Shown piece after piece: positions 1 to 48,764 of a DNA stretch of 48,764 nt (position 1 is the stretch's first letter; each line of letters opens with the position of its first letter). The notes beneath the pieces are model-generated. The model was not told the DNA's origin. It worked only from the letters and a program-made list of their open reading frames with translations, and made no database searches. The position numbers and the translations under genes are program-made. Source of the DNA: an uncultured Lachnospiraceae bacterium (GTDB lineage Bacteria; Bacillota; Clostridia; Lachnospirales; Anaerotignaceae); assembly GCA_944384295.1 (NCBI GenBank), contig CALWSU010000015.1, forward strand, positions 1-48,764, read 5' to 3'.

Positions 1-14
1 ATACTTCTGTCTAC

Positions 15-97
15 TCGTCAAAGGCTTGAATGAAATGAGCCTTTGACGACAGGGTGTCGACTTTTTCGACACCCTGATATATGAATCTATTCATATA
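15..97. repeat. three consecutive perfect inverted repeats at the left edge
   Basis: Three back-to-back hairpins are visible. Positions 15-26 pair with 38-49 (12 bp, 11-nt loop). Positions 50-60 pair with 66-76 (11 bp, 5-nt loop). Positions 78-86 pair with 89-97 (9 bp, 2-nt loop). Arms are perfect. The second ends in no clear T-run, so simple Rho-independent termination does not explain the set. They could end a gene beyond the left edge, or belong to a dispersed palindromic repeat family. Confidence 0.7.
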
Positions 98-110
98 CAA
101 ATATAAAAAT

Positions 111-151
111 AAAGTCGGATATTGCAACTTATTGTCGCATATATCCGACTT
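111..151 (-). terminator. Rho-independent terminator of the sigma/anti-sigma/lipoprotein operon
   Basis: Perfect 11-bp arms (112-122 with 141-151), read on the minus strand, are followed by a T-rich run (TATTTTTAT). It lies about 60 bases after the stop of the lipoprotein gene at 212. Confidence 0.75.
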
Positions 152-211
152 ACTGATTCTTTGACTATGATTTCATTTACAACATTGGAAATTCTCAAAC
201 TATTTTGCTAG

Positions 212-1093
212 TTATGCACTCTTTTCTAATTGCATAGTTTCTAAAATATCACCCACTGCGGTATGATACTGCAAAGCAAGTTCTACCTGTTCGGTACCTT
301 GTTCAAAAACAGCGTCCTGCATACCGCCATATGCCAATACTACACCTTCTGTATCGTCACGCAAAACCTCTGTTTCCAAAGGCAAATTTTGTGCGCGTAA
401 TGCATCATACTCTTTTGCATCGTATAATACAATATGCCCAATATTGCCTTCTACGCCATCTTTTGACAGCATAATGGAAATCCCATTGTCTTCTTGTGTC
501 CAAACGCCAAATTTTACATAATCTTGTAAATAATCCGGCACGGCAAAAGAAACTGTATATCTATTTTCTCCTACTTGCAATACCGTATCCATATTGGGGG
601 ATTCTGGCAGTGCGCCAATTTGTTCCATTGTCATACTGGAAACGACTGCTTCTGTCGCAGCATACATTTGGTCTACCAATGCTGCGGATACGCTATCCGA
701 AAATACAGAATCTTGTGGTCCCTGATAAGCCAATACCACAGCACCGTCTGCGCTACGCAGTGCCTCTTGTTCCAAAGGCACATCTTGCGTTTTCAAATCA
801 TCATATTCTGCACTGTCATATATTGTCAAATATCCAATCTGTCCACTTTGTCCATCTTTTTCTAATATCAAACCAGCACTGGATAAATCATTTGGTGATG
901 GTACTGCTGTCAAATATTGCCCGATTTCTTCTGGTACTGAGAATGTGACAGCATAGCGTGCGGTGCCTTCTTGTAATTCTGTACGAATGGTTTTTGTATT
1001 GTCTGATTCATTTGGTTCTAACACTTGGTTTGTATTGGTACAGCCTGTCATAGCAAGACCAAACAAACACACCATACCGAGCGCAAAATACAT
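212..1093 (-). CDS. two-domain lipoprotein, last gene of an ECF sigma operon
   Basis: Unrecognised 293-residue exported protein. The N-terminus is a lipoprotein signal peptide with lipobox LAMTGC (cysteine about residue 18), so it is expected to be anchored outside the membrane. The mature part is an internal duplication: about residues 45-150 and 175-285 share the pattern RYAVTF/RYTVSF-VP, then GQIGYLTIYD / GNIGHIVLYD, then a YD-L-(T/A)Q-(D/N)(V/L)PLE-E-LR segment and VVLAY-G-QD-VF. It lies 66 bases after the anti-sigma gene on the same strand, with a terminator just beyond, so it is probably co-transcribed with it. It may be an extracytoplasmic sensor or effector of the sigma system; this is inferred from position only. 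Confidence 0.85.
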   Translation of the reverse strand: MYFALGMVCLFGLAMTGCTNTNQVLEPNESDNTKTIRTELQEGTARYAVTFSVPEEIGQYLTAVPSPNDLSSAGLILEKDGQSGQIGYLTIYDSAEYDDLKTQDVPLEQEALRSADGAVVLAYQGPQDSVFSDSVSAALVDQMYAATEAVVSSMTMEQIGALPESPNMDTVLQVGENRYTVSFAVPDYLQDYVKFGVWTQEDNGISIMLSKDGVEGNIGHIVLYDAKEYDALRAQNLPLETEVLRDDTEGVVLAYGGMQDAVFEQGTEQVELALQYHTAVGDILETMQLEKSA

Positions 1094-1159
1094 TTTTAAT
1101 CTTTTTATACACCAACACCTCCTAAATACTGATATTTTTTCTTTGATTTCTTTCGATTA

Positions 1160-2107
1160 TCATTGTGGACGTACGATTTCAAATTCTGGACTGCCTGCTG
1201 CCCCTGCTGCAATTTCATATTGCGCGAATACAATCACAGGATTGCCTGCTGCGTTGATATAAAAATTCGTATCATCTGTAATGGTGGTAAAACCGCCCAT
1301 TTCTTGGTCAAAATATAAACCACTGTCGTCTGCTGCAATCTGTGCTTGAATTTGTTCATTCGCGATTTGGATATAATCTTCACCCAACAAATCTTTCAGT
1401 GTAATTTCAGTATCATCTTTCAAATTGATGTTATAAAAATATTGTACTGTATACGCATTGCTCCAATTTTCATATGCTGTCAATACCAAAGAAAGATACG
1501 AATCATTTTCTGATTTGACTTCATAATCTACATCTACTTGAATATTTTTTGCCTCAAATTCTTCTTCTGTTCCACCAGTTGCCAAAAAAGCATCTTTATA
1601 AGCTGCAATATCTGCATTTGCTTGTGTTTCATAATCTGTTACAATACGCAAAATTTCTTCATTGATATCTTTTGTATATCCATTCCCTTCTGTTTCCACT
1701 TGTGGAATATCCGCAGAAATCTGTTTGTCACCATCTGCAAAATCATAACTACGAAATGTTAAAACTTTTGAAATTCCACCAATAACAGTATTGTTTTGCA
1801 TATCTTCCGCAAAAGTCGGACTGAGATTCAATCCTGCGGTAAATGCCAATACGGCACAGGCGGCAACGATGCCTGTTGTTTTTTTCCAATTCCATTGCTT
1901 CATACCAATCACCTTTCTTTTTTCTAATCTTGTCTTTTCTTGCTTATCTTTGCTCTGCTCTGTCTCTGCTCTGTTCGGTTTCTGATTTTGGAGGGCATGC
2001 GTTTGCAGTGTTTGATGCATCCGTTCTGTCAATTGTGTTGGAATAGGGGTTTGGGTATAAATTTGTTTGGACGCATATAACTTCTGTTCTAAATCTGCCC
2101 GTTTCAT
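1160..2107 (-). CDS. RsiV-like membrane anti-sigma factor
   Basis: Probable anti-sigma factor that holds the adjacent ECF sigma factor at the membrane. The 315-residue protein has a polar cytoplasmic N-terminus of about 70 residues, one membrane segment (about residues 75-100, VAACAVLAFTAG) and an extracellular C-terminal part. That part resembles the DUF4163/DUF3298 domain of Bacillus RsiV: a YFYNINLKDDTEITLKDLL stretch near residue 235 and a repeated Phe/Tyr-rich beta pattern. In RsiV this domain binds lysozyme and triggers proteolysis; whether this protein does so is unknown. Its ATG overlaps the sigma stop by 4 bases (ATGA), which indicates translational coupling. Confidence 0.85.
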   Translation of the reverse strand: MKRADLEQKLYASKQIYTQTPIPTQLTERMHQTLQTHALQNQKPNRAETEQSKDKQEKTRLEKRKVIGMKQWNWKKTTGIVAACAVLAFTAGLNLSPTFAEDMQNNTVIGGISKVLTFRSYDFADGDKQISADIPQVETEGNGYTKDINEEILRIVTDYETQANADIAAYKDAFLATGGTEEEFEAKNIQVDVDYEVKSENDSYLSLVLTAYENWSNAYTVQYFYNINLKDDTEITLKDLLGEDYIQIANEQIQAQIAADDSGLYFDQEMGGFTTITDDTNFYINAAGNPVIVFAQYEIAAGAAGSPEFEIVRPQ

Positions 2108-2601
2108 CGTGCCACCTCCTTTTCGTAGAGTCCGCGTAGTTTTTTCAAACCAGTATATAGCCGATATTTGACTTTACTTAAGCTGGCTCCTGTCACCTGC
2201 GCAATCTCTTGCAGCGTCATATCTTCATAATACCGCAATATTACCACCGTTTTCATTTCGGGCGGCAAATGCATCACTGCGGTATACATCTCTGAGCCTC
2301 CTTCCTCCATAGTTTGTGCCGTATCCAATACGGTTTTCATCTGTTCTGGTTCCCATAAAACTTCTCGTTTCATCTTATTCCAATGAGCCAAACTCTCATT
2401 GACCAGAATACGATAAAACCATGTGCGCAAATATGCCATTTCTCGTAGGTCTGCAATATGTTCCAGTGCTTTCACTACCGCATCTTGCACTACGTCCATC
2501 GCTGTTTGCTGGTCGCGCACATAGGAAAAAGCAAGGCGGTAAAATTTTTCTTGATTTTCTATCACATAGGTCGTCAAAGCCTCTTTTCTTGTTTCTTGCA
2601 T
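2104..2601 (-). CDS. ECF-type RNA polymerase sigma factor (SigV-like)
   Basis: 165-residue sigma-70 family factor of the extracytoplasmic-function type. Region 2 lies at about residues 15-80 (FYRLAFSYVRDQQTAMDVVQDAV followed by LREMAYLRTWFYRILVN). Region 4 lies at about 110-160 (LPPEMKTVVILRYYEDMTLQEIA with an HTH TGASLSKVKYRLYTGLKKL). Region 3 is absent, as is usual for ECF factors. A GGAGGTAG ribosome binding site precedes the ATG at 2601. It is the first gene of a three-gene unit with the anti-sigma factor and the lipoprotein. Such factors usually activate their own operon in response to cell-envelope stress. Confidence 0.93.
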   Translation of the reverse strand: MQETRKEALTTYVIENQEKFYRLAFSYVRDQQTAMDVVQDAVVKALEHIADLREMAYLRTWFYRILVNESLAHWNKMKREVLWEPEQMKTVLDTAQTMEEGGSEMYTAVMHLPPEMKTVVILRYYEDMTLQEIAQVTGASLSKVKYRLYTGLKKLRGLYEKEVAR

Positions 2602-2657
2602 TGCACTACCTCCATGCTCCTTTCCTAAAAAAGCTTTGCTTTTATTCTTTAGATAAT

Positions 2658-2686
2658 TTTACAAAGCAAAAAGTCTAAACTTTCAA
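2658..2686 (-). promoter_or_regulatory. candidate promoter of the sigma operon
   Basis: On the minus strand TTGAAA (2681-2686), a 17-base spacer and TGTAAA (2658-2663) lie about 57 bases before the sigma factor start. The -10 is a poor match to consensus. The same TGAAA element could alternatively be the -35 of an ECF autoregulatory promoter. Confidence 0.35.
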
Positions 2687-2717
2687 AAAAAATTTTAGAG
2701 AATTTCAAAAAACGATA

Positions 2718-2746
2718 TTGTATTTTATTTATAAGATAATTATAGT
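2718..2746 (+). promoter_or_regulatory. sigma-A type promoter of the zinc-ribbon membrane protein genes
   Basis: TTGTAT (2718-2723), a 17-base spacer and TATAGT (2741-2746) point to the gene at 2851. It is divergent from the sigma operon promoter region. Confidence 0.55.
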
Positions 2747-2850
2747 AGAATTTCCTTATAAATACTGCAAAATTTGGTGTTTTCATATATAATGAAATCA
2801 TATCACTATATTTCCAAATCGAAATGAAAGCAACCAAGGAGGTTTTGAAA

Positions 2851-3495
2851 ATGGAAAACAGATATTGCACAAAATGTGGTGCACCTCTTGCGCCTGACGA
2901 TTTATATTGTCAGCATTGTGGACAACGTACCTCTGTCGAAAGTTCTGCACAAACTACATATCCTTCTGACGATATCCGATTGGAACAATATATTGGACCC
3001 AATGCCGCAGTCTTTTTGCAAGAATTTAAAAAAATTGAACACGGGCAAAAACCGAAATTCCATATTATGGCATTTTTATTTACACTGCCTTATTGTTATT
3101 ATCGCAAATGTACTTCTATTCTTTGGAAATATTTGAAAGTTCCATACATATTAACATTCGTGTTTCATTTTTTCTATTACATTATTGTTACTGCCACATT
3201 TTCATGGACTCGACCATCTTTTGCAATGGCGATTAACTTGATACTTTCTTTGGTGCAATTGGGTATTGCAATTTTTGTATTGATTCGTTGTATCAAATGT
3301 GGACAGCATTTTTATGAAGCATATTATGATCAATATTGCAATGCACGCACGCAAAACGAAGATATGGCACAGGCAGGCGGTGTATCTGTCAAAAATATGC
3401 TGTTGTCTTTGCTCATCCTCTTTGGTATTGCTTTTATGATAGAAATGATTTCTATCGTGATTGCACTTTTGATATATCGTCCTTTCTCTATTTGA
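2851..3495 (+). CDS. zinc-ribbon membrane protein (DUF2628-like), first paralogue
   Basis: 214-residue protein of unknown role. An N-terminal zinc ribbon (CTKCG-X9-CQHCG, residues 5-23) is followed by a linker and a membrane domain. That domain opens with an FHIMAFLFTLPYCYYRKC motif resembling DUF2628 membrane proteins, with about three further hydrophobic segments. The start at 2851 is chosen because AAGGAGG (2836-2842) lies 8 bases upstream; an in-frame ATG at 2824 lacks a site. It is followed by a clear paralogue at 3560 that shares the IGPNA, EFKRIE, P-KFHI-AFLF-LPYC-YR and CG-HFYE-YY motifs, so the pair arose by tandem duplication. Confidence 0.88.
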   Translation: MENRYCTKCGAPLAPDDLYCQHCGQRTSVESSAQTTYPSDDIRLEQYIGPNAAVFLQEFKKIEHGQKPKFHIMAFLFTLPYCYYRKCTSILWKYLKVPYILTFVFHFFYYIIVTATFSWTRPSFAMAINLILSLVQLGIAIFVLIRCIKCGQHFYEAYYDQYCNARTQNEDMAQAGGVSVKNMLLSLLILFGIAFMIEMISIVIALLIYRPFSI

Positions 3496-3559
3496 ATGGA
3501 TACCATCAAAAATTCGTCTGCCGAATATTTTCCTGATACAATGCAAAGGGGTGCAATTT

Positions 3560-4189
3560 ATGGTAATAAAATATTGTATCAAGTGCAAAACGCCCTTATC
3601 TGCTGATGAATCCTGCTGTAAGAATTGCGGACAGCCTATTGTTACACAAAATACATCTAACAGTATTTATCCATCAGATGATACCCGATTACCGCAAATC
3701 ATAGGACCAAATGCAGAAATTTTTTTAGAGGAATTCAAAAGAATAGAATGTGACCAAACTCCAAAATTCCATATTCTCGCTTTTTTATTTCCATTGCCAT
3801 ATTGTTCTTATCGCAATAGTAAAGAAATCTGTGATAAATACATGCTTCTGCCTTTGCGTTTGATTTGGCTCTTTGGTATATCTGAAAGATTTGTGACAAG
3901 AGTCCTATCCAATAACCATCCATCTATGGAAACAGATACCATACTGTTTTCGATTTTATTGGTCATTGGCGCACTTACAGTGATTGGTGCTTTCCGTTGC
4001 GGGCTTCATTTTTATGAAGATTATTATGAGCAATGTTGTACTTTACTGCAAAGCGATGAGGATATATCGGAAAAAAGCGGTGTTTCGACGGAAAATATGG
4101 CAGGACAAATTATTGTGTGCTTCCTTACATTATGTTTATACCTTTGGCGTTTTTTCGATATTGTATCTGCATGGTTTTTATCCTTATAA
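3560..4189 (+). CDS. zinc-ribbon membrane protein (DUF2628-like), second paralogue
   Basis: 209-residue paralogue of the preceding protein. It has a zinc ribbon CIKCK-X9-CKNCG near the N-terminus, then IGPNAEIFLEEFKRIE, the KFHILAFLFPLPYC motif and three hydrophobic segments. AAAGGGG at 3545-3551 fits the ATG at 3560; the in-frame GTG at 3551 would overlap its own ribosome binding site. The two genes are 64 bases apart with a terminator only after the second, so they are probably one transcript. Function is unknown. Zinc-ribbon plus membrane domain proteins are widespread in Clostridia. Confidence 0.85.
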   Translation: MVIKYCIKCKTPLSADESCCKNCGQPIVTQNTSNSIYPSDDTRLPQIIGPNAEIFLEEFKRIECDQTPKFHILAFLFPLPYCSYRNSKEICDKYMLLPLRLIWLFGISERFVTRVLSNNHPSMETDTILFSILLVIGALTVIGAFRCGLHFYEDYYEQCCTLLQSDEDISEKSGVSTENMAGQIIVCFLTLCLYLWRFFDIVSAWFLSL

Positions 4190-4215
4190 AATCTTGTAAA
4201 ATTGAAAAGATTTTT

Positions 4216-4250
4216 AAATCCTCCTCATTTAGGGGGATTTTATTTTTTTG
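4216..4250 (+). terminator. Rho-independent terminator after the zinc-ribbon pair
   Basis: AAATCCTCC pairs with GGGGGATTT across a 7-base loop (one G-T pair), followed by TTATTTTTTT on the plus strand. Confidence 0.75.
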
Positions 4251-4267
4251 AACAGAATTTTAAACAG

Positions 4268-4301
4268 AAAAAACCCCGAAGGGAAATCCTTCGGGGTAAA
4301 T
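4268..4301 (-). terminator. Rho-independent terminator of gdhA
   Basis: ACCCCGAAGG and CCTTCGGGGT form a strong stem. On the minus strand it is followed by a T-run, 38 bases past the gdhA stop. It converges with the plus-strand terminator next to it. Confidence 0.8.
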
Positions 4302-4338
4302 TTGGTCAAATGAATTTCTGGTGATTGTATTCTTGGAA

Positions 4339-5685
4339 TTATACCAGACCTTGAGCCATCATAGCAGCAGCTACTTTCTTGAAGCCAGCGATGTTAGCAC
4401 CAGCTACCAGATCGTAACCCAGACCATATTCTTCTGCAGCTTCTGCAGATACTTTATGGATGTTTTTCATGATGCCTTTCAGTTTTTCGTCAACTTCTTC
4501 TGCACTCCAGCTATATCTCATGGAGTTCTGAGCCATTTCCAGAGCGGAAACTGCTACACCACCAGCGTTAACTGCTTTGGAAGGACCAACAACCAGACCT
4601 TTGCTCTGGATGAATGCCAGTGCTTCGTTTGTTGTAGGCATGTTAGCAACTTCGATGTAGTATTTTGTACCGTTGTTAACGATCTTTTCAGCTTCTTCCA
4701 TGTTGATTTCGTTCTGAGTTGCGCAAGGCATGCAGATATCAACTTTAACTTCCCAAGGTTTTGTTTTAGGAACAAATTTGCAACCGAATTTGTCAGCGTA
4801 ATCCTGAGCACGGTCACGACCGGAAGTTCTCATTTCTACTAAGTAGTCGATTTTTTCTTTTGTTGTTACGCCATCGGGATCGTATACATAACCGTCAGGA
4901 CCGGAGATTGTAACAACTTTACCACCCAGCTGTGCAACTTTCTGGCAAACGCCCCATGCAACGTTACCGAAACCGGAAACTGCAACTGTTTTGCCTTCGA
5001 TTGTGTCGCCCAGATGTGTCAGAACTTCGTTTACATAGTATGTAGCACCGAAACCTGTTGCTTCGGGTCTAATCAAGGAACCGCCGAATTCCATGTTTTT
5101 GCCTGTCAGCACGCCATTTTCCCAGCAGCCTTTGATTCTCTTATACTGACCATACAGGAAACCAATTTCTCTGCCGCCAACACCGATGTCACCAGCGGGA
5201 ACGTCAACGTCAGGACCGATATGTCTGTAAAGTTCTGTCATGAATGCCTGGCAGAATCTCATGATTTCCATATCGCTCTTACCTCTAGGGTCAAAGTCGG
5301 AACCACCTTTACCACCGCCGATAGGCAGACCTGTCAAGCTGTTTTTGAAGATCTGTTCAAAGCCCAAGAATTTAACGATACCAATGTATACGGAAGGATG
5401 GAAACGCAGACCACCTTTGTAAGGACCAATAGCACTGTTGAACTGTACTCTGAAACCACGGTTAACCTGTACTTTACCAGCATCGTCAACCCATGTTACT
5501 CTGAAGGAAATTGCTCTTTCAGGTTCTACCATTCTTTCCAACAGACCTGTTGCTTCGTATTCGGGATGAGCTTCCACAACTTTTTCGATAGAGTGGAAAA
5601 CTTCTTCAACTGTCTGGATAAATTCAGGTTCACCAGCGTTACGTTTTTTAACCTGTTCAATTACACTTGCCATATAAGCGTTCAT
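4339..5685 (-). CDS. gdhA: NADP-specific glutamate dehydrogenase
   Basis: Reversible amination of 2-oxoglutarate to glutamate in the cytoplasm, central to ammonia assimilation. The 448 residues match the usual hexameric bacterial GDH length. Substrate-binding motif KGGLRFHP is at 90-97, the catalytic lysine is in GGGKGGSDF (123-131), and the Rossmann-fold dinucleotide site SGFGNVAWG is at 237-245. The family's GANIAGF motif is near the C-terminus. AGGAGGT precedes the ATG. The gene is monocistronic: it has its own long leader and its own terminator. Codon use appears biased to C/G-ending codons compared with neighbours, as expected for a highly expressed gene. Confidence 0.97.
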   Translation of the reverse strand: MNAYMASVIEQVKKRNAGEPEFIQTVEEVFHSIEKVVEAHPEYEATGLLERMVEPERAISFRVTWVDDAGKVQVNRGFRVQFNSAIGPYKGGLRFHPSVYIGIVKFLGFEQIFKNSLTGLPIGGGKGGSDFDPRGKSDMEIMRFCQAFMTELYRHIGPDVDVPAGDIGVGGREIGFLYGQYKRIKGCWENGVLTGKNMEFGGSLIRPEATGFGATYYVNEVLTHLGDTIEGKTVAVSGFGNVAWGVCQKVAQLGGKVVTISGPDGYVYDPDGVTTKEKIDYLVEMRTSGRDRAQDYADKFGCKFVPKTKPWEVKVDICMPCATQNEINMEEAEKIVNNGTKYYIEVANMPTTNEALAFIQSKGLVVGPSKAVNAGGVAVSALEMAQNSMRYSWSAEEVDEKLKGIMKNIHKVSAEAAEEYGLGYDLVAGANIAGFKKVAAAMMAQGLV

Positions 5686-5882
5686 AACTCATTGACCTCC
5701 TACACTTTTGTCATTTTGTCATTTCTTTAACTGTCTTTTTGCGTATAAAGCCGCATTTCCATTTCCTATTCCGAAAACGGAAAAGATGCAAAAGTCGTTT
5801 GCTCCTGCCGTTTTTCACAAACCACCGGACTCATTCGACCCTTTTACTCCCTCATTATACCATATTTTTTCCAGATGTGTAC
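5686..5882 (-). promoter_or_regulatory. gdhA promoter and long untranslated leader
   Basis: An extended -10 (TGGTATAAT on the minus strand, hexamer at 5854-5859) lies about 170 bases before the gdhA ATG. A leader of roughly 160 nt results, with no open frame of note. No known riboswitch was recognised. The remainder of the gap up to 6108 is AT-rich without an evident gene. Confidence 0.5.
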
Positions 5883-6108
5883 CTTTTTTTTGTAGTTTTG
5901 TCCTTAAATTTAACCAAAAATTCCCTCAAAAAATTATGCAAAAAAATATTTTCATTTTCTTTTTGGGCAACTTTGAGAAAAGCACAAATTTTGGTATTGT
6001 TTTAACAATGATTTTGAGAATCAAATCTATCATTGTGCACAAATCCTATTTTTTCATACTGGGATTCAGGTATTTGCCTTGTACTTTGATTCATACAAAA
6101 AATACGAA

Positions 6109-6151
6109 AAAAGCGGTCACAGCATCGCAAAAAGATGCCGTCACCACTTTT
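6109..6151 (-). terminator. Rho-independent terminator of mreB
   Basis: An 18-bp stem (two G-T pairs and one mismatch) closes on a 7-base loop. On the minus strand it is followed by TTCGTATTTTTTG, 14 bases past the mreB stop. Confidence 0.75.
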
Positions 6152-6164
6152 GATTGCTTTATTT

Positions 6165-7241
6165 TTATTTTTCTTCTTCGTCTGTCTGTACATTTTTTTG
6201 TATCTTTTCTTTTTTTTGTTTTTTCTCTTTGATGCTGTCTTTTTCGCCTTCTGACATAAATTCGATATAGCGACCAGTACCAATCGCTACACAACTAACA
6301 GCATCTTCTGCTACAATTGCATGAATCCCTGTTTTGCTTTCAATCAATTTATCCAGACCATACAGCAAACTGCCGCCGCCTGTCATGACAATGCCTCTTT
6401 CATAAATATCGGCTGCCAATTCTGGCGGTGTTTTTTCTAATACCGCATGTACCGCTTCTGCAATTGCTTCTACGGATTCCTGCAATGCTTCTAACATTTC
6501 GTCACTTGTGACAGTGATATTTTTCGGCAACCCTGTAATCAAATTGCGTCCTCTGACATCTTGTGTCACTGGAATCGTTCTCTCAAATGCAGTACCGATT
6601 TTGATTTTTAATTCTTCTGCGGTTCTTTCCCCAATCAAAACATTATGTTTCTTTCTCATATAACGTATGATTGCATCATCGAAATTATCCCCAGCGATTT
6701 TTAAAGAATTGCTGACAACTGTACCGCCTAAAGAAATGACTGCAATATCTGTTGTACCGCCACCAATATCTACTACCATGCTGCCACAGGCACGAGAAAT
6801 ATCAATCCCTGAGCCAATTGCCGCTGCAATTGGTTCTTCAATGATATGCACACGTCTTGCGCCTGCCTGTCTGGTTGCATCTTCTACAGCTCTTTTTTCT
6901 ACTTCTGTGACACTGCTTGGCACACAAACCGCAATCGTTGGTTTGACAAAAGAGCGTTTGCCTAATGCTTTCTCAATAAAATACTGCAACATTCTTTCTG
7001 TAATATCGTAATTTGAAATGACACCTTCGCGCAATGGTCGAATTGCTGCAATATTGCCGGGTGTTCTTCCCAGCATACGACGGGCTTCTTCTCCGACTGC
7101 CAGTATAGAATTGCTGTCTTTATCAATCGCAACTACAGAAGGTTCTCGAATGACAATCCCCTGCCCTTTTATATAAATCAAAACCGTTGCAGTGCCTAAA
7201 TCAATACCAATATTTTCTCCGAAACTCATAAAGTCAAACAT
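6165..7241 (-). CDS. mreB: rod-shape actin homologue MreB/Mbl
   Basis: Bacterial actin that forms membrane-associated filaments and guides the elongation peptidoglycan machinery. Family motifs are all present: phosphate-1 IGIDLGTATV (11-20), phosphate-2 VVDIGGGTTDIAVI (156-169) and the adenosine motif GIVMTGGGSLLYGL (283-296). The 358-residue length is slightly more than usual because of a charged Lys/Glu-rich tail (about 331-358). mreC and mreD are not adjacent, so this may be an Mbl- or MreBH-type paralogue rather than the mreBCD copy. The gene appears to be transcribed alone. Confidence 0.95.
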   Translation of the reverse strand: MFDFMSFGENIGIDLGTATVLIYIKGQGIVIREPSVVAIDKDSNSILAVGEEARRMLGRTPGNIAAIRPLREGVISNYDITERMLQYFIEKALGKRSFVKPTIAVCVPSSVTEVEKRAVEDATRQAGARRVHIIEEPIAAAIGSGIDISRACGSMVVDIGGGTTDIAVISLGGTVVSNSLKIAGDNFDDAIIRYMRKKHNVLIGERTAEELKIKIGTAFERTIPVTQDVRGRNLITGLPKNITVTSDEMLEALQESVEAIAEAVHAVLEKTPPELAADIYERGIVMTGGGSLLYGLDKLIESKTGIHAIVAEDAVSCVAIGTGRYIEFMSEGEKDSIKEKKQKKEKIQKNVQTDEEEK

Positions 7242-7359
7242 TACTGATTCTCCTTCGTTTTCTCTCTCTCCTTTTTGTTCAGTATACCGAAAAGGTGCAT
7301 ACTTGAAAAGGCGTTTTGCGAAAAAAACTGTTTTTTGTTGGATTTTCGTTATTTTTGTA

Positions 7360-8535
7360 TTATTTCTGTAAAAGTTCTATTGCTTTTTGTAATTGTGTAT
7401 CTTGTTCTGTTGGAATTTCTATCGTATCTGCATAACCATCTGGCAGAGATACCACCACATCTGGCTCAATTCCAACACCATGAATGGAACGTCCCGCGGG
7501 GGTATAATATTTTTGAATGGTCACATTCAATCCAGAACCATCTGGCAATGTAAAAAGACGTTGTACCAAGCCTTTACCAAAAGTAGTTGTTCCAATCAAT
7601 GTGCCTCTGCCTGTATCCTGAATGGCACCTGCCAATATTTCTGATGCGCTTGCACTATTTCCATTGACCAACACCATCAAAGGTAAATCAATATAATCTG
7701 CATCACATAATGTATCTTCTCGATTGCCTTCCTTATCTAATGTATAAACCATAACCCCTTCTGGCAAAAGCATATCTCCAATCTGATGGGCAGTATTGAC
7801 CAAACCACCTGTATTATTGCGTAAATCCAATATCAAAGAAACCATACCTTGATTTTGCAGGTCTTTCATGGCTGTTTCAAATTGTTCATATGTATTGGCA
7901 CGGAAATTTGAAATCGCGATATATCCAATTCCATCTTGCAGCATATGATATGTCACACTTTGCACCTGTATATCTCTGCGTGTTACTGTAAATTCCAAAG
8001 CTTCCCCTGTACTGGGGCGAAATACAGAAACCGCAACGGTAGTACCTTCTTTTCCTTTGATACGATTGCTGATTTCCTCCATACTCCATTGTGAAATTTC
8101 TTCGCCATCAATGCGAATGATTTTGTCTTCTGCTTGTATTCCCGCTTCTTGTGCCGGACCGCCTTCTGTTACGCTGTCCACACATACATAGCCGTCGTCT
8201 TCTTGATAGATGGTAACACCAATCCCAACAAAATGACCGTTGTTTTTCTCTATCTGTTCATTCAAATCTTCTTCTGACAAATAATATGTATATGGATCAC
8301 CTACGCCTGCTGCCAGACCAACATACATCAACTCTTTACATTGTTCTTTGTCATAATCTTCTACATAATACGTGTCTAAATATTTTTCTATGACATGCAT
8401 TTTGGTTGCATCGCTCATACCAAACGGCAACGCCACAGGAAGCAGCATCAATTGCTGCCAAACAAATACCACCACAACCACCAGGGCTAAGGCTGCTACA
8501 AAACCTTTCCAAAAATCTTTTTTTCGCAATATCAT
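7360..8535 (-). CDS. C-terminal processing serine protease (S41 family, CtpA/CtpB-like)
   Basis: Membrane-anchored extracytoplasmic protease that clips C-termini of exported proteins. Residues 10-34 form a signal anchor, followed by a PDZ domain (about 95-180, with FVGIGVTIY and GGPAQEAGI) and the S41 catalytic domain (about 190-375). The Ser-Lys dyad lies in GNSASASE (292-299) and TFGKGLVQ (Lys321). Its 391 residues fit the family. In many Clostridia this gene follows ftsE, ftsX and an M23 hydrolase. Here it follows ftsEX directly, but a terminator separates it from ftsX. Confidence 0.94.
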   Translation of the reverse strand: MILRKKDFWKGFVAALALVVVVVFVWQQLMLLPVALPFGMSDATKMHVIEKYLDTYYVEDYDKEQCKELMYVGLAAGVGDPYTYYLSEEDLNEQIEKNNGHFVGIGVTIYQEDDGYVCVDSVTEGGPAQEAGIQAEDKIIRIDGEEISQWSMEEISNRIKGKEGTTVAVSVFRPSTGEALEFTVTRRDIQVQSVTYHMLQDGIGYIAISNFRANTYEQFETAMKDLQNQGMVSLILDLRNNTGGLVNTAHQIGDMLLPEGVMVYTLDKEGNREDTLCDADYIDLPLMVLVNGNSASASEILAGAIQDTGRGTLIGTTTFGKGLVQRLFTLPDGSGLNVTIQKYYTPAGRSIHGVGIEPDVVVSLPDGYADTIEIPTEQDTQLQKAIELLQK

Positions 8536-8724
8536 CGCCTCACTGTCGTGAATTTTTTCTGTATGGTAAGTATATGCGTCTTTCTTCCAAATTACATATG
8601 CTTTCTTTTACTTCGCTGGATTTTTTCCATTCTTTTCTTCTGCCAGAAGTGTAAGTCATTTTCGCTTTTTTCTTAGCATCTGTATCGTTTCACAAATGAC
8701 TGAACTTTATCTATACCCTGATAA

Positions 8725-8757
8725 AAAATCCCTGCAAGCGAAACTCGTTACAGGGAT
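8725..8757 (-). terminator. Rho-independent terminator after ftsX
   Basis: AATCCCTGTAA and TTGCAGGGATT form an 11-bp stem (one G-T pair), with T-run TTTTTTAT on the minus strand. Confidence 0.75.
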
Positions 8758-8773
8758 TGATTCGTCATCAATT

Positions 8774-9676
8774 TTATACCTTCAAATGTTTGCGGATCGA
8801 AGTCACACTGCCTATCACACCCAACAAAATGCCAAATAACAAAGATGCTGGCAGCAAGAATAAATATACATCGCCTGTCAAGCGGAAACGCACAAAATTC
8901 GCCACAAACGGCACATAATCATAAAACAGTGTTACCGCTTTGACATACAATGGCATACCTATTATCACAGGAATGATTGCGCCAATCAAACCGATAATGA
9001 TACCTTCTATAATAAATGGCCAACGGATAAACCAGTCTGTTGCGCCCACATATTTCATAATGTTGATTTCTACACGGCGATTCAAAACCGAAATACGAAT
9101 GGTATTGACAATAATCATAACGGAAATCACGCCAAGTATTGCCATAATCAAAATACCACCTGCTTGGAACAAATTGCTCACACGCATCAAAACTTCGGAT
9201 AAAGATTGTCCATATTCCACATTTTCGATTCCTTCAATCTTGTTCAATTCCTGAATGACTGCATCTTGTGATTCAATCTGATCCAGTTCAATTTGGAAAG
9301 AATGTGACAAGGGGTTGTTGCTATCATCAAAACCTATGAAAATATCTTCGTCTGCGCCCCATTCATTTTTTAGATTTTCCAAAGAATCCGCTGGGGAAAC
9401 GTAAGTCACATTCGTGACATGTTCAATCTTTCCGATTTGGGATTTCATGGTTTCAATTTCCTCGCTGGTCATTTCTCCTTCCAAAAATACGGAAATCCCA
9501 ATCGAATCTTCCATTTGGTCCAACATATATTGCAAGTTTGTTACTGCACAATAAGAAAAGGACATAATGGAAATACAAGCAGCAACTGCAACAATGGATG
9601 CAACAGTCATCAGAAGGTTTTTCTTTAAACCGCTAAAACCTTCCTTAATAAAATATTTGATTGTACTAGGCCTCAT
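8774..9676 (-). CDS. ftsX: cell division ABC transporter permease FtsX
   Basis: Membrane partner of FtsE, which activates cell-wall hydrolases at the septum or sidewall. It has the FtsX layout: one N-terminal membrane helix (LLMTVASIVAVAACISIMSF), an extracellular loop with QIGKIEHVTNVTYVSP, and three C-terminal helices (AILGVISVMIIVNTIRISV; FIIEGIIIGLIGAIIPVIIG; FLLPASLLFGILLGVIGSV). Start MRPSTIKYF at 9676 is chosen because AAAGGTGG sits 8 bases upstream; two further in-frame ATGs lie just before it (9682, 9688). It overlaps the ftsE end by 11 bases, which implies coupling. Confidence 0.94.
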   Translation of the reverse strand: MRPSTIKYFIKEGFSGLKKNLLMTVASIVAVAACISIMSFSYCAVTNLQYMLDQMEDSIGISVFLEGEMTSEEIETMKSQIGKIEHVTNVTYVSPADSLENLKNEWGADEDIFIGFDDSNNPLSHSFQIELDQIESQDAVIQELNKIEGIENVEYGQSLSEVLMRVSNLFQAGGILIMAILGVISVMIIVNTIRISVLNRRVEINIMKYVGATDWFIRWPFIIEGIIIGLIGAIIPVIIGMPLYVKAVTLFYDYVPFVANFVRFRLTGDVYLFLLPASLLFGILLGVIGSVTSIRKHLKV

Positions 9677-10352
9677 CGTCATACCCACCTTTTTCTATAT
9701 CTCTGATAATGTGTCCTTTCCGCAAAGTCACAACTCTTTTCTGCATGACATCTACGATATCTCTGGCATGTGTTGCCATAACGATGGTGGTACCGCGTTT
9801 GTTGATATCATCTAACAACTGCATAATCCCCCAAGCGGTATCTGGGTCCAGATTTCCTGTAGGTTCGTCACAAATCAGAATGGGCGGATTATTCACAATC
9901 GCACGCGCCAAAGCGGTTCTTTGCTGTTCCCCACCGGAAAGCTGATTGGGCAGACTTTTTGCCTTTTGTGCCAATCCTACCAAAGACAAAACCGCTGGTA
10001 CATTACGACGGATAACACGTCCAGGCGCTTCTATGACACGCATGGCAAATGCCACATTTTCATAAACAGTTTTATTGGGCAATAAACGGAAATCCTGAAA
10101 AACCACACCTAAATTACGACGCAGATAAGGAACCTGTGCCTGTGTCAAAGTACTTGTTTTCACATTGTTAATGATAATTTCTCCTGATGTGGGATCCAAT
10201 TCTTTCAAAAGCAATTTAATCAATGTAGATTTCCCAGAACCACTGGAACCTACGATAAATACAAAATCACCTTTTTTGATATGTAAATTGAGATTTTCCA
10301 CACCTTTGGAGCCATTGGGATACGTCTTTGTTACATTTTCTAATCGGATCAA
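9666..10352 (-). CDS. ftsE: cell division ATP-binding protein FtsE
   Basis: ABC-type ATPase that drives FtsX. Walker A GSSGSGKST (35-43), Q-loop FQDFRLL, signature LSGGEQQR (138-145), Walker B ILICDEP (158-164) and H-loop ATHAR are all present. The 228 residues are typical. It is first in the ftsEX pair, with its own promoter about 76 bases upstream. Confidence 0.96.
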   Translation of the reverse strand: MIRLENVTKTYPNGSKGVENLNLHIKKGDFVFIVGSSGSGKSTLIKLLLKELDPTSGEIIINNVKTSTLTQAQVPYLRRNLGVVFQDFRLLPNKTVYENVAFAMRVIEAPGRVIRRNVPAVLSLVGLAQKAKSLPNQLSGGEQQRTALARAIVNNPPILICDEPTGNLDPDTAWGIMQLLDDINKRGTTIVMATHARDIVDVMQKRVVTLRKGHIIRDIEKGGYDDEA

Positions 10353-10427
10353 AATGGATCTCCCTTTCTTTTCAAAATCAGACGGCGTTTGCTATTTTTC
10401 TACTTCTTTCGCCTCAAATACCATAGC

Positions 10428-10456
10428 ATTATAGCATAAATGCGCCGCGCTCACAA
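10428..10456 (-). promoter_or_regulatory. ftsEX promoter
   Basis: On the minus strand TTGTGA (10451-10456), a 17-base spacer and TATAAT (10428-10433) carry an extended -10 TGC. It is well placed before ftsE. Confidence 0.65.
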
Positions 10457-10520
10457 GTCTAAAACCCTACGGAAATCGAAAGATTTCCTTAGAATTCAGA
10501 AACAAAATCCATTTTTATAC

Positions 10521-10553
10521 AAAAAACGACCGTTCTCATGCACGGTCGTTTTT
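10521..10553 (-). terminator. Rho-independent terminator of the CdaR-type regulator gene
   Basis: AAAACGACCGT and ACGGTCGTTTT form a near-perfect stem with T-runs on either strand, so it may act in both directions. It lies 28 bases past the stop at 10581. Confidence 0.85.
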
Positions 10554-10580
10554 GTAATACAGACATTTGTACTTTATTTT

Positions 10581-11672
10581 TTAATATGCCATTTTATCCA
10601 TATAAATCATGTATTTGCTTACCATCAGTGTAATTTTGAAAATGATGGCATCGTCGAAATTGCGCAAATCCAAACCAGTCATTTTTTGGAGTTTATCCAA
10701 ACGATAGACTAATGTATTACGATGGATATACAACTGACGGCTTGTTTCAGATACATTCAGATTATTTTCAAAGAATTTATTCACAGTTGCCAATGTTTCA
10801 TCATCAAAATCGTCCATTGTCAAACCATGCAGCACTTCTTTGATAAACATACGGCACAAAGGCAAAGGCAATTGATAAATCAAACGTCCAATCCCCAGTT
10901 TTTCATAATTGACGATATATTTATCTGTTTCAAAGATTTTGCCAACTTCCAAAGCCATTTTGGCTTCTTTATAGGAACGAGATACATCTTTCAAATCGCC
11001 CACTACGGTACCGCTTGCAATATATACTTTGCTCTTTGTTTCGTTATTGAGTGTTTCTTCAATCACTTTTGCAATGCGATCGATTTCATCACTGGATTCT
11101 TTTTCGCGTACTTCTTTTACCAGAATAATGCTATGCTCATCTACCGCAGTCACAAAATCTTTCGTTTTTGCAGGAAACAGACCACGTACAATTTCCACTA
11201 CATTCATTTCTTTATCAATATTGGTTTCAATCAAGTAAACAATACGACTGACATTATTTTCTATGTGCAATTTTTTTGCACGACTGTAAATATCTACCAA
11301 CAGCAAATTGTCCAACAACAGATTTTTGATAAAATTATCTTTATCATAGCGTTCTTTGTATGCCACCAAAAGACTTTGGATCTGGAACGCAGCAATTTTA
11401 CCAATACGATAGCCTTCTTCGTCCTCCCCCTTGACCTGCACCACATATTCTGGCACACCATTATCATAAATCTTAAAATATTGATATCCCAAAATCAATT
11501 GGCTTTCTGCCTGAGAACCCACAAAATTTTCTACGGCGTCAATTTGACGACCAATCATGTTTTCCTCTGTGGTAGCAATGACCTTGCCCTCTTTTTCCAC
11601 AACACTGAGTTCTTTTCTTGTAATGTTTTTTAAGCCTTCGATTGTACTTTGTAAAATTTGATTGGAAATCAT
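10581..11672 (-). CDS. CdaR/PucR-family transcriptional regulator
   Basis: 363-residue probable DNA-binding regulator. The N-terminal half (about 1-135) resembles the sugar-diacid recognition domain of CdaR (ENMIGRQIDAVENF, GYRIGKIAAFQIQSLL). The C-terminus carries the PucR-type helix-turn-helix (about 305-355: FFENNLNVSETSRQLYIHRN followed by TLVYRLDKLQ). In CdaR the ligand is glucarate or glycerate; the ligand here is unknown and no diacid catabolic genes are near. The gene stands alone between two terminators, and the target is therefore unclear. Confidence 0.88.
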   Translation of the reverse strand: MISNQILQSTIEGLKNITRKELSVVEKEGKVIATTEENMIGRQIDAVENFVGSQAESQLILGYQYFKIYDNGVPEYVVQVKGEDEEGYRIGKIAAFQIQSLLVAYKERYDKDNFIKNLLLDNLLLVDIYSRAKKLHIENNVSRIVYLIETNIDKEMNVVEIVRGLFPAKTKDFVTAVDEHSIILVKEVREKESSDEIDRIAKVIEETLNNETKSKVYIASGTVVGDLKDVSRSYKEAKMALEVGKIFETDKYIVNYEKLGIGRLIYQLPLPLCRMFIKEVLHGLTMDDFDDETLATVNKFFENNLNVSETSRQLYIHRNTLVYRLDKLQKMTGLDLRNFDDAIIFKITLMVSKYMIYMDKMAY

Positions 11673-12038
11673 GCGCTATCACCTCAAAATATTTTATATT
11701 TTTGGGAAACACACAATACTGGTATGCAGATCAAGCAAAACAATATAGTTCATTTCCTCATTGCAATGTGTACTGAATGCCATTTCCCTTCCTAATTGCC
11801 GCCAACAACGTCTAGCAAATTGCCTAAAAATGATTTGCTACATCGTTATTCAAATAGCCTAAACTCATTTTATACTAAAATGACAAAAAAAGAAAGAGAA
11901 ATTGTTTAAAAACATGCAAATTCTCTTTCTTTTTTATTTTTATATAAAAAACCATATGTTTTTTTATCGAAACTGTCTTGATTCTACCATATTTTTCTGC
12001 ATAATCGAAAGATTTCATATTGATTTTCTTCGTCTTTT
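11673..12038. other. intergenic region upstream of the regulator, with an inverted repeat
   Basis: No gene was seen. It contains TAGCAAAT (11813-11820) facing ATTTGCTA (11833-11840), which may be an operator or leader hairpin for the regulator gene, and the yitT-side terminator at 11885. Confidence 0.4.
11885..11935 (-). terminator. Rho-independent terminator of the envelope-polymer operon
   Basis: AAAAGAAAGAGAA pairs with TTCTCTTTCTTTT (20-base loop), with T/A-rich flanks on both sides. It lies about 100 bases after the yitT-like stop, and is functional on the minus strand if used. Confidence 0.55.
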
Positions 12039-12893
12039 TTACCCAGAAAAGCTTTGCTCTCCTAAAACTTCGCGAATGTCAGCTACCAAAAAAAATGCAT
12101 TTCTGTCAATATTTATGAGAATACTTTTCACCAAAGGCAGTTCTTTTTGCGAAAAAACACAAAATACAACCCATTGCTGCTCTTTTTGTACAAACATTTG
12201 TCTTTGTGCAATAAGCGCAAAGATATTCTGTTTTACCAAAGCATCTTTGACTTGTATACCATGTTCTGAAAAAATGATTGCTGCACGTTGCCCATGTATG
12301 CCCTCTGCTGTAATATGCATCACTTTTTCCATAATACCAACAGATAATACTGCATATAAGGTATGTGTTGCGCCAAATGTCACCATACCAAGCAATATAA
12401 TCGCAGCATCTAGCAAAAAAACAAGAGTAGGCAAGGATATATGGCGCAATGCGCTATGATGCAATACGGCTGCTGCCAAATCCACACCGCCTGTCGTTGC
12501 ACCGCCACGCAGCACCAAGCCCAATCCTGCGCCACTTAAGATACCACCATATGCCGCTGCTGTAAAAAAATCACCGTGATAGTACGGAAAGAGAGAAGCA
12601 AAATACAACATCACCGAAAATAAAAGGGAAGTCAGTATGGTTCTTCCCACAAACTGTCTTCCCTGTATCCGCCATGCCCATACAAAGAGTGGTACATTGC
12701 AAACGGTATTGACCAACCACAGTGGAATCATGGGACCACCAAATTTTTGGGATACATCGTCCAAAATCATACCCAGACCGGAAATCCCACCTGCAACCAA
12801 TCCCGCAGGTTCCAAAAAATTTTGTACGCCCACCGCCAGCAAGGCAGTACCTGATAAAAGCAATCCATATTGTACCAAACTCTTTTGCAGCAT
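12039..12893 (-). CDS. YitT-family membrane protein (DUF161 + DUF2179)
   Basis: 284-residue integral membrane protein of unknown transport role. Five to six hydrophobic segments (residues 8-185) include the family signatures FLEPAGLVAGGISGLGMI and GLGLVLRGGATTGGVDLAA. They are followed by a cytoplasmic DUF2179 domain (about 205-280, GQRAAIIFSEHG and NAFFLVADIREVLGE). It begins 22 bases after the TagA-like gene and is the last gene of the run, so it is probably co-transcribed with the polymer genes; a functional link is not shown. Confidence 0.9.
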   Translation of the reverse strand: MLQKSLVQYGLLLSGTALLAVGVQNFLEPAGLVAGGISGLGMILDDVSQKFGGPMIPLWLVNTVCNVPLFVWAWRIQGRQFVGRTILTSLLFSVMLYFASLFPYYHGDFFTAAAYGGILSGAGLGLVLRGGATTGGVDLAAAVLHHSALRHISLPTLVFLLDAAIILLGMVTFGATHTLYAVLSVGIMEKVMHITAEGIHGQRAAIIFSEHGIQVKDALVKQNIFALIAQRQMFVQKEQQWVVFCVFSQKELPLVKSILINIDRNAFFLVADIREVLGEQSFSG

Positions 12894-12915
12894 TTCTTTC
12901 GCCGTCCTTCCGAAA

Positions 12916-13647
12916 TCATCTTTGTTTTTTCTTCTTCAGGACTGTACATGCAAATTTCGGCAAACGCATCATACGCCGCCATCTTGTCGGTTGTGTAATC
13001 AAGCGATAAAACCACTCCAACCCCAGTTTTTGGAATAATTTCGGCGCACGTTTCACATTTCCCGCCATTACGTCAAAGCTGCCGCCTACGCCAATGGCAA
13101 CCTTCACACCTAATTCTTCTATATGCGCCGCAATCCATTTTTCCTGTTTTGGCGCGCCCAGTCCTACCAATAGTATGGACGGAGCCAGACGTTTTATGTC
13201 TGCAAGTATCTTTTTTTCTTCTGCATCATCAAAATATCCATTATGTCCGCCAACAATATTCAGTTGCGGATATTTCTTTTTCATCTGTCTGGCAGCTGTG
13301 GAAGCGACTCCCGGCGCACCACCGAAAAAGTATACACTTTCTGCACTACCTGCAATTGCTTGAAATATATTTTGTGTCAAGTCATAGCCTGCAACACGTT
13401 CTGTCAAACGGATTTCGCTATATCTGGACGCCCACACCACACCAATGCCATCTGGAACGACCAAATCTGCTTCTCTTAAAATCCGCATCAATTCTTTATC
13501 TTGCTGCGCTTCCATCACGATTTCTGGATTTGGTGTACAGATATAATGTTGCTTTCCATCTTGTAAAAAGCCTTTGACAATTGCTACCGCCTCTGCCATA
13601 TTTACGGCATCAAACGGCACATCTAAAATTTGCGTCATTTTCCTCAT
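12916..13647 (-). CDS. WecG/TagA/CpsF-family glycosyltransferase (GT26)
   Basis: 243-residue membrane-associated transferase. Family members add N-acetylmannosamine or a similar sugar to an undecaprenyl-linked GlcNAc, an early step in wall-polymer synthesis. Motifs: NPEIVMEA (40-47), VVPDGIGVVWASR (about 63-75), GAPKQEKWIA and GVGGSFDVMAGNVKRAP in the C-terminal half. The length is normal. GGAAGGGG precedes the ATG, and the gap after the GT4/CsaB fusion is 17 bases. The context points to a secondary cell-wall polymer rather than classical teichoic acid, since no tag ribitol or glycerol genes are seen. Confidence 0.93.
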   Translation of the reverse strand: MRKMTQILDVPFDAVNMAEAVAIVKGFLQDGKQHYICTPNPEIVMEAQQDKELMRILREADLVVPDGIGVVWASRYSEIRLTERVAGYDLTQNIFQAIAGSAESVYFFGGAPGVASTAARQMKKKYPQLNIVGGHNGYFDDAEEKKILADIKRLAPSILLVGLGAPKQEKWIAAHIEELGVKVAIGVGGSFDVMAGNVKRAPKLFQKLGLEWFYRLITQPTRWRRMMRLPKFACTVLKKKKQR

Positions 13648-13664
13648 ATTTTTGTACCCCTTCC

Positions 13665-15899
13665 TTATGGCTTTTTCTTTTCCAGCAAACGCATCAGATA
13701 TTTTTCATTGCGGTGTGCCTTCTGATTGAGCAATGCTGCTTTTTCCTCCAAACGTGCTACATACTGTGCCTTATTTTCCATAATATCTTCAATCAGTTTC
13801 AAAGTCTGCGCCAAATCAAAGTTTTTCAAATCCCCGCCGCTTGGCATTTCCAGTTTTTCCAAATAATATGCAATTTTGGGATCATACACGAATCCAACCA
13901 AAGGCACATGCTGTCTTGCAGCAAAAATCAATGTATGCAGACGCATGCTGAGTATAAAGTCCGCAACAGAAATAATGCCCATGACTTCGCTTGGCGCATA
14001 GCTGCCACGCAAGATATACGCTTTATGTTTCATTTGTTTTTGCACTTTTTCACTAATGGTAATATCGTTTGGCATTTGCATTGCCAAAAACACAATATTG
14101 CGCTGATAAGTTTCAATCACAATATCACATAATGTCGCAAAACGCTGTATAAAGGCGTCCATATCTTTCCAATTTCGTACAGAAACCACTACAATAGGCT
14201 TATCCTGTGGAATTCCTTCCCCGTCTAATAAGCGATACGCTTCTTGCTTCGAGATACCGTCCATAGTAAATACAGGGTCTGCTGTCACAAAACATTTTTT
14301 CGGATTGACACCCATTGCCAATAATTCCTCATGAGAATTTTCTTCTCGCAATGTAATCAAATCTGCTTTATTGACTACCTGTTTTACCAATCTACGGTTG
14401 CGTTTGCCCGATACAGGACCAATGCCATTAGCATACAACATCACTTTTTTACGCATCATTTTTGCTGCTACTGTGATAGATAGATAATACATCAAAGAAC
14501 GTGTGCTTGTACTATCTTGCAACAAGGAACCGCCCCCACTCAATAATACATCACTTTGTCGAATCGCGCGCAGTACATCTCTTGCGCCAAAACGATATAC
14601 CGCTTCAATCCCATATTTTTCTCTGGTTTCTTTGGGTTTATTGGATAATACTGTAATATGGTAATTATCGCCCAATTGCTGTATATTTTTGTGCATAGAT
14701 AGCATAATGGCTTCATCACCTGTATTATTAAAACCATAATATCCGCTCATAACAACATGATATTGCTTTTCATGGCTTTCTTTCCATGCAGCATCATATG
14801 CCTTTACGCTGTCTTGTGCCATACGGCTCACAGAATAATATTGGAAAATGACCTCCCTGCCGTATGCGCCTGCCGCTTCTCTTTCTTCTGGTGTCATATT
14901 ACAAAATGCATATGTTACATCACGATACAGCTTATCTTCTTCTGACATTTCACAGCCACGACAACAGAAATTATTTTCTTGCGCCAATTCCAGCTTGTCC
15001 TGACCAAATAAACCGATATATCCCTCATTGCCTGCCACAATGACCGTTTTTCCCGCTGCCATCGCTTCCAATGCTGCACGGCTTACCCCAACAAAAACAT
15101 CTGCTACAGATACCAGTTCATTGATATCTGTTCTTGCACCTGTCATTGTGATACAATTTCTGCCTAATTTCTGATTGACAGCATTGCTTTTTTCCAGCAA
15201 TTCATCAAATACATCACCGCCGCCAACAATTAAAATTTGCAGTCCAGGGATAGCTTCTGCCAGTTTTGGTGTGATTTCAATCAATTGACGCGCAACCATA
15301 GCACGGCTTTCGTCCATGCGGCTGACATAAACCAATGTTGGCAAATCTTCTTTGAGCTGAAATTCTTTCCGAATCCGACTTCCGTCTGTTTGTGGAGAAA
15401 ATTTATCTGTATCAATACCATTTATGGTGACAAAAATATTTTCACTGCGTACATGGTAATTATCCATCAAATAATGGCGAATATCTTCACTCACTGCAAC
15501 GACTTTCTGTCCCCAATTGGTCAGATACTTCAATCCCATACCTGTGTAAAATACCCAATGTGCAGAAGTCACAAAAGTAAACGGCATCTTTTTATGCAAC
15601 ATACCACAGATAAATCCCGGAATACGTGCATGCGAATGCACAATATCTACTTTCTCTTTTTTAATGATTTTTTTCAGCAAAAAATATGATTTAATCATTT
15701 TGAGCACATTGCGCTGATTCATAGGTACTTTATAATGTCGTATCCCTGCTTGTGCCAATTCTTTTTCATACACACCACCATTGGAAGCGACCAAAATGTC
15801 ATATCCTTGTTTTTTCAATTCTTTGGATAATTCCACGACATGTGTTTCTGCACCGCCGATTTCCAACCCCATCAGTGTCATCAAAATTTTATATTTCAT
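13665..15899 (-). CDS. fusion of GT4 glycosyltransferase and CsaB-type polysaccharide pyruvyltransferase
   Basis: 744-residue bifunctional protein. Residues 1-370 are a GT4/GT-B glycosyltransferase (GLEIGGAETH at 11-20, HSHARIPG, VAVSEDIR, and the SRAALEAMAAGKTVI acceptor/donor motif). Residues about 379-744 are a CsaB pyruvyltransferase (SGYYGFNNTGDEAI, LLSGGGSLLQD, YANGIGPV and SMRLHTLIFA). CsaB ketalises wall-polymer mannosamine with pyruvate from phosphoenolpyruvate, making the ligand for SLH-domain proteins. The start at 15899 (GGTGGGG upstream) is preferred over an in-frame GTG at 15917. The two activities are usually separate genes. Confidence 0.93.
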   Translation of the reverse strand: MKYKILMTLMGLEIGGAETHVVELSKELKKQGYDILVASNGGVYEKELAQAGIRHYKVPMNQRNVLKMIKSYFLLKKIIKKEKVDIVHSHARIPGFICGMLHKKMPFTFVTSAHWVFYTGMGLKYLTNWGQKVVAVSEDIRHYLMDNYHVRSENIFVTINGIDTDKFSPQTDGSRIRKEFQLKEDLPTLVYVSRMDESRAMVARQLIEITPKLAEAIPGLQILIVGGGDVFDELLEKSNAVNQKLGRNCITMTGARTDINELVSVADVFVGVSRAALEAMAAGKTVIVAGNEGYIGLFGQDKLELAQENNFCCRGCEMSEEDKLYRDVTYAFCNMTPEEREAAGAYGREVIFQYYSVSRMAQDSVKAYDAAWKESHEKQYHVVMSGYYGFNNTGDEAIMLSMHKNIQQLGDNYHITVLSNKPKETREKYGIEAVYRFGARDVLRAIRQSDVLLSGGGSLLQDSTSTRSLMYYLSITVAAKMMRKKVMLYANGIGPVSGKRNRRLVKQVVNKADLITLREENSHEELLAMGVNPKKCFVTADPVFTMDGISKQEAYRLLDGEGIPQDKPIVVVSVRNWKDMDAFIQRFATLCDIVIETYQRNIVFLAMQMPNDITISEKVQKQMKHKAYILRGSYAPSEVMGIISVADFILSMRLHTLIFAARQHVPLVGFVYDPKIAYYLEKLEMPSGGDLKNFDLAQTLKLIEDIMENKAQYVARLEEKAALLNQKAHRNEKYLMRLLEKKKP

Positions 15900-15913
15900 G
15901 ATTTCCCCACCTG

Positions 15914-16399
15914 TCACATATCAATCGCTGTTATTTTCATTGTAGACTTTGCGTATTTTGTGAAAACCTGCATCGCGGAATTGGCTTTCAATTCTACTGT
16001 ACCGCCTGCAAAATAAGCATCTTCTTTCTCTATCACATTGCCTTCAATGGTCAATGTGACACCATAGTATTCTGGATATTCCACCATAACACTGTTCCCA
16101 TCTCCGCCCACGACATTTTTCATTTTGGGAGCATAAGAAACGCCTGTAATTGTACCAATACATTCTTTTGTTTTATCATCAAATATCAAATCCCCTTCAT
16201 GCAACGCATTGACTGTTGCAATACGCACATCGTCTATGAATGCAGTATAAGTCACAAGCTGTGCTTCCGCGCTGACACCTTTCGACTCTTTTTGATTGAC
16301 AATGCCAAATTTATAAACCGCTAAAGCTGCCAAAGCAACCACTACAATAATAATCAGAATATCAATCACATTCGGTCTTTTCTTAGCCAAATTACTCAC
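15914..16399 (-). CDS. DUF4330-like membrane-anchored protein (second copy)
   Basis: 161 residues: one N-terminal membrane helix (IDILIIIVVVALAALAVYKF) and a beta-rich extracytoplasmic domain of the DUF4330 type (LHEGDLIFDDKTKECIGTIT, VTLTIEGNV). It starts with GTG at 16399 preceded by AAGGGA and overlaps the upstream gene by 8 bases. Function is unknown. DUF4330 proteins recur in envelope-polymer operons, so a structural or scaffold role at the membrane is inferred from context. Confidence 0.85.
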   Translation of the reverse strand: MSNLAKKRPNVIDILIIIVVVALAALAVYKFGIVNQKESKGVSAEAQLVTYTAFIDDVRIATVNALHEGDLIFDDKTKECIGTITGVSYAPKMKNVVGGDGNSVMVEYPEYYGVTLTIEGNVIEKEDAYFAGGTVELKANSAMQVFTKYAKSTMKITAIDM

Positions 16400-16889
16400 C
16401 GTCCCTTACTTCTACAATATAACCAGCATATGCAAAGCCTTTGCCTTTGATATTCTGCTCTGCCCCTACTTTGACCACATTACCCTCAACAATAATATCT
16501 TGTTCCGTTTCTGTGCCTGTGCCTTCGATTTCTACATATACATTACTGTATCCAGGTTGTGGCAATAATTCATATTGATTGGTCACACGATTGAAAGAAA
16601 TTTCACAAAATGGTGTTGCCCAACTGCTTTTGATTTTCCCAAGATATGTGCCATCTTTGCTGTCATACACATTGCCGCCTTCTTCGGGAAAGTTTATGAT
16701 TTCTTCTCGTACCTGTCTGCCCTCTACGACATAGGTATATGTTTTTTGTTCACTTTGTCCGCCTTGTGTGCCGCCGCCTCTGATCCAATATACCCCAAAT
16801 GCGATTGCAGCTAACAAAATCAATATAATAAAAATATCCAATCCATTCAAAATTCCAAACAGCTTTTTGCTTCTGTTTTCCTGCATCAT
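16392..16889 (-). CDS. DUF4330-like membrane-anchored protein (first copy)
   Basis: 165 residues with a membrane helix (LDIFIILILLAAIAFGVYWI) and a beta domain like its neighbour (GNVYDSKDGTYLGKI, NVYVEIEGTG, DIIVEGNVVKVG). It is paralogous in layout to the following gene but divergent in sequence. Two consecutive ATGs overlap the stop of the preceding glycosyltransferase gene, so translation is probably coupled. Role unknown. Confidence 0.85.
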   Translation of the reverse strand: MMQENRSKKLFGILNGLDIFIILILLAAIAFGVYWIRGGGTQGGQSEQKTYTYVVEGRQVREEIINFPEEGGNVYDSKDGTYLGKIKSSWATPFCEISFNRVTNQYELLPQPGYSNVYVEIEGTGTETEQDIIVEGNVVKVGAEQNIKGKGFAYAGYIVEVRDGE

Positions 16890-17998
16890 CTTCCAGCCTC
16901 CATATAGAGTTTCTCAATTTTTCTCGCCATCTGTTCTGCCGAGAAATGCTCTCTTGTCCAAGCCATTGCCTTTTTACTCATGCTATCATAACGAGCACGG
17001 TCTATCAAAATATCTTGTATCCGTTCCGCTAATGCAGCATCATCGCCCACCGGTACCAAATAGCCGTTTTCCCCATGGCGCACAACCTCGCTCACACCGC
17101 CGCTGTCTGTACCTACTGCTGGCACACCTGCGCTCATGGATTCAATCAAAGACAAACACAATGCTTCTTGTTTTGATGTAATGACAGCCACATCTAAAGC
17201 AGCTTCCAAACGTTCTACTTCTGATACAAATCCTGTAAACAAAATACGGTCTGTTTTCTGCATCATTTTCACTTCTGCCTGCAAAGCGTCCATTTGACTG
17301 CCTGTGCCTACAATCAAGCATGTAACATCTGCACGTGCATTACAAACACGTTCTGCTGCACGCAAAAATGTCATATGGTCTTTGACTTCTTCCAATCGTG
17401 CTACAATACCGACTGCTTTATTGCCTTGTGGCACGCCATATTCCGCCAATATTTTGGCTTTTTCCTCTGGTGTCAAAGGAGATAGCGGCGTAATGCCATT
17501 ATAAACAGTTACAATCTGTTTCGGGTCTGTACCGCCTGCAATCATGCTATGACGCACTGCTTGGCTTACTGCTATAATCGTTTCGCTGAAACGGTGATTG
17601 ACCACACGTTTTGCTGCCTTTTTCAAAGGATTGCCAGATACTGTTTCCATACAGTGTTTGGTATGAAAAATATGTGGTACTCCTGCTTTTTTGGCTGCCA
17701 TTCTTGCAGTCAAACTGGCATGGGTATGCACCACAAAAGGCTTGTCCGTTTGAAACAATACTTTGAGTGGCTGCAATGCTGCCTTATCATAAGAACGATC
17801 CGCCATCTGTTCCATACGAATGACCGGAATTTCCAGCTGCTCTACAACAGCACATAACAAACTGTCTGCTGGCAACACCACACGCACATCAAAAGTTGCT
17901 CTGTCACAATAGCGCAAATAATTCAAAAGCCATCGTCCTGCGCCGCCAATATTCCGATCGGTCAAAACATGATATATTTTTATCTTTTCTTTTTCCAT
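16886..17998 (-). CDS. GT4 family glycosyltransferase
   Basis: 370-residue GT-B fold transferase that probably adds a sugar to the lipid-linked polymer. Motifs: YHVLTDRNIGGAGRWLLN at the N-terminus, VHTHASLTARMAA, IIAVSQAVR, VGIVARLEEVKD, and the C-terminal SLIESMSAGVPAVGTDSGG with EX7E-type spacing. The start at 17998 (MEKEKIKIYHV) has GGGAGAGAG upstream; an in-frame start at 18046 does not. It overlaps the end of the MurJ/ligase fusion gene by 19 bases. Confidence 0.92.
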   Translation of the reverse strand: MEKEKIKIYHVLTDRNIGGAGRWLLNYLRYCDRATFDVRVVLPADSLLCAVVEQLEIPVIRMEQMADRSYDKAALQPLKVLFQTDKPFVVHTHASLTARMAAKKAGVPHIFHTKHCMETVSGNPLKKAAKRVVNHRFSETIIAVSQAVRHSMIAGGTDPKQIVTVYNGITPLSPLTPEEKAKILAEYGVPQGNKAVGIVARLEEVKDHMTFLRAAERVCNARADVTCLIVGTGSQMDALQAEVKMMQKTDRILFTGFVSEVERLEAALDVAVITSKQEALCLSLIESMSAGVPAVGTDSGGVSEVVRHGENGYLVPVGDDAALAERIQDILIDRARYDSMSKKAMAWTREHFSAEQMARKIEKLYMEAGR

Positions 17999-20900
17999 GA
18001 TCTCTCTCCCAATCTTACTCCTGCCATGCCAATGCCAAAGATACACCAGAATAACAATACAATACTATAATCAAACCAGATATGATCTGTCATACCTTGC
18101 AGCAAAAGACCGCCCATTGCACCAAACACAGCCGCCAACAAAAAGCGGTAGCGTCTTGCCGAGCGTGCCAATGTACTGTAAAGTTTCTGGAAAAATAACA
18201 GCACCAAACTCAAAAATACTGCAAAACCAAACACACCCAACTCAATCAGTTCCTGCAAGAACAGATTATGCACATGGTATGCGTTTGCTGCTTCCAAAGA
18301 AAACAGAGGATATATTTCGTTAAACGCATCTACGCCAATCCCTGTCATCCAATAATGTCGTACCATTTCCATACCTGCTTCATAAATCGCCAAACGATAT
18401 TGTGACGAAGAATCGCTCATAGTAACAGAACTGAGCAGGCGTTCCCATAGTTCTGCCGGCAAGATAAAGGGCATTGCCAAAAGCCCCAATATCCCAATCG
18501 GCAGTAATCGACGTTCTGCCAACAACACAAACAAACCGGCAGAAAACATCAGTCCCAACATCGCGCCACGAGAATTGGTTGCCACCAGACCCATACATAC
18601 AATCGCAAAACATACCGTATAAAAAATACGGCTTGCTAAATTACGTACTTTCCACATCATGCCTGCTGCCAGAGAACCAATGATAATAAGATATTCCCCT
18701 AATACATTGGGATTATTGAATGTCGCATAAGCACGTGTCGTAATATCAAAACTTTCGGCATCTACCCATGCTTCGTCCATTTCAACGCCTGTGATATACT
18801 GGAAAATCGCATACAACGCAATCAAAACACCTGTCACAACCAATACAAATAATACCAGATTCAATTTTTCTTCTGTATCAATACAATCTTTGCAGACAAA
18901 AAATACAGATACAAATACTAGAAAAATTGCCATGACTTGTAAGGCTTTCGGAAAGTGATAACTTGTAAACGCACCATATACCACGCAAAGCGAAAATAAA
19001 CCTACCAATACGCTGACAAATCCAGTACGTTGCTGACGAATCCGTCCCATAAATACATTCAGTACATACAAAGCAAAGGTACCTGCTGCCAAAACTGCCA
19101 AAAGCATAGTCGGCAAAATGGGCACGGCTGCCACCAAAGCACACACACAGACCACCAAGAAATTTTGATTACAAATACGTAATATGCCGCTTTCTGCCAT
19201 CTGTGCCGCCAAAGGATTGCTTTGCTCTTTTACCGCGATTGCACAATTTTTCGCTTGTCTATGAAAAATATGTGGCAATCTAGCATGTGCTGTCTGCATA
19301 CCATAATCCCAGTTATGGCGTAAGAATGTAAAAATTGCACTATTGCGAAATGCTTTTCCAACCGCTTGCCCCAAACGATGATACACTGCATAAAGCAAAC
19401 TGCTCGACCAAAGCCCCCAAAACCACGAAATCAAGCCATAAAAAACCTTAAAGAAAAAACTATCCTCTATATAACGAGAAATCTTTTCTGTCATACTGTC
19501 TGTTCCTTTCTCTTTCTGCGTTTGCGGTCGAATTTCTGCTTGTGTGCCTTTGCGCAGAAATTTACCCAATATGCCAAACGCAAATCTGCTTTCTTCCACA
19601 CGCAGCAGATAGGTCAATACCATATAAACAAAAATACCAATCACTGTTGGTACGCCTACTACCAAAATACGTGTCACCAGACTATCTGTCAAATGTGCCT
19701 GCAAAAAGCGATATGGTACCCAAACACATACCAACATCACAGCCGCACTGATACCCATTTTGCACAAATCCAATACCAAGGCGCGGTCCACAACGCCGGG
19801 ATAACGCTTGACTGTTGGCACAAACAAAATCAATGCTGCTACGCTGGAAGATACACCACTTGCCAATGCAAGACCGCCTAAACCCATTTTATCCATCAAT
19901 ACATAACATAATCCAGCATTGACTATAATCGAAATCACGCCAGCCACAAGCGGCATTTTCCCTTCTTGTTCTGCATAAAACACACGACTTAATATGGTCT
20001 GTACACCATATCCAATCATACCCAAAGAGAAGAAACATAATGCAGTACCTGTCAATTCTGTACCAACTGCGTCAAAACTACCTCTTTCATAAATCAGTCG
20101 TACCAATGGCGTACTCAATACCATCAAGCCCACCATCATAGGAATCAAGAAAAACATCATAGCACGCAACGTTGTTTTGACCGTTGCGCCAAAACTTTCG
20201 GTTTCACCACTCATACGAGAAAGTTTTGGGAAAATCAGATTGGCAATTGCCAAAACAAATACCCCTACGATAATCAAATATAAATTGTTTGCATATTGCA
20301 ATGCAGAATTGGCATAAGGCAAAGAGGTACCCGCCATATCCAAATGAGAAGCAAACTGATTGTTGATCAACAGATTGATAGGCTGTATCCAAGTACCCAC
20401 CATAACAGGTAACATCAGCACCATAATTTTTCGTATGCCGTCATCTCGGAAATGAAAATCAAAGCGATAGCGATACCCTTTTTTATGCATTGCTGGAATC
20501 TGCATGACTGCCTGCATGCCCCAGCCAATCAAAAATGCAACTGCTAAGCCATATACACCATACTTATCATCTAAAAATAAATAATACAATATAATGACTG
20601 CATTTGACGCAACACTTAACGCCGCTGGAATATTAAACTCATCTAAAGACTGCAAAATTCCGACAAAAGAAAAGGCGATACCTGTAAAAAATATCGTCGG
20701 AAACATAATTTGTGATAAACGTGCAGCAAGTGCAATCGTTTCCCCATCATATCCACTGGCAAACAGCCATACAAACTGTTCTGAGAACACTTCACAAATC
20801 AATGTCATACCAATGGTGACCACACCAATCAGCGTAATAAAACGATTTGATAACGCAAAGGCTTCTTCTTTTCCTTTTTTTTGCAAATATTCATTAAAAA

Positions 20901-21117
20901 TCGGGATAAAGCTTGCCGATATGGCAGAAGCAAATACTGCGTCAAAAAATGTACGCGGCATCAGGCTTGCTGTGGTAAACGCATTAGCAGCCATGCCATT
21001 GCCATAATTTGCTGCCAAAAGTTGCTCTCGCACCAAGCCCAACACTTTTCCGACTAAAGTAATCAGCATCATAAAACTGACTGCTTTCACAGCATTGTTG
21101 TTTTTCTTTGTTGTCAT
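17980..21117 (-). CDS. fusion of MurJ-type lipid flippase and O-antigen-ligase-like polymerase/ligase
   Basis: 1045-residue membrane protein with two modules. Residues 1 to about 510 are a MurJ/MVF flippase (TLVGKVLGLVREQLLAANYG, AFVASAI-like repeats, GWIQPINLLINNQFAS-type segment), which moves lipid-linked precursors across the membrane. After a hydrophilic linker, residues about 542-1045 are an O-antigen ligase/Wzy-like module (VATNSRGAMLGL, GIGVDAFNEIYPLFS, AYHVHNLFLQELIELGVFG). An internal ATG at 19494 (residue 542) has AAAGGA 9 bases upstream, so the second module may also be made alone. The N-terminal start could instead be GTG at 21126, which has the better-placed AAGGA. It is the first gene of the polymer operon. 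Confidence 0.92.
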   Translation of the reverse strand: MTTKKNNNAVKAVSFMMLITLVGKVLGLVREQLLAANYGNGMAANAFTTASLMPRTFFDAVFASAISASFIPIFNEYLQKKGKEEAFALSNRFITLIGVVTIGMTLICEVFSEQFVWLFASGYDGETIALAARLSQIMFPTIFFTGIAFSFVGILQSLDEFNIPAALSVASNAVIILYYLFLDDKYGVYGLAVAFLIGWGMQAVMQIPAMHKKGYRYRFDFHFRDDGIRKIMVLMLPVMVGTWIQPINLLINNQFASHLDMAGTSLPYANSALQYANNLYLIIVGVFVLAIANLIFPKLSRMSGETESFGATVKTTLRAMMFFLIPMMVGLMVLSTPLVRLIYERGSFDAVGTELTGTALCFFSLGMIGYGVQTILSRVFYAEQEGKMPLVAGVISIIVNAGLCYVLMDKMGLGGLALASGVSSSVAALILFVPTVKRYPGVVDRALVLDLCKMGISAAVMLVCVWVPYRFLQAHLTDSLVTRILVVGVPTVIGIFVYMVLTYLLRVEESRFAFGILGKFLRKGTQAEIRPQTQKEKGTDSMTEKISRYIEDSFFFKVFYGLISWFWGLWSSSLLYAVYHRLGQAVGKAFRNSAIFTFLRHNWDYGMQTAHARLPHIFHRQAKNCAIAVKEQSNPLAAQMAESGILRICNQNFLVVCVCALVAAVPILPTMLLAVLAAGTFALYVLNVFMGRIRQQRTGFVSVLVGLFSLCVVYGAFTSYHFPKALQVMAIFLVFVSVFFVCKDCIDTEEKLNLVLFVLVVTGVLIALYAIFQYITGVEMDEAWVDAESFDITTRAYATFNNPNVLGEYLIIIGSLAAGMMWKVRNLASRIFYTVCFAIVCMGLVATNSRGAMLGLMFSAGLFVLLAERRLLPIGILGLLAMPFILPAELWERLLSSVTMSDSSSQYRLAIYEAGMEMVRHYWMTGIGVDAFNEIYPLFSLEAANAYHVHNLFLQELIELGVFGFAVFLSLVLLFFQKLYSTLARSARRYRFLLAAVFGAMGGLLLQGMTDHIWFDYSIVLLFWCIFGIGMAGVRLGERSWKKKR

Positions 21118-21299
21118 TTTTTTCACCAAAAATCCTTTTTGTTTTCTTGTTACTTTCCAAATCACATGGAAAAGGTGGATCGCGCAGGTTACAAAAACCA
21201 TATCACTACCCACCTTATACTACCGTATTCTTACTGATTTTACAAGAAATCCTCAAAATTTTTCTGAAATTCGCTTACATTGTCCATCGTACGCAAACA

Positions 21300-23648
21300 T
21301 CATACTTTGACATGCTCATATGTTACATTTTCCCCATCGATACGGAATTTCAACATGTAGACATTGCTGTTTGCTGTGCCGTCCGCTCTCCACAAGTTAG
21401 GCAAATTGATATAACGTATGCCATCTTTTGTAGAAGCCCAATATGCATTGCCTGTTGCAGATACCACAAATACAGTTTTTCCTGCTTCTACATATTTGTT
21501 TAATATACTACGGAAATATGCTGCTTCTGCTGCCGAAGGATAATCAGATGGTGTCAAGTCTGTGACAAAAATAATCGTGTCATTATTTGCCGCATCTAAA
21601 TCTTGTGTAAATCTGCCATATTGTGCAGGGTCTGTTTTACGAATGCCTTGGCTTGCTGCCAACAATACCACAGAAGCACCGCCCTGATTGATAAACTGAT
21701 AACTGCCATTCCATACTGCATTATTTGCCGCTGTAGGTGTAACATCGCAAGGACCGCCATAAATCGTCATATTCGCACCTTGGTCTGCCGCTGCACGCAC
21801 ACGATTTCTTTGTGCTTCATACGTATTTCCATCTATACCAGAGGTACCAGTATATTTTAATTCCCCTGTGATATTCAGATAAAATGCACCGTCTTCCTGC
21901 ATGGTCACAGTTTGTTCCAAAGGATCAGCAGCTGATGTAGATGCTGGCACGTTACCTTTTGCAGCACCACCAACTTGTATAGAAACATAGGTATCTTGTC
22001 CTGCCCAACTGCATTTGACATAGGTAGAACCTTTTCCAGTCGCTGTAAATGTATTTCCATTCATGGTACCAATCGCAGGGTCTGCCACAGTATATGTCAC
22101 ACTAGATGTCACGCTTTTTCCAAAACCTTCCACATCATATGCTGTCACATAAATATCCGTCGTACCACCTACATTTGCAATTTCTACTTCTGGATAAGTC
22201 GCTTTGAGTCTTGCCGTTGGGTAACAAGTTGCTTCTGCGGTCGCTGTCAAGTTTTCGCCATAATGCGCTACTACGCTATATTTTCCTGTTGTCGCAGGGA
22301 AAAACTTAAACGCGTCCCAAGTACCTTCCATTCCCACTACTTCAAATTGTACACTTTCTGGCGCAATATAAATTTTATTTTTATACTCATCTAAGCCATA
22401 TACAATAAATTCTGTACTTGCACCAGGCTGTGTATGTTCGTCTAAAGTCTGAATCGCAATCTCTTTGATTTCACCTTGTGGCGCTGTTTGGAAAATGCCT
22501 AAAGAACTGATGACACGTCTTTGCGCACCATCGGAAACAGTATTCTTGACTTCTGGTGCTGTATCTTCCATGGTCTTAACTGCCATAGTAGAAGAACCGC
22601 CACCATCTAAATGCAGTGCTTCATATGCGCCATATTCTCGCATCAAAGCTGCCATTTCCGCATGTGTTACACCAATGCTGTCGCCTCTACCGTCCACTAC
22701 CATTAAAATTGCTTTCGTACCATCTTGTGATACACCAAAGGCTGTTCTAGGCTGTCTGCCTGCGGCTACAATATCCGTTGCTGGTGCTTCTTGTCCTTGT
22801 GTCAGCAATAAGCCACCACCGCCAAACGCTGTATCGATTTGGTCAAAATCAATCGTAGAAGTTACCCACATACCAACGGGATTCCCTACTTGAAACGCTC
22901 CAGAATAACTATCAAAATATTCTCCACTCATAACAATCAAATAGCCATCCTCTGGTACATTGACAGTTTCGCCTTTACCAGAAATATAGGTAATGGTATC
23001 ATTTTGTACCACAAATTTTACCAAACCACTAAAACGCGCGTCTAAATCTGCTGTTGTTGTCGCTGCATTGCGGTCAAAATAGATTGGATATACCATACTG
23101 GTTACTTTATTAATTGATGCCAATTCCATCACAGTATCTACATTATGGAATTTTGCTGTTGTTTTGAAATATGTAAAAATATTATTGCCATTGACATCTT
23201 TTACATAGGACGCATATTGATTTTTGTCCTGATTGACAGAAGTACCAGCTGAAATCAATTCTCCATCTCGTACCACTGGTCCAAAACCTGCGGAATAGCT
23301 ACCCGCCATACCAAAAAAGTCACAGTTCATGCCAGCAATCGCGCCATTATCTGTCAACATTTTCTGTACGGTTTCTTTCAAGCCATATTCTGTTTGGCTT
23401 TCCACTTCTTTTAATTCTAAGGTACTTTCTGTCAAATCGACCGTCAATACATAAATATCCTGTATCCCTTCTGTTGTCATACGGCTATTATGTTCATAGA
23501 CTACGCCGCGTGTAATTTCTTCTTGCGTACGATTTTGATACACTGTTTGGGCAGCAAAAACCTGCACACTGCTTACTGTACCTACCAATAGCATCGCCGC
23601 CAATACCGCCGCCAATATACGTTTGACGCCATAGTATTTTTTCTTCAT
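21300..23648 (-). CDS. secreted phosphodiester glycosidase (NAGPA) family protein with Ig-like and C-terminal phosphoesterase-like regions
   Basis: 782-residue exported protein. The signal peptide (1-33) ends VQVFAA. The NAGPA domain (PF09992; about 95-390) is clear from GMNCDFFGMAGSYSAGFGP, TAFGVSQDGTKAILMVVDGR and ALHLDGGGSSTMAV. This family removes alpha-GlcNAc from phosphodiesters, and in bacteria it acts on wall polymers. Residues about 395-570 look like bacterial Ig-like/BIG2 repeats. The last 210 residues (RVRAAADQGANMTIYGGPCD, DTIIFVTDLTPSDYPS) resemble a calcineurin-like phosphoesterase fold, a weaker call. AAAGGAG precedes the ATG. Separate transcription from the polymer operon is likely. 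Confidence 0.9.
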   Translation of the reverse strand: MKKKYYGVKRILAAVLAAMLLVGTVSSVQVFAAQTVYQNRTQEEITRGVVYEHNSRMTTEGIQDIYVLTVDLTESTLELKEVESQTEYGLKETVQKMLTDNGAIAGMNCDFFGMAGSYSAGFGPVVRDGELISAGTSVNQDKNQYASYVKDVNGNNIFTYFKTTAKFHNVDTVMELASINKVTSMVYPIYFDRNAATTTADLDARFSGLVKFVVQNDTITYISGKGETVNVPEDGYLIVMSGEYFDSYSGAFQVGNPVGMWVTSTIDFDQIDTAFGGGGLLLTQGQEAPATDIVAAGRQPRTAFGVSQDGTKAILMVVDGRGDSIGVTHAEMAALMREYGAYEALHLDGGGSSTMAVKTMEDTAPEVKNTVSDGAQRRVISSLGIFQTAPQGEIKEIAIQTLDEHTQPGASTEFIVYGLDEYKNKIYIAPESVQFEVVGMEGTWDAFKFFPATTGKYSVVAHYGENLTATAEATCYPTARLKATYPEVEIANVGGTTDIYVTAYDVEGFGKSVTSSVTYTVADPAIGTMNGNTFTATGKGSTYVKCSWAGQDTYVSIQVGGAAKGNVPASTSAADPLEQTVTMQEDGAFYLNITGELKYTGTSGIDGNTYEAQRNRVRAAADQGANMTIYGGPCDVTPTAANNAVWNGSYQFINQGGASVVLLAASQGIRKTDPAQYGRFTQDLDAANNDTIIFVTDLTPSDYPSAAEAAYFRSILNKYVEAGKTVFVVSATGNAYWASTKDGIRYINLPNLWRADGTANSNVYMLKFRIDGENVTYEHVKV

Positions 23649-23909
23649 GTTTTGTTCGCTCCTTTTGCCTTGTATGTTTGTATGTATGTTTTTTATTTGG
23701 GCATACCATCATACATATTTTTCTCATTTTGGACGACTGCTTTTCGTCCTTTGTTCCATCGATTGACAAAACACAAAAAGAAACCGTCCATAAAAAGCAA
23801 TCGTTAACATATTACCATAAATAGCCGTATTTTTCCTGTTTGTTTCTAAAATTTAATAAAATTGTAAACATAGAAACATTTTTCTGAAAAATACGAACAA
23901 AAATGATGA
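23649..23909. other. intergenic region between the glycosidase gene and the NifX-type gene
   Basis: No gene. TGTTTCTA (23841-23848) faces TAGAAACA (23871-23878) across 22 bases, a possible operator for the minus-strand gene. No convincing sigma-A promoter was recognised for it. Confidence 0.35.
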
Positions 23910-23961
23910 TTGACATATGTCAAAAATCATTGTATACTTCTCTTATAAATGACATATGTCA
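23910..23961 (+). promoter_or_regulatory. strong promoter with two identical palindromic operators
   Basis: TTGACA (23910-23915), a 17-base spacer and TATACT (23933-23938) form a near-consensus promoter. The perfect 12-bp palindrome TGACATATGTCA occurs twice, at 23911-23922 (covering the -35) and 23950-23961 (just after the start site), with centres 39 bp apart. A dimeric repressor binding both would block transcription. The regulator is not encoded next to it and was not identified. Confidence 0.85.
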
Positions 23962-23997
23962 ATAATACAATATAAAATCAGCAAAGGAGAATGCGTT

Positions 23998-24453
23998 ATG
24001 AAAATTGCAGTTGCTTGTATTGGTACAGAAGTATCCGAACATTTTGGACATTGCGAAACATTTTGTATCTTTGAAACAGAACAAAATAACATACAAAGCG
24101 AACAAATTATACAAAATCCTGGACATCAGCCAAAATTCCTGCCAAATTTCTTAGGTGAAATGGGGGTTGGTGTAGTCATTTCCGGCGGTATGGGCGGCGG
24201 CGCAATGCAATTATTCCAAGAAAAGAATATCTCTGTCATTACAGGTGCAAAAGGCAATGCGCGTATGGCAGTAGAACGCTATTTAGCTGGCGAATTGCAA
24301 TCCGCAGGCGTAACTTGTCATAGACACGAACATGCTGATACTTGTGGTGGTCACCATCACAGTCATGGCGGCTGTGGCGGGCATCATCATGGTGGTGGCT
24401 GCGGCGGGCATCATCATGGTGGTGGCTGCGGCGGGCATCATCATGAATCATAA
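23998..24453 (+). CDS. NifX/NifB-type (dinitrogenase Fe-Mo cofactor) domain protein with His/Gly/Cys-rich tail
   Basis: 151 residues. Residues 1 to about 105 match the NifX-NifB-VnfY domain (PF02579), with the motifs VACIGTEVSEHFGHCETFCI, GVGVVISGGMGGGAM and NARMAVERYLAG. The tail (about 106-151) is histidine-, glycine- and cysteine-rich with repeated GGHHH and GGCGG blocks and looks metal-binding. No nitrogenase genes are near. Such orphan proteins are thought to bind or carry metal clusters. AAAGGAG at 23983-23989 supports the ATG at 23998 rather than the in-frame ATG at 23956, which lies inside the operator. Confidence 0.92.
   Translation: MKIAVACIGTEVSEHFGHCETFCIFETEQNNIQSEQIIQNPGHQPKFLPNFLGEMGVGVVISGGMGGGAMQLFQEKNISVITGAKGNARMAVERYLAGELQSAGVTCHRHEHADTCGGHHHSHGGCGGHHHGGGCGGHHHGGGCGGHHHES
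24364..24444 (+). repeat. three tandem 27-bp units encoding the His-rich tail
   Basis: Copies at 24391-24417 and 24418-24444 are identical; the copy at 24364-24390 is degenerate. Each encodes nine residues of Gly, Cys and His. The identity of two copies suggests recent slippage expansion. Confidence 0.85.
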
Positions 24454-24475
24454 TGTTTTTATTGTCAAATATTGG

Positions 24476-24508
24476 GGCATCTTTTCAGCAAGAAAGATGC
24501 CTTATTTT
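24476..24508 (+). terminator. Rho-independent terminator after the NifX-type gene
   Basis: GGCATCTTT pairs with AAAGATGCC, followed by TTATTTT. Confidence 0.7.
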
Positions 24509-24602
24509 CATACAAGCTCTTTTCCAAAAATCCAGACTTTTCCGTACATTTTTTACATACCATGATAAAGTATGATACTTTTTTTGGAAAGGAGTTTTTT
24601 TT

Positions 24603-25244
24603 ATGGTAATTCGTACTTTCACAAAACCTATTTTTCTGCTTGTCTGCTTTTGCTTGGCTATCTCATGCACTGGCTGTCAAAAATCGCCCCCTCTTTCTCC
24701 TATGGCTGCCATACAACAAAAGCTAACAGATATGGAAGGCTATACTTGTCTGGCTACCTTAACACGTACATCCAACAAAACACAAACCGTATATGAAACC
24801 AAACAAGATTTCAAATCAGACGGTTCTTATCGTATTGAAATGCTTTCACCCGAAAGTGTCGCGGGAAATTATACCGTTTGTGATGGGAGTCGTGTTTGCC
24901 AATATAACCCCCGTTTACCTGATGCCGTTGTATATGATGTAGCACCGGCACAACAACGCAATGAACTATTTTTAGGGCAGTTTTTGAAAAACTATATGCA
25001 GTCTGAAGGCGTTGCAGTCGAAAGTGCAGCATTAGATGAAAGTCGCTGCACTGTATTGGAAGCCATCATTCCAGGAAATGATACTGCTATGGCGAGAGAA
25101 AAACTTTGGGTAGATAATGATACGCTTTTGCCTGTACGCTTGATCATTTATGATGCAGATGGAAATGAGCGATATCGTTTGGATTATACAGCTTTTACAT
25201 ATAACCCACATTTTGACGAAAATTTATTTCGCCTGCCTGCATAA
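24603..25244 (+). CDS. LolA-like sporulation/germination lipoprotein (GerS-like)
   Basis: 213-residue lipoprotein: signal peptide with lipobox SCTGC (Cys about residue 25), then a LolA/LppX-type half-barrel (METKQDF-like strands, YRIEMLSPE, GSRVCQYNP, LWVDNDTLLPVRLIIYDADG, YTAFTYNPHFDENLFRLP). Clostridial GerS proteins have this form; in Clostridioides difficile GerS is needed for cortex modification during spore formation and is encoded beside an alanine racemase gene. Here the racemase is missing and mazF follows 104 bases later. AAAGGAG lies 8 bases before the ATG. The GerS assignment rests on fold and context. Confidence 0.8.
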   Translation: MVIRTFTKPIFLLVCFCLAISCTGCQKSPPLSPMAAIQQKLTDMEGYTCLATLTRTSNKTQTVYETKQDFKSDGSYRIEMLSPESVAGNYTVCDGSRVCQYNPRLPDAVVYDVAPAQQRNELFLGQFLKNYMQSEGVAVESAALDESRCTVLEAIIPGNDTAMAREKLWVDNDTLLPVRLIIYDADGNERYRLDYTAFTYNPHFDENLFRLPA

Positions 25245-25348
25245 TCTTTGTTCAGATCGGTCATACTTTGGATAGTCAGCGCATACATAACCATGGTTTT
25301 GACGCAATCCAGCCTGACAAATCCAAATAAGGCGGAAGGTGTTTCAAT

Positions 25349-25693
25349 ATGATTGTCAGAAGAGGAGATATTTTTTATGCAGACCTTAGTCCTGTGGTGG
25401 GCAGTGAACAAGGTGGCGTTCGTCCTGTATTGATTATACAAAATGATATGGGGAATAAATACAGCCCTACTGTCATTTGCGCCGCCATTACATCTCGCAT
25501 GAACAAGGCAAAATTGCCAACCCATATTGCATTATCTTCAGAAGAATATGCATTGCCGAAAGACTCTGTCGTATTATTGGAACAGATTCGGACTATCGAC
25601 AAACGGCGGTTAAAAGAAAAATTATGTCATTTAGATGAGCCAAAAATGCAGGAAGTCAATCATAGTTTATTTGTTAGCCTTGGACTCACATAA
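25349..25693 (+). CDS. ndoA: MazF/NdoA-type mRNA interferase toxin
   Basis: 114-residue endoribonuclease of the MazF/PemK family, which cleaves mRNA at short sites to arrest growth. Conserved segments: [31 protein letters not shown] (start of barrel), [11 protein letters not shown], and [17 protein letters not shown] with the catalytic-region Arg and Thr. The length is close to Bacillus NdoA (116). The usual upstream antitoxin (EndoAI/MazE, about 90 residues) is not encoded in the 104-base gap. AAGGTG precedes the ATG. Confidence 0.95.
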
Positions 25694-25738
25694 AAAATGC
25701 GAGGGAAATAACATTTCTGTTATTTTCCCCGCATTTTT
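25692..25738. terminator. bidirectional Rho-independent terminator
   Basis: A long stem (AAAATGCG-A-GGGAAATAACA with its complement, one mismatch) has T-runs on both sides. It ends mazF on the plus strand and the CotJC remnant on the minus strand. Confidence 0.85.
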
Positions 25739-25746
25739 ATTTTTAT

Positions 25747-25953
25747 TTATTTATTTTTCATAAAGAAATGATGTTGCTGATTCAAATGGTCTCTTGCAAT
25801 TTCCAATGCTTCGCCAAATCTTTGGAAATGCACCACTTCTCTTTCACGCAGGAAACGCAAAGGTGCCAAAACATCTGGATCATCTGTCAAATCAATTAAA
25901 TATTCATAGGTACTGCGTGCTTTCTGTTCTGCTGCACCATTGTAAGTAGAACG
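25747..25953 (-). pseudogene. cotJC: 3' remnant of a CotJC-type (manganese catalase family) spore coat gene
   Basis: Only the last 68 or so codons remain: STYNGAAEQKARSTYEYLI, then DDPDVLAPLRFLREREVVHF and QRFGEALEIARDHL. These match the C-terminus of CotJC/Mn-catalase proteins, normally about 190 residues. The frame upstream of 25953 encodes an unrelated Phe-rich stretch, so the 5' two-thirds is lost. An open frame reaches an ATG at 26031, but that segment is not homologous. The remaining sequence has no internal stop, which suggests a fairly recent deletion or insertion. Confidence 0.8.
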
Positions 25954-26383
25954 TGTTATGTAAACAAAAGAACAAAAATATGGCGTATATTGTGCGAAAA
26001 AGAAAAATTTTAGAAATATGGGCAGATACATAAAACAGAAAGACTGTGTATACCTTTTTGTGAATCGTCTGGCAAGCTTTTTTCGTTAAAACATACTTTG
26101 ATTTTCACACATATAGAAAATGATTTTATGCCCCATTGGGATGAGAGCATATTTTTTTATAAACTCGTATAGAAACATATCCTCTATAATACAATCACCA
26201 CTGTATCTCCAGACCTCTAAAGGCAATTTCCCCCACTCCCATTCAAACCATCAAACCAAACCATATAGCAGGATTGCCACTTTCAGCCGAACAAGCTCCA
26301 CCTTGAAAAAAAGCCGTATTTGTAGGATACTGATGATAGTATCGTGTTATGGAAGGAACGAAAAAACACAAGGAGGAAGGTCT
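25954..26383. other. intergenic region at the CotJC breakpoint
   Basis: No gene recognised. It holds the truncation junction of the coat gene and, at its right end, a promoter for the phosphatase. The plus-strand frame that opens at 26120 and runs into the phosphatase gene has no ribosome binding site and is not credible coding sequence. Confidence 0.5.
26303..26331 (+). promoter_or_regulatory. promoter of the phosphatase gene
   Basis: TTGAAA (26303-26308), a 17-base spacer and GATACT (26326-26331) lie about 50 bases before the ATG at 26384. Confidence 0.6.
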
Positions 26384-27103
26384 ATGCAATACATCATTTC
26401 AGACATCCACGGCTGTTATGCGGAATATTTGGAATTGTTGGAAAAAATCCATTTTTCCGATGAAGATGATTTGTATGTACTTGGCGACGCAATGGACAGA
26501 GGTCCAGAGCCGATTCGTGTCATACAGGATATGATGCGTCGTTCCAATGTATTTTATATTCAGGGCAATCATGACGATATGTTTTTGACTATGATTCGTC
26601 ATCTTGCTGTTGAAATCACTTCTGAAACCATACAAAATATCTCAACGGATATATTGATGGCATATCAAAATTGGATCGCAAACGGCGGAGCATCTACAAT
26701 ACAACAATTCTTACAGCTTTCTCAACCGGAACAAAGAGATATTATAGACTATTTGGAAGACGCAAGCTATTATGAAATGTTAGAAAACAAGCATTGTCTG
26801 TACATTCTTGTCCATGCAGGCATTGAACATTTTTCTCCTGAGAAAGAACTGGATACCTATCAGCCGGTAGATTTTCTATGGCATAGACCAGATTACAAGA
26901 AACGCTATTTTCCAAGTGAACGTATTTTTCTTGTCACAGGGCATACGCCTACCCCACTGATTCGGGAAGACCGCAAGCCTTTGATTTATCGCGGCAACGG
27001 TCATATTGCGATTGACTGCGGCTGTGTCTTTGGCGGTATGTTGGCGGCATACTGTATTGAAACAGGCAAGACATATTATGTACACAGCAAACAAAACCCC
27101 TAA
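26384..27103 (+). CDS. PPP-family metallophosphatase (serine/threonine phosphatase or ApaH-like)
   Basis: 239-residue calcineurin-type phosphoesterase. The metal-binding motifs are in order: DIHG (residues 7-10), GDAMDRGP (about 35-42), GNHDD (about 64-68), a histidine in HAGIEHF, and the late VTGHTPT. The compact length and DIHGCYAEYLELLEKI start match bacterial PrpA/PrpE/bis-tetraphosphatase-like enzymes. Substrate cannot be told: phosphoproteins or dinucleotide polyphosphates. AAGGAGG lies 8-9 bases before the ATG. It is transcribed alone. Confidence 0.9.
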   Translation: MQYIISDIHGCYAEYLELLEKIHFSDEDDLYVLGDAMDRGPEPIRVIQDMMRRSNVFYIQGNHDDMFLTMIRHLAVEITSETIQNISTDILMAYQNWIANGGASTIQQFLQLSQPEQRDIIDYLEDASYYEMLENKHCLYILVHAGIEHFSPEKELDTYQPVDFLWHRPDYKKRYFPSERIFLVTGHTPTPLIREDRKPLIYRGNGHIAIDCGCVFGGMLAAYCIETGKTYYVHSKQNP

Positions 27104-27653
27104 GCGAAAAGAAAATAGATGAACAGAAGTAGGAAAAAGATTGATCGGACGGCGTGCAGACAAAAATCTGGGCTTTTCTCTCACGAGTCCAAGAAAGTGC
27201 CTACACCTTCGCAATCTGCTGAAAATCATTTTATAATACCATATATAAACACATGGTTTTTTGTGATACACAAATTCTCATAGAGAACACTACCGCCTAA
27301 CCAAATTTTTCAAAAACACCTCCTAACCACAATGGCATAAGAAACAATACGAACAAAGTAAATTTAGAATGAAAAAAATGATTTGCAAAATCGCTGTTAT
27401 TTTGTTCCATTTCTATGGAAAAATTGTCAACAATCAGCTCTTTATCATGATCTACTGATTCGATATAATAAGTAATGGTTTTTATGATATACCAGAAAGA
27501 AAACAGAAGTTGATAGCACAAGTATCATCATAATCATTTGGGACATGCTACGCAAATTTGCCCACATGCAACGGGTGGTTGACAGGAAACAAACCATAAT
27601 TGGTAGTATGCAACCAGCCTGATATCGTAGTATTTTTATCGGAGGTGTTACAT
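27104..27653. other. 550-base region without a convincing gene
   Basis: A minus-strand frame (27297-27521) could encode a 74-residue protein that ends in a hydrophobic stretch (FTLFVLFLMPLWLGGVF). A second, overlapping minus frame to its right is also hydrophobic and opens opposite the XRE gene. Together they could be one frameshifted membrane-protein gene, but neither has a good ribosome binding site or a recognisable family. Confidence 0.3.
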
Positions 27654-27995
27654 ATGGATTTCGCAGAAAGACTGCAAGAACTGCGTAAGACAGCAGGCTA
27701 TTCACAAGAACAAGTTGCCGAACTGTTAGGGCTGTCCAGACAAGCGATCTCAAAATGGGAAAGTGGACAAGGAAAACCCGAAATCGACAATATCATTAAA
27801 ATGACAGAGATTTATCATGTCAGTACGGATTATATTTTATTAGGGGTTGAAAACAAGTTGACCGTTCCAGAAAAGAAAAAAATGGAAAAAGAATATCGTG
27901 AAGCGATCAAGACGATTTCCATCATAGCGGCAACTGCTATCATTACCGTTCTTTTTATTACTTCACTGTCATTATTGCAAAAATTTGGTTTATAA
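27654..27995 (+). CDS. XRE-family (Cro/CI-type) transcriptional regulator with a C-terminal membrane segment
   Basis: 113 residues. An HTH_3 domain (5-60: RLQELRKTAGYSQEQVAELL, SRQAISKWESGQGKPEIDNI) is followed by a short linker and a hydrophobic helix (about 92-111, TISIIAATAIITVLFITSL). The HTH-plus-one-membrane-helix form is common in Firmicutes and implies a membrane-tethered regulator. GGAGGTG at 27641-27647 supports this ATG. It is 12 bases from the small lipoprotein gene, probably one operon. Confidence 0.92.
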   Translation: MDFAERLQELRKTAGYSQEQVAELLGLSRQAISKWESGQGKPEIDNIIKMTEIYHVSTDYILLGVENKLTVPEKKKMEKEYREAIKTISIIAATAIITVLFITSLSLLQKFGL

Positions 27996-28007
27996 AGGAG
28001 CATAAGC

Positions 28008-28262
28008 ATGAAATTATCAAAGAAAATTAAAAAGATACTTCTTTCTATTTTTATATTGAGTACCATGATAACTACCATGAGCGGCTGTGTGAATAATAAA
28101 AGTTGGGACGATTTGACATTAGAAGAACAGGAAGAAGTACGGCAAACGTATAAAGAGGAAAAACAAGAACTAGAAGAAGAATTGTCTGAAGATACACTAG
28201 AAAATCACTTTGCAAAATACATTCTGGATAAAGTGGAACAAGGCATAGAATATCAAGATTAA
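28008..28262 (+). CDS. small lipoprotein
   Basis: 84 residues: signal peptide with lipobox TMSGC (Cys about residue 27), then a short, strongly acidic, helical mature part (LTLEEQEEVRQTYKEEKQEL). AAAGGAG precedes the ATG. No family recognised. Close spacing to the XRE gene suggests the two form a unit, perhaps with the lipoprotein as sensor or effector of the regulator; this is inference. Confidence 0.8.
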   Translation: MKLSKKIKKILLSIFILSTMITTMSGCVNNKSWDDLTLEEQEEVRQTYKEEKQELEEELSEDTLENHFAKYILDKVEQGIEYQD

Positions 28263-28626
28263 ATTCGTTTTCTCTAAATCATGAGAAACTATATGTAAAT
28301 GTATTGTAGCTTCCTTTATGCATGGCGAATCAAACCCATCCATTCATTGGGATAGCTTTTATTGGGATATGTTACAAATAGACCACCAAAGTATCTTTTT
28401 ATATATACGATTGGTATCATATCTTGTTTCTTTCACATTGCATAACGCATCATGAAAGGAGAGCCGACAATTCCTTAGTTTCTGAGTGAAATCCAAGAAA
28501 AATCGCTCTCCTTCCTTTTTTCACTTATTTTCACACAGTTGGTATACAGCAAATCAGACTGATGCTTTAGCAAATATCTGATTCTATCAAAATATCAATA
28601 TAATAACAAAACCAACACCCTCTTTC
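28263..28626. other. intergenic region between the accessory block and the small lipoprotein gene
   Basis: No gene seen. AAGGAGAGC (28456-28464) faces GCTCTCCTT (28505-28513) followed by CCTTTTTT, a possible plus-strand terminator with a long 40-base loop. Confidence 0.4.
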
Positions 28627-29220
28627 TTATTTCACCAATTTATAAAAACTACTCCGTTTCAAACCCGTTTGCCGCATCGCTTCTTTTGCCGTAATTTCTC
28701 CGTTTTTCCACTGTCCTACCACCGTATCAAAATTTTCAGGTATGGCAATTTTCGGTCTGCCCAGATGTCTGCCTGCTAACTTCGCCGCCGCAATACCTTC
28801 CCGCTGTCTTGCACGAATCAACTCCCGTTCCTGCTGTGCCATACTGGACAACACTTCGATCAATATATGATGGATCATTTCCAGCAACCATTCTTGCCCT
28901 TCGGGTACTTGTACCATAGAAGTAGGCAGATCCAGTATCATCAATCGTATGCCATTTTTCTGAAACCATTCCAATTCCTTTTTGATATCGTCTTTCTTTC
29001 TGGAAAGCCGATCCAAAGATTTGATATAAAGTGTATCTCCACATCGAAGTCCCAAAGGTCCCTTCAATGCCTGATATCCCGGACGATTCAGGTCTTTCCC
29101 TGACTGTTTATCTACTACAATATTTTCTTCTGGCACATACTTTTTCAACGCGAACAGTTGTCTATCCAAATTTTGTTCTTTGGAACTGACGCGCGCGTAG
29201 CCCATCGTTTTATTTTCCAT
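28627..29220 (-). CDS. small serine recombinase (resolvase/invertase family), first
   Basis: 197 residues. N-terminal resolvase catalytic domain (1-140): GYARVSS with the nucleophilic serine at 12, KQSGKDLNRPGYQAL, and SLDRLSR arginines; then the long helix [22 protein letters not shown]-terminal helix-turn-helix (about 155-197, GEITAKEAMRQTGLKRSSFY) follows. It is expected to cut and rejoin paired DNA sites as a resolvase or invertase. It is related to the second small recombinase at 38908 (similar length, motif order and C-terminal HTH). Both lie in the same orientation at the two edges of the accessory block. Confidence 0.93.
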   Translation of the reverse strand: MENKTMGYARVSSKEQNLDRQLFALKKYVPEENIVVDKQSGKDLNRPGYQALKGPLGLRCGDTLYIKSLDRLSRKKDDIKKELEWFQKNGIRLMILDLPTSMVQVPEGQEWLLEMIHHILIEVLSSMAQQERELIRARQREGIAAAKLAGRHLGRPKIAIPENFDTVVGQWKNGEITAKEAMRQTGLKRSSFYKLVK

Positions 29221-29385
29221 ATTTTTTGCCTCCTATTCAAAAAAGTCATGTATTTTTCGGATATATCCAAAAAGTCAAAACCAACATTTTAGGATATTTT
29301 TTTGCTGAGATTTGGGCTGTTTTTCTATATCCACAAACGTCTACCTTTTTGGACAATTTTTGATTGTATGGATTTGATATAGAAC
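29221..29385. promoter_or_regulatory. repeat-rich upstream region of the first recombinase (possible crossover site)
   Basis: It contains AAAAAGTCA twice in direct orientation (about 29243 and 29269) around a GGATATATCC palindrome, and several related TTTTTGG/CCAAAAA segments. Resolvase crossover sites usually lie directly upstream of the gene, as here. Sub-site structure is not resolved. Confidence 0.35.
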
Positions 29386-29419
29386 AAAAAAGGCGATGTA
29401 TCACTACACCGCCTTTTTT
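29386..29419 (-). terminator. Rho-independent terminator of the HipA-like gene
   Basis: AAAAAAGGCGATGTA and TACACCGCCTTTTTT pair around 4 bases (one G-T), with T-runs on both strands. Confidence 0.85.
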
Positions 29420-29428
29420 CTCTATTTC

Positions 29429-30526
29429 CTATTTACAATGTTGTCTTAAAAGTTCCCATCTACGCATCAACATATCGTAATCTTTTTCCCTGCCATCAAA
29501 CCAATCTTTTTGTATCTCAGCTACTTGATGCATACCGATTTTTTTTACGGCTTCCAAAGCCGCTTCTTTTTGTGTCATACGCAAGGGCATGACTGTTTGA
29601 CAATTCGCCCCTTCTATATCCTCGTACGACTGAAACGACAAATTGAAATCCATCAAGGGATGCAATGCAATCGGTTTATTTTTTTTATTATCCACCAGAA
29701 ATCCCCAATTCCCCCAATGACGATCCACATTACCAATCAAATAATCTAATAGATTCATCATATAATAAGAATATCCATCCAATTTTAAAATATATTGGAT
29801 AGGGTCGATTTCATGATTGACTGCATATATTTCAAAAGCCTCTCTGGAAACGATAGAAAACTCTTTTGTTGTCATAATGTCACTGACTGAAACAAGCTCT
29901 CCATCATATTCTCCTAAAACATATTTGACTTGTTTACAATCAAAACACTGACAAACCTTACTTGCTAAAACTTCATTCTCTACAATCTCTTTCCCACCAT
30001 CTTTATATAGCTGGAAATGCTCCTTTTTTCTAATCCATGCTTTTGGATAACATCCATTGGTTGCCAAATCTTTTGCAAGTTCTTTTTCTAAATGCTGATT
30101 ATGAATGGTAAGCTGTTTTCCTCTTAAAGAAACATCTACCAACGCATTATCCAAATGATTTTCATATAAATTGACTTCTGCAAATGAAATTTTTTCTTTT
30201 TTCTGACGTACCCAATAAATATCTGTCAAAGACAAACAACGATATGACAAGGCAATGCTGGCACGTTCTTTATCTGTAAATGCCTGAGAAACGCCAATGC
30301 TATTCAAAATGGCTTTTGCATATTGACGATCTAGCGTCAAAATCCTACTAGCACACCAATACTGAAAATTCGTCACATTGTTTACCAAAATATCAATATC
30401 ATTTTCCGTTACTTCTAAGTATAAATTAAAGGGCATAAAACTTTTATAGTATATTTTACAATGTCCCTGTGTATCGATCCAAGCGACCTTTCTATCTCCG
30501 TGCATAATCTCATACACAATTTTCAT
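29429..30526 (-). CDS. HipA-like protein kinase-fold protein
   Basis: 365 residues. The C-terminal half has the HipA/CtkA kinase signature: GNVDRHWGNWGF (about 265-276; catalytic Asp and metal Asn) and LHPLMDFN (about 288-295; metal-binding Asp). The N-terminal 200 residues are not recognised. HipA-type kinases phosphorylate tRNA synthetases or other targets and often serve as toxins with a HipB partner; no HipB-like gene is adjacent. The start at 30526 has AAGGCGG 8 bases upstream and an extended -10 promoter of its own. It lies downstream of the amidoligase operon on the same strand. Confidence 0.82.
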   Translation of the reverse strand: MKIVYEIMHGDRKVAWIDTQGHCKIYYKSFMPFNLYLEVTENDIDILVNNVTNFQYWCASRILTLDRQYAKAILNSIGVSQAFTDKERASIALSYRCLSLTDIYWVRQKKEKISFAEVNLYENHLDNALVDVSLRGKQLTIHNQHLEKELAKDLATNGCYPKAWIRKKEHFQLYKDGGKEIVENEVLASKVCQCFDCKQVKYVLGEYDGELVSVSDIMTTKEFSIVSREAFEIYAVNHEIDPIQYILKLDGYSYYMMNLLDYLIGNVDRHWGNWGFLVDNKKNKPIALHPLMDFNLSFQSYEDIEGANCQTVMPLRMTQKEAALEAVKKIGMHQVAEIQKDWFDGREKDYDMLMRRWELLRQHCK

Positions 30527-30554
30527 ACCTCTCACCGCCTTTTATTCTGTATGG

Positions 30555-30563
30555 ATTATACCA
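30555..30563 (-). promoter_or_regulatory. extended -10 promoter of the HipA-like gene
   Basis: TGGTATAAT on the minus strand, 29 bases before the start codon. No good -35, as is common for extended -10 promoters. Confidence 0.5.
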
Positions 30564-30636
30564 CATATTTGGAAAGAATATCCAGAATGACATTATAAAA
30601 TGCCTTTTTCAAACATTTTTGCCGATTGGAACATAT

Positions 30637-31635
30637 TTAGACATATCCCAGTTCCATCAATTCCTCTACATACTCTCGCAATATCTCAGGGGAATATAAT
30701 AATGTTTCGATTTCTTCCTCTGTAAAACCATTTTGATAAAGATACAATATCTCCTCCTCCGAAATACCAACATTGACCGCGTAATCTATTAAGATTTCCA
30801 GATAAACACCATACTCTGTACATTTTGTGGTACTATGTTTGAAAGGTGTGACCTTCCAATCATATCCATAGCCGACACCACAACCATACAAGAAAGTATC
30901 ATAGTAATCTAGTTTCTTTGTGTCAAAAGACGCACGGCTCTGTGTTCCATCTGCCTGTAATATCAGAATATCACCTTGCTTTATTTTCACCTCTTTATGC
31001 GGATAGCGGAGAAAACCTGCTTTTTTCAATCCTTTCTTTAAAATCTCTTTTGTAGAAGCATAGATATAAAATCCCATCTTCTCAAAATGGTAAAGCACAA
31101 GCGGATTATTCCCCTTCACCAAATACAAAGTATTCTGTTCATCTAACACTGTAAAACAAAAAGAGCCTTCTACTTCTTCTGCCATTTTCTGAATGGCTTG
31201 CAAAGTGAAGGCTCCTGTTTTTTCAATCATCTGTACCGCTACATAACTATCTGTTTCAATCTGGGTTACAGGCAAGTGAAATGCCTTGCGCAGTTTCTTT
31301 TCATTACAAAGAACACCATTATGCGCAAGTGCAAAAGCAGTATTCTCACAACACCCATAAAATGGATGGTTGTTGTCGTTTCTTTTTGCATTGCCTTTGG
31401 TTGTAAGTCTGGTATGCCCCATCACAACATTGACACCTGCGGGAATTTTTTGGCGAAAATTATGTGCAGGTAATGGCTTTTTATGGATTTCCAGATGTCC
31501 ATTTTGGTTGTATGCAATACCTGTCGCATCTGTACCACGTTGTTCACAGGCAATGGAAAGCTGTCGCAACAGTTGATTTTTTTGTACTAAAGATAAGTTT
31601 TGTTTATAATCTAAAATTCCATAAAGACAACACAT
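30637..31635 (-). CDS. class II (Ntn-type) glutamine amidotransferase
   Basis: 332 residues. The N-terminal half is a GATase-II domain that releases ammonia from glutamine: MCCLYGILD with the nucleophile at Cys2, RGTDATGIA, MGHTRLTTKG, ALAHNGVLCN and ETDSY. The C-terminal 100 residues are unrecognised. Of two adjacent ATGs, the second (31635) is chosen because it leaves the catalytic cysteine at the mature N-terminus. It overlaps the amidoligase stop. In published comparative work, amidoligase/GATase-II pairs are proposed to modify peptides or proteins; the target here is unknown. Confidence 0.9.
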   Translation of the reverse strand: MCCLYGILDYKQNLSLVQKNQLLRQLSIACEQRGTDATGIAYNQNGHLEIHKKPLPAHNFRQKIPAGVNVVMGHTRLTTKGNAKRNDNNHPFYGCCENTAFALAHNGVLCNEKKLRKAFHLPVTQIETDSYVAVQMIEKTGAFTLQAIQKMAEEVEGSFCFTVLDEQNTLYLVKGNNPLVLYHFEKMGFYIYASTKEILKKGLKKAGFLRYPHKEVKIKQGDILILQADGTQSRASFDTKKLDYYDTFLYGCGVGYGYDWKVTPFKHSTTKCTEYGVYLEILIDYAVNVGISEEEILYLYQNGFTEEEIETLLYSPEILREYVEELMELGYV

Positions 31636-32726
31636 CATACTTCCTCCTCATCAATCTGTACTGGTTCATTGATATACAACTGACGTTCTTTTAAATAAGT
31701 AATCAACTGCGGTTCTGTAATCTGAGAAACAAACCGCCACCAGCTCAATGCTTGCAGTTCTTGCTCAGAATAAAAAATCGCTACTTTACAAATTTTTTCA
31801 ACCATTTGTAAAGTAGCGATCAATGTATTATATTTGAGTGTGCCACGCCACATGCGAAATTCAATAGTATTTGCATTTTGTAAATTGATGCAAGCATATC
31901 GCCCAATACCAGAACTTTTGGCATGATCCAATACCTGCTCTGGTTTCGCTTGAAACCCATAACGCGCTGCCCAATGATCCATCTGTCCTTGTGTGCGTCT
32001 GGAAAAACGCAACAATTCTTCCCAATATTTCTCTACCAAAAACAATACTTTTGCAATATTTTCTTCTTGCTTTGCATATGTTGCACCAAAGAAAGTTCTG
32101 TTTACATGGCAGTGCAAACCACAAGTACCAGACTTATGGGAACGATAGCCTAAAGAAAGTGCTTTTTTCGTCAAAGCCTGCCATGGCATTTCTTCCATAT
32201 GGTACTGTAATGTCATAGGATGTGTAACGATTTCAAAGCCTTCCTCTAAAGAACCGTCTGTTTTGATATAGATTCTGGTACCTTTTTCGTTGGCAATCTG
32301 TGTCAATATCTTTGCATTTCTGCGATTACAGCCACCATCATCCAATTCCAGTTCAACACCAAGAAACAAGTTGTCTGTGTCACCATAAAATATGGGTTCT
32401 GGTTTATAGTTATAATGATAAATCGATCCATTCTCAATACAATCGTCACATAACATGCGATCTTGTGCATCATAATGCACATTGTCTTGATGAATCACTC
32501 TGCCACATTCCTCACAATGGGTATAATAGTCATCAAAACAATGCATACAAAGTGTATGTTCTCCTGTCACACACGTCGCACGAAAAATACGAGTACCACA
32601 TTCTTCACAAAATGTTGTCAATTCGTCTAAACAATCGTAACACAATGTTCTATCATCCATATAATAAACTTCATCAATCCCACAATGACAGCCACATACG
32701 GAACAATAAATTTTATTTTCATACAT
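31635..32726 (-). CDS. amidoligase-family protein (glutamine synthetase-like ligase) with N-terminal zinc-binding repeats
   Basis: 363 residues. Residues 8-96 hold three to four CxxC pairs (CSVCG, CYDC, CEECG, CMHC, CEECG, CDDC), which look like zinc ribbons or treble-clef repeats. Residues about 120-340 match the Amidoligase_2 family: GVELELDDG (123-131), KTDGSLEEGFEIVTHP (155-170), CGLHCHVNR (202-210) and IEFRMWRGTLK. The family makes amide bonds between carboxyl and amine groups using ATP. GAGAGGAGG precedes the ATG. The middle of a DUF960 / amidoligase / GATase operon. Confidence 0.9.
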   Translation of the reverse strand: MYENKIYCSVCGCHCGIDEVYYMDDRTLCYDCLDELTTFCEECGTRIFRATCVTGEHTLCMHCFDDYYTHCEECGRVIHQDNVHYDAQDRMLCDDCIENGSIYHYNYKPEPIFYGDTDNLFLGVELELDDGGCNRRNAKILTQIANEKGTRIYIKTDGSLEEGFEIVTHPMTLQYHMEEMPWQALTKKALSLGYRSHKSGTCGLHCHVNRTFFGATYAKQEENIAKVLFLVEKYWEELLRFSRRTQGQMDHWAARYGFQAKPEQVLDHAKSSGIGRYACINLQNANTIEFRMWRGTLKYNTLIATLQMVEKICKVAIFYSEQELQALSWWRFVSQITEPQLITYLKERQLYINEPVQIDEEEV

Positions 32727-32740
32727 GTTTTTTCCTCCTC

Positions 32741-33037
32741 TCAATATTCCTCTGCCAACAACATTGTCGCATGGGTTTCATCATCAATGATATAAACCTT
32801 TTCTTTGAAATCCTGATCCACCGAACAAACCACAAATACAGTGTTTTCATAAGGCGGTACTTCTTGCTTATGACAAATGGAAACACCTTTGCTATCACCC
32901 TGCAATTCAAAGATTTGCAGATAATCTGGATCATCCATAATATCCACCATACACCAGAGCAGAATCTGTATGTCTTGTGGGATACGTGCATCAACTCCAG
33001 CTGTCAGGAACCTTTGATTTTGAAATCGTTTTTTCAT
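32741..33037 (-). CDS. DUF960-family protein
   Basis: 98 residues matching the DUF960 pattern (KKRFQNQRFLTAGVDARIPQ, ILLWCMVDIM, DYLQIFEL, HKQEVPPYENTV). Function is unknown. Members are frequent in plasmids and integrative elements of Firmicutes. GTAGGAGG precedes the ATG, and it ends 14 bases before the amidoligase start. It is the first gene of that operon and is preceded by the structured leader at 33061. Confidence 0.88.
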   Translation of the reverse strand: MKKRFQNQRFLTAGVDARIPQDIQILLWCMVDIMDDPDYLQIFELQGDSKGVSICHKQEVPPYENTVFVVCSVDQDFKEKVYIIDDETHATMLLAEEY

Positions 33038-33060
33038 TGTAATCTCCTCCTACTTGTAGA

Positions 33061-33125
33061 AATAAAAAGAACCCGTAGGCGTAAACCTACGGGCTGGTGA
33101 TGACTCATCCATAGAATAATATATA
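33061..33125 (-). promoter_or_regulatory. structured leader / terminator hairpin before the DUF960 operon
   Basis: On the minus strand an AT-rich TATATATTATTC (33114-33125) is followed by a small hairpin (GATG-CATC), a strong one (33072-33079 with 33086-33093) and TTCTTTTTATTT. It may terminate transcription from the zinc-ribbon genes upstream. It could also be an attenuator, since only about 25 bases separate it from the DUF960 start. A similarly organised segment occurs at 39641. Confidence 0.55.
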
Positions 33126-33218
33126 ATTGAAATGTTTTATTACACGCTAGATATAATCGTTTTACATGAATTCATATAATTTGTATTGCTTTATTCTTAT
33201 CTGATTTAGGAAGTTCCT

Positions 33219-34568
33219 TCATGATACGTCGTTCCGTTCGGAGAACTGTAAAAGAATATGTATATACTCTAGACATTCCATCATTAAAGAGTATACTTTA
33301 TCATCAACCACATAGATTTCCCACTTTGGAGCAATATCAATAGTATATATTGTGCTGTTTTTATCATAACTTATGGATGTTGTGACTTTTTTAAAGTTAT
33401 CCCAAGAAATCCTTCTTACAATAGTTTCTTCCTCATCTAAAACAAAAGAATAGATGTAATTTGTTCCTAAGATGATACCTCCATCTAAAATGGCAGCATT
33501 ATAACTGATTCTTCCAAATTGAAGGCATAAAATATTTTCGGATTGCGGAATACCGAACTCTTCATATAATTCTGATAAATCGTGTTCCCCATAGTCTTTT
33601 TTGTATACTTTCATACTTGCTTCAGATATATAACGAACGGAAGGAAATCTAAATAATGCATAAGATATCACAACAGAAATAAAATGATAGTTTTTATTTT
33701 CATCAAGATATTGTTTGAAGTCCAAGAGCAATTCCATATTGTCTTTTGCGTCAACATCTGCCTTATATATACTGGGAAACCCATCTCTTCCAATAGGGAC
33801 GGATTCACCTGGATCAGCTTTTTTCCAATGGCATAAAGGCAATCTTCTCTTTTTAAATCCTGCTGTATGGATCATTTGTAATAATAGAATCAAGCTTCTC
33901 ACAAATTCCTCTAATGCATAGATATCATCTTCTCTTATAAACATATTATTTTTTGCTACCACTGTATTATTAATCAGGATACTATCCCTTGTGACATCAA
34001 ATGCACATATATTCATGACATTGATTACGCCTTCATTGCCATTGTCTATAAAAATGAGTTCTTTTGAGGTAAATATGATACTGTTTTCTTGAATCAGTGT
34101 TAGGTAGGCTAAAAACAAGTTACCATCTTCTTCATAGTATTCATCCTTGGTGTTTTCTGAGAATTGATGAATATTTTTTTTCAGCATTTTATTATTACAT
34201 GTTTCCAGCAACTCGTTTATGAAGTATGGCAAATACCACTTTCTATCTAAAGCGGTGTAGGGCGTTTGTAAGCCGTATTGTTTTTCTTTTTCTATATCCA
34301 TGGAGATCTTTCTAAAATTTAAGCTCAGAGATGGTTGGTCTTTTAATAGACAAACATAAGAGTAGCTATCTATTTGGCTCCAATCTATATTTGAAAAAAC
34401 TTTATCATAAAAGAACATAAAGTCATTTATCCGTATCTCTTTATATTTCATCCAATGAGCTTTTGAAATTGTTTCTTTCTCAGGAAACGACTTCAATTTT
34501 CGATTTCCACATAAAGGACAAAATTCCAGATTATCGCCTATTGTGTTTTTACATTGGGGACAAATCAT
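33219..34568 (-). CDS. zinc-ribbon protein of unknown function
   Basis: 449 residues. N-terminal zinc ribbon (CPQCK-X9-CPLCG, residues 3-20), then a large soluble region with no family recognised. It contains beta-rich segments such as NSIIFTSKELIFIDNGNEGV and EIYVVDDKVYSLMMECLEYI, reminiscent of PH-like modules. No signal peptide or membrane helix is seen. AAAGGTG lies 9 bases before the ATG at 34568; the in-frame GTG at 34580 overlaps that site. It is the last of a run of four codirectional genes of similar style, 55 bases after the next one. Confidence 0.82.
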   Translation of the reverse strand: MICPQCKNTIGDNLEFCPLCGNRKLKSFPEKETISKAHWMKYKEIRINDFMFFYDKVFSNIDWSQIDSYSYVCLLKDQPSLSLNFRKISMDIEKEKQYGLQTPYTALDRKWYLPYFINELLETCNNKMLKKNIHQFSENTKDEYYEEDGNLFLAYLTLIQENSIIFTSKELIFIDNGNEGVINVMNICAFDVTRDSILINNTVVAKNNMFIREDDIYALEEFVRSLILLLQMIHTAGFKKRRLPLCHWKKADPGESVPIGRDGFPSIYKADVDAKDNMELLLDFKQYLDENKNYHFISVVISYALFRFPSVRYISEASMKVYKKDYGEHDLSELYEEFGIPQSENILCLQFGRISYNAAILDGGIILGTNYIYSFVLDEEETIVRRISWDNFKKVTTSISYDKNSTIYTIDIAPKWEIYVVDDKVYSLMMECLEYIHILLQFSERNDVS

Positions 34569-34623
34569 AATCTTACGCACCTTTCTACCTTATCTAATAG
34601 TATAATTGTTTTAAAATCAATGA

Positions 34624-35223
34624 TTAATTGATATATGTTAGGCAATCTTTTACTAATCCACTAAAAAAGAACTTAAAATCCCTTAGATGATCTAGGTAAG
34701 TAAGCGGAATGCTACGGCTCACTTTTTTACCAGGAACATTCAGGTTTAAATACATAACATGTGCCAGCAGAATTTTGTCATAGGTAACATTAGTAATCTG
34801 GTTCCAGAACCATTCTTCCTGTCGATTCCCAAATTTAATAATGATTCTATAATTGGTCAGAATAAAGCCCTCCTTAAAATCAGTTTCAAGCGTGCTGTTA
34901 TATTGATATATCAGCAACGGAACTTCGTCTTCAATACCTATAACGATACCTGCAATGCTGTTGACGATAAAATCATTTAATATTTCGCCTACAGACCAGG
35001 AATACCAGTGTTCTCCGAATTGTCTTGGAAAAAATGTATGATCTTCTACATGTTTTTTGATTTTTGCAGCCGCGGTTTTGGAAATACCTATATTTTTTTC
35101 AGAACACTCATCTTCTTGTTTGTTTTCTTTTATGGGGTTATTTTCTCTAATAATTCGCGTTCCACAATTACAACAAAATAAGTCCTCATCAGATAGTTTT
35201 TGTCCACACATAATACAATACAT
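34624..35223 (-). CDS. zinc-ribbon protein with PH-like domain
   Basis: 199 residues. Zinc ribbon CIMCG-X9-CCNCG (3-21), a charged linker, then a C-terminal domain with FKEGFILTNYRIIIKFGNRQ and QITNVTYDKI, typical of bacterial PH-like (bPH/YokE-type) folds. No membrane segment. It lies 14 bases after the next upstream gene, so it is co-transcribed. Function unknown; the shared ribbon suggests that the neighbours act together. Confidence 0.82.
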   Translation of the reverse strand: MYCIMCGQKLSDEDLFCCNCGTRIIRENNPIKENKQEDECSEKNIGISKTAAAKIKKHVEDHTFFPRQFGEHWYSWSVGEILNDFIVNSIAGIVIGIEDEVPLLIYQYNSTLETDFKEGFILTNYRIIIKFGNRQEEWFWNQITNVTYDKILLAHVMYLNLNVPGKKVSRSIPLTYLDHLRDFKFFFSGLVKDCLTYIN

Positions 35224-35237
35224 TTTTTACACCCTTT

Positions 35238-36227
35238 CTATTTTATTTTCAAAGTTTCCATAAGACGGAGCAATTCTCCATCTGCATCTCCTAAATGATC
35301 AAGTGCCCATTTATAAAATTGAGGATTAGCAGGATAGATCGATAGCATGGATAGAAAAGCTGCGATCATCCGCTCAGGAGCGATTTCTTTCTTAACCAAG
35401 CGCTGATAAATCTGTTTTGCTTTTTGCCTGTCTTGATAGAAATAAATACTAGCATTGTTATCAAAATCACAAAAAGTAACGCAATCTTCTAAAATTGCAT
35501 CGGAAATACTTTGACAAGTGTTTTCATTCAACAACTTCTCTATCATGCAACGATACCTTTGCTCTTCTTTATTTCCAGAATGAAAAATAGAGTACAAAAC
35601 ACCTGTGGTAGCATTGAATATACCAGCAGTGATGATACCTTTTGCTGCTCCAGAGATCCCAAATCCACCTCCTTGTATTTGAAATCTATTTTTCTTGGCT
35701 ATTTTTCTGTGGATACGATCATTGTTCCTAAGCTGTATTACATGCATTATTTCATCAAACACAGCTTTGGCTATTTTAGGTGCCTCTAAGAAGGGCATAG
35801 CCTGGTCGATGATCTTCTGTTTACTATGTGAAAAATCTTTTTCTTGTTCATATTTATTGATCACAATCTGTGCTGCTACCGCTTCACTGTTATCAACTAC
35901 TTGCGTAATCAAATCGATTTTTATTTCCATATTAGTATATGTAAGAAATTCCTTCTGAAATTTATCGGTAAATGATTTGCCTACATTCCAGTACAGCATG
36001 TGGTTTTGAGAAGATAATATGATAAGGTCATCAATTATAAAATCTTTTCCATATAGCGCGTATTTATATTTGGAATAAGATTTTTCGGAAGAAGGTGTTT
36101 TTTCTTTCGATACATCTCTGATTTCATCTAACCCAGTATCCGTATTTTCTTTGATGACTTCAGAGCCACAAGCAGGGCAGAATTTTCCCATTGTTGGTAT
36201 ATGCGCTCCACAATTTATACAAAACAA
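35238..36227 (-). CDS. zinc-ribbon protein with central glycine-rich segment
   Basis: 329 residues. Zinc ribbon CINCG-X9-CPACG (3-21), a helical middle region, then a glycine/alanine-rich hydrophobic stretch (about 190-215: GGGFGISGAAKGIITAGIFN) that could insert into a membrane or pack as a glycine zipper. A helical C-terminus with TPR-like texture (YPANPQFYKWALDHL) follows. No family recognised. It appears to be first of the three zinc-ribbon soluble-protein genes. Confidence 0.82.
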   Translation of the reverse strand: MFCINCGAHIPTMGKFCPACGSEVIKENTDTGLDEIRDVSKEKTPSSEKSYSKYKYALYGKDFIIDDLIILSSQNHMLYWNVGKSFTDKFQKEFLTYTNMEIKIDLITQVVDNSEAVAAQIVINKYEQEKDFSHSKQKIIDQAMPFLEAPKIAKAVFDEIMHVIQLRNNDRIHRKIAKKNRFQIQGGGFGISGAAKGIITAGIFNATTGVLYSIFHSGNKEEQRYRCMIEKLLNENTCQSISDAILEDCVTFCDFDNNASIYFYQDRQKAKQIYQRLVKKEIAPERMIAAFLSMLSIYPANPQFYKWALDHLGDADGELLRLMETLKIK

Positions 36228-36338
36228 ATCCTAACACCTCCAAACATTCTTATTTTTATGAAAAACACAAGATAAAAAGACATTCACTCCAAATTGTTAT
36301 TTTAGAGTGAATGCCACTGTTCAAATCACTATTTGAAG

Positions 36339-37370
36339 TTACTGATTGTCATACTTTTCATAATATAGCTCCATAATGGATTCATAATCATTTAAAAATA
36401 CGGCTTTTGTAGATTTTTCCAAAATAATTAACCATGTATTTGCTGCATCTTCCGCCGATACGGCATCTCTATTGGTGTAAAATTCAGAAATGGTAGCATC
36501 ACCATTTTTAAATGCCAAATTTGCTATGACATAGTTGTCGACTGGACCTAAATAAGGGTCTTCACCTACTGTAAATTCGATGGTGTCAGAATTGATGAAA
36601 GAAGATGAAATTTTCAACTTATGCTCTCCCTCCGATAAAACCAATGCATAACAAGATGATTCACCCTGCTTTAATTCAGCTATTTTTTCTCCATCAACCA
36701 ATATATCTAATACAACTCCTTTTCTGAATATTAAATTTTCTTCATATTCGAAGAGTAGTGTAACTGGATACATGGTTTTATACAAATTGGATGCAATGAC
36801 TTCTTCTTGACTAGGTTCAGGTTCTGCTTGTTCAACGACTTTTGGAGCGGCTTCTTCTACCAGTCTTTCTTCTTCAGCTAGTCTTTCTTTCTCAGCGATT
36901 TTTGTCTCTTCTTCAAGTCGTTCCTTTTCTTCTAAAGAATCTGGTAATGCATCTAATGCCTGTTGGATAGTATCCTGTTCTTCTTGCGAAAGATTGGGCA
37001 AAATTTCAGATAATCTTGTATGCAATACACCATCTTTCGCACCTTCATAGCCTTGTTCCTGAAAAATAGATAAAATGATATTGGCTGCTTCGCTGTACTT
37101 ACCTTCCATTTTCAAACATTGTATATACAAATCCGTTAATTCTAAATTATCAGACTTATTATAATCCTCCCAATACACATCTAATCTTGCGATCGCCCCA
37201 GCATAATCTCCCGCATCCATCAAAGCAGTTGTTTCGGATAATGCTTGTTCGTACTCCCGATTGATACAGCTTGATACGACAAATGAGACAATCGCACCTA
37301 AAATAAAATATGCAAGAATCCCTTTCAACAAAAGGCTCAAACAGCCGCCCCGCTTTTTTTCTGTTCCCAT
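36339..37370 (-). CDS. membrane-anchored protein with acidic coiled-coil linker
   Basis: 343 residues. A short basic N-terminus precedes one membrane helix (about 15-36, LKGILAYFILGAIVSFVVSS), then a TPR-like helical segment (YEQALSETTALMDAGDYAGA, EGKYSEAANIILS), a Glu/Lys/Arg-rich coiled coil (LEEETKIAEKERLAEEERLV) and a beta domain (FRKGVVLDILVDGEKIAELK, GEHKLKISSS). The start at 37370 has AAAGGGGAGA upstream; an in-frame start at 37460 adds an unlikely leader. Function unknown; probably an extracytoplasmic partner of the adjacent lipoprotein. Confidence 0.8.
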   Translation of the reverse strand: MGTEKKRGGCLSLLLKGILAYFILGAIVSFVVSSCINREYEQALSETTALMDAGDYAGAIARLDVYWEDYNKSDNLELTDLYIQCLKMEGKYSEAANIILSIFQEQGYEGAKDGVLHTRLSEILPNLSQEEQDTIQQALDALPDSLEEKERLEEETKIAEKERLAEEERLVEEAAPKVVEQAEPEPSQEEVIASNLYKTMYPVTLLFEYEENLIFRKGVVLDILVDGEKIAELKQGESSCYALVLSEGEHKLKISSSFINSDTIEFTVGEDPYLGPVDNYVIANLAFKNGDATISEFYTNRDAVSAEDAANTWLIILEKSTKAVFLNDYESIMELYYEKYDNQ

Positions 37371-37530
37371 TTTTGATCTCCCCTTTATAAAATCGTACGC
37401 ATTGATTGACAAATATACATTGTTCTGATTTTCGTTACCTCCTTTGATAGCAAAATTCATTTTGCCATATGACCGAAAAACCGGATTACAGGAAAGATAT
37501 GCCTGTTTTCTTATGCAAAATGACCAAGCA

Positions 37531-38742
37531 CTATTCTGTATCGTAGCTGGCTACTTTCCATGTTCCATCTTCTTTGGCAAAACCGACACGTTCCAGATTA
37601 TACGTATCTCCACAAGGAATTTCCAAAAGCATATTGATTTCCCCTAGTGTTTCATAATCATTTCTTTCTAAAACAACAGCATTTTCTGGCTCTGGAAGAT
37701 ATCCCACATCCGCATCCACCACATATAATGTATCGTCTTGCAGATACATTCCACTTCGCGCAAAAGAGTATTGTTCTTGCGCCAAATCATAGCAAAACAC
37801 TTCTTGGTAATACGCATATAGTGTTTCAGGTGTATTGTATTCACCAACTAATTTTACATATGTCATACCATCCACAGTGATTGTTTGTGTATAATCTCTT
37901 GTATTTCCATAACCATTATCATATAAACGATACATCGTTTCGGCATAAAGATGAATCAGTGCTTCATCCGTAGGCATTGGTTCTGGCGCAACCACTTCTT
38001 CTGTCTTTTCCAAATCTGTGGCATCGACATTCGTTCCTGTGGGATCTGCCTCTGTGGTATTCGTTTCTGTGGTGTCTGACTCTGTGATGTCTGTCCCGTT
38101 TTCTGCTTCGTCATACGCATCTAAAACCTGCTGTATATTACCTGATATCACATCGATTACAGCATCTGGCATTTCAACAAGTTTCCAGCCTTCCTCTGTC
38201 TGCTTGCATACAAACACAACTGTTTTACTGGTCATCGCAGGTTTGAAAGTTGCCGTTTGTTCCTGCCACAGTGATAAGAACATTTCTGCAACCCTATCAT
38301 CGTCATCAAAATTGCCACTAAACACCATAACCAAAGCGTTTGCAATGTACTCCTGCATGACAGTACGCATCATAGGAGATAGATCAGGATATGTAAACTG
38401 AACTGTAACATTTGCGGTCTGCTCCTGCGCTTCGACATTGGTTATGGTATATGTCATTTTCGCAGCATTTTCTTTTACATAATCCATTAACAATGTTTGT
38501 ATTTCCTGATTGCTCACCTCTGGATTCTGTAAGGATATAGTATCTGTTTTCTCCATTTCTTCTGCGTCATCTACACCTTCTGTATTTTCTGTGCGTTCTA
38601 TCAACTCTTGCATATGTGTAATATCGAAAGTTTGCATTGCATCACAAAAAGATGTAACAACTGTTTCTGGGGTATCTGTGGTACAGGCAGATAATGAAAA
38701 ACATAACAATAACAATAATGGAATTTTATAAAATATCTTCAT
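37531..38742 (-). CDS. large lipoprotein with DUF4878-like domain and Thr/Glu-rich linker
   Basis: 403 residues. Lipobox LSAC (Cys about residue 20). Residues about 24-215 resemble NTF2-like/DUF4878-type lipoprotein domains (PETVVTSFCDAMQTFDITHM, VQFTYPDLSPMMRTVM, VVFVCKQTEEGWKLVEMPDA). A low-complexity Asp/Thr/Glu linker (about 220-255) follows, then a second domain to the C-terminus (RVGFAKEDGTWKVASYDTE). GGGAGG precedes the ATG. It lies upstream of the membrane-anchored protein with a 160-base gap. Confidence 0.85.
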   Translation of the reverse strand: MKIFYKIPLLLLLCFSLSACTTDTPETVVTSFCDAMQTFDITHMQELIERTENTEGVDDAEEMEKTDTISLQNPEVSNQEIQTLLMDYVKENAAKMTYTITNVEAQEQTANVTVQFTYPDLSPMMRTVMQEYIANALVMVFSGNFDDDDRVAEMFLSLWQEQTATFKPAMTSKTVVFVCKQTEEGWKLVEMPDAVIDVISGNIQQVLDAYDEAENGTDITESDTTETNTTEADPTGTNVDATDLEKTEEVVAPEPMPTDEALIHLYAETMYRLYDNGYGNTRDYTQTITVDGMTYVKLVGEYNTPETLYAYYQEVFCYDLAQEQYSFARSGMYLQDDTLYVVDADVGYLPEPENAVVLERNDYETLGEINMLLEIPCGDTYNLERVGFAKEDGTWKVASYDTE

Positions 38743-38826
38743 AATAACCTCCCAATTTGTTTGTAAATGTATAATTTTTTCAACAATATACTACTTGAAT
38801 CTTATTTGCATATTGTGTAAAAAATT

Positions 38827-38865
38827 GTTGAGTTTTCGCCATTTTGTGGTATAATTATGCCACAA
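38827..38865. repeat. recombinase-flanking repeat and 22-bp palindrome
   Basis: GTTGAGTTTTC (38827-38837) also occurs at 39569-39579 on the other side of the recombinase gene, with similar TGTAAAA sequence before both copies. Immediately beside it, 38844-38865 is a 22-bp palindrome with one mismatched pair that contains TATAAT. Both may be recombinase or repressor binding sites. Confidence 0.5.
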
Positions 38866-38907
38866 GGTACATAAATGCATTTGTTTGATAAAGTATACTA
38901 TTTAAGA

Positions 38908-39543
<636 letters not shown>

Positions 39544-39640
39544 CTAACCATTCTTGCATTGTAAAATCGTTGAGTTTTCAAATAAAATATAATGGATTCT
39601 ATATCATTTTTCTATTTCATTTCCATCACCTCATTTTCCA

Positions 39641-39737
39641 AATAAAAAGAGCCTATAGAACTAGTAAAATTCTATAAGCTCTTTTTGAATATCTTCCACA
39701 TTTAGCTAATCTAAATGTATCTAGGGAATAATATATA
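39641..39737 (-). promoter_or_regulatory. structured leader / terminator hairpin before the second recombinase
   Basis: On the minus strand TATATATTATTC (39726-39737) leads to a small hairpin (39699-39705 with 39711-39717), a 17-bp stem (39644-39660 with 39670-39686, one mismatch) and TTTTTATTT. It has the same order of elements and the same AATAAAAAGA edge as the leader at 33061. Confidence 0.6.
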
Positions 39738-39835
39738 TTTTCAAATTTTTGAAATGCGCAAGATTTGTAAAAAATCGATCATTACATGTCATCCTGCAAT
39801 CCATCTTACTTTTCTATGACCCCCAAATTGGGGAA

Positions 39836-39901
39836 AGCCCATCAGATTTCACTGCACACAGGAACCTTAAAATGATAATCTGACTGTTGTGCGTCTGGGC
39901 T
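39836..39901. ncRNA. candidate enclosed pseudoknot RNA or single-strand DNA structure
   Basis: Outer stem AGCCCA (39836-39841) with TGGGCT (39896-39901). Inside, TCAGATT (39842-39848) pairs with AATCTGA (39877-39883), while GCACACAG (39854-39861) pairs with CTGTTGTGC (39884-39892, one bulge). The order A-B-A'-B' is a pseudoknot, not a nested hairpin. No family was recognised and transcription is not shown. Confidence 0.45.
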
Positions 39902-39952
39902 CTACTTCTATAATATATCGTTATAATTTTTGATTTTACGCAAAGTAGTTTC

Positions 39953-40135
39953 TCATCGGTTAGATGGCGTTTGCAAATATACAATAAGATCTGATTTTAA
40001 AATGCGCCATTGATTCCCTACTTTTTTTGCTGGAATTTCTCCATTCTGCAAGAGGCGAAGCGTTACATTTTTGCCAATTCCTAATATATAAGAAACTACT
40101 TGCGGTGATAAAATATCATCGTATTCTTCAAGCAT
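39953..40135 (-). CDS. excisionase-like helix-turn-helix protein
   Basis: 60 residues forming a MerR/Xis-like winged helix (LSPQVVSYILGIGKNVTLRL, then PAKKVGNQWRILKSDLIVYL). Proteins of this type steer integrase or recombinase direction, or repress. AGGAGG precedes the ATG. It is separated by 82 bases from a similar gene on the same strand; both could be excision factors for the large serine recombinase downstream. Confidence 0.82.
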   Translation of the reverse strand: MLEEYDDILSPQVVSYILGIGKNVTLRLLQNGEIPAKKVGNQWRILKSDLIVYLQTPSNR

Positions 40136-40217
40136 ATCATTGCCTCCTATCTTTTTTTGTAAAATATACTGTTTCTATGTGGTATCAAATAAACCAAAAT
40201 AAACTTTTTCATCGTAG

Positions 40218-40418
40218 TTATGAAATGGAAGTTGATGTATTTTCTTTTTTATGGGTGGTTTGCAAAATATATCGCTCCAATTCGGAACGATGGATAACAA
40301 TTTTTCGCCCAATATGACCATATGCAATCTGACCAGATTTCAACATTTTATATGCTGTCGATTTTCCGATCCCCAATTCTTTGCAAAGTTGCGGGATTGT
40401 AATCAGATTTTCATTCAT
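40218..40418 (-). CDS. excisionase-like helix-turn-helix protein
   Basis: 66 residues with the DNA-binding excisionase (HTH_17) pattern: TIPQLCKELGIGKSTAYKML, then YGHIGRKIVIHRSELERYIL. AAAGGAG precedes the ATG. It is divergent from mobC across a 290-base region. Such proteins commonly control integration and excision or transcription of mobile elements. Confidence 0.88.
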   Translation of the reverse strand: MNENLITIPQLCKELGIGKSTAYKMLKSGQIAYGHIGRKIVIHRSELERYILQTTHKKENTSTSIS

Positions 40419-40708
40419 CGTAAAAACTCCTTTCTTTTAATTATTTAATCGTATGTTGTTGCAATAGAATGCTAACAAAAAGTAATTGCTACCAATTATT
40501 TGTAACGGGATACCAACAATAGGATAAAAATAAAAGTCGAATTTGTACGTACAAAATATAGTGTAAAAAATCGGCTTAGACAAATGGGGTGTTTACACAA
40601 AAATATGCAAGAAAATCTCTAAAATAAAAATTTGCGTATCCTGTTATATCACTTTGCAGCAATCACAAAAATCGTTTTCCTACTATAAATAAGAAAGGAA
40701 TGCTTGAT
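40419..40708. other. divergent intergenic region, candidate origin of transfer
   Basis: Between the HTH genes and mobC. It holds a perfect palindrome TTTGTACGTACAAA (40542-40555) and TATCCTGT (40637-40644), which matches the YATCCTGY nick-site consensus of IncP/MOB-P type relaxases. Location directly upstream of mobC and the relaxase is where an oriT is usually found. Promoters for mobC are likely within it but none stands out. Confidence 0.45.
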
Positions 40709-41017
40709 ATGAAAAAAATGGCACAAAATAAAACTGGAAAAAAAGAATGCAAAAATGCAAGAATAGAATGCAGACTAACTGAAAAACAAAAAGCAAAGAT
40801 TCAAAAGAAAGCCAAGACACATGGTATTTCCGCTTCTCAGTACATGATTTTATGTGCAATCCAAGACAAACAAAGCATACAAAAAGAAAAATTAGAAATA
40901 TATACCATTGTTACATTGGCACAGGAACTGGTTCGTTATGTACAAAATCGCTATAACGCAAAATACGATGATGAAACTTTGAATGAAAAGGTGGAAGAAT
41001 TATGGACAAAATTATGA
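40709..41017 (+). CDS. MobC-like relaxosome accessory protein
   Basis: 102 residues, very basic at the N-terminus. The core (NARIECRLTEKQKAKIQKKA, HGISASQYMI) matches ribbon-helix-helix mobilization proteins that bind oriT and help the relaxase. The start at 40709 has AAAGGA 9 bases upstream; the in-frame ATG at 40700 abuts that site. It overlaps the relaxase gene by 16 bases, so translation is coupled. Confidence 0.85.
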   Translation: MKKMAQNKTGKKECKNARIECRLTEKQKAKIQKKAKTHGISASQYMILCAIQDKQSIQKEKLEIYTIVTLAQELVRYVQNRYNAKYDDETLNEKVEELWTKL

Positions 41018-41487
41018 TAAAACGTGTCAACGCCAATTATTCTAAAGATTATGATGTAGAAAATATCATGCGTTATGTATGCAGTGAGAAACAAGAGCAT
41101 CAACACATGCAATTGCACTATTGGGATACACGTGGTCTACCTAAAAATTTAGAAAAAGCAATTGCTTTACTCAAAGCATCCCAACAATATATGGGAAAAG
41201 ATACAGGCAGAAGAATCAACCATATCGTAATTTCTTTCCCAGAAACCATACAAGATGTAACATTAGTTTATATCATTGCCAATCATCTGGCAGATTATTT
41301 GGGCAAAGAATATACCTTGATTTATGGTATCCATACGGATACAAATCATTTACATATACATTTTGCCTTGAATACTATCAGCTATCGCACTGGGAAAAAA
41401 TTTCATACCAACCAAAAAGAATTTGCAGAATGGAAAAGACAGATTTTGATTCAAATTGAAAATATCCTAGTGGAATGGAAAATATAA
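41002..41487 (+). CDS. minimal or truncated relaxase
   Basis: 161 residues corresponding to only the nuclease domain of a Relaxase/MobA-VirD2 protein (PF03432). Motif III, the metal-binding triad, is intact: HTDTNHLHIHFALN with His111, His116, His118 and His120. Catalytic tyrosine candidates lie near the N-terminus (Tyr13, Tyr17, Tyr25). Typical MOB-P relaxases are 300-600 residues, so the C-terminal half is missing. A short coding-looking stretch (WNGKYKIVFDAQTVNCETN) in another frame just after the stop could be a decayed extension. It would nick oriT and pilot DNA for conjugative mobilization by a helper. Confidence 0.8.
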   Translation: MDKIMIKRVNANYSKDYDVENIMRYVCSEKQEHQHMQLHYWDTRGLPKNLEKAIALLKASQQYMGKDTGRRINHIVISFPETIQDVTLVYIIANHLADYLGKEYTLIYGIHTDTNHLHIHFALNTISYRTGKKFHTNQKEFAEWKRQILIQIENILVEWKI

Positions 41488-41558
41488 AATTGTCTTTGAT
41501 GCCCAAACAGTAAACTGTGAAACAAATCTCCAGCAATGATGAATTTTTAAAAAATCCG

Positions 41559-41598
41559 CTGTATGTGCTGTATAGCATTACATACAGTGAAATTCATA
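41559..41598. repeat. inverted repeat plus 14-bp motif shared with the next promoter region
   Basis: CTGTATGT (41559-41566) faces ACATACAG (41580-41587). It overlaps CAGTGAAATTCATA (41585-41598), which recurs exactly at 43695-43708. Confidence 0.6.
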
Positions 41599-41713
41599 AT
41601 GATATTTGATTTTCATTCCTTTCTATATGTTCTGTCACTTGTCTTGATTTCACAAAAGGTTATAATAATTATATCAATATCAACCATCAATTACATGACA
41701 AGGGGTGAAACAT

Positions 41714-43432
41714 ATGACAAAAGAAACCAATTTTTATAATTCGATTATCAAACAATTGATTTTGCATTACCAGCAATTAGATGTCATAACAGATCCAAAT
41801 ACACTTTGCCACTTCACAGACACAGAATATCAAATCGAAACTGGGCGCAAAAATCTGAATGGCTTGGTCACTAATTTCATCAGTGAAACAGATTGCCATG
41901 ATGAAACAGCCAAACAAGAAAATGCACGGATATACGATGCCATGCGAAAAAATGTATCACGTTGTTTGGACGTATGGCAACAATCTCATATACCTCTAAT
42001 GCCAGAATTAGATTTTACAAAACCTCAATTTTATTTAGAGCAATATCCACAAGAGGATGCATTGAAATTTTTGCAGGCATTTTTAGAAATCACGACAGGT
42101 TTAGACCAGTCTAATCTGCAAGTCAATCGTAGAATCAAACATAACTTGAATGCAAAAATAGACATAGAAAATGATTTTTCTGTAATCAATAAAATATTTG
42201 CTGCAATGGACAGCTCTTTTACAGAAATACCATTTCAAAAATTCATGAAAGAGTATGATCAAATTTTATCTTGGTACATACGTGAAATTCGTGAAAAATA
42301 TATAAATGATATACAAGCTGAGATAAAAGACCATAATATTATAAATCGACCAGATCAATACTTGCAAGTAATCAAAAGTATCTTTACTGTTACAAACGCT
42401 CACATCCATCAAATACAACCAAATATGTTCTTAAATCATCCAGTACAACAGGATATATGCTCATGTGAAATGATATTAGCAAAAATACAAACTATCAGAT
42501 TACGATGGCAACTGATGGTGAAACATATTTGTCAAATCATTGATTATCTCATGCTGCGACGAGATATTCACAAAGAAAATATACAAGAAATTTGTGAAAA
42601 AATAGAAGCAATCCCTATAAAACAATATCAAAGAAAATATCAAAGCAGAAGCTTAATCAACGATTTCTTGACGTATCACAATATTTTGTATATACAAAAT
42701 GAATTTTTAGAGGAACTACGTGTACAAATCTACAAACTACAATTTATAGAACAGCAACCTCCGATTGCGGATGAATATCGTTTTTTAGAAGATGATAATT
42801 CCATCAAAAAAAAATTCGATGACGTCAATGTCCTTGCTCTAAGTGGCAAAGAATTGCAAGAATACAATACCTATTTTAATCTAGGACAGGAAGTCTCACA
42901 TAAAACATTTCAAAAATATATCCACTTTCTCAAAGAACAGGTTCCTACTTTTAACACAAAAACAGGTCGCGATTTGCATCCAGAAGAAGATATTAGTGTT
43001 TGTAGAGCTTTGTATAGAACCTTTTTTTCTTGTCCATCATTTGTATACAAACAAAATACAAAAGATAATAACGACAACACACAAAAACAAATAAGCAAAA
43101 AAAAATTTTATAATCTTTGGAAAGAATACGAAGAAAAGAACACAATGTCATCTCTTGAATATCTTGCATATAGCAATACGCTTTCCTGTTTGATCATTTT
43201 GGAATCTAAAAACGGAGCAGAACACTTTGAATGCAAAACCAACTTAATGATAAGCATGTATAAAGTGTTAAATTTGGCACTTATTCAGCTTCTTACAGAA
43301 GCAAGTGAGGAAACTTGTCTGAAACATTGTATGGACGAAATCGATCAGCTATTTGTCAAACTTGTTTCTGTGATATATCCTGATCTCAACTGGCAAGAAC
43401 TACAACCCTACGACCCATACAAACAAACCTAA
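41714..43432 (+). CDS. 572-residue protein of unknown function in the mobilizable element
   Basis: Largely helical, Gln/Asn/Lys-rich soluble protein without signal peptide or membrane helices. No Walker, HUH, zinc-finger or polymerase motif recognised. Recognisable stretches include FLQAFLEITTGLDQSNLQVN, PFQKFMKEYDQILSWYIREI and YSNTLSCLIILESKNGAEHF. AAGGGG lies 8 bases before the ATG at 41714. It is followed by a terminator and the ATPase gene, both with a shared motif upstream. It may be a replication or regulatory protein of the element, which is inference from position. Confidence 0.85.
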   Translation: MTKETNFYNSIIKQLILHYQQLDVITDPNTLCHFTDTEYQIETGRKNLNGLVTNFISETDCHDETAKQENARIYDAMRKNVSRCLDVWQQSHIPLMPELDFTKPQFYLEQYPQEDALKFLQAFLEITTGLDQSNLQVNRRIKHNLNAKIDIENDFSVINKIFAAMDSSFTEIPFQKFMKEYDQILSWYIREIREKYINDIQAEIKDHNIINRPDQYLQVIKSIFTVTNAHIHQIQPNMFLNHPVQQDICSCEMILAKIQTIRLRWQLMVKHICQIIDYLMLRRDIHKENIQEICEKIEAIPIKQYQRKYQSRSLINDFLTYHNILYIQNEFLEELRVQIYKLQFIEQQPPIADEYRFLEDDNSIKKKFDDVNVLALSGKELQEYNTYFNLGQEVSHKTFQKYIHFLKEQVPTFNTKTGRDLHPEEDISVCRALYRTFFSCPSFVYKQNTKDNNDNTQKQISKKKFYNLWKEYEEKNTMSSLEYLAYSNTLSCLIILESKNGAEHFECKTNLMISMYKVLNLALIQLLTEASEETCLKHCMDEIDQLFVKLVSVIYPDLNWQELQPYDPYKQT

Positions 43433-43784
43433 TTTCATGTTTCATTTGCTTGCATCATCGAACTGCATGCATAACTATCGTCATATGCAACCAATGAGGC
43501 AATCAGTGATATGCTTCATTTTACAGCACAAAGGCACCTTTCTATTTTAGGTTCCATTCTATACGATAAGAAATCCATTCATCTAAAAATTTTAAGGACT
43601 TGTACATTCCCTAATACAAGTCCTTTTTTTGTGTGCATATTACAGGAACAGAGTACAAACAACATTTGAGGTAAAAATCATACTTTCTAGCGTCCAGTGA
43701 AATTCATAGAAAAATCAGATACTATGATTTCAGAACTTGCGCAAGTAATACCACTGGATACCAATCAGAAAGGAAGTTTATATT
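43433..43784. other. intergenic region with terminator and shared motif
   Basis: No gene seen. It contains the 43594 terminator and CAGTGAAATTCATA (43695-43708), with AGAAAGGAAG as ribosome binding site of the ATPase gene at its end. Confidence 0.6.
43594..43631 (+). terminator. Rho-independent terminator after the 572-residue protein gene
   Basis: AAGGACTTGTA pairs perfectly with TACAAGTCCTT (11-base loop), followed by a T-run. Confidence 0.85.
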
Positions 43785-45305
43785 ATGAATCACCATGACT
43801 TAACCATTATTTCACAAGCTATGACGAAACCAATTTTTTCTCTAGCGCTTTCGGGTCACATATTGGGTATTATGAAAAAACGTCTTATGGCAGAAGCCAA
43901 TTTTGAGAGTTTCCCACTCTTGGTTTTGATTGGCGCACCCCAAACTGGTAAATCTGCCGTATTTCGGGCAGCAATTCCTGACGAAACACATCGCAAATCT
44001 ACATTTGATGGATTTCGAGAAATCAAAAAATTTATACAAACCAAGGACACAGAATATATTTTAATTGATGATGTATCCGCAACCAAAAACAACTCCAAAA
44101 AACAGCAGTATGCCAGAATTTTAGATGACATTGGTCGTGCTTCTTATGAAGGCAGTTCTTGTATCATTGGTATGACAATGGAAGAAACCACTTTGCGTTA
44201 TTTCCCAACCTCTTGTATTCAAAGAATGTTATTGGCAGATACCAATGATTTTTGGAACAGAGAAAATCAGCAGTTCACCAAAGAACTGCGCCAGTGCAGT
44301 GCAACATTAAAAATACTTTTAGATGCTTTTCGTGATTGGTTTGCCAAACAGACAACCTCCTTTGCAGATAACTTGAACCATTACGAAAGTTTGCATCTTT
44401 CTGAAATGGAAAAACATTCTCGACTGGTACATACTACATTTGCTTACTGGACAGCGGTAGAATACTATTTCAAATTTTTACGAAATATCTCGCCTGCTGT
44501 TTATGATGAATTGCATATTTCGGTAAAAAACGTCTTAGCGCAGTTGGTGACACCTTTTTTTGATCCGATGCAGACCACAAAAATGAAACGTATACAATTA
44601 TTTATGCAAAGCTTATATCACGTAATACAAAGCCAAACACTCGCAGTACAAAAACCAGAACCATTTGAAAATTTATGTAAAGCTTACGCTTATGGTACAT
44701 GTCTACAATGTCAAACATATTCGGGCTTTTCTTACAATTATGATTGTCAATATGATGATTCAGAAATCAGTCATTGTTATAATCCGGCTGACCTTGTGAT
44801 CCGTACCAACTATAACGCTCTATTTCTAAAAGATGCCAGACAAGTACCCATCTTTCCAAAACATTTAAAGGATACAGGAAGTTTCCCCGTTTTGCTGATC
44901 CATCGAGATGTATTATTGGATTTGATCAATCGCGCTTGCAGTCGGATTTGTCACCAAGAACAGAAACAGACATATCCTTTTCATATGGCAGAGATGACAA
45001 AATATTTGTATCAACTCAATATGCTTCTATTTTTACCAGGTGCAAAAAACAATCGATATTCTATCCCACATTATTACGAATGTTATGAAGAAAACAAAAA
45101 CGTAGACATCAGTCCCCTTTCTGTATTCATCATCAGACTGACTCCAGAAATTGCAGAAATAATGGACCAAAATATAGAATCATTTCGTCCAAAACCTTTC
45201 CAACAGGGCTATGCCAAAGAGATGGCAAAAAATCTTTCCTATCATTGGTATCGTTTGGTAACTACATATGGTGCTATTGGAGTATATGATGAATCAGAAA
45301 CGTAA
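43785..45305 (+). CDS. P-loop ATPase of the mobilizable element
   Basis: 506 residues. Walker A GAPQTGKS (50-57) and Walker B YILIDDV (91-97), with an arginine-finger-like RYFPTSCIQRMLLAD about residue 140. It looks like the ATPase core of DUF927/primase-helicase-type mobile-element proteins. The C-terminal 350 residues are unrecognised and contain a Cys-rich patch (CLQCQTYSGFSYNYDC). AGAAAGGAAG precedes the ATG. It probably acts in replication or DNA processing of the element; the family call is tentative but ATP binding is well supported. Confidence 0.8.
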   Translation: MNHHDLTIISQAMTKPIFSLALSGHILGIMKKRLMAEANFESFPLLVLIGAPQTGKSAVFRAAIPDETHRKSTFDGFREIKKFIQTKDTEYILIDDVSATKNNSKKQQYARILDDIGRASYEGSSCIIGMTMEETTLRYFPTSCIQRMLLADTNDFWNRENQQFTKELRQCSATLKILLDAFRDWFAKQTTSFADNLNHYESLHLSEMEKHSRLVHTTFAYWTAVEYYFKFLRNISPAVYDELHISVKNVLAQLVTPFFDPMQTTKMKRIQLFMQSLYHVIQSQTLAVQKPEPFENLCKAYAYGTCLQCQTYSGFSYNYDCQYDDSEISHCYNPADLVIRTNYNALFLKDARQVPIFPKHLKDTGSFPVLLIHRDVLLDLINRACSRICHQEQKQTYPFHMAEMTKYLYQLNMLLFLPGAKNNRYSIPHYYECYEENKNVDISPLSVFIIRLTPEIAEIMDQNIESFRPKPFQQGYAKEMAKNLSYHWYRLVTTYGAIGVYDESET

Positions 45306-45407
45306 TATCTCAAAATAGAAATATATATCATCTATATGTATATGGAATATCACATATAAAGTACAACTCAAACAGCATACATTAACAAAAAAAGGAGGTG
45401 CAGTATT

Positions 45408-45551
45408 ATGAAAACAAACACAAATACATTCTGCATAAGCGTATTTCAAAATGGGTGTAGTAAACCCACCTGCGAACATTTTACAAAAGTATGGATCGAC
45501 TTAATCAATGGCATCGAACGCAGCAAAGAAAGCATAACCGTCGGAAAATAA
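45408..45551 (+). CDS. 47-residue small protein upstream of the large recombinase
   Basis: Small open frame with an excellent AAAGGAGGTG (45391-45400) seven bases before the ATG. The product starts MKTNTNTFCISVFQNG and contains CSKPTCEHF and a helical KVWIDLINGIERSKES tail. Two cysteines near residues 18 and 22 could bind metal. It lies between the ATPase and the recombinase gene, 66 bases upstream of the latter, with a hairpin between. Not recognised as a known family. Confidence 0.7.
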   Translation: MKTNTNTFCISVFQNGCSKPTCEHFTKVWIDLINGIERSKESITVGK

Positions 45552-45561
45552 CAATAAAACA

Positions 45562-45588
45562 CCCCTGTATTGTTTTCATACAGGGGCA
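45562..45588 (+). promoter_or_regulatory. hairpin between the small protein gene and the recombinase gene
   Basis: ACCCCTGTAT (45562-45571) pairs with ATACAGGGG across a short loop. No T-run follows; the sequence continues into the recombinase ribosome binding site. It may be an attenuator or mRNA-stabilising stem. Confidence 0.5.
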
Positions 45589-45617
45589 TCTATCCAACAG
45601 GAAAGGAGGTTTTCGCT

Positions 45618-47165
45618 ATGAAAGTAGCCATCTATTGCCGTTTGTCTGAAGAAGATCGAAATAAATCCAATGCCGCAGACGATAGCGCGAGTATTTTGAA
45701 TCAAAAATCTATGCTCCTGCAATATGCCATTTCACAAGACTGGGAAGTATACAATATTTACAGTGATGATGATTACACAGGTGCAGACCGAAATCGCCCC
45801 GAATTCCAACGCCTTTTGGAAGATGCCAAAAACAGAAAATTTGACATCATACTATGCAAAACACAATCTCGCTTCACACGTGAATTAGAACTGGTAGAAA
45901 AATACATTCATGGATTATTCCCTCAATGGGGCATTCGATTTGTCAGCATTGTAGATCACGCGGATACCGATATCAAAGGCAACAAAAAATCCCGTCAAAT
46001 CAACGGCTTAGTCAATGAATGGTATCTGGAAGATATGTCAGAAAATATTCGCAGTGTATTGAAAAACAGACGACAAAATGGATTGCATATCGGTGCGACT
46101 GCATTATACGGTTATCAAAAAGATCCTGAACAGAAAGGACACCTCATCATTGATGAAGAAGCGGCAAAAGTCGTCCGCGAAGTATTCCTTCTATTTTCTC
46201 AGGGATATGGTAAATCTACAATTGCCAGAATGCTCAATGACAGAGGGATTCCAAACCCATCGGAATATAAACGGCAAAAAGGCATCTCTCCACCCAAACA
46301 TAAAAACAGCACACTTTGGAAATATTCTGCCATATCCAGTATGTTGGCAAATGAAATGTACATAGGCAACATGGTACAAGGAAAATATGGCAGTGTATCG
46401 TACAAAACAAAGAAAAATAAACCGCGCCCAAAGGAACAATGGTATCGTGTAGAAGGAACGCACGAACCCATCATAGACCTAGCATTATGGAACAAAGTAC
46501 AGGCAATGCGAGAACAAAAAGCAAAGCCATTTACAGTAGGTACCATCGGGCTATTCTCTAAGAAAGCACATTGCGCAGAATGTGGGTATATCTTGCGCTC
46601 TGGCAAGCGCGGGGATTGGCGCTACCTGACCTGCCCCAACCGTTCTGTATCCAAAAATGCCTGCAAAGGCGCATTTATTTCCGTGGATCGTTTGGAGCGC
46701 AAAATCATTGATGAACTCAAGCGATTGTCAGCAGAATACCTAGATCAAGATGAACTAGAACGCAATATTACATGCAGCAATCATTACGAAAACCAGAAAA
46801 CACAGATACGAGAAACCATAACAGCATATGAAAAAAAGATACAAGAATATACCACAGCGATTCGCGAATTGTATATGGACAAAGTCAAAGGGATTTTGAC
46901 AGAAAGTGATTATTTAGATTTATCAAAAGCATTTACTTCTGAAAAAAACAGATTAGAACAAAATTTAGGATATGCCAAAAACCAACTGACAGAAATAGAA
47001 ATGCGCAAAGAAACGGGGAATCAGAAAAAAGCGTTGATTGAAAAATATATGAATATGGAACATCTGACAAGGGAAATGATAGATGCCTTGATTGACCATA
47101 TTGATGTTGGACGCAGAATCCCAGGAACAAAAGACGTACCTATTACGATTTATTGGAATTTTTAG
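45618..47165 (+). CDS. large serine recombinase (integrase of the mobilizable element)
   Basis: 515 residues. Catalytic domain (1-150): YCRLSEED with nucleophile Ser10, DDYTGADRNRPEFQRLL, KTQSRFTRELELVEKYIHGL. Recombinase domain (about 155-300: GATALYGYQKDPEQ, YGKSTIARMLNDRGIPNPSE). Zinc ribbon (Cys about 319 and 322, 339 and 349: HCAECGY, LTCPN, NACKG). A long coiled coil (about 380-490) follows. The layout is that of TndX/TnpX/phage integrases that insert and excise elements between att sites. AAGGAGGT at 45603-45610 supports the ATG at 45618. It is the last gene of the element. Confidence 0.95.
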   Translation: MKVAIYCRLSEEDRNKSNAADDSASILNQKSMLLQYAISQDWEVYNIYSDDDYTGADRNRPEFQRLLEDAKNRKFDIILCKTQSRFTRELELVEKYIHGLFPQWGIRFVSIVDHADTDIKGNKKSRQINGLVNEWYLEDMSENIRSVLKNRRQNGLHIGATALYGYQKDPEQKGHLIIDEEAAKVVREVFLLFSQGYGKSTIARMLNDRGIPNPSEYKRQKGISPPKHKNSTLWKYSAISSMLANEMYIGNMVQGKYGSVSYKTKKNKPRPKEQWYRVEGTHEPIIDLALWNKVQAMREQKAKPFTVGTIGLFSKKAHCAECGYILRSGKRGDWRYLTCPNRSVSKNACKGAFISVDRLERKIIDELKRLSAEYLDQDELERNITCSNHYENQKTQIRETITAYEKKIQEYTTAIRELYMDKVKGILTESDYLDLSKAFTSEKNRLEQNLGYAKNQLTEIEMRKETGNQKKALIEKYMNMEHLTREMIDALIDHIDVGRRIPGTKDVPITIYWNF

Positions 47166-47195
47166 GAACGGCAAACACGCCGTTCCTTTGTTCGT
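47165..47195 (+). terminator. Rho-independent terminator of the recombinase gene
   Basis: GGAACGGC pairs with GCCGTTCC, followed by TTTGTTCGTTTT. It overlaps the stop codon. Confidence 0.8.
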
Positions 47196-47297
47196 TTTAT
47201 TTTGATAGCATGATGTACAAAATATATACACATGCCTCTAGTGGTTTATAAAAAAATTTATTTCACAACCATTAAAATCATTTTTTAGCCAACATTT

Positions 47298-48764
47298 CTA
47301 AATTGATGTAGCTGAATGTTCTTCAAAATTCTCCACTTGTTCCATAACCTTGTTGAATACTTCTGGGCTATATTCCGGTGGGTATCCATTCTTAATCAAG
47401 CAAATTTTAATATCAAGTTTCAACTGATTACGCACATTTTGATTATTCAGCCAATCAGCAAATGAGGATTTTGTATCTATAATTTCTTTTACCTTTTTTG
47501 CCAAAGCTTTGCATTTATCGTTTATAACGACACCATCTATTTCTTTGTCTGTTCCATATTCGAAATTATATTGATCCCGCAAAGCAACTAAAATATCATA
47601 AAAGGCTTTTTCTTGAAAAGTTAAACCCATTTTTCGGAAACTTTCTCGATTCTCATTCATTTGACGTAGAATTTCTAACGCTTGTTCTGTTGCAACCTTA
47701 ATAATATCTTCTGAAGCTTGCTCTTGTGCTTCGCCTGCTTCTTCCGCAGTTACAGTTTTACGTCTTTCCTGGTACTCTGCTATTGTCTTTTCTAACATCT
47801 CCTGAAATGACTTCGCTGCCAGCTGATTGACTTTCCCATACTCCTTAATTTGTTTTCGTAACATTTTGACCAGAAGTTCAAGCTTTGTTGCGGGCATTTT
47901 TACATCTGATAATTTTTCAAAATATTCAGGAGAAAAAATATCTTCTTCTTCGCCACCTTCAAGTACACTTTCCACCTGATTGTATTTCAACGCCTCCTCA
48001 ACCATTTTCGAAACGGCACGATTCATAGTTTCGGTATCCACTTCGCTTGTCCCGCTCATTTTACGAACAAAACCAGCAATTGCCATAAAACATTGTGCAA
48101 ATGCAGATTCTTCTTCTCCAAGTTCACCAGAAGGCTGGCAAACATCATAAGCCGTTCTCATTCTCCTCACTGTTTTCAAAAAATATGTTTTGAAAGAAAC
48201 TTTCTGAGAACCCTTATTTTCCTCTAGGTGCAATTCCTGTGTTGATGCAAATACGTACTCCGCAGCCTTGGCAAGCAGTTTATAACGTTCCATTGGATTA
48301 CAGTCAGGATTTAAGAACGGTTTCAAGTCATAATCCGTAAACAAATTTTTTAATATTTCGAGTTCTTCTCGGAATACTGTTGTTGCCTGTTCAACGTCAT
48401 CTTCTGTTGGTGCAATAGAAGTATCTCCACCATAAACTTTCATAGCTTGACGCATATTATCACGAATACCAATATAATCTATGACCATGCCATATTCTTT
48501 TCCTGGATATTTTCTGTTTACGCGGCTAATCGTCTGTATCAGCAAATGTTTTTTCAAGGGCTTATCATTATACAAATATGTAAGCGTTGGAACATCAAAG
48601 CCAGTGATCCACATATCTACTACAATTACAATATGAAAATTTGATTTTTCTTGTTTGAAAGCAGCATCCAATTCTTCAGAACGTTTGCTATTTTGAACAC
48701 CACCAAGATAATTATACATTTCTTTCTCATCATTTTTTCCAACACTTGCTACCATCGCCATAAA
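47298..48764 (-). CDS. hsdR: type I restriction endonuclease subunit R, C-terminal part (runs off the right edge)
   Basis: The last 488 or so codons of an HsdR motor/endonuclease subunit. The helicase motif VI region is present (LLIQTISRVNRKYPGKEYG) together with the preceding DMWITGFDVPTLTYLYNDKP, then the helical C-terminal domain of type I R subunits (LKNLFTDYDLKPFL, EFYDILVALRDQYNF-like, FADWLNNQNVRNQLKLDIKI). HsdR translocates DNA and cuts it as part of the HsdRMS complex. The open frame continues to the window end, so the start and nuclease domain lie outside. The large serine recombinase gene of the mobilizable element converges on it, with about 130 bases between. Confidence 0.93.
   Translation of the reverse strand, partial: FMAMVASVGKNDEKEMYNYLGGVQNSKRSEELDAAFKQEKSNFHIVIVVDMWITGFDVPTLTYLYNDKPLKKHLLIQTISRVNRKYPGKEYGMVIDYIGIRDNMRQAMKVYGGDTSIAPTEDDVEQATTVFREELEILKNLFTDYDLKPFLNPDCNPMERYKLLAKAAEYVFASTQELHLEENKGSQKVSFKTYFLKTVRRMRTAYDVCQPSGELGEEESAFAQCFMAIAGFVRKMSGTSEVDTETMNRAVSKMVEEALKYNQVESVLEGGEEEDIFSPEYFEKLSDVKMPATKLELLVKMLRKQIKEYGKVNQLAAKSFQEMLEKTIAEYQERRKTVTAEEAGEAQEQASEDIIKVATEQALEILRQMNENRESFRKMGLTFQEKAFYDILVALRDQYNFEYGTDKEIDGVVINDKCKALAKKVKEIIDTKSSFADWLNNQNVRNQLKLDIKICLIKNGYPPEYSPEVFNKVMEQVENFEEHSATSI

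Follow-up and report, generated by a model that had tools for sequence, protein, structure and literature searches.

To our knowledge, no substrate of an Amidoligase_2 enzyme has been identified experimentally. Pairs of an amidoligase with a glutaminase were reportedly predicted by Iyer et al. in 2009 to modify peptides, and the phage pairs are said to be among the predictions made there. In phage Marvin (gp105-gp106) and the LUZ24-like phages, an Amidoligase_2 protein adjoins or lies near a class II glutaminase; no DUF960 is annotated alongside gp105-gp106, and in the LUZ24-like phage UFV-P2, as described in an excerpt of PMC3890496, an HNH endonuclease separates the two genes and further ligases lie nearby. 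Amidoligases are also carried by Clostridial mobile elements, where excerpts on Tn6164 (PMC3485107) and on C. clostridioforme prophages (PMC11318856) place them with a gamma-glutamyl cyclotransferase-like gene. DUF960 is listed, together with DUF950 and DUF1643, in an SCC accessory block accompanied by Ccr recombinases (PMC7581432, PMC10581047, PMC12540322), and the portions of these papers that concern DUF960 do not mention an amidoligase.

The window analyzed here, a stretch of 48,764 nucleotides from an uncultured Lachnospiraceae bacterium, contains the following features:

28627..29220, minus strand: small serine recombinase of the resolvase/invertase type, 197 aa (PF00239), a recurrent neighbor of the cassette
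29237..29353, no strand assigned: possible recombination site just upstream of the recombinase, a palindrome (29254-29273) and short repeats found by repeat search, with function inferred
29429..30535, minus strand: HipA/CtkA-like kinase homologue, judged to lie outside the cassette as a separate insertion
30637..31635, minus strand: GAT, class II glutamine amidotransferase (PF13522, motifs, overlap with the AML stop), whose second ATG (31635) gives an N-terminal Met-Cys
31635..32726, minus strand: AML, amidoligase with a glutamine-synthetase fold and LIM-like fingers (PF12224, invariant motifs, model and fold matches)
32439..32705, minus strand: six CxxC pairs, the LIM-like fingers of AML, residues 14-102 of the TTG-start protein (12 cysteines, LIM matches)
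32741..33037, minus strand: DUF960, 98 aa, first gene of the cassette (PF06124, profile and model match to 2r41)
33070..33095, minus strand: terminator-like hairpin that precedes the start of DUF960 by 32-58 nt

The host is a gut bacterium, and the same three genes (DUF960, AML and GAT) are co-inherited in many of its relatives. We interpret them, with about even confidence, as a co-inherited three-gene cassette, often adjoining a small serine recombinase, whose likely task is to amidate a carboxylate of a protein or peptide, to the benefit of the mobile element carrying it. The cassette shares the close pairing of amidoligase and class II glutaminase with the phage systems, and its amidoligase probably lies on a Clostridial mobile element as in Tn6164 and the C. 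clostridioforme prophages, where, going by the same excerpts, the partner is a cyclotransferase-like gene rather than a class II glutaminase and DUF960. It has in common with the SCC block, as those sources portray it, a DUF960 near serine recombinases; unlike that block, it combines a small recombinase with an amidoligase-glutaminase pair. The SCC-type hallmark, a Ccr-type large serine recombinase next to DUF960, is absent: the adjoining enzyme has 197 aa, and a large serine recombinase (45570-47165) lies about 12 kb from the cassette. The cassette is a compact form of the amidoligase-glutaminase pair from gut Clostridia, accompanied by a small co-inherited partner, and through it DUF960, which counts among the unexplained small SCC proteins, gains a connection to an enzyme.

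Profile searches matched Amidoligase_2 (PF12224) to the frame 31635-32744 with 30.2 bits (cut-off 22). Judging from the sequence, the ATG at 32726, which follows a GGAGG, is a more likely start for AML than the TTG at 32744. Its active site is not degenerate, a case that the first-pass annotation had set against its own reading: E131, E133, D163-G164-S165, E171, H211, H213, E295, R297 and G301-T302-L303-K304 are invariant in all 24 aligned homologues, and the motifs of GAT are likewise intact. We take these conserved residues of the two proteins to be the catalytic motifs of their enzyme classes. The computed model of AML combines a glutamine-synthetase-type fold with these unbroken motifs. 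The 12 cysteines of the six CxxC pairs are also invariant in 24/24 homologues, and LIM domains are their nearest solved relatives, through weak matches with profile E-values of 0.006 to 0.08 and fold E-values of 0.005 (LMO2) and 0.04-0.05 (PINCH).

Class II glutaminase (PF13522) is matched by 30637-31638 with 54.5 bits (cut-off 27), and the class features, an N-terminal Cys and the R, N and D motifs, are present as MCCLYG, GHTRLTTKG, AHNGVL and ETDS; the roles of MCCLYG, GHTR, AHNG and ETDS are presumably those known for the class. Within ATGATG (31638-31633), the stop of AML and the start of GAT overlap, and initiation at the second ATG yields Met-Cys-Cys. AML and GAT are adjacent in 78 of 80 related loci (the best 80 of 392, including several copies from single genomes), which is more than chance; the two exceptions are L066, whose contig stops 15 bases further along, and L073.

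DUF960 scores 89.3 bits against PF06124 (cut-off 25) and matches the solved protein 2r41 both by profile (E 1.9e-5) and by model (TM 0.86); 2r41 was the sole Foldseek match at E < 0.001, a result that does not show other folds to be absent. In 35 of the best 80 of 392 loci no DUF960 lies within 3 kb, and a second, order-level set has one in only 2/16 loci, so DUF960 is not essential to the AML-GAT pair. Conversely, it occurs without AML in 3/12 cases, also on plasmids. The pupylation enzymes PafA and Dop have, like AML, a carboxylate-amine ligase fold related to glutamine synthetase, and DUF960 ends in a nearly invariant TMLLAEEY; we rejected it as a Pup-like tag, since this C-terminus is ordered in the model, and no Pup-like protein was found. 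The DUF960 copies of two plasmids, with no amidoligase annotated in the plasmid stretch displayed, likewise end in EY; a third copy, which is fused, does not. Hairpins precede the cassette in 24 of 46 leaders against 7.3 expected from single-base shuffles, a weak control. Rfam has no match within the window, and none of the five genes matched an NCBIfam family above its curated cut-off.

The recombinase scores 101.3 bits against PF00239, and such an enzyme lies within 2 kb downstream of GAT in 33/66 loci, a count that excludes loci with too little sequence in the bin and ORFs of at least 300 aa; it is absent from many loci. Its distances correlate weakly with those of the cassette (0.30-0.44), and 0/999 permutations reach even that (after length and position filters, 74 of the 80 loci entered for GAT, 43 for DUF960 and 36 for the recombinase). 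Paralogous copies of the cassette have sharp ends, and the loci scanned contain no flanking repeats longer than 14 nt that could serve as element ends. The short repeats at 29237..29353 can be chance.

The first-pass annotation had described a DUF960/zinc-ribbon amidoligase/class II amidotransferase operon with a HipA-like kinase and a flanking resolvase. Its DUF960, amidoligase, glutaminase and recombinase hold; we revised the AML start, the AML/GAT overlap and the type of finger (six invariant CxxC pairs, LIM-like by weak profile and fold matches, in place of generic zinc repeats), and the HipA-like gene is just a remote relative. Its interpretation survives as the prediction of an enzyme that forms amides at the expense of ATP and whose gene overlaps translationally with that of an ammonia supplier, in a mobile setting, with fingers that could choose the target; the kinase drops out. 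Under this cassette reading, GAT would hydrolyze glutamine and pass the ammonia to AML, which would use ATP to activate a substrate carboxylate and join it to the ammonia. The fingers may grip a protein or peptide substrate, DUF960 may act as a small adaptor, and the recombinase would move or rearrange the neighborhood.

The ammonia from GAT could instead serve a small molecule or a cell-envelope component, with AML-GAT amidating a wall or surface precursor and thereby excluding competing phages or elements. A passage of PMC11318856, citing Iyer 2009, suggests an envelope-type exclusion role of this kind for the amidoligase of phage phiEco32, AML-GAT pairs do occur in phages, and the AML fold is near YbdK and gamma-glutamyl ligases that act on small substrates. 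We nevertheless consider this unlikely: the 12 invariant cysteines of the LIM-like fingers point to a macromolecule as the partner, and among the annotated neighbor clusters (some unlabeled clusters being unannotated) no wall or surface gene recurs in at least six loci.

Another alternative, which we regard as distinctly unlikely, is that the cassette tailors co-encoded tiny peptides, hydrophobic, about 20-45 residues long and often acidic-tailed, which are encoded at cassette edges in many relatives, with B. pullicaecorum and R. flavefaciens among the species that have them, and provide concrete substrate candidates; a membrane-active peptide would be activated or silenced by amidation of its Asp/Glu side chains or its C-terminus. 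A tiny ORF is present in 31 of the best 80 of 392 loci (shuffle mean 2.7, maximum 7; 7 on the reverse strand), overlapping the DUF960 start in L040 and L042. These ORFs show a synonymous excess (76 vs 33, about 29 expected; p < 0.02 in 6/8 groups), group Aga2 being left out of the tiny-ORF counts for its wrong frame. At least two D/E occur in the last eight residues of 16/29 non-redundant peptides against 24/308 from shuffles, and homologues of the peptides occupy an AML-adjacent place in four genomes. However, the acidic tail is absent in 13/29; in one genome a further homologue is not near the known AML, and another genome has a weak, unplaced one. No tiny ORF was found in the window, which has only weak candidates, or in its nearest relative, L038. 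The second set, by the same criteria, gave 0/13 (shuffles, 0.2; 13 of 17 loci, in which AML and GAT are close together). A viral scan with the single AML protein had no match, while one with alignment A1 recovered 75 loci, of which 51 were scanned; 8 had a tiny-ORF match, the acidic kind in L118 only. What connects the peptides to AML as substrates is proximity. It would be a rather long shot to posit a new kind of mobile peptide-amidation system. In it, co-encoded and often paired tiny membrane peptides would have their acidic tails capped by a ligase that has the glutamine-synthetase fold, LIM-like fingers and a dedicated source of ammonia, and the capping would activate or silence a toxin- or bacteriocin-like peptide. 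Such a unit would travel among gut Clostridia in the company of small serine recombinases.

That all four genes, including the kinase, form one conflict or element-maintenance system is highly improbable even though the kinase is adjacent and on the same strand, as a conserved set of four is already contradicted: HipA-like matches occur in three of 192 loci plus the window, two being the same locus (the window and L001) and the third (L037) weak (2.6e-7) and adjoining a broken AML copy. Close kinase orthologues (58-87% identity) in eight other genomes of the family are not beside AML, six of these genomes having no AML match, one a match to residues 2-66 only, and one an AML on another contig. 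In L035/L038, 102 bp separate the homology blocks of recombinase and GAT, with no kinase between them, and a consensus scan gives the kinase its own promoter-like (30584-30555) and terminator-like (29419-29386) matches. We therefore judge it a separate gene, a newcomer beside the cassette. A defence role finds no direct support: in the PADLOC library of 2023, AML, GAT, DUF960 and the recombinase match no family at E 0.1, and the kinase matches only the candidate model PDC-M03A (2e-11). The HipBA toxin-antitoxin type does not apply, as HipA_C scores 19 bits (cut-off 30.5) and no HipB-like DNA-binding gene adjoins the kinase, whose same-strand neighbors are GAT and the recombinase. Its best solved match is CtkA (E 2.5e-4), and the nearest HTH gene found (27600-27995) lies on the opposite strand, beyond the recombinase.

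The window carries three consecutive genes, followed downstream by a HipA-like kinase and a small serine recombinase:

32741-33037, reverse strand, DUF960, first of the three
31635-32744, reverse strand, Amidoligase_2 protein (AML), after DUF960
30637-31638, reverse strand, class II glutaminase (GAT), after AML
29429-30535, reverse strand, HipA-like kinase
28627-29220, reverse strand, small serine recombinase

The ATG at 32726, behind a GGAGG, is likely the AML start. AML ends and GAT begins within the same ATGATG overlap, in keeping with the translational coupling proposed in the first-pass annotation, and the second ATG opens a Met-Cys. Class II enzymes require an N-terminal Met-Cys, and motif inspection found MCCLYG, GHTR, AHNG and ETDS all kept in this GAT. 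The AML motif residues and 12 cysteines (six CxxC pairs) are constant across 24 aligned homologues, which answers the earlier concern that the active site might be degenerate. Judging by enzyme class and fold, ammonia would come from GAT, and AML would use ATP to activate a carboxylate and convert it to an amide; the LIM-like fingers of AML may bind a protein or peptide, with DUF960 in a putative assisting role. This is the most likely reading of the observed sequence, gene order and co-inheritance together with a computed fold, from which we infer the chemistry, substrate and benefit.

A scan with the AML alignment, at one genome per species, confirmed at least 392 loci. Among the best 80 of these, GAT adjoins AML in 78, and 45 have DUF960 no more than 3 kb away, upstream in 44 of those 45. 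A search for the DUF960 family across 291 genomes of the class recovered 12 copies in 10 genomes, with AML directly following in nine (the window counted; some copies are truncated at contig ends); at one of the remaining three (L256) a DUF1643-like ORF and then a recombinase-like ORF come next, both judged by eye. The distance matrices of AML, GAT and DUF960 correlate mutually at 0.81-0.87 versus 0.30-0.44 with that of the recombinase, and 0/999 permutations matched any of the six correlations. In a second set of 16 loci from an order-level search (L223-L238), GAT matches were present in all 16 and DUF960 in two. Two tandem amidoligase genes occur in L238, where one glutaminase follows the pair, and in G264:C152.

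The first-pass annotation had included the HipA-like kinase in the system; it is instead a bystander. In the nearest relative, an Anaerotignum assembly (L035/L038), 102 bp separate the recombinase and GAT homology blocks, and the kinase block alone matches four other genomes at 75-81% DNA identity (L194-L197). Close orthologues (58-87% identity) occur in eight other genomes (G011, G014, G055, G001, G013, G032, G033 and G030), six of which gave no AML match in the family search; G030 has one on another contig and G001 one to residues 2-66 only. The kinase gene has promoter-like and terminator-like matches of its own, and its product falls below the HipA_C profile cut-off.

The recombinase is a regular neighbor, yet one evolving more loosely than the three cassette genes. 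Among the best 80 of the at least 392 loci, 66 have enough sequence for the first 2 kb after GAT, and 33 of these have it there, versus 0/16, 0/52, 0/60 and 1/69 in upstream bins and 5/60, 1/59 and 1/59 further downstream. In nine of the 16 second-set loci (L224, L225, L226, L227, L229, L230, L231, L232, L234) it immediately precedes AML, in the same orientation, and so takes the position that DUF960 has elsewhere. Short repeats with a palindrome or inverted repeat just before the gene, in the window and L038, could be a recombinase site. In L039 a zinc-ribbon protein lies downstream of the recombinase.

The distribution of AML is patchy: counting short, weak matches, it was found in 15/58 genomes of the family, 36/295 of the order and 24/291 of the class. 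A single B. pullicaecorum assembly supplies five of the best 80 loci (L068, L086, L090, L101, L111), four of which share a block of ~2.52 kb at 86-88% identity. Its 3' end is identical in position in all four, against unrelated sequence; the contigs of L068 and L086 stop at the 5' end, which leaves L101, L111 and L118, a viral contig, as the only loci where that end can be assessed. AML has GAT nearby in 51 of 75 viral loci, and the pair also occurs in phage Marvin and an M. abscessus plasmid; a C. difficile phage and plasmid have AML without an annotated glutaminase in the stretch inspected. The block at L092:9088-13172 combines the pair with DUF4314, DUF1643, a large serine recombinase and DUF960; L093, L094, L103 and L106 are similarly arranged, with DUF960 at about the same distance. 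According to PMC7581432, small ORFs of SCC elements include DUF950, 960 and 1643. The L092 block resembles the SCC accessory set. On a Clostridioides plasmid (L246:3-5303), DUF960 is the C-terminal domain of a ~1,770-residue methylase-helicase protein.

Amidoligase-glutaminase pairs were reportedly already predicted by Iyer in 2009. PMC11318856 recounts the use of that prediction, and PMC3890496 describes such genes in a LUZ24-like phage. We found no publication joining amidoligase and DUF960, with most subscription journals outside the scope of the search, and the three-gene cassette therefore appears undescribed in the literature searched.

Short hydrophobic ORFs of about 20-47 residues, sometimes two in succession and often with an acidic end, lie at the cassette edges in L040, L042, L047, L050, L054, L056, L068, L086, L088, L092, L101 and L111; the peptides may resemble Fst-type toxins or leaderless bacteriocins. 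By criteria set after the first sighting (17-60 residues, ATG/GTG, ribosome-site match of at least 4, hydrophobic stretch), 31 of the best 80 of the at least 392 loci have one, versus seven on the reverse strand and a mean of 2.7 (maximum 7) in 20 rounds of dinucleotide shuffling over the 80 loci. Counted relative to one sequence rather than on a tree, related copies differ by 76 synonymous versus 33 other changes (~29 synonymous expected), and six of eight groups show synonymous excess at p <0.02. A further group, Aga2 (5 synonymous versus 12), was a misreading and is excluded from these counts. At least two of the last eight residues are acidic in 16/29 non-redundant peptides versus 24/308 shuffle-derived ones. 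One of these peptides has seven database entries, one identical, and was found in five of 10 genomes searched: in four it has an AML-adjacent place, judged from scan coordinates, one of these having an additional place, and the fifth gave a weak unplaced match. No ORF fitting the criteria is present in the window or L038, nor in 13 second-set loci (shuffles 0.2), and viral loci have one in 8/51 (shuffles 1.4), the acidic kind in L118 only; these absences and the few viral cases count against a general role.

Upstream of DUF960 in the window is a terminator-like hairpin (33070-33095). Such hairpins, differing in stem sequence, occur in 24 of 46 DUF960 leaders versus 7.3 expected from single-base shuffles, and are possible attenuators. 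Further features indicate that 38908-48761 is likely a mobilisable element close to the cassette:

38908-39534, second small recombinase
40700-41487, NikA-like and relaxase genes
45570-47165, large serine recombinase
47298-48761, type I restriction subunit, partial

At 33219-36227, three adjacent proteins have a zinc-ribbon-like N-terminal start, under Pfam cut-offs.
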